Shown: positions 1 through 30,968 of the stretch, piece after piece
How the letters are laid out: every line of letters begins with the position of its first letter
Numbering within the stretch: position 1 is the first letter of the stretch
Virus record (IMG/VR): IMGVR_UViG_3300037963_005455
Location: 1-30,968 of that record
From: a virus
Reading direction: 5' to 3' (one strand)
Length of the DNA: 30,968 nt
Program-made: the position numbers and the translations under genes
Notes under the pieces: model-generated
The model's database searches: none
Told to the model about the DNA's origin: nothing
Seen by the model: the letters and a program-made list of their open reading frames with translations, nothing else

Positions 1-302
1 AAAAAGCTTTAACTATTTATGGTGACGGAAGTAAGGAGAGAGACTTTACCCATGTTGATGATATAGTTGACGGTTTAATTAAGATATGGGAAACAGAAAG
101 TTATGGAATAATTTTTGAACTAGGAAGAGGCAGAAAGTTTTCTCTAAACGAAGCGGCGAGGCTTTATAAACCATCATTTGGGATAACTTACCTTGAAGAC
201 AAAAAGGGGGAGGCGCAAAGTGTTGAATGTAATGCTGAGCTAGCTAAAACACATCTAAACTGGGAAGCAAAAAAGAATTTAGAAGATTGGATTAAAAAAT
301 GA
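1..302 (+). CDS. NDP-sugar epimerase/dehydratase (SDR), C-terminal part
   Basis: Partial: the reading frame is open from base 3 to the TGA at 300-302, so about 99 C-terminal residues are visible and the 5' end lies before the window. The segment GDGSKERDFTHVDDIVDGL is the signature that follows the substrate-binding region of extended SDR sugar-nucleotide epimerases/dehydratases (UDP-glucose 4-epimerase type). ELGRGRKFSLNEAARLY matches the later 'nvG.g...s..e' block. The catalytic YxxxK and the NAD-binding GxxGxxG must lie upstream, so the substrate cannot be assigned. The stop overlaps the next start as ATGA, so it is translationally coupled to the GDP-mannose dehydratase. It probably makes or interconverts a nucleotide sugar in the cytoplasm. 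Confidence 0.85.
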   Translation, partial: KALTIYGDGSKERDFTHVDDIVDGLIKIWETESYGIIFELGRGRKFSLNEAARLYKPSFGITYLEDKKGEAQSVECNAELAKTHLNWEAKKNLEDWIKK

Positions 303-1339
303 AAAAAATAATTATTACAGGAGTAACAGGTCAAGACGGTAGCCATATGGCTGACTATTTATTGAAAAATACGGAACACACAATTATCGGAGGAGTGCGT
401 AGGTTAAGCGTAAAAAACCATCAAAACATTGAACACCTTTTAAATAATTCTAGATTTTTTCTTATTGATTTAGACGTAACAGACCCTCAAAACACACAAA
501 AAGTAATCTCAGAGCATAAGCCTGATTACTTTATTAATTTTGCAGCCAACTCTTTTGTCGGCAGTAGTTGGGACATGCCCTTTAATCACATGCAAACTAA
601 TTGTATGTCTGTTTTACATCAATTGGAAGCAATTCGTCATCATGCCCCGTATTGCAGATACTATAACGCAGGTAGTTCTGAAGAATTTGGAGATGTAATC
701 ACAGCACCTCAATCAGAAGAACATCCTCTACGACCTAGAAGCCCATATGGAGCGTCTAAATGTGCTGCTAGACATTTGGTCAAAGTTTACAGAGAATCTT
801 ATGATATATATGCCGTTCAAGGTTGGCTTTTCAATCACGAAGGAACCAGAAGAGGGGAAGAGTTTGTTACAAGAAAAATTACAAAGAATGTTTCTCGTAT
901 CGCTGATGAGTTTGCGCGTAAAGAATATTTTGAACCTCTAAAATTAGGAAATGTAGACTCTAAAAGAGATTGGAGTGACGCAGAAGATTTTATTAATGGG
1001 ATCTGGCTAATGTTAAATCAAGATAGAGGCAATACAGATGACTATGTTTTATCCTCTGACGAAACTCATACAATCAGAGAATTTGTTGAAGAAGCCTTTA
1101 ATTTTGCTGGGTTTCACAGATCAATGTGTAGATGGGAGGGGGAGGGAGATACCACTAAGTATTATCATGGCAACGACCTGTTAATGGAGGTTGATCCTCA
1201 GTTTTATCGTCCAGCAGAGGTAGACCTGCTTTTAGGCGATTCAACAAGAGCTAGGAAAGAATTGGGTTGGCAACCAAAAACTAATTTTATTCAGTTGGTT
1301 AACAAAATGGTTAAACATGACATGGAGCTATTGACTTAG
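299..1339 (+). CDS. gmd: GDP-mannose 4,6-dehydratase
   Basis: 346 aa, the usual length for the family. It converts GDP-D-mannose to GDP-4-keto-6-deoxymannose, precursor of GDP-fucose, GDP-rhamnose and perosamine-type sugars. Seen: the dinucleotide-binding GVTGQDG at residues 8-14; SSEEF at 126-130, the Ser/Thr-Glu catalytic block; Y150 and K154 of the YxxxK pair in SPYGASK; and LFNHEGTRRGEEFVTRK at about 177-193, near-diagnostic for Gmd (usual form LFNHESPRRGETFVTRK). The start is the ATG at 299, overlapping the upstream stop as ATGA. No reductase (fucose or rhamnose synthase) follows in this window, though the truncated SDR upstream could be one. Family assignment is firm; the final sugar is unknown. 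Confidence 0.93.
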   Translation: MKKIIITGVTGQDGSHMADYLLKNTEHTIIGGVRRLSVKNHQNIEHLLNNSRFFLIDLDVTDPQNTQKVISEHKPDYFINFAANSFVGSSWDMPFNHMQTNCMSVLHQLEAIRHHAPYCRYYNAGSSEEFGDVITAPQSEEHPLRPRSPYGASKCAARHLVKVYRESYDIYAVQGWLFNHEGTRRGEEFVTRKITKNVSRIADEFARKEYFEPLKLGNVDSKRDWSDAEDFINGIWLMLNQDRGNTDDYVLSSDETHTIREFVEEAFNFAGFHRSMCRWEGEGDTTKYYHGNDLLMEVDPQFYRPAEVDLLLGDSTRARKELGWQPKTNFIQLVNKMVKHDMELLT

Positions 1340-1364
1340 CTTTTTATGCAGTTATACTGACTGT
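1331..1364 (+). promoter_or_regulatory. sigma70-like promoter, leaderless type
   Basis: TTGACT (1331-1336), a 16-bp spacer and TATACT (1353-1358) are followed after 6 nt by the ATG at 1365, so the expected transcription start falls on the start codon. The -35 box lies inside the last codons of the dehydratase gene. An imperfect inverted repeat (ATGCAGT at 1346-1352 and ACTGTAT at 1360-1366) brackets the -10 box and could be an operator. The promoter would drive the replication block. Confidence 0.6.
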
Positions 1365-1808
1365 ATGCCAAGAGGTAAAAAGTCATGCCCATCCTGTAAC
1401 GCTCTGCTCGGAGCTAGGGTTAAGGTTTGTGATTGTGGACATGAGTTTTTGCCGAAAGCAAAAAAACAAACTAAGCCTTTCTTTAAAGAAAGAAAAGAAT
1501 TTTTAAAACGTATGCTTGGCGGCTCAAAGCCTACAAATTACGTTTTTGAAATGTCTACTGTGACAAAGATTTTTGCACAGTTTGATAATGATCTAAACTT
1601 TTTGACCAAGGTTAAGCCTCCTTTTGAATTAAAAGGCACTATTAAATATTTTTTAACCAAAGATGGAAGAGAATATTTAAGCAAAAAATACAAGGAATTT
1701 AACTACAAACCCCCAGAGAAGGATAAATTTGTTGACACTGGCACAAAAGTCGGGGAAGATACGTTAAAGAAGAAGACTAGAACACTAAGAGATTTTTTAA
1801 ATGACTAA
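1365..1808 (+). CDS. zinc-ribbon protein of unknown function
   Basis: 147 aa, not recognised as a named family. The N-terminus carries a zinc-ribbon-like motif, CPSC (residues 8-11) and CDCGHEF (22-28), resembling small rubredoxin-type knuckles. The remainder is Lys-rich, with alternating basic and aromatic residues that would suit nucleic-acid binding, but no catalytic motif is visible. It is the first gene after a promoter whose -10 box lies 6 nt upstream of the ATG, and it overlaps the recombinase gene by 8 nt (ATGACTAA). That placement at the head of the replication operon suggests an early DNA- or RNA-binding role, which is inference only. Confidence 0.75.
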   Translation: MPRGKKSCPSCNALLGARVKVCDCGHEFLPKAKKQTKPFFKERKEFLKRMLGGSKPTNYVFEMSTVTKIFAQFDNDLNFLTKVKPPFELKGTIKYFLTKDGREYLSKKYKEFNYKPPEKDKFVDTGTKVGEDTLKKKTRTLRDFLND

Positions 1809-2925
1809 AATGAAGAAGAAAAGCGGATCAAAGGATTATACAGAGGCATTCCTCAAATCAAACAAAGACTACCACTACAATTTAGAAGAAGGAGCAGAAC
1901 CATATCTAGTTTCGAGTGGATCTATGATTCTTGATCACGTTCTGGGTGGTGGTTTTGGTTCTGGTTTACATAGGTTTATTGGGGCTAACGAAGGAGGCAA
2001 AACAAATGAGGCTCTGCATGTTATGCACAACATGCTTAAAACTGTAGAAAATTCTAAAGGGCTTTTCGTAATGGCCGAAGGGAGACTCAGCCAAGAAATT
2101 AAAGATAGAGCAGGTATTAAATTTGTTCATTCAGCAGAAGATTGGGATGTGGGGACATGCTTAGTTCTTGAGTGCCACATCATGGATACTATGATCGACT
2201 TTCTCAGAGGTCTGCTAAAGAACAATCCAGACAAAGAGAAATTTTGTATTGTAATCGACAGCATGGATGGGTTGATTACAAAAGAAGATTTAGAAAAAGG
2301 ATCTTCTGATGCTAGAAAGGTAGCAGGAGGAGCTTTGATGACCTCTGATTTCTTGAAGAGGGTGAGTTTAGGCATGAGTAAATTTGGTCACCTGTGCATT
2401 ATGATTTCTCAAGTCAGATCAAGCATCACTACTAGCATGTATGCTAAACAAGACCCGAACAATCAAACAGACAGTAGCGGTGGAAATGCAATTTTGCATT
2501 ACCCAGACTGGATTCTCCAATTTAAAAAACAAAATAAAGGAGACAAGATTCTAGAAAAGCCAACAGAGCAAATCACGCCAGATAACAAAATTTACGGACA
2601 TAATGCCAAGGTTCTGATTTTAAAATCAACCAATGAGGCGACAGGTCAAATTGTGACCTACCCAATAAAGCACGGGCGTAAAAATGGCAGATCCATTTGG
2701 CTTGAGAGAGAAGTTGTTGACATGCTTTTAATGTGGGGCTACCTAGAAAAGTCAGGAGCTTGGATTAAATTGGATGAAAAGGTAAAAACTTACCTGAAGG
2801 AGAATAAAATCGAAACAAAAGATTCTTATCAAGGAATTAAAGCTGTGTATGAGTTTTTAGAGTCAGATGAAAAAATCACTTCACTTCTTGTTGACTTTGT
2901 AAAAGAAAATATTCTTAAGCAATGA
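1801..2925 (+). CDS. RecA/UvsX-like recombinase
   Basis: 374 aa. ATP-dependent strand-exchange protein of the RecA superfamily. Seen: Walker A GANEGGKT at residues 61-68; AEGR at 92-95, in the region of the RecA catalytic Glu; Walker B CIVIDS at 149-154; ISQVRSS at 202-208, matching the RecA 'NQ.R' sensor element of the L1 region; and GGNAILHYPDW at 227-237, matching the GGxAL...Y block after loop L2. The C-terminal ~90 residues differ from bacterial RecA and are closer in length to phage UvsX. It overlaps the upstream gene by 8 nt and the downstream nuclease by 4 nt (ATGA). In phages this protein drives recombination-dependent replication and repair; here it sits directly before helicase and primase, which fits. 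Confidence 0.88.
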   Translation: MTKMKKKSGSKDYTEAFLKSNKDYHYNLEEGAEPYLVSSGSMILDHVLGGGFGSGLHRFIGANEGGKTNEALHVMHNMLKTVENSKGLFVMAEGRLSQEIKDRAGIKFVHSAEDWDVGTCLVLECHIMDTMIDFLRGLLKNNPDKEKFCIVIDSMDGLITKEDLEKGSSDARKVAGGALMTSDFLKRVSLGMSKFGHLCIMISQVRSSITTSMYAKQDPNNQTDSSGGNAILHYPDWILQFKKQNKGDKILEKPTEQITPDNKIYGHNAKVLILKSTNEATGQIVTYPIKHGRKNGRSIWLEREVVDMLLMWGYLEKSGAWIKLDEKVKTYLKENKIETKDSYQGIKAVYEFLESDEKITSLLVDFVKENILKQ

Positions 2926-3338
2926 TATTTCTATGTTCCAACGGCAGAGAGAGAAAAATAAAAAATGTCAGTAAATACCTTATTGATTGGGACTCTGGTT
3001 GTAAAAGCGGAATACAGAAAGATGTAAAAACCCAAATAAAACCATACTGGTTTGCAGATGTAGTCTTTGAAGAGTTTCCTGTAGCTGGAACTAGAATGAG
3101 CCTAGACTTTTACAACTCTACGCAAAAAATAGCTATAGAAGTAGACGGAAACCAACACTATAGGTATAATCAGTTTTTTCATTCCAACTCTAGGCAAAAG
3201 TTCCTACACCAGTTGCATAGAGATGAAAAAAAAGAATACTTTTGTGAAATTAACAAAATAAAACTAATCAGGGTTTTAGAGTCAGATGTTTTAGATTCTG
3301 AAAAATACCCTGAAAGCTTAATAAAACTTTTAAAATGA
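2922..3338 (+). CDS. PD-(D/E)XK endonuclease, VSR/DUF559-like
   Basis: 138 aa. The core (RMSLDFYN, then KIAIEVDGNQHY) gives D62, E73 and D75 followed by Gly, a pattern typical of Vsr/DUF559-type restriction-fold nucleases (D-x(10-14)-E-x-D/K). A later block R100, D101, K103-K104 and KLIRVLESD at 114-122 also fits the family, where 'D..K......g..v.rv' closes the fold. The start is the ATG at 2922, overlapping the recombinase stop as ATGA. In an operon with recombinase, helicase and primase it could be a junction-resolving or repair nuclease. It might instead be a homing-type nuclease, but no interrupted gene is apparent. Fold call moderate; substrate unknown. Confidence 0.7.
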   Translation: MIFLCSNGRERKIKNVSKYLIDWDSGCKSGIQKDVKTQIKPYWFADVVFEEFPVAGTRMSLDFYNSTQKIAIEVDGNQHYRYNQFFHSNSRQKFLHQLHRDEKKEYFCEINKIKLIRVLESDVLDSEKYPESLIKLLK

Positions 3339-3565
3339 AATTGCAAGATGACGATCAACAAGGTTTACCCCAAACCTTACTCGATAAGATTTATGACTCG
3401 ACAGGTTCTGCTAATGGTGGTAATCGTGGGTTCTTGTTGCTTTACGTTGACAAGAATGGATGCCCGAGTATGACCACTAAAACAGAAAATCCTTGTGTAG
3501 AAATGGCTCTTAGCAAACTAATAGAAATGGCCATGTCTAAAAAAGAGAATGATTTAGAACTATGA
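3335..3565 (+). CDS. small hypothetical protein
   Basis: 76 aa, not recognised. It is held by ATGA overlaps on both sides (3335-3338 with the nuclease, 3562-3565 with the helicase), which strongly supports that it is translated as part of the replication operon. No transmembrane segment, Cys pair or catalytic motif is visible; the C-terminal half is predicted helical (MALSKLIEMAMSKKEND). A small accessory role in replication is possible from position alone. Confidence 0.7.
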   Translation: MKLQDDDQQGLPQTLLDKIYDSTGSANGGNRGFLLLYVDKNGCPSMTTKTENPCVEMALSKLIEMAMSKKENDLEL

Positions 3566-5100
3566 TATTTTCCTACGATTTAGAAAAGAAAGTTCTAAGT
3601 GGTTTACTACAACACCAGCACAAATGGGAAGAGGTATCTAGCTTTCTCAATGAAAGTGATTTTTACTCTGAAGATTCAAAGGTAAATGTCTCAATATTTA
3701 AACTGTTAAAAAATGCATTAAATAACGCAGAAGATATTGACGAAACAATTCTGGTTCAAAGGATTCAACAGCTTAAGGTAAGCTTTCCTGACAGCATTGA
3801 CATAGGAGAATATATTTTTTCCCTAGCTTTCTATAAGATTACAGAAAAGATTTTAATTTCCTCTGTAAGAGAGCTTAAAAAATACACTGCTCGCAGAGAG
3901 ATATACAATAGCTGCAAGAAGGTGGCTTCATTTGTAAAAAGCGCCGATCCCAACTTAAAATATGGAGAACTGATAGAGCAATCAGATCAACTCTATAATA
4001 AAAACATAAAAGATTTTGAGATGACAGAAACTGGGCCTGTCAACCTCTTTGAGATGATGGAGGAGGTTGTGGAGGAAAGAGGCAACAATCCAGTAGAGGA
4101 CTTCGGGATGCTTGGCCCTCACCCTAGAATGAATGAAATGTATGGTTCATTGCTACTCGCTGGCAATATATCAGTGATTGTAGCTCGCTCAGGGGTGGGT
4201 AAAACAAACTTCTGTATGGATTTTACGACAAAGGCATCTGCTGAGCATGACGTTCCTGTGCTTCATTTCGATAACGGTGAAATGAGCGAAGAAGAGCTTA
4301 TTTTTAGGCAGTGTTCCGCTATGACAGGCATACCTGTTTGGCTTTTGCAGACAGGCAAGTGGAGAACAACAGCATACAAGGACTGGTCCGTAGACGAAGT
4401 GGTTGCAAAGGTTAGATCTGCTTGGTCAAAAATAAAAAACATGAAGTTTTATTATGAGAATGTGGCTGGTCTGTCTCCTGACGAAATGTGTTCTCTCTTA
4501 AAGAGATTTTATTTCTCAAAGATTGGCAGAGGCAACCCACTAATTTTTAGCTTCGATTATATTAAAAGTGATTTTGGCAGCATTGGAAAAGTTGATGGTT
4601 GGCAACAAGTTTCCTACATGGTTCACAAGTTCAAACAAACAATTCATCGCGATTTAGCTTTTGACGGCAAACCTTGCGTATCAATGATCACTTCTGTGCA
4701 ATCTAATAGGCTTGGTATCACCAACAATAGGAACGCTGGTTCAATTGTAGACGACGAAAGCGTGGTTTCCTTGTCTGACGGCATTACTCAGTTTTGCTCT
4801 CATTTGTTTCTACTTCGCAGAAAAGTTGCAGACGAAATCCATGAGGAAGGTTCTAACTTTGGAACTCATAAATTAATAAACCTTAAGTCTAGGCATTTAG
4901 GAAAGAGCGCATTAAGGGCGATACATCCAGTAGAAATGCCAGACGGGACAAAGAAGCAAAATTTTATTAATTTAAATATAGAAAACTTTAGAATTACTGA
5001 ATGTGGAGACTTGCAAGATGTGGTGGATGCATTCAATGGAGAAGGCGTAGAGGTTAGAACAAACGAGGTAGAAGAAATACCAATCAACCTTAGAGACTAA
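3562..5100 (+). CDS. DnaB-like replicative helicase
   Basis: 512 aa, hexameric 5'-3' helicase of the DnaB/gp41 class. The N-terminal ~110 residues (DLEKKVLSGLLQH..., ESDFY...) match the DnaB N-terminal helical domain that contacts primase. The RecA-fold motor carries Walker A ARSGVGKT at residues 208-215 (first Gly replaced by Ala, as is common in DnaB), NGEMSEEEL at 238-246 corresponding to the 'SLEMS' motif with its catalytic Glu, Walker B LIFSFDY at 327-333, and a VQS polar element in SMITSVQSNR. It is followed with a 1-nt overlap (TAATG) by the primase gene, the usual helicase/primase pairing. The phage therefore need not recruit host DnaB. No helicase-loader gene is evident nearby. Confidence 0.85.
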   Translation: MIFSYDLEKKVLSGLLQHQHKWEEVSSFLNESDFYSEDSKVNVSIFKLLKNALNNAEDIDETILVQRIQQLKVSFPDSIDIGEYIFSLAFYKITEKILISSVRELKKYTARREIYNSCKKVASFVKSADPNLKYGELIEQSDQLYNKNIKDFEMTETGPVNLFEMMEEVVEERGNNPVEDFGMLGPHPRMNEMYGSLLLAGNISVIVARSGVGKTNFCMDFTTKASAEHDVPVLHFDNGEMSEEELIFRQCSAMTGIPVWLLQTGKWRTTAYKDWSVDEVVAKVRSAWSKIKNMKFYYENVAGLSPDEMCSLLKRFYFSKIGRGNPLIFSFDYIKSDFGSIGKVDGWQQVSYMVHKFKQTIHRDLAFDGKPCVSMITSVQSNRLGITNNRNAGSIVDDESVVSLSDGITQFCSHLFLLRRKVADEIHEEGSNFGTHKLINLKSRHLGKSALRAIHPVEMPDGTKKQNFINLNIENFRITECGDLQDVVDAFNGEGVEVRTNEVEEIPINLRD

Positions 5101-6146
5101 TGGATTACAAAGAGGTCTTGGAAAACCTTGGGTATCGCCTCAAGGATCATGGCTCATACTGGAGAACTAACGCAGTATATAGGGCTGGAGACAACTCCAC
5201 AGCACTTCAAATCTACAAGGACACTGGAGTCTGGAAAGACTATGTAGAAGACTCTCAGTTTATGCCCTTTGAAGCTCTCCTACAAAAAACCCTAAACACA
5301 AAAGACCCCAATGCAGTAAAGCATTATTTAAAGGACAATGGTGTAAATATAGGTGCGAGAATAAAACAAAAACACTTATTGAAAGAGGAGAAAACATATT
5401 CAGCTAAAGTTCTAACAAAGCTTTTACCTCATCACGATTTTTACCTAGAGAAAGGTATAAGTAAGGAAACCCTTGAGGATTTTAAGTGCGGGTTAGCTAT
5501 GTCTGGTAAAATGTATCAAAGGGTCATATTCCCTATTTTCAGGAAAGACGGCAGAATACATGGGTTTTCTGGCAGAAAAGTTACTAGTGATGATAGACCC
5601 AAGTGGTTGCATATGGGGAAGTCATCAGGTTGGTTTTTCCCGTATTACAATATTGATAAAGTCCAAAAAGCTATAGAAGAAAAAGAAGCGGTTCACATTG
5701 TAGAGTCTGTAGGAGACTGTTTATCTCTATATAACAACGGCATAAAAAATGTTCTTGTTTCCTTTGGCTTGAATATTTCTCCAAAATTTATAGCAAGATT
5801 ATCTTTGTTGCCTATAAAAAAAGTTTTTGTGTCTTTTAATAACGATCACACATCTTCTGTTAATAGAGGGTTCGAAGGGGCAATTAAATCTATTTTTAAA
5901 TTAGTCGAGTCGATTGACTTTGATAAGATATACTTTATTCCCCCTGAAGAGAATGATTTTGGGGAGATGACTAAAGATCAAATAGAAAAATACGCTTCAG
6001 ATTGCTATAATATACAACATCAAGAATCCATAGGGCAAGTTATTGAAATTGCTAAAAAAATGGACAGTAGGGGTGTAAACAAAAATTTTTCTTCTTCTCT
6101 TAAAAAATTAATAAAGAAGAATAACTTTCATTATGGAGGCTTCTGA
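5100..6146 (+). CDS. DNA primase with TOPRIM domain, zinc-less N-terminus
   Basis: 348 aa. DnaG-type primase synthesising RNA primers next to the helicase gene. The middle/C-terminal half shows a catalytic-core pattern (VIFPIFRKDGRIHGFSGR at about 142-159) followed by a TOPRIM: VESVGDCLSL at 201-210 with E202, then VSFGLNIS, and FVSFNNDH at 243-250 where the usual DxD appears as N-N-D. The N-terminus (SYWRTNAVYR, then LQIYKDTGVWKDYVED) has the layout of the CHC2 zinc-ribbon but lacks the Cys/His ligands. It starts at the ATG overlapping the helicase stop and ends 14 nt inside the next gene. The family is sound; whether the altered TOPRIM acidic set is fully active cannot be told from the sequence. 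Confidence 0.8.
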   Translation: MDYKEVLENLGYRLKDHGSYWRTNAVYRAGDNSTALQIYKDTGVWKDYVEDSQFMPFEALLQKTLNTKDPNAVKHYLKDNGVNIGARIKQKHLLKEEKTYSAKVLTKLLPHHDFYLEKGISKETLEDFKCGLAMSGKMYQRVIFPIFRKDGRIHGFSGRKVTSDDRPKWLHMGKSSGWFFPYYNIDKVQKAIEEKEAVHIVESVGDCLSLYNNGIKNVLVSFGLNISPKFIARLSLLPIKKVFVSFNNDHTSSVNRGFEGAIKSIFKLVESIDFDKIYFIPPEENDFGEMTKDQIEKYASDCYNIQHQESIGQVIEIAKKMDSRGVNKNFSSSLKKLIKKNNFHYGGF

Positions 6147-7173
6147 AAATAAACCGCTTTCAGCGTCACGAATAAAGACACTCCAAATGTGCTCTTGGCA
6201 GTATTGGTGCAAATATCACCTTAAACTTCCTGACAAGGCTAACGAAGGCAGTTTGCGCGGAACTATTTGCCATGCTGTTTTCGAAAACCTAGGAAACCCA
6301 AAACACAAAAAACACTATACTCGCATAATTAAAACTCAAAACGCTTTCGCGTCGCCTCCTGTAAAAAGGATGATAGAGGCATATGCTAAAAAGCATAATA
6401 TAGACGATTTTGAGAATATGGATTTGATAAATCAAATGACGGTAGAGGGTCTTAACTATGACTTCTTCGGAGACAAAGACGGCAAACCGACCAAATCTAT
6501 AAGTGAAAAAGATTTTGATATATCTGTAAACGAAGAAGGTAAAAATTATCGCATACTTGGGTTTATTGATAAGCTTTTTTTATTCAAAAGAAAAAAAATC
6601 GCCCTCATAAGAGACTTTAAAACATCTAAGCAAATATTTTCAGGTAAAGAGTATACTGATAACATGCAAAACTTAATGTATTGTTTAGCAGTTAAACACT
6701 TATACCCAGAATTTCTTAAGAGAAAAATGGAGTTCTTGTTCGTCAAGTTCGATTGCAATAATGATGGATGTTGTGAAATGGAACCGTTACCTGATGATGA
6801 GTTAGAAGGCTTTGAGTATTTTTTAACAGAAGTTCAGCAAATTATTAATAATTTTAATGAAGTTTCAGCATCTAAAAATTTAGCTTACGATAAAGGCTAT
6901 CTAGGTAGAGATGATGGGTTTGCTGGCAGGGTAGTTTGTGGCAGAGCAGAATATGCAGGGCAACTGAAGAAAGATGGAACTCCAATGTGGCATTGTCCTT
7001 TTAAGTTCCCTAGAGAATTTTACGCTTTAGTGGACAAAGATGGTATTAGAGTCGCATCTGCCGACCTTAAAAAAGATCTAAAGGATAAGGAAAGCAAGGA
7101 CTTGAGGATAGAAAAGGTCAAATATGAAGGATGCCCCGCTTTTTCATTTGACAAGCCAATGGAGCTTCTGTAA
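6133..7173 (+). CDS. RecB/Cas4-like PD-(D/E)XK nuclease, possible Fe-S protein
   Basis: 346 aa. Seen: LSASRIKTLQMCSWQYW (residues 9-25), the N-terminal 'S.s.l..f..CP..y' block of RecB-family exonucleases; G43-T-I-C-H47, the His of motif I; GFIDK with D146; DFKT with D161 and K163; and QNLMY with Q179, the full H-D-DxK-Q(xxxY) set. Four cysteines, C20 and C269, C288, C334, could form the Fe-S cluster known in Cas4/AddB-type enzymes, but the C-terminal spacing is looser than the usual CxxC-x(5-7)-C. It probably acts in DNA end processing beside the recombinase, helicase and polymerase. It overlaps the primase gene by 14 nt. Nothing CRISPR-related is nearby, so a Cas4 role in spacer acquisition is unlikely. 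Confidence 0.8.
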   Translation: MEASENKPLSASRIKTLQMCSWQYWCKYHLKLPDKANEGSLRGTICHAVFENLGNPKHKKHYTRIIKTQNAFASPPVKRMIEAYAKKHNIDDFENMDLINQMTVEGLNYDFFGDKDGKPTKSISEKDFDISVNEEGKNYRILGFIDKLFLFKRKKIALIRDFKTSKQIFSGKEYTDNMQNLMYCLAVKHLYPEFLKRKMEFLFVKFDCNNDGCCEMEPLPDDELEGFEYFLTEVQQIINNFNEVSASKNLAYDKGYLGRDDGFAGRVVCGRAEYAGQLKKDGTPMWHCPFKFPREFYALVDKDGIRVASADLKKDLKDKESKDLRIEKVKYEGCPAFSFDKPMELL

Positions 7174-7182
7174 AGTGCAGGA

Positions 7183-7881
7183 GTGATTCCCTTATTTAAA
7201 AGCACCTTCAGTATAGGTCGATCTTTACTCAGAGTTGAGGATCTTGTTGACATTGCTCAAAGCGGAGATGTCAAGAAGATGATATTAGTAGAAGATAATT
7301 TCTACGGCTTTAGGGTTATTAATCAAGCGTTTCTCCACGCTGAAATCCCTATGGTCTACGGAGTAAGACTACCAGTTGTTCAATCTAATTTATCAGAAAA
7401 GCCAAGCAAATTAATCTTCTTCCCTAAGAATAATAAAGGGGTTGGGGTTGTTAGAAATCTTTATACAAAATGCTACACTAGCGAAGGGGAATGCCTTCAT
7501 TTATCAGATATTGAAAAAGGTCAACTAGACGAAGTTAGTATTGGAGTTCCTTTTTACGACTCCTATATTTTTAACAATATTTTTAATTTTGGTCTTTGCG
7601 ATTTATCTTTAGATGACTTTGATCATTTTTACATGGAAGAAAACAATAAACACCCCTTTGATTTTCAGATAAGCTCAGCACTAAAAAAACTAAAAGTCAA
7701 AACAGAAAAGTGCAAAAGCATATATTATAGAAATAAAGACGACTTTGAAGCATTCCAAATGTATAAAGCTGTTTGCAATAGAAAACAGGGCAGAGTTCCT
7801 ACCTTCAGCAACCCTCGCCTCAATGATTTTTCCTCCAACGAATTTTGCTACGAATCATATTTAGAAAATGTTGCCAAGTAA
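7183..7881 (+). CDS. stand-alone PHP domain of DNA polymerase III alpha (degenerate)
   Basis: 232 aa with a GTG start at 7183, the only start between the preceding in-frame stop and the conserved region. An AGGAG lies at 7179-7183, too close to serve it normally, so initiation is unusual. The order STFSIGRSLLRVEDLVDIAQ, ILVEDNFYGFRVINQAF, AEIPMVYGVRLPVV follows the N-terminal PHP domain of DnaE/PolC ('HSxFSlldG...i..lv..A', 'aitDh.n..g...fy', 'giKpI.G.e..v'). The metal-binding HxH is replaced by F5-K-S, so phosphoesterase or proofreading activity of the PHP is probably lost. The C-terminus (FSNPRLNDFSSNEFCYESY) matches the end of DnaE PHP regions. The gene overlaps the exonuclease gene by 14 nt. 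It is likely a structural subunit completing the split polymerase. Confidence 0.75.
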   Translation: MIPLFKSTFSIGRSLLRVEDLVDIAQSGDVKKMILVEDNFYGFRVINQAFLHAEIPMVYGVRLPVVQSNLSEKPSKLIFFPKNNKGVGVVRNLYTKCYTSEGECLHLSDIEKGQLDEVSIGVPFYDSYIFNNIFNFGLCDLSLDDFDHFYMEENNKHPFDFQISSALKKLKVKTEKCKSIYYRNKDDFEAFQMYKAVCNRKQGRVPTFSNPRLNDFSSNEFCYESYLENVAK

Positions 7882-8482
7882 TCAAAAATATTTAGTATTC
7901 GATACTGAAACAGAAGGTTTAAATTTATTCTCTTCTAAAACATGGCAGCTATCTTGGATAGTCTGTCAGGGAAACAAGACATTAGAAACTCATGACGAGT
8001 TTATAATTCACAAAGAATTAAATATCCCTGAAGTAGTCAAGAAGATCACGGGGTTTAATTGGGATACTTATAACAGAAAAGCTAAACCTTTAGACGAGGT
8101 TTGGAGCAAGTTCGAAAAGTATATATTTGACCCTCAATACATTGTAGTGGGACAAAACCTTTTAGGCTTCGATGTTTACATGCTTGCTGTATTACAAAGG
8201 CTGTTGGGTCAAGAGCCAGATTATTCTTACTTGCCTCGTATTTTAGACACAAGAGCTTTAGGCAAAGCTTACAGAGAAGAGCTAGAGAGACCTAAAGGCA
8301 ACTTGCTTAGTTGGCAATATAAGATAATTAATGACAGAAGCCTCAAGGCAAAGGTTTCGCAAAACCAACTTTTAAAGTTTTTTGATATAGAATTTGATGA
8401 GAGCAAGCTACACAATGCTCTTTACGATATTAAGATGTGCTACCAAGTATTTCTTAAGCTTAAAAAACACATGGATTTATAA
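7868..8482 (+). CDS. DnaQ-like 3'-5' exonuclease (DEDDh)
   Basis: 204 aa proofreading-type exonuclease. ExoI motif FDTETEG gives D12 and E14; ExoII VGQNLLGFDVYML gives D102; ExoIII HNALYDIKMCYQV gives H182 and D187. The complete DEDDh set is therefore present. Length is close to the catalytic half of the Pol III epsilon subunit, and no separate clamp-binding tail is apparent. It lies between the PHP and polymerase genes with overlaps of 14 nt and 1 nt (TAATG), so the three should be made in similar amounts. It is expected to proofread for the adjacent polymerase. The order PHP-Exo-Pol recalls PolC, where the exonuclease is inserted in the PHP domain. Confidence 0.85.
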   Translation: MLPSNQKYLVFDTETEGLNLFSSKTWQLSWIVCQGNKTLETHDEFIIHKELNIPEVVKKITGFNWDTYNRKAKPLDEVWSKFEKYIFDPQYIVVGQNLLGFDVYMLAVLQRLLGQEPDYSYLPRILDTRALGKAYREELERPKGNLLSWQYKIINDRSLKAKVSQNQLLKFFDIEFDESKLHNALYDIKMCYQVFLKLKKHMDL

Positions 8483-11037
8483 TGTTTGAAGACTTTACAC
8501 CATATGATGATTGCGAACCTGCGGGAGTTGAGCTTCCCAAAACAATCGTTGACCCTACTAAGCTAGAAGAAATAGGGCTTGGCCCTGATAGTTCTACAAA
8601 AGAGATTCTATATGAGCTAGCCAGAAAAGGTTTGCGTGATAAAGGTATCACAAAATATGAAAATAAAAAAGTTTATTTTGATAGAGCAAAGCAAGAGTTA
8701 GAAACTTTTGAAGAGCTTGGTTTTACAGATTATATATTGCTTAACTGGGACGTTTTAAATTTTTGTCATGACAATAATATTCCAACTGGTGCTGGCCGTG
8801 GTTCTGCTGCTGGCTCTCTTGTTCTATATCTGCTCGGAGTAACAAACATTGACCCAATTCCCCACGATTTGTTTTTTGAGAGATTTGTGTCTAAATCTAG
8901 GGCAAAGAAAGTTACTGATAAAAGAGGTAAAGAGTTTCTAGTTGGAAGCCTTTTACCCGATGTAGATTCAGATATTTCTTACGAGCAAAGGTATAAAGTC
9001 ATTCAATATATTGAGCGCAAGCACGAAGGAAAGACTGCTAAAATACTAACCTTTAACACCTTTAGCGCCAAACTGTGCATAAGGGAAGCTACGAAATACT
9101 TTGACGAAGTAAAAGAAGACCAAGCTAATCAAGTATCAGACATGATACCTAAACTGCACGGCAACGTGTTTCCCTTAGAGCAAGCCAGAGAAGAAAGTGG
9201 TAAATTTAAAAAATGGGCAAGAGATCACAAAAGGACTTTTAAAAATGCATTAAAAATAGAGAACTTACCGAAGAATACTGGAGTCCACCCATCTGGCATA
9301 GCAATCTGTTCTGAGAAAATAGAGAACGTAGTCCCATTGCAAAAAACTAAAGACGGAGATTTAGTGACAGGTTACGACATGTCAGATGTTGCCGACCTAA
9401 TGGTTAAGTTTGATATTCTTGGATTAAGAACTCTAACAATTGCACATAAGACATGTCAAAAGGTAGGCATAAAAATTGAGGACATAGATCCAAATTCGAA
9501 AATTATCTACGACATTTTACAAGACTTTAGACACCCTGTAGGTCTTTTCCAGATCTCTGCGGAAACAAATTTTAAGGTTTGCAAGCAGATAAAACCTGAA
9601 AACTTAAATGAACTTTCAGATGTTGTTGCTCTTGCTCGTCCAGCGGCACTTGAGTTTGTAGACACATATAAAGATAACAAAAACAATTCTTTAGTTCATG
9701 AAGTCCACCCTGATCTAGACAAGATATTATCTTGGTCTAAATATGTGATTTTGTATCAAGAGCAGTTAATGCAGATAGCGAATAAAGTTTTTGGACTTAC
9801 ACTTGAAGAAGCAGAGGTTCTTAGGAGAATAGTCGGCAAGAAAAAAGTGGACGAAATGCCTAAATGGAAAGACAGAATTTACGAAGCCGCCTCATCTAGA
9901 GGATTAACAGAAGAAATAGCTGACTTTTATTGGAATTCATTAATAGCCGCTTCTCATTACTCTTTTAATAAATCTCATAGTTTTGCTTATGCTGATCTAG
10001 CGGCAAAAACAGTTTACTTAAAGCAGAAACACACCCAAGAGTTTTTCCTATCTGTCCTTGAATGTGCAGCCTTTGATCCAGAGCCTCTAACAACGATAGC
10101 TGGAGTGACAGAGGAGCTTGCAGATTTCGGGATAAAAATGTTACCACCATGTCTGTTTAAATCTGACTTTGATTTTAAAATTGAAGGCGATAACATTAGG
10201 TATGGCTTGAATAGTATTAAAGGCATTTCATTAAAAGCAATAGAGAACCTTATTGACTTTAGAGGTATAGAGTTTTCTAACAAATATGAAGTTTTCTTAG
10301 CTGCCAAGCAGTGCGGTATCAACATATCTGTGCTCGCGGCTCTTATACAAGCTGGGACTATGGACCATGCGGGTAAGAACAGAACTCGCATGGTCCTAGA
10401 GGCTCAAACTTTCAATCTACTTACAGATAGAGAAAAGAGAAACTTTTGTAAGTTGGGAGATAGATTTGGTTATGATATACTCGCAGCGATATCAGAAGCT
10501 AGGGGTAGTAAAATATTAGGAGACGATAATAAACCAATAATGTCCGATAGCAGATTCGAAACATTTTCTAAGAAGTTTGATGGATACAGAAAAATTTATA
10601 ACAATAATAGAAAACACGAAAAGTTTGCCACATGGAGATATGAAACACAACTACTAGGTTATAGCTACTCTCATAATTTAAGAGATTGTCTCAAAGACAG
10701 ATGGGACAACTTATCTGATATAAAAAGGCTTGATGATTTTTATGACAAAGAGAGATTTTCAATTGCTGGAGAAGTAAAAGATTTTTTCTCTCGCACATCT
10801 CAAAATGGTAATAGATATATGATAATCTCTCTCGCAGACAATACGGCTACAAAAAACTTTTTATTCATGGACACAAGAAACGAAGATAGTCTTAGTCAAT
10901 TTTTAATTAATAATAAATTAAAAAAAGGACAAGTTGTTAAGGCAGATGGCTCTAAAAGCAGAGATACCTTTTTTGTAAACAATCTCTCCATTGTTGAAGG
11001 AGCAGATATCTACATGAAGCTTAGAGAAGTAAAATAG
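8482..11037 (+). CDS. DNA polymerase III alpha, polymerase part without PHP
   Basis: 851 aa C-family polymerase that starts where the PHP domain normally ends. Seen: GAGRGSAAGS at residues 103-112 and GVTNIDPIPHDLFFERF at 119-135, the canonical palm block; LPDVDSDI at 158-165, supplying the paired catalytic Asp of the PDxDxD motif; VKFDILGLRTLT at 308-319, with D311 as the third catalytic Asp; and YSFNKSHSFAYADLAAK, the fingers motif. A C-terminal OB-fold-like stretch (FSIAGEVKDFF...YMIISLADNT) follows a tandem-helix region. All key residues are present, so activity is expected. No obvious sliding clamp or clamp loader is visible here. It overlaps the exonuclease gene (TAATG) and the ATPase gene (TAGTG). 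Confidence 0.92.
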   Translation: MFEDFTPYDDCEPAGVELPKTIVDPTKLEEIGLGPDSSTKEILYELARKGLRDKGITKYENKKVYFDRAKQELETFEELGFTDYILLNWDVLNFCHDNNIPTGAGRGSAAGSLVLYLLGVTNIDPIPHDLFFERFVSKSRAKKVTDKRGKEFLVGSLLPDVDSDISYEQRYKVIQYIERKHEGKTAKILTFNTFSAKLCIREATKYFDEVKEDQANQVSDMIPKLHGNVFPLEQAREESGKFKKWARDHKRTFKNALKIENLPKNTGVHPSGIAICSEKIENVVPLQKTKDGDLVTGYDMSDVADLMVKFDILGLRTLTIAHKTCQKVGIKIEDIDPNSKIIYDILQDFRHPVGLFQISAETNFKVCKQIKPENLNELSDVVALARPAALEFVDTYKDNKNNSLVHEVHPDLDKILSWSKYVILYQEQLMQIANKVFGLTLEEAEVLRRIVGKKKVDEMPKWKDRIYEAASSRGLTEEIADFYWNSLIAASHYSFNKSHSFAYADLAAKTVYLKQKHTQEFFLSVLECAAFDPEPLTTIAGVTEELADFGIKMLPPCLFKSDFDFKIEGDNIRYGLNSIKGISLKAIENLIDFRGIEFSNKYEVFLAAKQCGINISVLAALIQAGTMDHAGKNRTRMVLEAQTFNLLTDREKRNFCKLGDRFGYDILAAISEARGSKILGDDNKPIMSDSRFETFSKKFDGYRKIYNNNRKHEKFATWRYETQLLGYSYSHNLRDCLKDRWDNLSDIKRLDDFYDKERFSIAGEVKDFFSRTSQNGNRYMIISLADNTATKNFLFMDTRNEDSLSQFLINNKLKKGQVVKADGSKSRDTFFVNNLSIVEGADIYMKLREVK

Positions 11038-13385
11038 TGAAAAAACTTCCATTAACACCTCATATCGAGGGGGTTTTAGAAAAAGCCCAAGACCTATCTA
11101 TTATCCTCAAAAGGAATGGTGTAGACTTAGATTTGTTCTTCCATTGCTTTTTAAGTGACTTAAGTCTCTCTTGCACCTCTGTATTTAAGAAGGTGCATGT
11201 AGACCCTAAAGAGTGGTTAAAAGAATCGCGTTACTTTTTAAGTAAAAAAAGAGAAAACAAAAATGTTAAAAGAACAATCAAAACAGATGTAAGAAAACTC
11301 TTGGCATCTGCTGAGTCAATAGCAGAAGAAAATTTTGATTTAGATTACATACCACCTGAAGTGATCTTAATGACCTTTTTCGACAAGTCTCACAGTCCTA
11401 AGGTTGTTAAGAAACTATATCCAAATAAAAATAAAAAGGCAGACGCAACTGTTTTAGGATTTATAACAGAATGCTCTTTAGCTGTAAAAGATTTTGAATT
11501 AGATGAAATTGTCAATCCCCTTGAAACAGATGTAGAGACTCCAGAAGACTGGATTGACATGTTTGACGAAAATGAAATTTTGTCTCAGTTCGCAGAAAAC
11601 TTAAACGTAAAAGCTTTAAATAAAGAGTTCGATAAGATTGTTGATTTTGATGGCAAGATAGAAGAATTAGCTACTGTTCTATGCAGAAAAAAGAAACCCA
11701 ACGCCATTCTCGTTGGTCCAGCAGGAACAGGCAAGACATCTCTAGTGGAAGGTTTGGCGGCAAAAATTGTTGCAGGAGATGCTCCAGAACTTATTGCTAA
11801 TAAAGTTATATACTCTGTCAGCTTATCGAGAATGGTTGCAGGAACTGAATATAGAGGGCAGTTTGAGAAAAGACTAGAAGACTTTGTTAACGAGGCTAAA
11901 AAATATACAAATTTAATTCTGTTTATTGATGAAGTTCATACTTTAATTGGCGCGGGAGGAGCTACGAATAATTCTTTAGAAGCTTCTAATATATTAAAAC
12001 CAGAGCTTGCTAGAGGAACGATAAGCTGTATTGGGGCTACGACGATTAACGAGTATACTAATACCATTAAAAAAGATACGGCTTTAGACAGACGCTTTGA
12101 AAGAGTAACAATAAGAGAACCTTCTAGATTTCAAATGGAAGAAATCTTACCCACGATTGTTTCTTACTACGAAGAGTTTCATGGGGTTAAATATTCTGAA
12201 AGATTTCTTAATAACATTATTGGCTATTGTGAGAGATATATTCCCAATAAGTTTTACCCTGACAAAGCTATAGATGTAATTGACCACTGCGGTGCTCAAG
12301 CAAAAGTGAATTACTGGCATGTCACACCTTCAATAAAAGCTATACAGGTAGAAACAGTTGAAGCTGCCTTAGATCCAGATAAAGACCATTCTGAGCTACT
12401 AGAGAAACTTAATGAGAGTTTAGAAAAATGGACGGAGGGAGTCTCAAATGAAACGCCAGAAGTTAAACTAAAACACTTAAAAGATTTCTTTGATAAAAAG
12501 AAAAATCCTTTAAACAACAAGAAGATAGTCAACAAGCTATTTCAGTGTCTTAATTCTAGCTTAATAGGTCAAAAAACACTATTAGATAAACTAAAGGAAA
12601 GAATTATACTTTCCAGTCTTGGGTTAAAAAAATCAGATAACTTTTCCTCTCCTGATTGTTTTGTTGTTAGCGGTAATCAGTTCGCAGGTAAATCATATTT
12701 TATTGATTTGCTAAAAAATTCATTACAAAAACACGGCATAAATGTTCTGTCTTATAGCGGAGTTCATTTTGCTGATCATTTTGCCCCGCACAAGATAGCC
12801 TCATCGCAAGGATCTAATACATCTATATGCGAGAAGATATTAATTTCTCCGAATAGTGTTTTACTTATTGATGATTTTCACAAAATAGATAATTCCGCTA
12901 TTCCTATTTTTAACCAAATTTTAAAGCACGGTTATTTTGAGATGAACAATGGAGATATTGCAGATTTTTCTAATTGTAAAATATTCTTAACTTGCCCCTT
13001 GTCTAGTAGCCAGTCTTCTATGGGCTTTCAAACCCCCAAGCAAAGCAAGGATGATCTAATGATGCACCCAGATCTTATCTCTCAAGTAGATGACTATTTT
13101 ATTCTCAAGGAATTGTCAGACAAAGAACTCAGAAGGCTGTTGTGGATGAAATTAAAAAGATTAAAAAATAGACTAGAAGACAATGATATTTCCTTAAATG
13201 TCAACTTTGAGTATATTAAAAATATTGTCAACGAGCTAAAAGATGACAAAAATAAAACACAAGCTTTAAGTGAGAAAATTTTATCAGAGATAACTCCATA
13301 CATTTCTGAGACAATTTTATCTGGAGAAGAGGAAGTGAAACTTTTAGTTGATAAAAAACAAGTTAATGCCGATCATATTGCGTGA
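11037..13385 (+). CDS. ClpA/ClpC-like double AAA+ ATPase
   Basis: 782 aa, GTG start overlapping the polymerase stop (TAGTG). Residues ~10-130 look like a diverged Clp N-domain. D1 is canonical: Walker A GPAGTGKT 227-234, pore loop GTEYRGQFEKR 269-279, Walker B LFIDEV 295-300, Arg-finger region DRRFERV 351-357. D2 is degenerate: Walker A GNQFAGKS 546-553 is kept, Walker B ends IDDF instead of DE (609-614), and the usual Arg finger ('FRNRLD') appears as ISQVDD. A long ClpB M-domain is absent, so it is ClpA/ClpC-type. In D2, MGF (662-664) sits where ClpA carries its ClpP-docking IGL loop. It probably remodels or unfolds proteins; a replisome-related role is suggested only by position. Confidence 0.85.
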   Translation: MKKLPLTPHIEGVLEKAQDLSIILKRNGVDLDLFFHCFLSDLSLSCTSVFKKVHVDPKEWLKESRYFLSKKRENKNVKRTIKTDVRKLLASAESIAEENFDLDYIPPEVILMTFFDKSHSPKVVKKLYPNKNKKADATVLGFITECSLAVKDFELDEIVNPLETDVETPEDWIDMFDENEILSQFAENLNVKALNKEFDKIVDFDGKIEELATVLCRKKKPNAILVGPAGTGKTSLVEGLAAKIVAGDAPELIANKVIYSVSLSRMVAGTEYRGQFEKRLEDFVNEAKKYTNLILFIDEVHTLIGAGGATNNSLEASNILKPELARGTISCIGATTINEYTNTIKKDTALDRRFERVTIREPSRFQMEEILPTIVSYYEEFHGVKYSERFLNNIIGYCERYIPNKFYPDKAIDVIDHCGAQAKVNYWHVTPSIKAIQVETVEAALDPDKDHSELLEKLNESLEKWTEGVSNETPEVKLKHLKDFFDKKKNPLNNKKIVNKLFQCLNSSLIGQKTLLDKLKERIILSSLGLKKSDNFSSPDCFVVSGNQFAGKSYFIDLLKNSLQKHGINVLSYSGVHFADHFAPHKIASSQGSNTSICEKILISPNSVLLIDDFHKIDNSAIPIFNQILKHGYFEMNNGDIADFSNCKIFLTCPLSSSQSSMGFQTPKQSKDDLMMHPDLISQVDDYFILKELSDKELRRLLWMKLKRLKNRLEDNDISLNVNFEYIKNIVNELKDDKNKTQALSEKILSEITPYISETILSGEEEVKLLVDKKQVNADHIA

Positions 13386-13546
13386 GAGGCTCTTCTGCTA
13401 AAAAAATTAGGAAACTTATTGGATACGATAAAAAAAACGACAATCCTATTCAAAAAAAACTTTACAAGAAATTAAAAGCACAGTATCTTGCTATGGGCGC
13501 AGAGAAATTCTGGAAAAGCGTCGAAGGAAGATTTAACCAATATTAA
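13382..13546 (+). CDS. small basic hypothetical protein
   Basis: 54 aa from a GTG at 13382 that overlaps the ATPase stop as GTGA, ending with TAA at 13544-13546. The short length would make it easy to miss. It is rich in Lys/Arg (for example KKIRKLIGYDKK and KKLYKKLKAQY) with an aromatic C-terminus (KFWKSVEGRFNQY). There is no membrane segment or Cys pair. The coupled start and the lack of any other gene in the gap support translation. It may bind nucleic acid or a replication protein, by composition and position only. Confidence 0.65.
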   Translation: MRGSSAKKIRKLIGYDKKNDNPIQKKLYKKLKAQYLAMGAEKFWKSVEGRFNQY

Positions 13547-13548
13547 TT

Positions 13549-13764
13549 ATGGACGAAAACACAAAAGAAAAGAGTGACTGGAGCAAGCGTGAATTAGGCG
13601 CTCTCTGGAGAATTGACGGACAAAAACAATCTTACTACAGTGGAGAAATTAAAGGCTCCAATGGCGATAAGATTAAAATCGTCTGTTTCCCTAATTCCTT
13701 TAAAGAAAAAGGATCTAATCAGCCTGATATCAGGATTTATGCTAGCAAGGAGGACAACGAATAA
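13549..13764 (+). CDS. small DUF736-like hypothetical protein
   Basis: 71 aa. The layout ELGALWR, then YYSGEIKG, then KIVCFPNS and PDIRIYAS resembles the small beta-strand proteins often labelled DUF736 or 'ssDNA-binding-like' in phages and conjugative elements ('g.lWk....y.sG.i......v.f.N..k...PDyri'). I recognise the pattern but cannot confirm it. It lies 2 nt after the 54-aa gene and overlaps the next gene by 1 nt (TAATG). Confidence 0.65.
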   Translation: MDENTKEKSDWSKRELGALWRIDGQKQSYYSGEIKGSNGDKIKIVCFPNSFKEKGSNQPDIRIYASKEDNE

Positions 13765-13991
13765 TGTCTGAAGAAGACTTAAAAAAGCTCAAACACATGC
13801 TGACAGCAGAGATGGTTTCTAGGGTATCTCTTGCTGAAGCTGTCAACATTATGCACAATCTTGCTGTAAACGAGGTTGAAACAAATGTAGACAATATGTC
13901 AGATGAGGAAAAGCAATCTGCCCTAGAGGAACTACAAGCTAGAGTCAAAAAAGCCGCTGAAGAAAAAACAGAGGCTGAAAGCGCAGAATAA
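13764..13991 (+). CDS. small acidic coiled-coil hypothetical protein
   Basis: 75 aa with an AAGGAGG ribosome-binding site at 13747-13753, one of the clearer Shine-Dalgarno sequences in the window, 10 nt before the ATG. It is almost wholly helical, with a charged coiled-coil-like C-terminal half (DEEKQSALEELQARVKKAAEE). No known family. The start overlaps the upstream stop (TAATG). Confidence 0.68.
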   Translation: MSEEDLKKLKHMLTAEMVSRVSLAEAVNIMHNLAVNEVETNVDNMSDEEKQSALEELQARVKKAAEEKTEAESAE

Positions 13992-14004
13992 GTGTAAGAC
14001 ACTT
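13990..14004. promoter_or_regulatory. perfect 6-bp inverted repeat before a start codon
   Basis: AAGTGT-AAG-ACACTT is a perfect inverted repeat ending 3 nt before the ATG at 14008. In RNA it would form a hairpin at the initiation site; in DNA it could be a small operator. There is no U-run, so it is not a terminator. The function is unproven. Confidence 0.35.
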
Positions 14005-14007
14005 AAA

Positions 14008-14490
14008 ATGCCTTACACCATCACATTTCCAGATAGGAAATTGTATCAAAGTCTCTCCTTTGATGCTGATATAAAATTCCCTCAACTCTCAGAATATACA
14101 AAAAAATTTTGGGTTTTAAGAGAATATCAGAAAACAGGGGCAGAGGCTTTTTTGTCTAAAGCGAAAGAAAAAGACGATAAAGTTAAAACTTTTTCCTCTT
14201 TTTCTATAGAAAAATCGTTTGAGGATGACGAGCTAGTTGTAGAGTTAGTTGAAAACATTAAGTTTTTTGATGATTTTGATTATTTTGCAAAAGCAGAAAT
14301 AGAAGAAACTGGTGATGAAGAGCTTGATGCATTGTTAAATGAAGTTAAGCTTTCTGATTTTAATAAAAGAAAAATTATAGATGCTTTTGGTATAAAAGCT
14401 GACACAGAATTTTTTGATTTTAAAGAGGAAGAAGATTGCCAAAAAGAATGCGAAGAAGATTGCAGTTGCGATTGTAGTGAGAGCGAATAG
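14008..14490 (+). CDS. acidic hypothetical protein with Cys-rich tail
   Basis: 160 aa, not recognised. It is strongly acidic, with repeated Phe/Asp patches (KFFDDFDYFAKAEIEE). The last 17 residues hold five Cys (C144, C148, C152, C154, C156) among Glu/Asp, as in a metal-binding tail. Its 3' end overlaps the heptose epimerase by 14 nt if that gene starts at the GTG at 14477, the same overlap length as two other junctions in the window (6133-6146 and 7868-7881). Confidence 0.7.
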   Translation: MPYTITFPDRKLYQSLSFDADIKFPQLSEYTKKFWVLREYQKTGAEAFLSKAKEKDDKVKTFSSFSIEKSFEDDELVVELVENIKFFDDFDYFAKAEIEETGDEELDALLNEVKLSDFNKRKIIDAFGIKADTEFFDFKEEEDCQKECEEDCSCDCSESE

Positions 14491-15319
14491 AGTTTTAATT
14501 ACTGGGGCGGGAGGATTTATTGGGTCCAACCTCGCATCTTTCCTAGAGCATAGAGGATACGATGTAACTAGGTTTGATATAAATCTTGGTAATTCTGGTC
14601 AGCCAGATATCTTAAACCAAGATATAGTTATACATCTTGGTGCTAATTCTAGCACAACAGAAACAGATGTTAAAAAAATCATAGAGCAAAATTTTGAATA
14701 CTCAAAAAAACTTTATGAAACTTGCTCTCAGATAGATGTTAAGTTTCAATATGCTAGTAGTGCATCTGTTTATGGAATTTCTAAAACTTTCAACGAATCT
14801 GATTTTTGTAAGCCATTAAGTCCATACGCTTTTAGTAAATACATGTTCGATTGTTGGTTAATGAATCAAGATTATCCATATCAAGGATTCAGATACTTTA
14901 ATGTATATGGACTAGGCGAAGATAAAAAAGGCAAACAAGCTAGCCCTGTTTCTAAATTTATTAAACAAGCGCAAAGAAATGGCGAGATAACACTTTTCGA
15001 GAAAAGTGAAAAATATAAAAGAGATTTTGTTTCTGTAAATGATGTTTGTGAGATTCATTACAGAATGCTAAACCTTGATTGTTCAGGCGTTTATAATGTA
15101 GGCACAGGCCAAACAACTTCTTTTAAAGATGTGGCAGATATTATCAAGTCTCGCTCACATTGCGAAATTAAAGAAATACCTATGCCTAAAGAATTAAAAG
15201 GCCAATATCAGAAGTTTACAAAAGCGAACAACTCTAAGCTTATAGAAGCAATAGGGGATTACAAATGGGAGACTATAGAAGAATATGTGGAGGAGAATAT
15301 AGATGTTTACCTTAATTAA
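14477..15319 (+). CDS. hldD: ADP-L-glycero-D-manno-heptose 6-epimerase-like SDR
   Basis: 280 aa from the GTG at 14477; an upstream ATG at 14414 would add a Lys-rich stretch lying wholly inside the previous gene, so the GTG is preferred. Seen: GAGGFIGS (10-17), GANSSTTETD (55-64), ASSASVYG (93-100), Y117 and K121 of YxxxK, FRYFNVYG (138-145), KRDFVSVNDV, SGVYNVGTGQTTSF and LKGQYQKFTKA. These blocks line up one by one with E. coli HldD (GACSSTTEWD, YASSAATYG, GFRYFNVYG, FKRDFVYVGDV, GTGRAESF, LKGRYQAFTQAD). HldD epimerises ADP-D,D-heptose to ADP-L,D-heptose for LPS inner core. The kinase and nucleotidyltransferase genes of the same pathway lie about 6 kb downstream. Confidence 0.88.
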   Translation: MRANRVLITGAGGFIGSNLASFLEHRGYDVTRFDINLGNSGQPDILNQDIVIHLGANSSTTETDVKKIIEQNFEYSKKLYETCSQIDVKFQYASSASVYGISKTFNESDFCKPLSPYAFSKYMFDCWLMNQDYPYQGFRYFNVYGLGEDKKGKQASPVSKFIKQAQRNGEITLFEKSEKYKRDFVSVNDVCEIHYRMLNLDCSGVYNVGTGQTTSFKDVADIIKSRSHCEIKEIPMPKELKGQYQKFTKANNSKLIEAIGDYKWETIEEYVEENIDVYLN

Positions 15320-15569
15320 ATCTGTTTTAAAATCAATTGAGTTATTTTTATCTTTAAAAAATAAGACTTTCTATCTACAATTAAAACGAGACCATGAAGA
15401 AGAAAGAAAAAGAATTATCCAAGAACTTGAAGACATTAGGACTAATGGCGGTGATGCCGACCGTGCTGATCTCTTGCGCGACGAACTCATCCGTGAAGAC
15501 AACTCCTTTAAACATCTATCAACCTTCTACTCTCAGTTTGACAAAAGGGACTCCAATAGAGACAAGTAA
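15303..15569 (+). CDS. small amphipathic coiled-coil protein, possible i-spanin partner
   Basis: 88 aa. The N-terminus (FTLIKSVLKSIELFLSL) is hydrophobic but broken by Lys/Glu, so a clean transmembrane helix is doubtful; a charged helical segment (EEERKRIIQELEDIR) and RADLLRDELIREDN follow. Its last 176 nt are overlapped in another frame by an o-spanin-like lipoprotein gene, the classical Rz/Rz1 layout, which suggests the i-spanin role. If it is not a spanin it is a small phage protein of unknown function. It overlaps the epimerase gene end by 17 nt. Confidence 0.55.
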   Translation: MFTLIKSVLKSIELFLSLKNKTFYLQLKRDHEEERKRIIQELEDIRTNGGDADRADLLRDELIREDNSFKHLSTFYSQFDKRDSNRDK

Positions 15570-15663
15570 AGGCATTTATATTCCACAGAAAGACGAAATT
15601 TGGCACTCTGATGCTAGATTTAGGAGGCTAGAAAGACAGCTTTATTTTCCTAGCGGAAAATAA
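15394..15663 (+). CDS. o-spanin-like outer-membrane lipoprotein (Rz1 type)
   Basis: 89 aa. A basic N-terminus is followed by a hydrophobic stretch (LGLMAVMPTVLISC) ending in a lipobox with C28 (L-I-S-C). The mature part is short and rich in Ser/Thr/Pro, typical of Rz1-type outer-membrane spanin subunits that fuse membranes at the end of lysis. The gene starts inside the preceding 88-aa gene, in a different frame, and extends 94 nt beyond it. The other lysis genes (holin, endolysin) are 1.4-3 kb downstream. The lipoprotein call is good; the spanin call is by architecture. Confidence 0.68.
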   Translation: MKKKEKELSKNLKTLGLMAVMPTVLISCATNSSVKTTPLNIYQPSTLSLTKGTPIETSKGIYIPQKDEIWHSDARFRRLERQLYFPSGK

Positions 15664-15688
15664 TTTGTTTTCAGTGTAGATTCTAGTA

Positions 15689-15970
15689 ATGGCTTATATA
15701 ACTGGAATCCCTATTAGAGATAGTATGCATCCAGAAACCTCCACAGATAGTGGGGTTTGGCAAGATTATCGCAAAATTCTAACTGGCGAGTTTGTCAGTG
15801 GAGATGGTGCGACCACTAATAGGTATGGTGAATTTGCCTCTGATATTAGAGAATATAACAGAAAAATTGATTCTTTAACTGGATTTTGGGGTCACACTGG
15901 TCTTTTTCTTACTCCAATGGATGAAGGGTTTAGATACGAGGGAGATGGTGATTTTGGAACTTGGCCTTGA
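15689..15970 (+). CDS. hypothetical protein, possibly virion-associated
   Basis: 93 aa, not recognised. Rich in Gly, Thr, Asp and aromatic residues (TSTDSGVWQDYRK, TGFWGHTGLFLTP), a composition more like a small structural protein than an enzyme. No membrane helix. A possible -10-like TAGATT lies 6 nt before the ATG, but no convincing -35 was found. Confidence 0.6.
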   Translation: MAYITGIPIRDSMHPETSTDSGVWQDYRKILTGEFVSGDGATTNRYGEFASDIREYNRKIDSLTGFWGHTGLFLTPMDEGFRYEGDGDFGTWP

Positions 15971-16002
15971 TTTTTTTTATTGTAAGCATATAATATATGC
16001 AT
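15967..16002 (+). promoter_or_regulatory. sigma70-like promoter with palindromic -10
   Basis: TTGATT (15967-15972), a 16-bp spacer and TATAAT (15989-15994); the ATG at 16003 follows after 8 nt. The -10 lies inside a perfect inverted repeat GCATAT-AAT-ATATGC (15986-16000). The 12-mer TAAGCATATAAT (15983-15994) recurs exactly at 20733-20744. An earlier in-frame ATG at 15997 would lie before the expected transcript start. Confidence 0.6.
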
Positions 16003-16227
16003 ATGACTAATATTGAATTTTCCGATCAAGAATTGTCAGCTTTAATCCAGCTATTGGATATCGCTGTAAAATCTCAAGGGCTTAATGTTGCAGAAGCTGC
16101 TGTTATTTTGGCTAACAAAGTAAAGGGTTCTGCACAACCTGTAGCTCCTCCTGTCCCAGAAGTAGATGCAGAAGTTGAGTTTGCAGATTCCATAGAATCT
16201 CCAGAGGAAATTGAAACAGAGGAATAA
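16003..16227 (+). CDS. small acidic hypothetical protein
   Basis: 74 aa from the ATG at 16003, chosen over the ATG at 15997 because the latter is upstream of the predicted transcription start. The N-terminal half is helical (FSDQELSALIQLLDIAVKSQ, then VAEAAVILANKVK); the C-terminal half is a Pro/Val/Glu-rich acidic tail. The N-terminal layout resembles small phage proteins of unknown role. It has its own promoter, so it is expressed separately from the upstream operon. Confidence 0.62.
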   Translation: MTNIEFSDQELSALIQLLDIAVKSQGLNVAEAAVILANKVKGSAQPVAPPVPEVDAEVEFADSIESPEEIETEE

Positions 16228-16235
16228 TATTTCCC

Positions 16236-16270
16236 TTGACCATTACAATTCTGTAATATATATTTGATTT
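16236..16270 (+). promoter_or_regulatory. sigma70-like promoter of the outer-membrane protein gene
   Basis: TTGACC (16236-16241), a 17-bp spacer and TATATT (16259-16264), then exactly 6 nt to the ATG at 16271. This is the best-spaced promoter in the window and predicts a leaderless mRNA. Together with the terminator after the gene it forms a self-contained single-gene transcription unit. Confidence 0.65.
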
Positions 16271-16942
16271 ATGAAGAAACTAATTCTTACACTACTGGGC
16301 GCTTCAATTATTAGCGCAGCCTCTGCTACCACTGTAGCAACGGATTTGTCCGTTGAAGGTGGGGCATCAATTTCAAACTTTAGCACCGACAGGGGTCTAG
16401 CAACAAGAGAAGACTCCATTGGGGTTTCTCTCGCCCTATCTACCGCTCTGGGAGGGGGAGATCTTTCATTTGGTGCATCACTTTTCGACACTGACGGTGG
16501 TGGCGAAATGGACTTTGGAGCCAGCTACGGCCTTGGGGTTGATCTTTTCGGTCAAAACATTGGCCTGACTGCCGCTCTAAAAGATACCGAGTCTATCTTT
16601 GGAGACAGAGAAGAGCTATCTTTGACTGCTGATTATACTTACATTGCAGATTTTTCTGTTGGTGTTTGGTATGAGGACAACAACGATTGGTTCGGAGTGG
16701 AGCTTGGAGCTTCATATGACTTCAAGACACCTGTCGAAAATCTTACCTTAAGCCCTTTTGTGACTGTAAATATTGCAGAAGAATACGAATCACTTGAGCT
16801 TGGCGTTAAAGCAAATTATGTTTTGACAGAGGATATTTCTATCGTTGGAAAAGTCTCCTTTAACGATAACGACCTTGAAGGTTCTTCTCTTGAAGTAGAT
16901 CAAGAGTGGATTGTTGGTGCAGGATTGTCATACAACTTCTAA
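16271..16942 (+). CDS. outer-membrane beta-barrel protein with signal peptide
   Basis: 223 aa. The N-terminus (KK, then hydrophobic LILTLLGASIISAASA) is a Sec signal peptide with probable cleavage after A19. The mature part alternates polar and apolar residues with short Gly/Asp/Asn turns, as in an 8-10-strand barrel, and ends GAGLSYNF with a terminal Phe, the Bam-recognised beta-signal. It therefore most likely inserts in the host outer membrane, like Lom-type phage proteins. It has its own promoter and terminator (moron-like), appears richer in Gly and GC than neighbouring genes, and may come from a bacterial host. Possible roles are blocking superinfection or altering permeability; neither is shown by the sequence. 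Confidence 0.8.
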   Translation: MKKLILTLLGASIISAASATTVATDLSVEGGASISNFSTDRGLATREDSIGVSLALSTALGGGDLSFGASLFDTDGGGEMDFGASYGLGVDLFGQNIGLTAALKDTESIFGDREELSLTADYTYIADFSVGVWYEDNNDWFGVELGASYDFKTPVENLTLSPFVTVNIAEEYESLELGVKANYVLTEDISIVGKVSFNDNDLEGSSLEVDQEWIVGAGLSYNF

Positions 16943-16966
16943 TTTAAATTAGTTTTAATTATAAAA

Positions 16967-16998
16967 TAAAAAAGCCACCTGCACGGGTGGCTTTTTTT
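16967..16998 (+). terminator. intrinsic terminator after the outer-membrane protein gene
   Basis: A-rich lead, stem GCCACC / GGGTGGC with loop TGCAC, then a run of seven T. A strong Rho-independent terminator located 25-55 nt after the stop codon; it isolates the outer-membrane protein unit from the lysis genes that follow. Confidence 0.85.
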
Positions 16999-17015
16999 GT
17001 GTAGAAGTTAATTAC

Positions 17016-17333
17016 ATGGAACCTGAAAAGTCTTTAATCAAAGAATTCCTCAATGGAGGTTGGTTAGTCCCGCTTGTAGGTGCTGCTGCGATGTTTGCTA
17101 GGCTCTTATCAGGTAATAATGGATTAACGCTTAAACAACAGTTTAAAAGGGTGATTACAGCAGCCCTAGCTGCTGGCATAGCTTGGTTTGTTTTGGAACA
17201 AACTGATGTTTCATCTTTAACTAAGGCAATTACTTATGGGATTATTGGTGTAATAAGCCCAGAGGTCATTAGTGGGATAGTAAGAATGGGCGAAAAATTT
17301 GCTAAGAACCCAGAAAAATTTCTTAAAAAATGA
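17016..17333 (+). CDS. holin
   Basis: 105 aa with three hydrophobic segments: about 14-33 (GGWLVPLVGAAAMFARLLSG), 46-60 (VITAALAAGIAWFVL) and 72-89 (ITYGIIGVISPEVISGIV), and a Lys-rich C-terminus (KFAKNPEKFLKK). Size, topology and position two genes before the endolysin support a phage holin resembling the LydA type. It would form the inner-membrane hole that releases the signal-less endolysin. It overlaps the next gene by 4 nt (ATGA). No clear promoter was found between it and the terminator just upstream. Confidence 0.75.
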   Translation: MEPEKSLIKEFLNGGWLVPLVGAAAMFARLLSGNNGLTLKQQFKRVITAALAAGIAWFVLEQTDVSSLTKAITYGIIGVISPEVISGIVRMGEKFAKNPEKFLKK

Positions 17334-17935
17334 GACCAAAGTTTATTGTTTACTGTTTAGCTGCTATTTGTTTAGCCTTTGGTTTCAAGGGGCTAAGTCT
17401 TACGGAAGATATAAATCAAACCCTCGCAGAGAATGCCCGACAATCTGAGTCGTCTATCATGGAAATAGGTATGTGCTTTGATTGGTATGGCGTAATCATT
17501 GTTGATTCTGTTGTGAAGACCTCTCACGGTCAAATAACACCGACAGAAATGGTAGAAATTTTAAAAGAAGAAAGCGGCTATAAGGATGAATATCTAGAAG
17601 GATATAAGAAAGATATAACACCAGATGAGGTTGAATATGCCGACTTTGTGTTTCAACAGGAAAAAAAGATAAGTGCTTACGTTAATGAGTTAATAGAGTG
17701 GGGAAATGCTGGTGATACAGACAGTATTAAAGAGTCCATTCCAAGAATGTATGAGATGACTGATCCTACAATTGAGGCTATCAATAACATTATGGACACA
17801 AAAATGTATTACAATGAAGAACAATCTGAAATTCTTCATGGTAAAATTAAAACATTTTCTGATTTTATGATTTTAGCAATCGTCTTATCAGTTGTAATGT
17901 CAATTTGTGCATCATTTAGCAAAAGGTGTAGATGA
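17330..17935 (+). CDS. two-TM protein with periplasmic helical (4HB_MCP-like) domain
   Basis: 201 aa. TM1 at about 5-20 and TM2 at about 177-195 enclose ~155 mostly helical residues expected in the periplasm, ending with a short basic cytoplasmic tail (SKRCR). The segment YGVIIVDSVVKTSHGQITPTE with the following helices resembles the four-helix-bundle sensor of methyl-accepting chemotaxis proteins, which carries a similar 'D..hkv..g.i...e' block, but HAMP and signalling domains are absent. It lies between holin and endolysin, with ATGA overlaps on both sides. A membrane protein with a periplasmic sensor domain here is a candidate antiholin or lysis regulator (compare T4 RI). That role is inference. 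Confidence 0.65.
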   Translation: MRPKFIVYCLAAICLAFGFKGLSLTEDINQTLAENARQSESSIMEIGMCFDWYGVIIVDSVVKTSHGQITPTEMVEILKEESGYKDEYLEGYKKDITPDEVEYADFVFQQEKKISAYVNELIEWGNAGDTDSIKESIPRMYEMTDPTIEAINNIMDTKMYYNEEQSEILHGKIKTFSDFMILAIVLSVVMSICASFSKRCR

Positions 17936-18552
17936 ACTTTAAAGGCAAAAAAGAAGTAGTAAAAGCTGTGCAGAAACTCCTTGGAGTCTCTGCTGATGGT
18001 GCTGATGGACCTGTAACTTGGAATGCTATTTTGGCTAAGTTGTCCACTAAAGAGACTGTTGTCTCTGGTGGGAGTGTAGCAGAGAAAATGGTATCCTTGG
18101 CGAGAGAAGAAATAGGAGTTTCCGAAGTTGACGGCAGTAATTGTGGGCCAAGAGTAGATGAATATAAAGCTGCCACATGGTTAGACGCAGACAAAGGTTG
18201 GCCTTGGTGTGCTGCTTTCATCTGTTGGCTTGTAAGAGAAGCTATAGAGGGAGAAGATGTAAAATTCAAGAGACCTAGAACTGCTGGAGCTTGGGATTTT
18301 GAAAACTGGGCCAAACAACAAAGCACAAATGGAGTCGAGCTTCGCAAACCTACAAACGAAGACATTAAAGCGGGTGATATTGTTGTATTTACTTTTTCTC
18401 ATATTGGATTAGCTGTAAAGGACGCAGACTCAAGTGGTTATGTAGTTACCATTGAAGGTAACACAAATGGCGCTGGAAGCAGGGAGGGTGGCTCTGTTTT
18501 AGAAAAGAAAAGGCACGTTTCAAAAATCAGAAGTAGAATCAGAATTGTTTAG
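17932..18552 (+). CDS. endolysin: peptidoglycan-binding plus CHAP domain
   Basis: 206 aa. Residues ~5-35 (VVKAVQKLLGVSADGADGPVTWNAI) form a short PG_binding_1-type repeat. A CHAP/NlpC-like amidase or endopeptidase follows, with C93 in WPWCAAFICWLVREA, H157 in FTFSHIGLAV and E175/N177 in TIEGNTNG as catalytic residues. It lacks a signal peptide, so release needs the holin two genes upstream. The ATGA overlap with the preceding membrane protein makes holin, sensor-like protein and endolysin one coupled lysis unit. Cleavage site in peptidoglycan (amide or peptide bond) cannot be decided from sequence. Confidence 0.85.
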   Translation: MNFKGKKEVVKAVQKLLGVSADGADGPVTWNAILAKLSTKETVVSGGSVAEKMVSLAREEIGVSEVDGSNCGPRVDEYKAATWLDADKGWPWCAAFICWLVREAIEGEDVKFKRPRTAGAWDFENWAKQQSTNGVELRKPTNEDIKAGDIVVFTFSHIGLAVKDADSSGYVVTIEGNTNGAGSREGGSVLEKKRHVSKIRSRIRIV

Positions 18553-18572
18553 ATTTTTTCATTTAAATAGTA

Positions 18573-18594
18573 TATAATGGCATATACTAGACTA
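18573..18594 (+). promoter_or_regulatory. AT-rich -10 elements, possible promoter
   Basis: TATAAT at 18573-18578 and TATACT at 18583-18588; the second ends 6 nt before the ATG at 18595, the same spacing as the 1331 promoter. The -35 is weak, so this is the least certain of the set. Confidence 0.35.
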
Positions 18595-18888
18595 ATGCAA
18601 AAAGTCAAAATTAAAGTAAGTAGGTATGACATATTTGATTATGTCACTAGTCGTTCAACTTTTGACCCTATCGAAAAATGCATTGACCCTTTAAGATACG
18701 AGGTTTTTGATACATTTATTTACGATAGCAAAGAAAAGAAAAACATAACTCAGGATGAAAAATTCTGTAAGTTTGAGTGGGAGCTAACAAAACTTAGAAA
18801 TAACGCTCGGCACATGCAGCCTGATGAAATAGACAGGATATGTGAAGAGCTTGAGGAGATAGCTCCAGATTCCCTTGATTTAAATTAG
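18595..18888 (+). CDS. hypothetical protein
   Basis: 97 aa from the ATG at 18595; the upstream in-frame ATG at 18577 lies inside a TATAAT box and is less likely. Charged and mixed helix/strand, with an acidic helical C-terminus (DEIDRICEELEEIAPDSLD). No membrane segment and no recognised family. It sits between endolysin and the first glycosyltransferase-like gene with a 2-nt gap to the latter, so it may share a transcript with it. Confidence 0.65.
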   Translation: MQKVKIKVSRYDIFDYVTSRSTFDPIEKCIDPLRYEVFDTFIYDSKEKKNITQDEKFCKFEWELTKLRNNARHMQPDEIDRICEELEEIAPDSLDLN

Positions 18889-18890
18889 TT

Positions 18891-19757
18891 ATGAGATTTG
18901 GGATAGATATTGAGGGTCATAATGGACTTGGGGACACAGTTCAATTCACAAATATTCCTGAATATTTCTACAAGGTAACAGGCGGCGTAAAATTAATCGA
19001 CATAAAAAAAACTTGGGTTTTTGATCACAATCCATATGTATTGAGAGACGTTCATGATTTCCCTGTCTTCAAACAGCATGACGAAGATGGGAACCCTTGT
19101 AAACTACCTGTAGTATATGACGAGACATTTAAAGCTAATCTTTTGTGGAGGACAGATGGTAATGGTCAAAAGGATGCCACATCTAGATCTTACTGGTTTT
19201 CCCGTGCTATAGGTGTAGAGCCTAGAGATCATATTGAATTAGATTTACCTAGAGGTCCACGCCTGTATAAATACGAAGATCCAAAAGAAGTTAATCCTAC
19301 TCAGATAGCTATTCATATTGGACCTAGTAACCATCCGCGCAGAGGAGGGGGTGAAGGTAGGTATATACCTAAAAATGTCTTAGAAAGAATAAAACTAAGA
19401 TACCCAAATTATGACATCATACAAATAGGATCGCTAAATGATCATGAGTCTGAGTTTATAGATAAGAGGGGCGCTGAAATTTGGGAGACTGTAAAAATCA
19501 TAGCTCAAAGCGCGATATTTATAGGGGTTAATAGTGGCCCTATGCATATAGCTAATTGTTACCCCCATATCAATAAAAAATATATTATTACTTCCACTGT
19601 AGAAAACGAATCTGTTGAAGATATTACCCAGTTTCTACCTTTAGTTGGGGAGTCTTTTGATAGAATGGAATGGGCAGGTTGGGTTGATCATGGTTGGCAA
19701 TACTACAATACAAAAGATTTTGATATAGGCTGCACTTACTCTTACAAAAAAATTTAA
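18891..19757 (+). CDS. GT9/heptosyltransferase-like glycosyltransferase, copy 1
   Basis: 288 aa. The N-terminus has GLGDTVQFTNIPEYFY (12-27), the glycosyltransferase family 9 'GD.v..tp....l' block. AIHIGPS (140-146), YDIIQIG (174-180) and IGVNSGPMHIA (211-221) match the GT9 C-terminal domain, where '..G.dtGpmHlA' lines the donor nucleotide site. Known GT9 members transfer L,D-heptose from ADP-heptose onto LPS core. The 100 central residues are atypical, so the acceptor is open. A paralogue follows with a 1-nt overlap (TAATG). Because the same genome carries ADP-heptose genes, heptose transfer is a reasonable inference. Confidence 0.7.
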   Translation: MRFGIDIEGHNGLGDTVQFTNIPEYFYKVTGGVKLIDIKKTWVFDHNPYVLRDVHDFPVFKQHDEDGNPCKLPVVYDETFKANLLWRTDGNGQKDATSRSYWFSRAIGVEPRDHIELDLPRGPRLYKYEDPKEVNPTQIAIHIGPSNHPRRGGGEGRYIPKNVLERIKLRYPNYDIIQIGSLNDHESEFIDKRGAEIWETVKIIAQSAIFIGVNSGPMHIANCYPHINKKYIITSTVENESVEDITQFLPLVGESFDRMEWAGWVDHGWQYYNTKDFDIGCTYSYKKI

Positions 19758-20695
19758 TGCAAAAAATAGGTATACAAATGAGTAAGGGCAACATGCCCGA
19801 TAGCGAAGATGGAGGAGTCGGTGATAAAATTTGTTGGTCGTCACTACCAGAAGCGTTTTACAAATGGTATGGCGTTAAATTAATAGATGTAAAAAATTCT
19901 TGGATATTCGATCATAATCCATACATTTTGAGAGGAGAGAAAGGAGAAGATAACTATCTTGCTCCTCTAGAGATTAACACAGAGGAAACAGGCATAGGTA
20001 TGCCTATTTTGTTCTCTTATCATGAGGACTGGCCAATTGCCTATAAAGCTGCAAACTTTCATTTAAAACACGAAGGAGAAATTAGAAACTTGTTTGTTCT
20101 TCCCCTACATACAACACACCATCAACTCATCGGTGGATCTGGCAGCAACACACACTTTCGTCATGCTTGTGCAGACATACAAGACTACGCAAAACCTGAG
20201 CTTGATTTCCCCAGAGGGCCAAGACTTTACAAATACGAAGATTCAAAAGTTAAGCCAAGTCAAGTAGCCATACACATTGGGCCAAGTCACAGTATGAATC
20301 AGTTAATACCTGATTCAATAATTAAAACAATATCTGAGAGATACTCTAACTATGACATTGTGCAAATCGGAGGGCAAAACGATGCTCCCTCCCCGTTCAT
20401 TGACAAAAGGGGAGGTTCTCTCTGGGACATGACAAAAATTATTGCGGAAAGTTCTATTTTTATAGGCATCAATAGTGGGCCAATGAATATTGCGAATTGT
20501 TATCCACATATTAATAAAAAAATAATTTTAATTCAAAATGAACTCCTATCTCTTGATGGTATAATGAGGTTTTATCCTAGAAATACACAAAAATATGGGA
20601 CTGCGGGATTTGAGGGATGGGTTGATTATGGCTGGCAATACTATAACAGCACCGAATTTGATTTAGGAGCTACTTATTCCTACAAAAGAATATAA
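19757..20695 (+). CDS. GT9/heptosyltransferase-like glycosyltransferase, copy 2
   Basis: 312 aa, a diverged tandem copy of the preceding gene. Shared blocks in the same order: GD..(W/Q)....PE.FYK, the W-(V/I)-FDHNPY segment, FPRGPRLYKYED (151-162), AIHIGPSH, YDIVQIG (199-205), FIDKRGG, IGINSGPMNIANCYPHINKK (236-255) and a C-terminal GWVDYGWQYYN...YSYKRI. The His in SGPMH is Asn here (SGPMN), and an insertion of ~25 residues with HTTHHQLIGG separates the halves. Divergence suggests a different acceptor or linkage rather than redundancy. It is coupled to copy 1 by a 1-nt overlap. Confidence 0.7.
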   Translation: MQKIGIQMSKGNMPDSEDGGVGDKICWSSLPEAFYKWYGVKLIDVKNSWIFDHNPYILRGEKGEDNYLAPLEINTEETGIGMPILFSYHEDWPIAYKAANFHLKHEGEIRNLFVLPLHTTHHQLIGGSGSNTHFRHACADIQDYAKPELDFPRGPRLYKYEDSKVKPSQVAIHIGPSHSMNQLIPDSIIKTISERYSNYDIVQIGGQNDAPSPFIDKRGGSLWDMTKIIAESSIFIGINSGPMNIANCYPHINKKIILIQNELLSLDGIMRFYPRNTQKYGTAGFEGWVDYGWQYYNSTEFDLGATYSYKRI

Positions 20696-20715
20696 TTATT
20701 CCCCTGCACTTGGGG

Positions 20716-20749
20716 TTGTGTAATATAATATATAAGCATATAATTAATT
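20716..20749 (+). promoter_or_regulatory. sigma70-like promoter sharing a 12-mer with the 15967 promoter
   Basis: TTGTGT (20716-20721), a 17-bp spacer and TATAAT (20739-20744), then 5 nt to the ATG at 20750. TAAGCATATAAT (20733-20744) is identical to the -10 region at 15983-15994. A short CCCC/GGGG hairpin at 20701-20715 precedes it but has no U-run. Confidence 0.55.
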
Positions 20750-20938
20750 ATGGACACAATTATTCAATTAATTCAGGATAATCCTTGGTGGGGAGTAGTA
20801 GCTTCTGCTGTTGCCCTCGCTTCTGCCATCACTGCTGCAACCCCAACCCCGAAGAAAGGGACTTTCTGGGCTAAAATCTACGCTCTGATTGATTGGGCGG
20901 CTTTAAATATTGGCAAGAGTAAGGATAAAGGGGAATAA
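20750..20938 (+). CDS. small one-TM protein, holin-like
   Basis: 62 aa. One hydrophobic segment (WWGVVASAVALASAITAA, about 13-30), then TPTPKKGTFWAKIYALIDWAALNIGK and a Lys-rich end. Similar mini-proteins ('..aLaSAi.aaTPtPk......y..iD..AlN.gkak') are common in phages, often annotated as hypothetical or holin-like. It could be a second holin or pinholin, though it lies outside the lysis unit and has its own promoter. Confidence 0.65.
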   Translation: MDTIIQLIQDNPWWGVVASAVALASAITAATPTPKKGTFWAKIYALIDWAALNIGKSKDKGE

Positions 20939-20947
20939 ATTTATTCC

Positions 20948-20982
20948 TTGAATAATCAAGACAACAGGCTATAATACTCTGA
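20948..20982 (+). promoter_or_regulatory. sigma70-like promoter of the sugar cassette
   Basis: TTGAAT (20948-20953), a 16-bp spacer and TATAAT (20970-20975), then 7 nt to the ATG at 20983. It would drive the coupled cupin-kinase-nucleotidyltransferase-methyltransferase-HAD run as a leaderless transcript. Confidence 0.6.
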
Positions 20983-21357
20983 ATGAGTATTGAGCCTGTT
21001 TTTAGTCGTTTAGAAGTCCATCCAAAAGGTTGGGGAGAAGAACTTTGGATTACCAATAACAATAAGTATTGTGGTAAAATTCTTCAATTCAAAAAGGGTG
21101 CATCTTTTTCCATGCACTACCATATAAAAAAAGAAGAAACTTGGTGTGTTACGAGGGGAGCTTTAAAGCTAGAATACTTTGATCTAGAAAAAGCAGAAAG
21201 AAAAGAGAGAGAATTAAGGGAGGGTGATGTGGTTCATTTAAAACCATGTGTTCCGCATAAGCTTACCGCAATGGAGGAATCTAGTGTTTTTGAAGTTAGC
21301 ACTGAACATTTCAATGAAGACTCTTACAGGGTAGAAAAAGGTTCCTCTCAAAAATGA
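20983..21357 (+). CDS. cupin protein, phosphomannose isomerase type II-like
   Basis: 124 aa single cupin barrel. H45, H47 and E51 in SMHYHIKKEETW and H92 in VPHKL supply the usual metal ligands. KGWGEELWITNN and GKILQFKKGASFS resemble the C-terminal isomerase half of ManC/AlgA ('kPWG.y......y.vK.i.v.pG..lSlq.H.hRaEhW'). Possible reactions are mannose-6-phosphate isomerisation, which would feed GDP-mannose, or another sugar-phosphate isomerisation or epimerisation. It is the first gene of the heptose cassette, joined to the kinase by ATGA. The cupin fold is clear; the substrate is not. Confidence 0.75.
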   Translation: MSIEPVFSRLEVHPKGWGEELWITNNNKYCGKILQFKKGASFSMHYHIKKEETWCVTRGALKLEYFDLEKAERKERELREGDVVHLKPCVPHKLTAMEESSVFEVSTEHFNEDSYRVEKGSSQK

Positions 21358-22100
21358 AGTTTTTAGTCATAGGGGAAAGTTGTAGTGATAGATTTTGCTA
21401 CGGTAAAGCTGAGAGGCTTTGCCCAGAAGCTCCAGCGCCAGTTTTTATACCTGAGAGTGGGGTCAATAATTTAGGTATGGCGAGTAATGTATATAGAAAT
21501 ATACTTGCTATTGATGAGAGCACCAACAAAGGAATTCCGTATAGGAATAAAGTAAACCTGTTTACCAATGAGACAGAGGGTCATAAAACTCGTTACATTG
21601 ATATACAGTCAAATCAAATGTTTTTAAGGGTTGACACGGACAGTTACTCTCATTGCGGCTCATTGCCTGATGATATAGAAGAGTATGATGCTGTTATTGT
21701 ATCCGACTACAACAAAGGCTTTTTAACTGATCTAAACCTTAGAGAGATAGCTCACAGAAGTAAACTTTCTTTCTTAGACACTAAAAAAGATTTTAATATT
21801 GATTGGTCAGATCATTTTACATTTATAAAAATAAACGAAAAAGAGTTTTTAGAGAATGGCTGGAAGCATAGAGCAGAAAATGTAATTGTCACAAAAGCGT
21901 CTAAAGGTTGTTGGTATAATCACAAAGATTACCCAATCAAAAACCCATCTGATGTAAGAGATGTATCTGGAGCGGGTGACACCTTTCTTGCTGCGTTTTC
22001 ATATTCTTATACAGCAACAAAAAATGTAGAAACTGCTATAATATTTTCTCAAGATTGCTGTCAACGAGTTATCAGAAAAAAAGGTGTGACCACCATATGA
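21354..22100 (+). CDS. hldA: D-glycero-beta-D-manno-heptose 7-phosphate kinase-like (PfkB)
   Basis: 248 aa PfkB-family sugar kinase of the RfaE/HldE domain I type. Seen: FLVIGESCSDRFCYGKAERLCPEAP (split pattern at 3-27: 'vlVvGD...D.y.yG...RisPEaPvPv'), NNLGMASNV (38-46, usual GGAANVA), VSDYNKGFL (116-124, usual LSDYgKG.L) and DVSGAGDTF (203-211) with catalytic D209. It is about 60-70 residues shorter than HldE domain I, mostly in the region after the sugar-binding segment. The ATP- and sugar-binding signatures remain, so activity is plausible. It acts after GmhA in ADP-heptose synthesis. ATGA overlaps join it to the cupin and nucleotidyltransferase genes. Confidence 0.8.
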   Translation: MKFLVIGESCSDRFCYGKAERLCPEAPAPVFIPESGVNNLGMASNVYRNILAIDESTNKGIPYRNKVNLFTNETEGHKTRYIDIQSNQMFLRVDTDSYSHCGSLPDDIEEYDAVIVSDYNKGFLTDLNLREIAHRSKLSFLDTKKDFNIDWSDHFTFIKINEKEFLENGWKHRAENVIVTKASKGCWYNHKDYPIKNPSDVRDVSGAGDTFLAAFSYSYTATKNVETAIIFSQDCCQRVIRKKGVTTI

Positions 22101-22597
22101 AGCACAAAAAAATAATTACATATAAAGAACTTTTGCAAGAAAGGAAAATGGCCAGAGACATTGAAGCCTTCGGAATAAAAAAGTTTTTTATATTTACTAA
22201 TGGGTGTTTTGATTTGTTCCATGCTGGTCATGCTAGCTTATTAAGTTCTATGAAAAATGCTTGTAGCCTTAACTCTAAATTAATCGTGGGAGTTAACGGG
22301 GATGCTAGCGTAAAATCACTAAAAGGAGAAAGTAGACCAATAATGTCTGCTAAGCAAAGAGCTTATACAGTTGCTTGCCATGAATCTGTTGATTGGGTTT
22401 TTATCTTCAATACAAAAACTGTAGCTAAACAATTAAAAGAGATGCAATTTGATTTTTGGTGCAAGGGTGGAGACTATAGCGAAGAGTCTTTAAATAAATC
22501 AGAGGTAAAAGCAAAAGGGGATACTATACTTAAGTTTATACCCTTTGTTGAAAATATAAGTAGCACAGCTATAATAAATAAAATAAAAAATGACTAA
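22097..22597 (+). CDS. hldC: D-glycero-beta-D-manno-heptose 1-phosphate adenylyltransferase-like
   Basis: 166 aa from the ATG at 22097, which overlaps the kinase stop (ATGA); an upstream in-frame ATG at 22055 would lie wholly inside the kinase gene. Cytidylyltransferase-fold enzyme of the HldE domain II type: TNGCFDLFHAGHASLL (34-49) with the HxGH nucleotide site at 42-45, VGVNGDASVKSLKGESRPI (64-82), ESVDWVFIF, KGGDY (123-127) and ISSTAII (154-160). These match E. coli HldE C-terminal blocks in order. It would make ADP-heptose from heptose 1-phosphate and ATP. Kinase and transferase are separate genes here, whereas they are fused in E. coli HldE. Confidence 0.85.
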   Translation: MKHKKIITYKELLQERKMARDIEAFGIKKFFIFTNGCFDLFHAGHASLLSSMKNACSLNSKLIVGVNGDASVKSLKGESRPIMSAKQRAYTVACHESVDWVFIFNTKTVAKQLKEMQFDFWCKGGDYSEESLNKSEVKAKGDTILKFIPFVENISSTAIINKIKND

Positions 22598-23315
22598 GCA
22601 AATAGCATTACCTTACTACAGCGCAGAGATGCAAGATTTATCTGCGTTAAGTTTGGTGGGAGATTCTAAATCCTCAGACCCAAATATGTTTTTGGATATA
22701 GGTTGTGGCAGACCTAAATATTGCAACAACACAATGCTCCTTGAGGAAAATGGTTGGGAAGGAATTTGTGTAGACATAGAAGACTTTTCAGAGGAATTTA
22801 AAGAAAAAAGAAAAACACCCTTTTACCAACTCGACACAACAAGTGATGAGTTTATTGAAAAATTAAAGGAAAGTTTCCCACGGAAATTTATTCAATACAT
22901 ATCTTTAGATGTAGACGTAGCTTCCTTGGCTACCTTAGAAAATTTACTAAAAAATGGCTTTCAGTTTGCTTTTATGACCTTTGAACATGACTACCATTGG
23001 GCTTTAACATATGCGAGAAGGGTTGCGTATGATAAAGCAACAGAGTGGGGATGCGAGGGTAGGACTAGAGAACAAGTTGAAAATTGCAAATTTAAGTCTA
23101 AATCTCTTTTAGAACAAAAGGGATGTAGCCTTCTTTTTGAGAATGTCTCTTTTCATGAAAAAACAACAGGAGATGTATTACACCCGTGGGAAGATTGGTG
23201 GATTAACCCTAGCTGTTTTAATTATTATCATTTGTTATTTTTAGAATCTCTTACAAGTAAAAATATACATTTTAAAGAATGCTATAAAAGAATAAGGCTA
23301 TCTAGAGGGGAATAA
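22590..23315 (+). CDS. class I (FkbM-like) SAM methyltransferase
   Basis: 241 aa. Motif I is FLDIGCGRP (34-42), followed by CVDIEDF, where an acidic residue normally binds SAM ribose. YISLDVDVASLATLENLL and the following AFMTFEHDYHW resemble FkbM-type O-methyltransferases ('D.iklDvEG.E...L.g...'). It overlaps the nucleotidyltransferase by 8 nt (ATGACTAA), the same junction as at 1801. In this cassette, methylation of a heptose or other glycan is the simplest role. The substrate is not evident. Confidence 0.65.
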   Translation: MTKQIALPYYSAEMQDLSALSLVGDSKSSDPNMFLDIGCGRPKYCNNTMLLEENGWEGICVDIEDFSEEFKEKRKTPFYQLDTTSDEFIEKLKESFPRKFIQYISLDVDVASLATLENLLKNGFQFAFMTFEHDYHWALTYARRVAYDKATEWGCEGRTREQVENCKFKSKSLLEQKGCSLLFENVSFHEKTTGDVLHPWEDWWINPSCFNYYHLLFLESLTSKNIHFKECYKRIRLSRGE

Positions 23316-23319
23316 AAAC

Positions 23320-23670
23320 ATGGATAAGAAAAAAACATACATTGTGGACATTGACGGGACAATCTGTAGACATGATAGCAAATCAACCCCGTATAGTCGA
23401 GGTAGACCAATAAAAGAAAGAATAGATTTCTTCAATCAGTTATACGATGCTGGTCATACAATAATTTATTGGACCGCCAGAGGAGGGAATAGTGGGGTTG
23501 ATCATAGCGAGCTAACTGAAAAACAACTAAATGAATGGGGGGTTAAAAGAACAGAATTAAGAATGGGGAAACCATCCTATGATTACTGGATTGACGATAA
23601 GGCTTTTAATGTGCAAGATTTCTTTATGACGGATGTGAGGACAGGAGAAACAAAATCAATGACTTTATGA
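23320..23670 (+). CDS. HAD-superfamily phosphatase, capless
   Basis: 116 aa. HAD motif I VDIDGTIC gives D10 and D12; motif II YWTARG gives T52; motif III K84 in MGKPSYD; motif IV IDDKAF gives D92 and D93. GGNSGVDHSELTEKQLNEWG is typical of small HAD proteins found in surface-polysaccharide loci. It could fill the GmhB step (heptose 1,7-bisphosphate to 1-phosphate) missing between the kinase and the nucleotidyltransferase, but it is smaller than GmhB and lacks its zinc-binding Cys loop. A GAGGGG-type ribosome-binding site precedes the ATG. Overlaps the next gene by 4 nt. Confidence 0.75.
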   Translation: MDKKKTYIVDIDGTICRHDSKSTPYSRGRPIKERIDFFNQLYDAGHTIIYWTARGGNSGVDHSELTEKQLNEWGVKRTELRMGKPSYDYWIDDKAFNVQDFFMTDVRTGETKSMTL

Positions 23671-24200
23671 TATCAGACAAGGCTAAAAATATGTCTTCCG
23701 CAGGGCATATTAAAAAATCAATAAATACAGGTTACGAGGGGCAACAAAGATTTTACGACTCTTGCAGGGCGGCGGGGAAAGAAATAAAGAAAACCAGCCA
23801 ACAAGATGATATAAAAAATCATACTGATTTTGTAGTTGATGGGGTGGGATTTGACGTAAAAGGACTAAAACAAACACAAAAAGAAGGTAAGGTAGTCTTA
23901 GAGATAAAGAACGTGCAGGGTAAAATGGGCTGGTGCAATGGTGAACAAAAGCCAGCATGGATAGCATTCGACTATGGGGCTTTCTTCTTATGTGTTAAAA
24001 ATGACGATTTATTTGACCTCGCTCACACTTGTGACTGGACTAAAAAGGTCTCAAATTTCAAAGATTCCCTGTATAAAGGATATACTAGGAAGGGTAGAGA
24101 AGATTTAATGACCACTGTTTTACTGTATGATATACTAAATACCTGCGAACATTGGTTCTTACCATATGAAGAATATCGTTCCCCTATGGAACTTTTATAG
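23667..24200 (+). CDS. putative PD-(D/E)XK phage endonuclease
   Basis: 177 aa. E24 in TGYEGQQRFYDSC, D54 in HTDFVVDG, and D63 and K65 in GFDVKGLK follow the restriction-fold pattern E-(x)-D-(x8-10)-D/E-x-K, and VLEIKNVQGKMGW continues the core strands. Phage proteins of this type are usually annotated as hypothetical or as endonucleases; possible roles are host-DNA degradation, junction resolution or packaging. It is coupled to the HAD gene by ATGA overlap, yet functionally belongs more with the structural/packaging genes that follow. Confidence 0.6.
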   Translation: MISDKAKNMSSAGHIKKSINTGYEGQQRFYDSCRAAGKEIKKTSQQDDIKNHTDFVVDGVGFDVKGLKQTQKEGKVVLEIKNVQGKMGWCNGEQKPAWIAFDYGAFFLCVKNDDLFDLAHTCDWTKKVSNFKDSLYKGYTRKGREDLMTTVLLYDILNTCEHWFLPYEEYRSPMELL

Positions 24201-24213
24201 TGTAAAAAAAAAT

Positions 24214-25815
24214 ATGCCATTACCAACTCCAAGAAATAATGAAAAACGTGGCGATTTCATGGGTCGCTGTGTTTCTGATTTAACCGAAAAAGGTGAATTC
24301 AACGATAACAAGCAGCGAGTGGCTGTTTGCATGAACATTTTTAAAGATGCTGAGTCTAAAGCCTCTGTTGTTTTTGAAGATGGAGACGATACATCCCTTT
24401 TCTTTACAGAAGCCGCTAACGAGAACAAAACCTTAAATAAGCCTTTTAGAACTCCAAAAGGCCCGAAAAAGTTCTCTGTTTATGTAAAAAACGAAAAAGG
24501 AAACATAGTTAAGGTGAACTTTGGAGACCCTAATATGGAGATTAAAAGGGATGACCCGAAAAGAAGGAAGGCTTTCAGAAGCCGTCATAACTGCGATAAT
24601 GCGGGGCCAAAAACAAAAGCTCGCTACTGGTCTTGTAAAATGTGGAGCAAGAAAAGCGTTACAAATGTGACGAAAGGGTCAGAGGAGTATGAGTGGGATG
24701 GCGAAACTTTTTTTGACCATGAAGAGTTACTTAGGGATTGCCCTGCTTTAGCTGAAGTTTCTGAAGCTGCAAAAAGGAGAGGGCCAAAGAGTGGCGCACA
24801 AACACCAGCAGAGCCGAGTGAAAGAAAAAAGGGTTCTAAGAGAAACCCAAAGGGAAGCGCGAAAAAGGGTGGGGGAAAGATCACATTCAGTGAGAAAACC
24901 ACGAATACTTTAAAAGAAAAAGTAAAAGCCCACAATGCCAAATACTCAAAGAAAGTGACTCTAGGCCAACTTAAGAGGGTATATAGAAGGGGTGCTGGCG
25001 CTTTCAGCACATCTCACCGTCCCAATATGTCTCGTCATGGCTGGGCTATGGCTAGGGTGAATACCTTTCTTAAGATGATGAGGGGAGGCAAAGTAAAAGA
25101 ATCCTATAGAAAAGCTGACCAAGATATCGCAAAAGCCGCATATAAAAAGAAAATATACGGCATGGACATGGATGACAAAGAAAAGCCAATGTTCAAATCT
25201 TATATGAGCCACTGCATGAGAAATGATGCGGAAATGACAAACACTAAAGACATGGACATGGATCAAACAATGTCTGCTTGTGCTGTTCAATATAAAAAAG
25301 ACAGGGCTACTCTAATGGAAGAAAACGAAGCTGGTCTTACAGAAAAGCAAAAGAAGCTTCCTACTTGGTTACAAAAAGAGATTCTAAAAAAACAAAAAGG
25401 AAAAGAGAGTAAAGCTGGATATGGAGGTAAGAAGAAGTCTTACGGTTCTCCTGACATGAATGACCACTACTTCGATAGCAAAGAAAAAGCTATGAAAGAT
25501 GCTGAAAAGATGGGTTTAAAGGGAATCCACACGCATAAGACAGAGGACGGCAAGACTCTTTATATGGCTGGGCCTAATCATGAAGCTTTTATGAAGCGCC
25601 ACAAAGAGATTCTAAAAGAAAAAGAAAAATCTGATAGCAGTCTTTGGGAGAACATCAGAAAGAAGAGGGAAAGAATCAAGAGGGGTTCTGGGGAAAAAAT
25701 GAGAAAGAAAGGCGAAAAGGGTGCTCCTACTGAAGAGCAGGTGCAAAGAGCCAAAGGCTCAGAAACAGAGCCAGAGACGGAGCCTAAACCCAAACCTAAA
25801 CCCAAGGGTGGATGA
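24214..25815 (+). CDS. modular phage structural/accessory protein
   Basis: 533 aa from the ATG at 24214 (MPLPTPRNNEK), preferred to an ATG at 24166 that overlaps the preceding gene. Modules in order: a DFMGRC...VAVCMNIFKD motif near the N-terminus; a ~75-residue block (LNKPFRTPKGPKKFSVYV, GDPNMEIKRDDP, RHNCDN, KARYWSCKMW) common in phage virion-region proteins, DUF5872-like; a Lys/Ser-rich linker; a block with VYRRGAGAFSTSHRP and WAMARVNTFLKMM, DUF5824-like; a second YMSHCM...SACAVQYKKD copy of the first motif; a block with HYFDSKEKAMKDAEKMGLKG; and a Pro/Lys tail ending EPKPKPKPKGG. Such modules occur in head-maturation or portal-linked proteins. It is very basic. Function not established. 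Confidence 0.65.
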   Translation: MPLPTPRNNEKRGDFMGRCVSDLTEKGEFNDNKQRVAVCMNIFKDAESKASVVFEDGDDTSLFFTEAANENKTLNKPFRTPKGPKKFSVYVKNEKGNIVKVNFGDPNMEIKRDDPKRRKAFRSRHNCDNAGPKTKARYWSCKMWSKKSVTNVTKGSEEYEWDGETFFDHEELLRDCPALAEVSEAAKRRGPKSGAQTPAEPSERKKGSKRNPKGSAKKGGGKITFSEKTTNTLKEKVKAHNAKYSKKVTLGQLKRVYRRGAGAFSTSHRPNMSRHGWAMARVNTFLKMMRGGKVKESYRKADQDIAKAAYKKKIYGMDMDDKEKPMFKSYMSHCMRNDAEMTNTKDMDMDQTMSACAVQYKKDRATLMEENEAGLTEKQKKLPTWLQKEILKKQKGKESKAGYGGKKKSYGSPDMNDHYFDSKEKAMKDAEKMGLKGIHTHKTEDGKTLYMAGPNHEAFMKRHKEILKEKEKSDSSLWENIRKKRERIKRGSGEKMRKKGEKGAPTEEQVQRAKGSETEPETEPKPKPKPKGG

Positions 25816-25865
25816 GGATCTTGTAAATAATCTACGGTCTGTAGATAATAAAAAATAATTTAAAT

Positions 25866-25903
25866 AAAAAATACGGACTCTTTTTAGGGTTCGTATTTTT
25901 TTT
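25866..25903 (+). terminator. intrinsic terminator
   Basis: AAAAAATACGGACTC pairs with GGGTTCGTATTTTTT around a short T-rich loop, giving a stem of about 15 pairs with three G-U wobbles and ending in a T-run. It closes the transcript carrying the modular structural gene. The flanking A and T runs mean it could work on either strand. Confidence 0.8.
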
Positions 25904-25920
25904 GGCTAGCACACAAATAT

Positions 25921-25956
25921 TTGAAATACGTGTAAGTATTTTATATCATTATTAAA
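25921..25956 (+). promoter_or_regulatory. sigma70-like promoter before the fibre operon
   Basis: TTGAAA (25921-25926), a 17-bp spacer and TATCAT (25944-25949), then 7 nt to the GTG at 25957. It follows a terminator directly, so it probably drives the hypothetical gene and the tail fibre. It predicts a leaderless GTG start. Confidence 0.55.
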
Positions 25957-26298
25957 GTGAAAACCATCGTTAAAAAAGTAGTAAATCTAGAAACAAAGCG
26001 ACATGACTTTGATAATGACTTTGCATATATTGAAATTTGGCGTAATAGCACGTTAAAAGATTGCTACTTCGCTGAAAAACAATACATATGGCCTGATGGT
26101 TCTCTAAAAAAAGGAGGTATTAAATACTTCTATTCGCCACTTCATGGCTCAGAAATAGAGAAAGAAATTAAACCCTTAAATTATGAAAATTTTAAGTGGT
26201 TTAATCGTTTGTTTTATTTAGATGGAGATGGCGAAGTTTGTCAAATTGATTGTGACGAGTCCAACTTAGACGCTTCTCTGAAACCAGAAGAAGTGTAA
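25957..26298 (+). CDS. hypothetical protein
   Basis: 113 aa, GTG start 7 nt after a -10 box. Mixed composition with many aromatic residues (FAYIEIWRNS, KYFYSPLHG, FKWFNRLFYLDGDGE) and no membrane segment; the length and beta-like alternation would suit a small structural protein. The stop is directly followed by the ATG of the fibre gene with no gap, so the two are cotranslated. Not recognised as a family. Confidence 0.65.
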   Translation: MKTIVKKVVNLETKRHDFDNDFAYIEIWRNSTLKDCYFAEKQYIWPDGSLKKGGIKYFYSPLHGSEIEKEIKPLNYENFKWFNRLFYLDGDGEVCQIDCDESNLDASLKPEEV

Positions 26299-29200
26299 AT
26301 GTCAGATTCAGAAGGTAATCCAGAGGAAGAAGACGAAACCGTCGATTTTGACTTTCTTGAAAGTGCCGAGGGGCAGATAACTACTTTAAGACCCACTCCT
26401 TTTGAGCCTCAGGTTGAGGAGATTTTTGATGATGTAGGCGCTTTATCAGGATTTAATGTTACTTTTAATCAGGGTTATATATTTAATACTGTTTCATATA
26501 CTCAGTATGGAGTTCCAGAAAGAGATGATCGTAAGATTTCTAACATGGGAACATTTGAGTTACCCGCAGATCATTCCATAGAATATTTAGTCGAAGTTGT
26601 AATAGATGCGGATAACTTCTTAATACGAAACGCTACTTTTACTGGTTTAAGCGGATTAAATGAGGAGGGAGATGAAGGCTCAAATGCCAAGGATGATTTA
26701 CAATGGCAATTCCCTCATATTGTTTTCGATCAATACGATGCAGACGTTAAACTTTTCACTGGGTATTTCCCCATTTTAAAACTAGAAAATGGAGAGCTAG
26801 AAGAATTTACCCAAAGAAGTAATATTGTTTTATCTGACAGGCAGTTCAGGCAAAAGGGGGTTTCCTCCTATAACAATAGTGCTCATATCCTCAAGGCAAC
26901 AAACAGGAAAGATGAAAACTATCCTGTAAGAGTTAGAGCTATTGAAGCTGGCTCAGGTATTGTCGTTCAGGAAAATGGAGATTACATAACCATTCATAAT
27001 ACTGGAGAAGGAGGAGGGGGTAGCAGTGGCTGGTCTGGAGAAAACTGCCCCTCCCCAGAAGCAGACTGGGAGGCTTACAAAGAAGGTTCTTTTGTCGCTG
27101 GAACATCAGCAGCGCAATTCAGAGGTTTAAATGCAGGTAAGGGCATTAATTTTTCAAATGACGCTCATGCGGATGATTCTGCCTGTGACACTAAAATAAA
27201 ATTTGATGCAGAAAATTGCTCCTCTACTGCTGATTGGTATGCTTATAAAGGTTTCGGTGGTGGTGATGGTGACGCTGATAATGAAAAGGCTCAATTTAGA
27301 GGGTTAAGTGCGGGGTGTGGTATTTCATTTGCTGCCACTGATGATTGTGTTACTGAGATATCGACAAGACTGGAGAACTGCGACAGTGCGGGATACACAC
27401 CGTATAAAAGTTGTTCTGCTGGTGGTGTAGAGCAATTTCACAATCTTAAACCCGATCCTGCTTCAGAAGTTGAGATAAATATTTCCGCTGATAGCGATGG
27501 TTGTGGTTTTACAATCGGGGCTAGTTGTTGCACTAGTTACGATGATTTATATGTAGCAAATGGGATTCATCATACTGCCGATACCGATACTCAATTCTCT
27601 TTCCCATCAGATGGCACTGCTCAAATTGAAGCGGATGGAGTTGTTGCCGCTTCATTCACCTCAACTACAGCAACTTTATGGGGAGAAACATCAACTTGCG
27701 CTACTACAACTATTCATGGACATGTTACTTACGCAAAGTGCGCTACCAGCACTCCTCCAAGCACAAGCTACAAAGACGGAAGCAATACTGTTGTTTCAAA
27801 GATCGACGCTAACGCATCTAACCCAACATTTTTTAACGCTGGTCCTGTAGCAATAGGGAAAGACTCAGCTTCAGCAGGAACAAAATTAGATGTTAAAGGC
27901 TTAACAAAAGTTCAAGACCCCTCTACTTCTTCGAAGGGAGTAATTCAGCTTGGAGACAATGCAAATCAGACAATAAAAGTCGAAACCACTGATGTTGGTT
28001 ACCCGTCTTTAAAACTAGGATCTACAATTAGTAGGTTAGAAACAGACTACGGGGGAGATTACTTTGAGGTTTTACCACAGAAATCTGCAACTTACTCCTC
28101 CTTTAACAGTCAAGCATATTATAACTCTCCAGCTACAGGCTCTGCTATCTTAGGAGGCTCTGGAAACTTTATTAGTGGTAACTTTAATGTGATTACCGCT
28201 GGAGCTAATAATATGATTTCAGGCAAATCAATGAACTTCATTGGTGGAGGTTCTGGAGTTGATATTGTTGATAGTGAATTCGCTGTAAGTGTTGGTGGTA
28301 GGAACAATGACATTAGTGGTGCTAATTGGTCAGTTATAGCTGGAGGTTATAACAATACAATATCAGGTAAAAATACCAATAGTATTGGTGGTGGTTATTC
28401 TAATGAAATACGTGGTGTTTTTGCTTCAGTTATCGCAGGGGGATATGATAACTTAGTATCAGGAAATTTAGAAAGTGCTGGTGCAATTGTAGGTGGAGTT
28501 AACAATAAAGTAGAGAAATCTCATTACGGTTTTGTGGGTGCGGGTGCATCAAATACAATTCAAGAAGAGTCTGATGGGGCAGTTATAGTTGGTGGGTTAG
28601 GAAACACACTTTATGGAACAAATTCTTTTATAGCAGGAGGGCAGGAGAATGTGGTTTCAGGAACTTATGGAGTAGCCCTTGGTTCATTTTCAAAAGTCAC
28701 ACATAACGGAGCTTTTGTATTTACTGATGGGATACCCTTATCGGCTTTCTCTAGCGGTGACAACACCCTACTCATGTCTTTCAAGAGTGGGGTTTACGTT
28801 CAAAGTGATAGCGGTCTTTACGTTAATGGGGAAAAAGTTGTAACCACATCTTCGGAAGCAGACACCTTACAGACTGTTACTGATCGAGGTGCGACTACAA
28901 CTAATGATGTAACAGTTGAAAATCTTCTTGTTAAAAATAATGGGCAAGTAAGAGCAAATGGTAATGGCCGTTTGACTCTTGGGAATACAAATGGAGGAAA
29001 TATTAGAGTAAGTGGTGATGGTTCTACAAGCGTTCTCTCTCCAAGCTCTAATGATCTTCGCATAGAATCAAATAGGGATGAAGATGACATCATCTTCCAA
29101 GCTGGAGAGGCTGGGGTGGAGATGGCAAGGTTTGATTCCGAAAACCAAAGATTTGGCATAGGAGTAGCAACTCCGCAATCTAGACTTCATGTAGGTAATG

Positions 29201-30968
29201 CTACTGGAAATAGTTTAGGATTAATATTCACAAACCCTACAGAAACCGTTCGTCAATATTTTGTAGATGATTCTGCGGATAGTGATTTCTTTATAACCTA
29301 TGATGGTAATGGAGGAGCAGAAATAACATTACAGCATGATGGTAAGTTAGCTTTAAATGCTTCTAATGGTGACAATGTAGGAATAGGGACAATTAATCCA
29401 GCTAGAAAGCTGGAGGTTTCTGAAGGCTCATCATCCATAGTTTCTCAATTCAAAAGCACGGCTGGAACTAGCGCATTTATTAGTCTTGCAAACACAACTG
29501 CAACAGCGGATCAAATAAGGTTTGGATCAATTGGAAATGATTTAGTTTTATCTACTAATTATACAGAAAGATTTCGTATTGACTCAGCGGGTAATGTTGG
29601 TATAGGAACAACAGATCCTGCTAAATTTCTTCATATTAGTGGAAGTGACGTAAATGGTGAGCTAATTAAACTTGAGGGAGATGCGAGTTATGGAGCTACA
29701 ATTCAATATGGAAGATCAATAAACTATCTTTGGAGAGCGGGTATTGGAGGAGGATCTACTACTAACTCAAAAATTCCAACAAGTTATTGGGGCATAGAAG
29801 ATGTTACTTCTAGCAACACTCCATCTATAGTGTGTAGACCGATTAATCAGTATGTAGGAGTTAAAAATATAAATCCTCAATACGAACTTGATGTAAGTGG
29901 CACAATTCACGGAACAAGTGGTAACTTTGAGAATGGTATTACTATAAATGGTAATCCTGTTGTTACTGGGACTTCTGCTTTTGAGTCAGATACATTGCAG
30001 ACTGTTACAGATAACGGGGCTACTACAACAAATGCTATAACTATAGACACTGCGAGTGATATTTCATTTATTGTCGGCAGCACTGATAGCACCGCACGAA
30101 TTCAACTGAACGACGATGATACTACAGGATACTTAAGTATTAACTCTACTAGTTTAGCTCTTGGGCATACCACTACCTTGGGCGACCAAACGCTTCATTT
30201 AACAAGTGCTGGTAAAGTTGGTATTGGAACAAACGATCCTCTTGGGACTACTCATATCTACACAGCAGATGCAGGTGGAACCATAGCCACAAATGGAAGT
30301 CATGATGATTTAATAATAGAAAATAATGGCAATTGCGGCATTCAATTATCAAGTCCTGCAAGCAGTTACCAATATTTAGCTTTTGGCGATACAGCTTCAG
30401 CTAACCAAGGTTATGTAAGATATTATCATGCAAGTGATAGAATGGATCTTCGTGCAGGAGGGACTGACACCTTAAGTATTGTTGGAGGTGAAGTAGGGAT
30501 AGGAACAACTAGTCCTAATGCAAAATTAGAAATACTGGGCAGTGTCGCAGATGATGTTCCTATATTACGGCTCCATAATACTAGCAATGCTAATGGGGCG
30601 ACTATACAATTTAACGATGCTGTAAACTCTCTTCAAAATGCTAACATAACGTATAGACACACAGATGGTGAATCACAAGGTGGAGGAGCTTCCTTCCATA
30701 TTACTGGCGAAGCAGATTTAACATTAGTTATCGGAAATTCTTCTCGCAAAGGCAGAATGGTTGTTAGTAGTGCAGGTTCTGCTAGTGAGGCTGATTATGG
30801 TTTCTATGATGATGTCGATATGGGCATGTCAAGAATGTCGGCAGATGAGCTTGGGTTTATCACATCGGGGACAGAAAGAGTGCGGGTTGATAGTGCAGGT
30901 AATGTAGGAATAGGAACAACTAGTCCTTCAGGTATATTAGACGTTAACGGCGTTGCTTACTTTGAAGG
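26299..30968 (+). CDS. giant tail-fibre/adhesin-like protein, N-terminal part
   Basis: The reading frame from the ATG at 26299 stays open to the window end: at least 1556 codons, 3' end missing. Order: a non-repetitive acidic ~240-residue N-terminus, probably the virion-attachment domain; a Gly-rich hinge (GEGGGGSSG); three Cys-rich repeats of ~55 residues; a linker; about twelve YadA-head-like repeats of ~15-20 residues; then a long C-terminal region with seven spaced copies of an NVGIGTTxP...L.V motif and two DTLQTVTD.GATTTN modules. The YadA-like beta-roll and the VGIGTT repeats are typical of trimeric phage fibres that bind the host surface. An intramolecular chaperone (Peptidase S74) is expected beyond the window but not seen. 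Confidence 0.85.
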   Translation, partial: MSDSEGNPEEEDETVDFDFLESAEGQITTLRPTPFEPQVEEIFDDVGALSGFNVTFNQGYIFNTVSYTQYGVPERDDRKISNMGTFELPADHSIEYLVEVVIDADNFLIRNATFTGLSGLNEEGDEGSNAKDDLQWQFPHIVFDQYDADVKLFTGYFPILKLENGELEEFTQRSNIVLSDRQFRQKGVSSYNNSAHILKATNRKDENYPVRVRAIEAGSGIVVQENGDYITIHNTGEGGGGSSGWSGENCPSPEADWEAYKEGSFVAGTSAAQFRGLNAGKGINFSNDAHADDSACDTKIKFDAENCSSTADWYAYKGFGGGDGDADNEKAQFRGLSAGCGISFAATDDCVTEISTRLENCDSAGYTPYKSCSAGGVEQFHNLKPDPASEVEINISADSDGCGFTIGASCCTSYDDLYVANGIHHTADTDTQFSFPSDGTAQIEADGVVAASFTSTTATLWGETSTCATTTIHGHVTYAKCATSTPPSTSYKDGSNTVVSKIDANASNPTFFNAGPVAIGKDSASAGTKLDVKGLTKVQDPSTSSKGVIQLGDNANQTIKVETTDVGYPSLKLGSTISRLETDYGGDYFEVLPQKSATYSSFNSQAYYNSPATGSAILGGSGNFISGNFNVITAGANNMISGKSMNFIGGGSGVDIVDSEFAVSVGGRNNDISGANWSVIAGGYNNTISGKNTNSIGGGYSNEIRGVFASVIAGGYDNLVSGNLESAGAIVGGVNNKVEKSHYGFVGAGASNTIQEESDGAVIVGGLGNTLYGTNSFIAGGQENVVSGTYGVALGSFSKVTHNGAFVFTDGIPLSAFSSGDNTLLMSFKSGVYVQSDSGLYVNGEKVVTTSSEADTLQTVTDRGATTTNDVTVENLLVKNNGQVRANGNGRLTLGNTNGGNIRVSGDGSTSVLSPSSNDLRIESNRDEDDIIFQAGEAGVEMARFDSENQRFGIGVATPQSRLHVGNATGNSLGLIFTNPTETVRQYFVDDSADSDFFITYDGNGGAEITLQHDGKLALNASNGDNVGIGTINPARKLEVSEGSSSIVSQFKSTAGTSAFISLANTTATADQIRFGSIGNDLVLSTNYTERFRIDSAGNVGIGTTDPAKFLHISGSDVNGELIKLEGDASYGATIQYGRSINYLWRAGIGGGSTTNSKIPTSYWGIEDVTSSNTPSIVCRPINQYVGVKNINPQYELDVSGTIHGTSGNFENGITINGNPVVTGTSAFESDTLQTVTDNGATTTNAITIDTASDISFIVGSTDSTARIQLNDDDTTGYLSINSTSLALGHTTTLGDQTLHLTSAGKVGIGTNDPLGTTHIYTADAGGTIATNGSHDDLIIENNGNCGIQLSSPASSYQYLAFGDTASANQGYVRYYHASDRMDLRAGGTDTLSIVGGEVGIGTTSPNAKLEILGSVADDVPILRLHNTSNANGATIQFNDAVNSLQNANITYRHTDGESQGGGASFHITGEADLTLVIGNSSRKGRMVVSSAGSASEADYGFYDDVDMGMSRMSADELGFITSGTERVRVDSAGNVGIGTTSPSGILDVNGVAYFE
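27040..27540 (+). repeat. three Cys-rich repeats in the fibre protein
   Basis: Units begin at about 27040, 27211 and 27373, spaced 171 and 162 nt. Each starts with E-N-C, then an Ala/Tyr-rich stretch (WEAYK, WYAYK, YTPYK), QF.(G/N)L..(G) and a GxGI.F or comparable strand, with further Cys residues. Cys pairs of this kind are unusual in a fibre assembled in the reducing cytoplasm. Confidence 0.6.
28147..28716 (+). repeat. YadA-head-like repeat array
   Basis: About twelve degenerate units of the form (V/I)-x-G-G-x-x-N-x-(I/V)-x-G, for example VIAGGYNNTISG, IGGGYSNEIRG, VIAGGYDNLVSG and IAGGQENVVSG. This is the left-handed parallel beta-roll repeat of trimeric autotransporter heads, used here in a phage fibre. 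Confidence 0.75.
29149..30948 (+). repeat. VGIGTT-type spaced repeats in the fibre C-terminal region
   Basis: Motif copies start near 29149 (degenerate), 29374, 29593, 29851 (degenerate), 30211, 30487 and 30901, giving spacings of about 220-360 nt. Each has NVGIG(T)xxP followed by a short L-x-V strand. The intervening sequences differ, so the motif is a structural punctuation between unlike domains rather than a simple tandem repeat. Confidence 0.7.

Follow-up and report, generated by a model that had tools for sequence, protein, structure and literature searches.

The window analysed here, a 30,968-nt stretch of DNA, is a fragment of a marine phage genome. A sequence-only reading had assigned it an ADP-heptose pathway with two candidate heptosyltransferases, and the six genes named for that purpose are open frames at the coordinates given below. 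The features considered are as follows, with nucleotidyltransferase abbreviated to NT.

299..1339, + strand: GDP-mannose 4,6-dehydratase-like SDR (TIGR01472, E 3e-96, 322.9 of 415 bits)
14477..15319, + strand: HldD-like ADP-glyceromanno-heptose 6-epimerase (280 aa, GTG start)
17932..18552, + strand: endolysin, between hldD and the remaining cassette (phrog_21825 endolysin, E 2e-15)
18891..19757, + strand: GT9-like glycosyltransferase A (288 aa, optional insert)
19757..20695, + strand: GT9-like glycosyltransferase B, paralogue of A (312 aa)
20983..21357, + strand: single-domain cupin, proposed sedoheptulose-7-phosphate isomerase (124 aa)
21354..22100, + strand: HldA-like D-glycero-D-manno-heptose-7-phosphate kinase, short PfkB form (248 aa)
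22097..22597, + strand: HldC-like NT (166 aa)
22590..23315, + strand: methyltransferase-like protein, as labelled in the sequence-only reading (optional insert between NT and HAD)
23320..23670, + strand: mini-HAD phosphatase, proposed heptose-1,7-bisphosphate phosphatase (116 aa)

The start/stop coupling described earlier for this cassette is real. Overlaps range from 1 to 8 bases: cupin and kinase share 4, kinase and NT 4, NT and methyltransferase 8, the two glycosyltransferase genes 1, and the HAD and the next gene 4. The SDR at 299..1339 is a second sugar-nucleotide gene and only a possible member of the cassette. The phage also encodes a DnaE-like polymerase and, at 16271, an outer-membrane-type protein of its own. 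Megablast of positions 14000-24200 against the phage collection returned no match.

Heptose enzymes, phosphatase and the GmhA step

Each of the three Hld-like proteins has a heptose family as its best curated match, at a score below the equivalog cut-off. The HldD-like protein matches the TIGR02197 heptose epimerase (E 9e-71, 238.6 bits, cut-off 274.6), the HldA-like protein TIGR02198, rfaE domain I (E 8e-28, 97.4 bits, cut-off 345), and the HldC-like protein TIGR02199, rfaE domain II (E 3e-38, 131 bits, cut-off 181.5). The solved structure closest to the HldD-like protein is 1eq2, an HldD (E 5e-47), with query K151 aligned to K178 of 1eq2. The sole structural match of the HldA-like protein is 4e84, a "D-beta-D-heptose 7-phosphate kinase" (E 3e-10), with the DVSGAGDT motif aligned. 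The HldC-like protein has a HAGH motif and lies closest to 5x9q, a "putative cytidylyltransferase" (E 7e-23) that we take to be a HldC. Curated families and structures agree on HldD-, HldA- and HldC-like genes of an NDP-heptose pathway. These families also outscore the three alternatives that the sequence-only reading had set against them, namely GalE as a non-heptose SDR (E 5e-21, behind TIGR02197), ribokinase (E 9e-8, behind TIGR02198) and glycerol-3-phosphate cytidylyltransferase (E 8e-7, behind TIGR02199), so the family assignments survived that comparison.

The phosphatase call held for the HAD motifs, DxDGT, TARG and KP...DD, which are intact, but the protein is a mini-HAD and shows no similarity to GmhB. 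It matches small-HAD models alone and weakly (EcbF-BcbF, E 4e-4; BT0820-type, also weak), and the NCBIfam scan gave no GmhB model at E ≤ 0.1. Its match to phrog_1238 (E 1.5e-27) leads to a family labelled "phosphoheptose isomerase", and it is 43-51% identical to the HADs of cyanophage cassettes.

GmhA had been described as absent and possibly supplied by the host. No GmhA was found among the 20 proteins of this fragment scanned with NCBIfam, which includes GmhA models, and a search of 30 related virus records gave a match in one and none in 29. Supply by the host is unsupported. Since only 20 of 81 genomes from the family of cyanophage hosts have a GmhA-like match and 61 lack one, the host often cannot supply GmhA to the cyanophage relatives. 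Against host supply also stands the cupin, which accompanies heptose enzymes in gene arrangements unrelated to one another, occurs fused to them in archaea and replaces GmhA in one bacterial class.

The GT9-like pair and its possible acceptors

GT9-like A and B are 43% identical. A stays under the Pfam threshold for PF01075 (E 0.08, 12.7 of 22 bits), B has no Pfam match, and tblastn of A against the phage collection returned nothing. The AlphaFold model of A (pLDDT 83.8) has a GT9-type fold. VIA-align scores it at Z 15.0 with WaaF 1psw, 14.6 with WaaC, 14.0 with 3tov and 12.8 with TibC, then 11.4 and 8.1; the non-GT9 rows begin at Z 11.4, and the WaaF, WaaC and 3tov alignments span 227-233 residues of the model. 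The overall fold resembles WaaC, WaaF and TibC, whereas identity to them is 6-16%. The conserved stretch NSGPMHIA corresponds to the DTGPMH-like motif of GT9 enzymes, with Asn in the phage protein where that motif has Asp.

These genes are optional. Of the 16 close relatives of the window locus, 6 have a GT9-like gene and the 10 others keep the synthesis genes without one; at the other viral loci with GT9-like relatives, the fetched stretch holds no relative of the kinase, the transferase or the HAD in 20 of 20 cases. The methyltransferase-like gene has relatives in 3 of the 16 close loci and no Pfam, NCBIfam or PHROG match. The pair had been called GT9-like enzymes and the natural users of the heptose donor; the model of A bears out the fold, but occurrence in 6 of 16 relatives lends little weight to the second part. 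One relative without a GT9-like gene, the 108,942-base contig G016, carries a GT2-like ORF (22.7 of 23.3 bits), two weak GT4-like ORFs and an FkbM methyltransferase in a scan of 10 of its 74 ORFs of at least 130 aa. These transferase-like ORFs are possible candidate users of the donor.

It is conceivable, though not the outcome we would favour, that a protein receives heptose from the GT9 pair or from other transferases of the phage, as happens with TibC and AAH; a virion structural protein, a host adhesin or the outer-membrane-type protein at 16271 could serve. Foldseek ranks TibC in complex with ADP-heptose first for the A model (E 7e-6), and protein heptosylation is among the uses of NDP-heptoses listed in PMC11461863, whereas VIA-align places TibC (Z 12.8) behind WaaF, WaaC and 3tov (14-15) and the acceptor is still only hypothetical. 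Transfer to the host LPS inner core, blocking rivals or reshaping the receptor, as proposed earlier, we regard as unlikely. WaaF and WaaC are the nearest folds by VIA-align Z, but Foldseek favours a protein heptosyltransferase, 10 of 16 close relatives keep the synthesis genes without a GT9-like gene, and the cassette is found in phages that infect Synechococcus WH8102, a strain reported to have no heptose or KDO in its LPS. The LPS-core proposal is weak because the transferases are optional and WH8102 phages carry the cassette.

The cupin and its gene neighbours

The cupin matches Cupin_2 (E 6e-8) and Lyx_isomer PF07385 (22.3 bits, cut-off 20.8) in Pfam and falls just under the cut-off for PF01050 (22.6 bits, cut-off 23.6). 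Putative metal-ligand residues of the HxH, E, H pattern, H45, H47, E52 and H92, are invariant in 54 sequences. The predicted model (pLDDT 94.9) is a cupin fold, with Z 15.1 and rmsd 1.8 to the archaeal phosphomannose isomerase 7zvy and Z 14.7 at 25% identity to the D-lyxose isomerase 7nzo. Non-isomerase folds score alike: CapF is at the top (Z 15.7), with vicilin at 15.3 and PAC13 at 14.8. On these models, all within 1 Z, fold comparison does not separate isomerases from other cupins. In a sequence-profile search of solved structures an MncA-type protein, oxalate decarboxylases and quercetinase ranked highest, ahead of the lyxose isomerase at 1.8e-5.

Among 50,697 phage records, in which GenBank/RefSeq duplicates and isolates of one phage each count apart, the kinase is found in 34, the cupin in 35 and both in 31. 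Cupin and kinase occur together in 16 of 16 close relatives of the window locus; hldD is found in 12, and the stretches of the other four start too near to tell. The synteny search suggested earlier recovers the same enzymes in other orders: cupin, kinase, NT and HAD are present in all six T4-like cyanophages examined, with hldD in 4 of the 6 stretches. Three phages, Bellamy, SynMITS9220M01 and AG-345-E15, have a cupin gene that overlaps genes of the GDP-heptose route, one for an HddA-type kinase (NF049969, E 7e-83 and 3e-85; AG-345-E15 called from a 554-bit similarity) and the other for an HddC-type transferase (NF049965, E 4e-17 in Bellamy; called by similarity in the other two). The cupin thus accompanies two routes, ADP- and GDP-type, that share heptose 7-phosphate as the kinase substrate. 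SynMITS9220M01 has GmhA in addition to the cupin.

The cupin is not confined to heptose cassettes: kinase, NT and HAD are all missing from the fetched stretch at 42 of the 78 new viral cupin loci and at 49 of the 69 genome loci. A T4-like terminase/portal context is common to 34 viral cupin loci, and the kinase was found in 1 of 10 such records searched whole, most of them fragments. In a tree of 65 rows and 119 columns with many forks unresolved, L114, a locus whose cupin adjoins NT and kinase, groups with five T4-context cupins in a six-member clade (98/86), and cassette-linked members occur in each of the archaeal, cyanophage and window-type branches.

In three archaeal genomes HldA and the cupin are fused in a single ORF, and in a fourth a GmhB-cupin-HldC fusion adjoins HldA. 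GmhA adjoins HldA in 4 archaeal genomes and the cupin adjoins or is fused to HldA in 9, never both; the archaeal table by itself is not significant (1/10 versus 5/11, p 0.15), with neither gene in 6 of 21. Among HldA genomes of one bacterial class, GmhA (E ≤ 1e-12, all matches under the curated cut-off) occurs in 0 of 8 with the cupin versus 33 of 40 without it (Fisher p 1.7e-5, ignoring phylogeny); two of the eight were found via the cupin, and without them the count is 0 of 6. A GmhA-like match of at least 80 bits is present in 7 of 20 cupin-bearing genomes. The cupin neighbour in the bacterial class is a GDP-mannose dehydratase in 3 of 3 tested, and the bacterial neighbours at L208, L142 and L167, considered as hldD, were shown to be this enzyme. 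Our locally built hldD profile also gathers other SDRs, so hldD labels outside the close phage group were not used as evidence; the local HddA, HddC and GmhA profiles are too narrow for classing bacterial neighbours.

These data bear on two other roles for the cupin. In the first, it would be a mannose-6-phosphate isomerase, or else a generalist, that supplies the synthesis of GDP-mannose or GDP-deoxy-sugars next to the heptose genes; this is a serious rival, though one we rate as improbable. The MannoseP_isomer and GMP_PMI models match the cupin weakly, an archaeal phosphomannose isomerase is among its nearest folds, and GMD-like genes adjoin it in bacteria and at L039 and L040, with one in the window; against this, the cupin is fused to HldA and to GmhB-HldC, is tightly paired with both heptose kinase types in phages, and no HddC- or ManC-type transferase was found among the window proteins scanned. 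A late-acting RmlC- or CapF-like epimerase or reductase working on the NDP-sugar, with GmhA from the host, is more improbable still: CapF heads the structural matches and 20 of 81 host-family genomes have a GmhA-like match, but the one cupin goes with both cassette types and is fused directly to a sugar-phosphate kinase, 61 of those 81 genomes lack the match, and 0 of 8 cupin-bearing bacteria of one class have GmhA.

Proposed pathway and relation to known systems

On sequence evidence, we think it likely that the phage encodes the full route from sedoheptulose 7-phosphate to NDP-heptose, with the cupin replacing GmhA. The cupin would convert sedoheptulose 7-phosphate to heptose 7-phosphate by a metal-dependent aldose-ketose isomerisation yielding an aldose phosphate of manno configuration, a reaction that would parallel, on a C7 sugar, those of the cupin phosphomannose and D-lyxose/D-mannose isomerases. 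The HldA-like kinase would act next, the mini-HAD would serve as 1,7-bisphosphate 7-phosphatase and the HldC-like protein as adenylyltransferase, and HldD would be the final epimerase, giving a product taken as ADP-L-glycero-D-manno-heptose. These five enzymes would form the conserved core. The glycosyltransferases (here the GT9-type pair) and the methyltransferase would be interchangeable additions that attach the sugar to a glycoconjugate of phage or host, or modify it there. What was observed is gene content, coupling between genes, co-occurrence, fusions and predicted folds, and from these we infer the catalytic activities, the cupin and HAD substrates, the nucleotide and the acceptor.

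A cupin performing the first step would make the phage pathway self-sufficient. More tentatively, and at slightly short of an even chance, the cupin may represent a second family of sedoheptulose-7-phosphate isomerases, not homologous to the first, that starts both the ADP- and the GDP-heptose route in phages, in DPANN-type archaea and in a number of bacteria. Phages with it and the mini-HAD would then hold a complete host-independent pathway, used in hosts without LPS heptose to build a virus-specific glycan via exchangeable transferases. If the cupin assignment is right, the missing first step of NDP-heptose synthesis is filled in phages, archaea and bacteria seemingly without GmhA, phages of marine bacteria bring their own sugar-donor pathway, and two annotations in widely used phage records are corrected (the HAD as "phosphoheptose isomerase"; the cupin as "nucleotidyltransferase" or "cysteine dioxygenase"). 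ADP-heptose is an innate immune agonist (PMC11461863), so which viruses and archaea can make it unaided is of wider interest. Virus-made NDP-heptose is already known, and the new element is probably the cupin assignment; we found no earlier report of a cupin as GmhA replacement or sedoheptulose-7-phosphate isomerase, judging mainly by titles among the literature matches listed.

Compared with the bacterial ADP-L-glycero-D-manno-heptose pathway (GmhA, HldE or HldA/HldC, GmhB, HldD), the phage shares HldA-, HldC- and HldD-like genes, a coupled cassette and a phosphatase gene. It differs in having a cupin and no GmhA found, a mini-HAD in place of GmhB, HldA, HldC and HldD scores below curated cut-offs, and a short kinase (248 aa against a 315-position family model). 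The sugar clusters of T4-like cyanophages (P-SSM2, S-SM2, S-CAM1/3, P-TIM68) hold the same enzymes at 29-51% identity to those of the window, but their gene order is unlike the window's, whose phage has the DnaE-like polymerase, and in their records the HAD is entered as "phosphoheptose isomerase" and the cupin as "putative nucleotidyltransferase" or "cysteine dioxygenase". With cupin phosphomannose isomerases (7zvy, 7zvm) and D-lyxose/D-mannose isomerases (7nzo, 2y0o) the phage cupin has in common the single domain, the HxH/E/H pattern and a close predicted fold, whereas identity is only 19-25%. We know of no member of these isomerase groups that acts on a C7 substrate. Virus-encoded ADP-heptose synthesis is reported to be functional (Tang et al. 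2024 Science, via the commentary PMC11461863), with NDP-heptose enzymes spread across kingdoms including viruses. That commentary describes a phosphatase as absent in viruses and mentions no cupin, whereas in the window phage the set would be completed by a HAD together with a cupin.

Composition of the heptose cassette

In the window, an IMG/VR virus record of 30,968 bases, the cassette spans 14477-23670. It starts with an HldD-like SDR, and the frames from 15303 to the endolysin lie between this gene and the GT9-like pair.

14477-15319, HldD-like SDR (hldD)
15303 (start), short frame
16271-16942, outer-membrane-type protein
17016 (start), small membrane-type protein
17932 (start), endolysin
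18891-19757 and 19757-20695, two GT9-like genes
20983-21357, cupin (124 aa)
21354-22100, PfkB kinase (HldA-like)
22097-22597, nucleotidyltransferase (NT, HldC-like)
following the NT, methyltransferase-like gene
23320-23670, mini-HAD (phosphatase-like)

The gene coupling claimed in the sequence-only reading was borne out by overlaps of 4 bases (cupin/kinase), 4 bases (kinase/NT), 8 bases (NT/methyltransferase), and 4 bases (HAD/next gene). Its HldA-, HldC- and HldD-type identities were also supported: the top NCBIfam families of the kinase, NT, and SDR were RfaE-I, RfaE-II, and HldD, respectively, with every score under the curated cut-off, and the solved structures matched by these proteins agreed with the families. 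The NT (22097-22597) ends in FVENISST and lacks an arginine tied to CTP/UTP use (PMC11461863). The corresponding reading is RIGDHSTT in Sf-CH8 and RIGDYSTT in S-T4, so nucleotide choice may differ between these enzymes and that of the window.

Among 16 close relatives (L023-L038, some near-duplicates of one another), all carried the cupin, kinase, and NT. The HAD was found in 14, the 2 remaining stretches stopping before its place, and hldD in 12, the other 4 starting too near to tell. GT9-like genes were present in only 6 of the 16; in the rest, the slot was 54-112 bases (9 relatives) or held two other frames (1 relative). Of 14 readable loci, 9 had nothing in the methyltransferase slot (-3 to 18 bases). 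It is thus the genes for making the donor that stay constant, with the transferases as cargo.

Elsewhere in the window, the 16271-16942 protein resembles an outer-membrane barrel (weak MipA match, E 0.002) and is conserved at 43-98% across the relatives. At the left edge (1-1339), a truncated SDR and a gene like that of GDP-mannose 4,6-dehydratase make up a second module for sugar nucleotides, which the end of the contig interrupts. Within 8482-13385, the same phage encodes a DNA polymerase III alpha of the DnaE/PolC type (phrog_405, E 7e-165) together with a Clp-type ATPase (phrog_4871, E 1e-105).

The cupin as a probable replacement for GmhA

GmhA had been thought absent from the phage and possibly supplied by the host; the cupin is instead a candidate isomerase. 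Its model (pLDDT 94.9) matched archaeal phosphomannose isomerase (Z 15.1, rmsd 1.8, 101 residues) and D-lyxose isomerase (Z 14.7, 25% identity). The modelled fold alone does not decide the function, because CapF, seed vicilins, and PAC13 scored at the same level. An HxH motif, a glutamate, and a histidine were invariant in 54 cupin sequences.

A search of 58 genomes from the class to which one cupin-bearing bacterium belongs gave HldA (E<=1e-40), GmhA (E<=1e-12), and the cupin (at least 147 bits; next best 97 bits) in 48, 35, and 8 genomes, respectively. HldA was present in all 8 cupin-bearing genomes, 2 of which entered the set via the cupin. GmhA occurred in 0 of these 8 versus 33 of the 40 other HldA genomes, kinship ignored; given the miss rate of the 40, eight misses running have odds of about 1e-6. 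None of the GmhA hits reached the curated cut-off. A GDP-mannose dehydratase gene was the immediate neighbour of the cupin in 3 of 3 tested loci.

In one archaeal class, 17 of 141 genomes carried HldA at E<=1e-60. With four more found via the cupin, these 21 genomes contained the cupin in 10, GmhA in 6, both in 1, and neither in 6 (each at least 100 bits), counts without significance (p 0.15). The 16 genomes not picked via the cupin gave 5, 5, 0, and 6, respectively. Gene position is telling: the neighbour of HldA was GmhA in 4 genomes and an adjacent or fused cupin in 9, and never both. HldA and cupin formed one frame of 444-448 aa in three genomes, the HldA part scoring 329-350 bits against a cut-off of 345. 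In another locus, GmhB-cupin-HldC formed a single 504-aa frame beside HldA. GmhA is the one member of the ADP-D,D-heptose route that this locus lacks, so isomerase would be the natural reading of its cupin.

A tblastn search of 50,697 phage records (duplicates and isolates counted apart) gave 34 records with the kinase and 35 with the cupin, 31 of them in common. One Salmonella contig and two uncultured records had the kinase without the cupin. All six T4-like cyanophages examined carried kinase, NT, HAD, and cupin in varying orders, with hldD in 4 of the 6 stretches, and two distant viral loci (L039 and L040) read kinase-NT-HAD-cupin. The cupin occurred without the kinase in Bellamy (two records), SynMITS9220M01, and AG-345-E15, where its gene overlaps those of an HddA-type kinase and an HddC-type transferase. 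Heptose 7-phosphate, made by GmhA, is the common substrate of HldA and HddA.

A close rival is that the cupin is a mannose-6-phosphate isomerase. Many cupin genes sit outside heptose cassettes, and a GmhA-like hit of at least 80 bits occurred in 7 of 20 cupin-bearing genomes, although several of the contigs concerned appear to be phage DNA that was assigned to a cellular genome during binning. One clear phage, SynMITS9220M01, has both isomerases; its second cassette, beside that of the cupin (L048, 13571-16339), encodes an HddA-like kinase, an isomerase of the true GmhA type, and a fusion protein whose C-terminal part is HldC-like. Favouring a heptose isomerase, the cupin appears to stand where GmhA stands in both the bacterial class and the archaea.

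In a T4-like phage group (L072, L074, L089, L119, L127, and others), the cupin lies beside genes for an AAA_28 (NadR-like) kinase, an FAD/NAD oxidoreductase, terminase, and portal, and no heptose genes were found within the fetched stretches. The cellular Prochlorococcus sp. AG-409-P03 (L153) combines the cupin with a 246-aa phage-type kinase, with no GmhA hit in its genome. Within sugar clusters of Bellamy (L047, 4859-5757) and S-SM2 (L043, 15304-16286), a class II aldolase-like gene is followed by a mini-HAD, which suggests another unusual sugar.

Use of the sugar

The GT9-like pair had been proposed as the heptose users. The model of the first of the two (pLDDT 83.8) has a GT9-type fold: Z scores were 15.0 for WaaF, 14.6 for WaaC, 14.0 for 3tov, and 12.8 for TibC, with following rows at 11.4 and 8.1, and Foldseek ranked the protein heptosyltransferase TibC first. 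The family seems not to be tied to heptose, since 20 other viral loci with GT9-like relatives had no heptose gene in the stretch.

Editing of the host LPS core, also suggested from the sequence, was weakly supported. Three phages of Synechococcus WH8102 (Sf-CH5, Sf-CH8, and Sf-FS3) carry kinase and cupin, with NT and HAD confirmed by BLAST in Sf-CH8 and annotated in Sf-FS3. Yet a passage of a review reports neither heptose nor KDO in the LPS of WH8102 and CC9311 (PMC4515613). On that report, the purpose common to these cassettes is not to repair or trim a heptose core that is already present. A phage-specified glycan or protein modification is favoured.

Comparison with reported viral heptose genes

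Annotation labels in phage records are at odds with these assignments. In P-SSM2, P-TIM68, S-SM2, S-CAM3, Sf-CH8, S-T4, and S-SSM7 (L041-L046 and L050), the mini-HAD is labelled 'phosphoheptose isomerase', and the cupin is 'putative nucleotidyltransferase', 'cysteine dioxygenase', or omitted (S-T4). PHROGs also carries both labels. Phage 'phosphoheptose isomerase [gmhA]' is counted among well-characterised genes in a passage of a metagenomics paper (PMC9238414), a listing that may be based on such labels.

Virus-encoded NDP-heptose synthesis is already published: a commentary reports functional NDP-heptose enzymes in viruses and archaea (PMC11461863). In the literature searched, the primary study behind this commentary excepted, neither the cupin as isomerase nor the mini-HAD as phosphatase had been so assigned. 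The same commentary describes the phosphatase as absent in viruses (PMC11461863); we propose that the mini-HAD would be this missing viral phosphatase of the heptose route.
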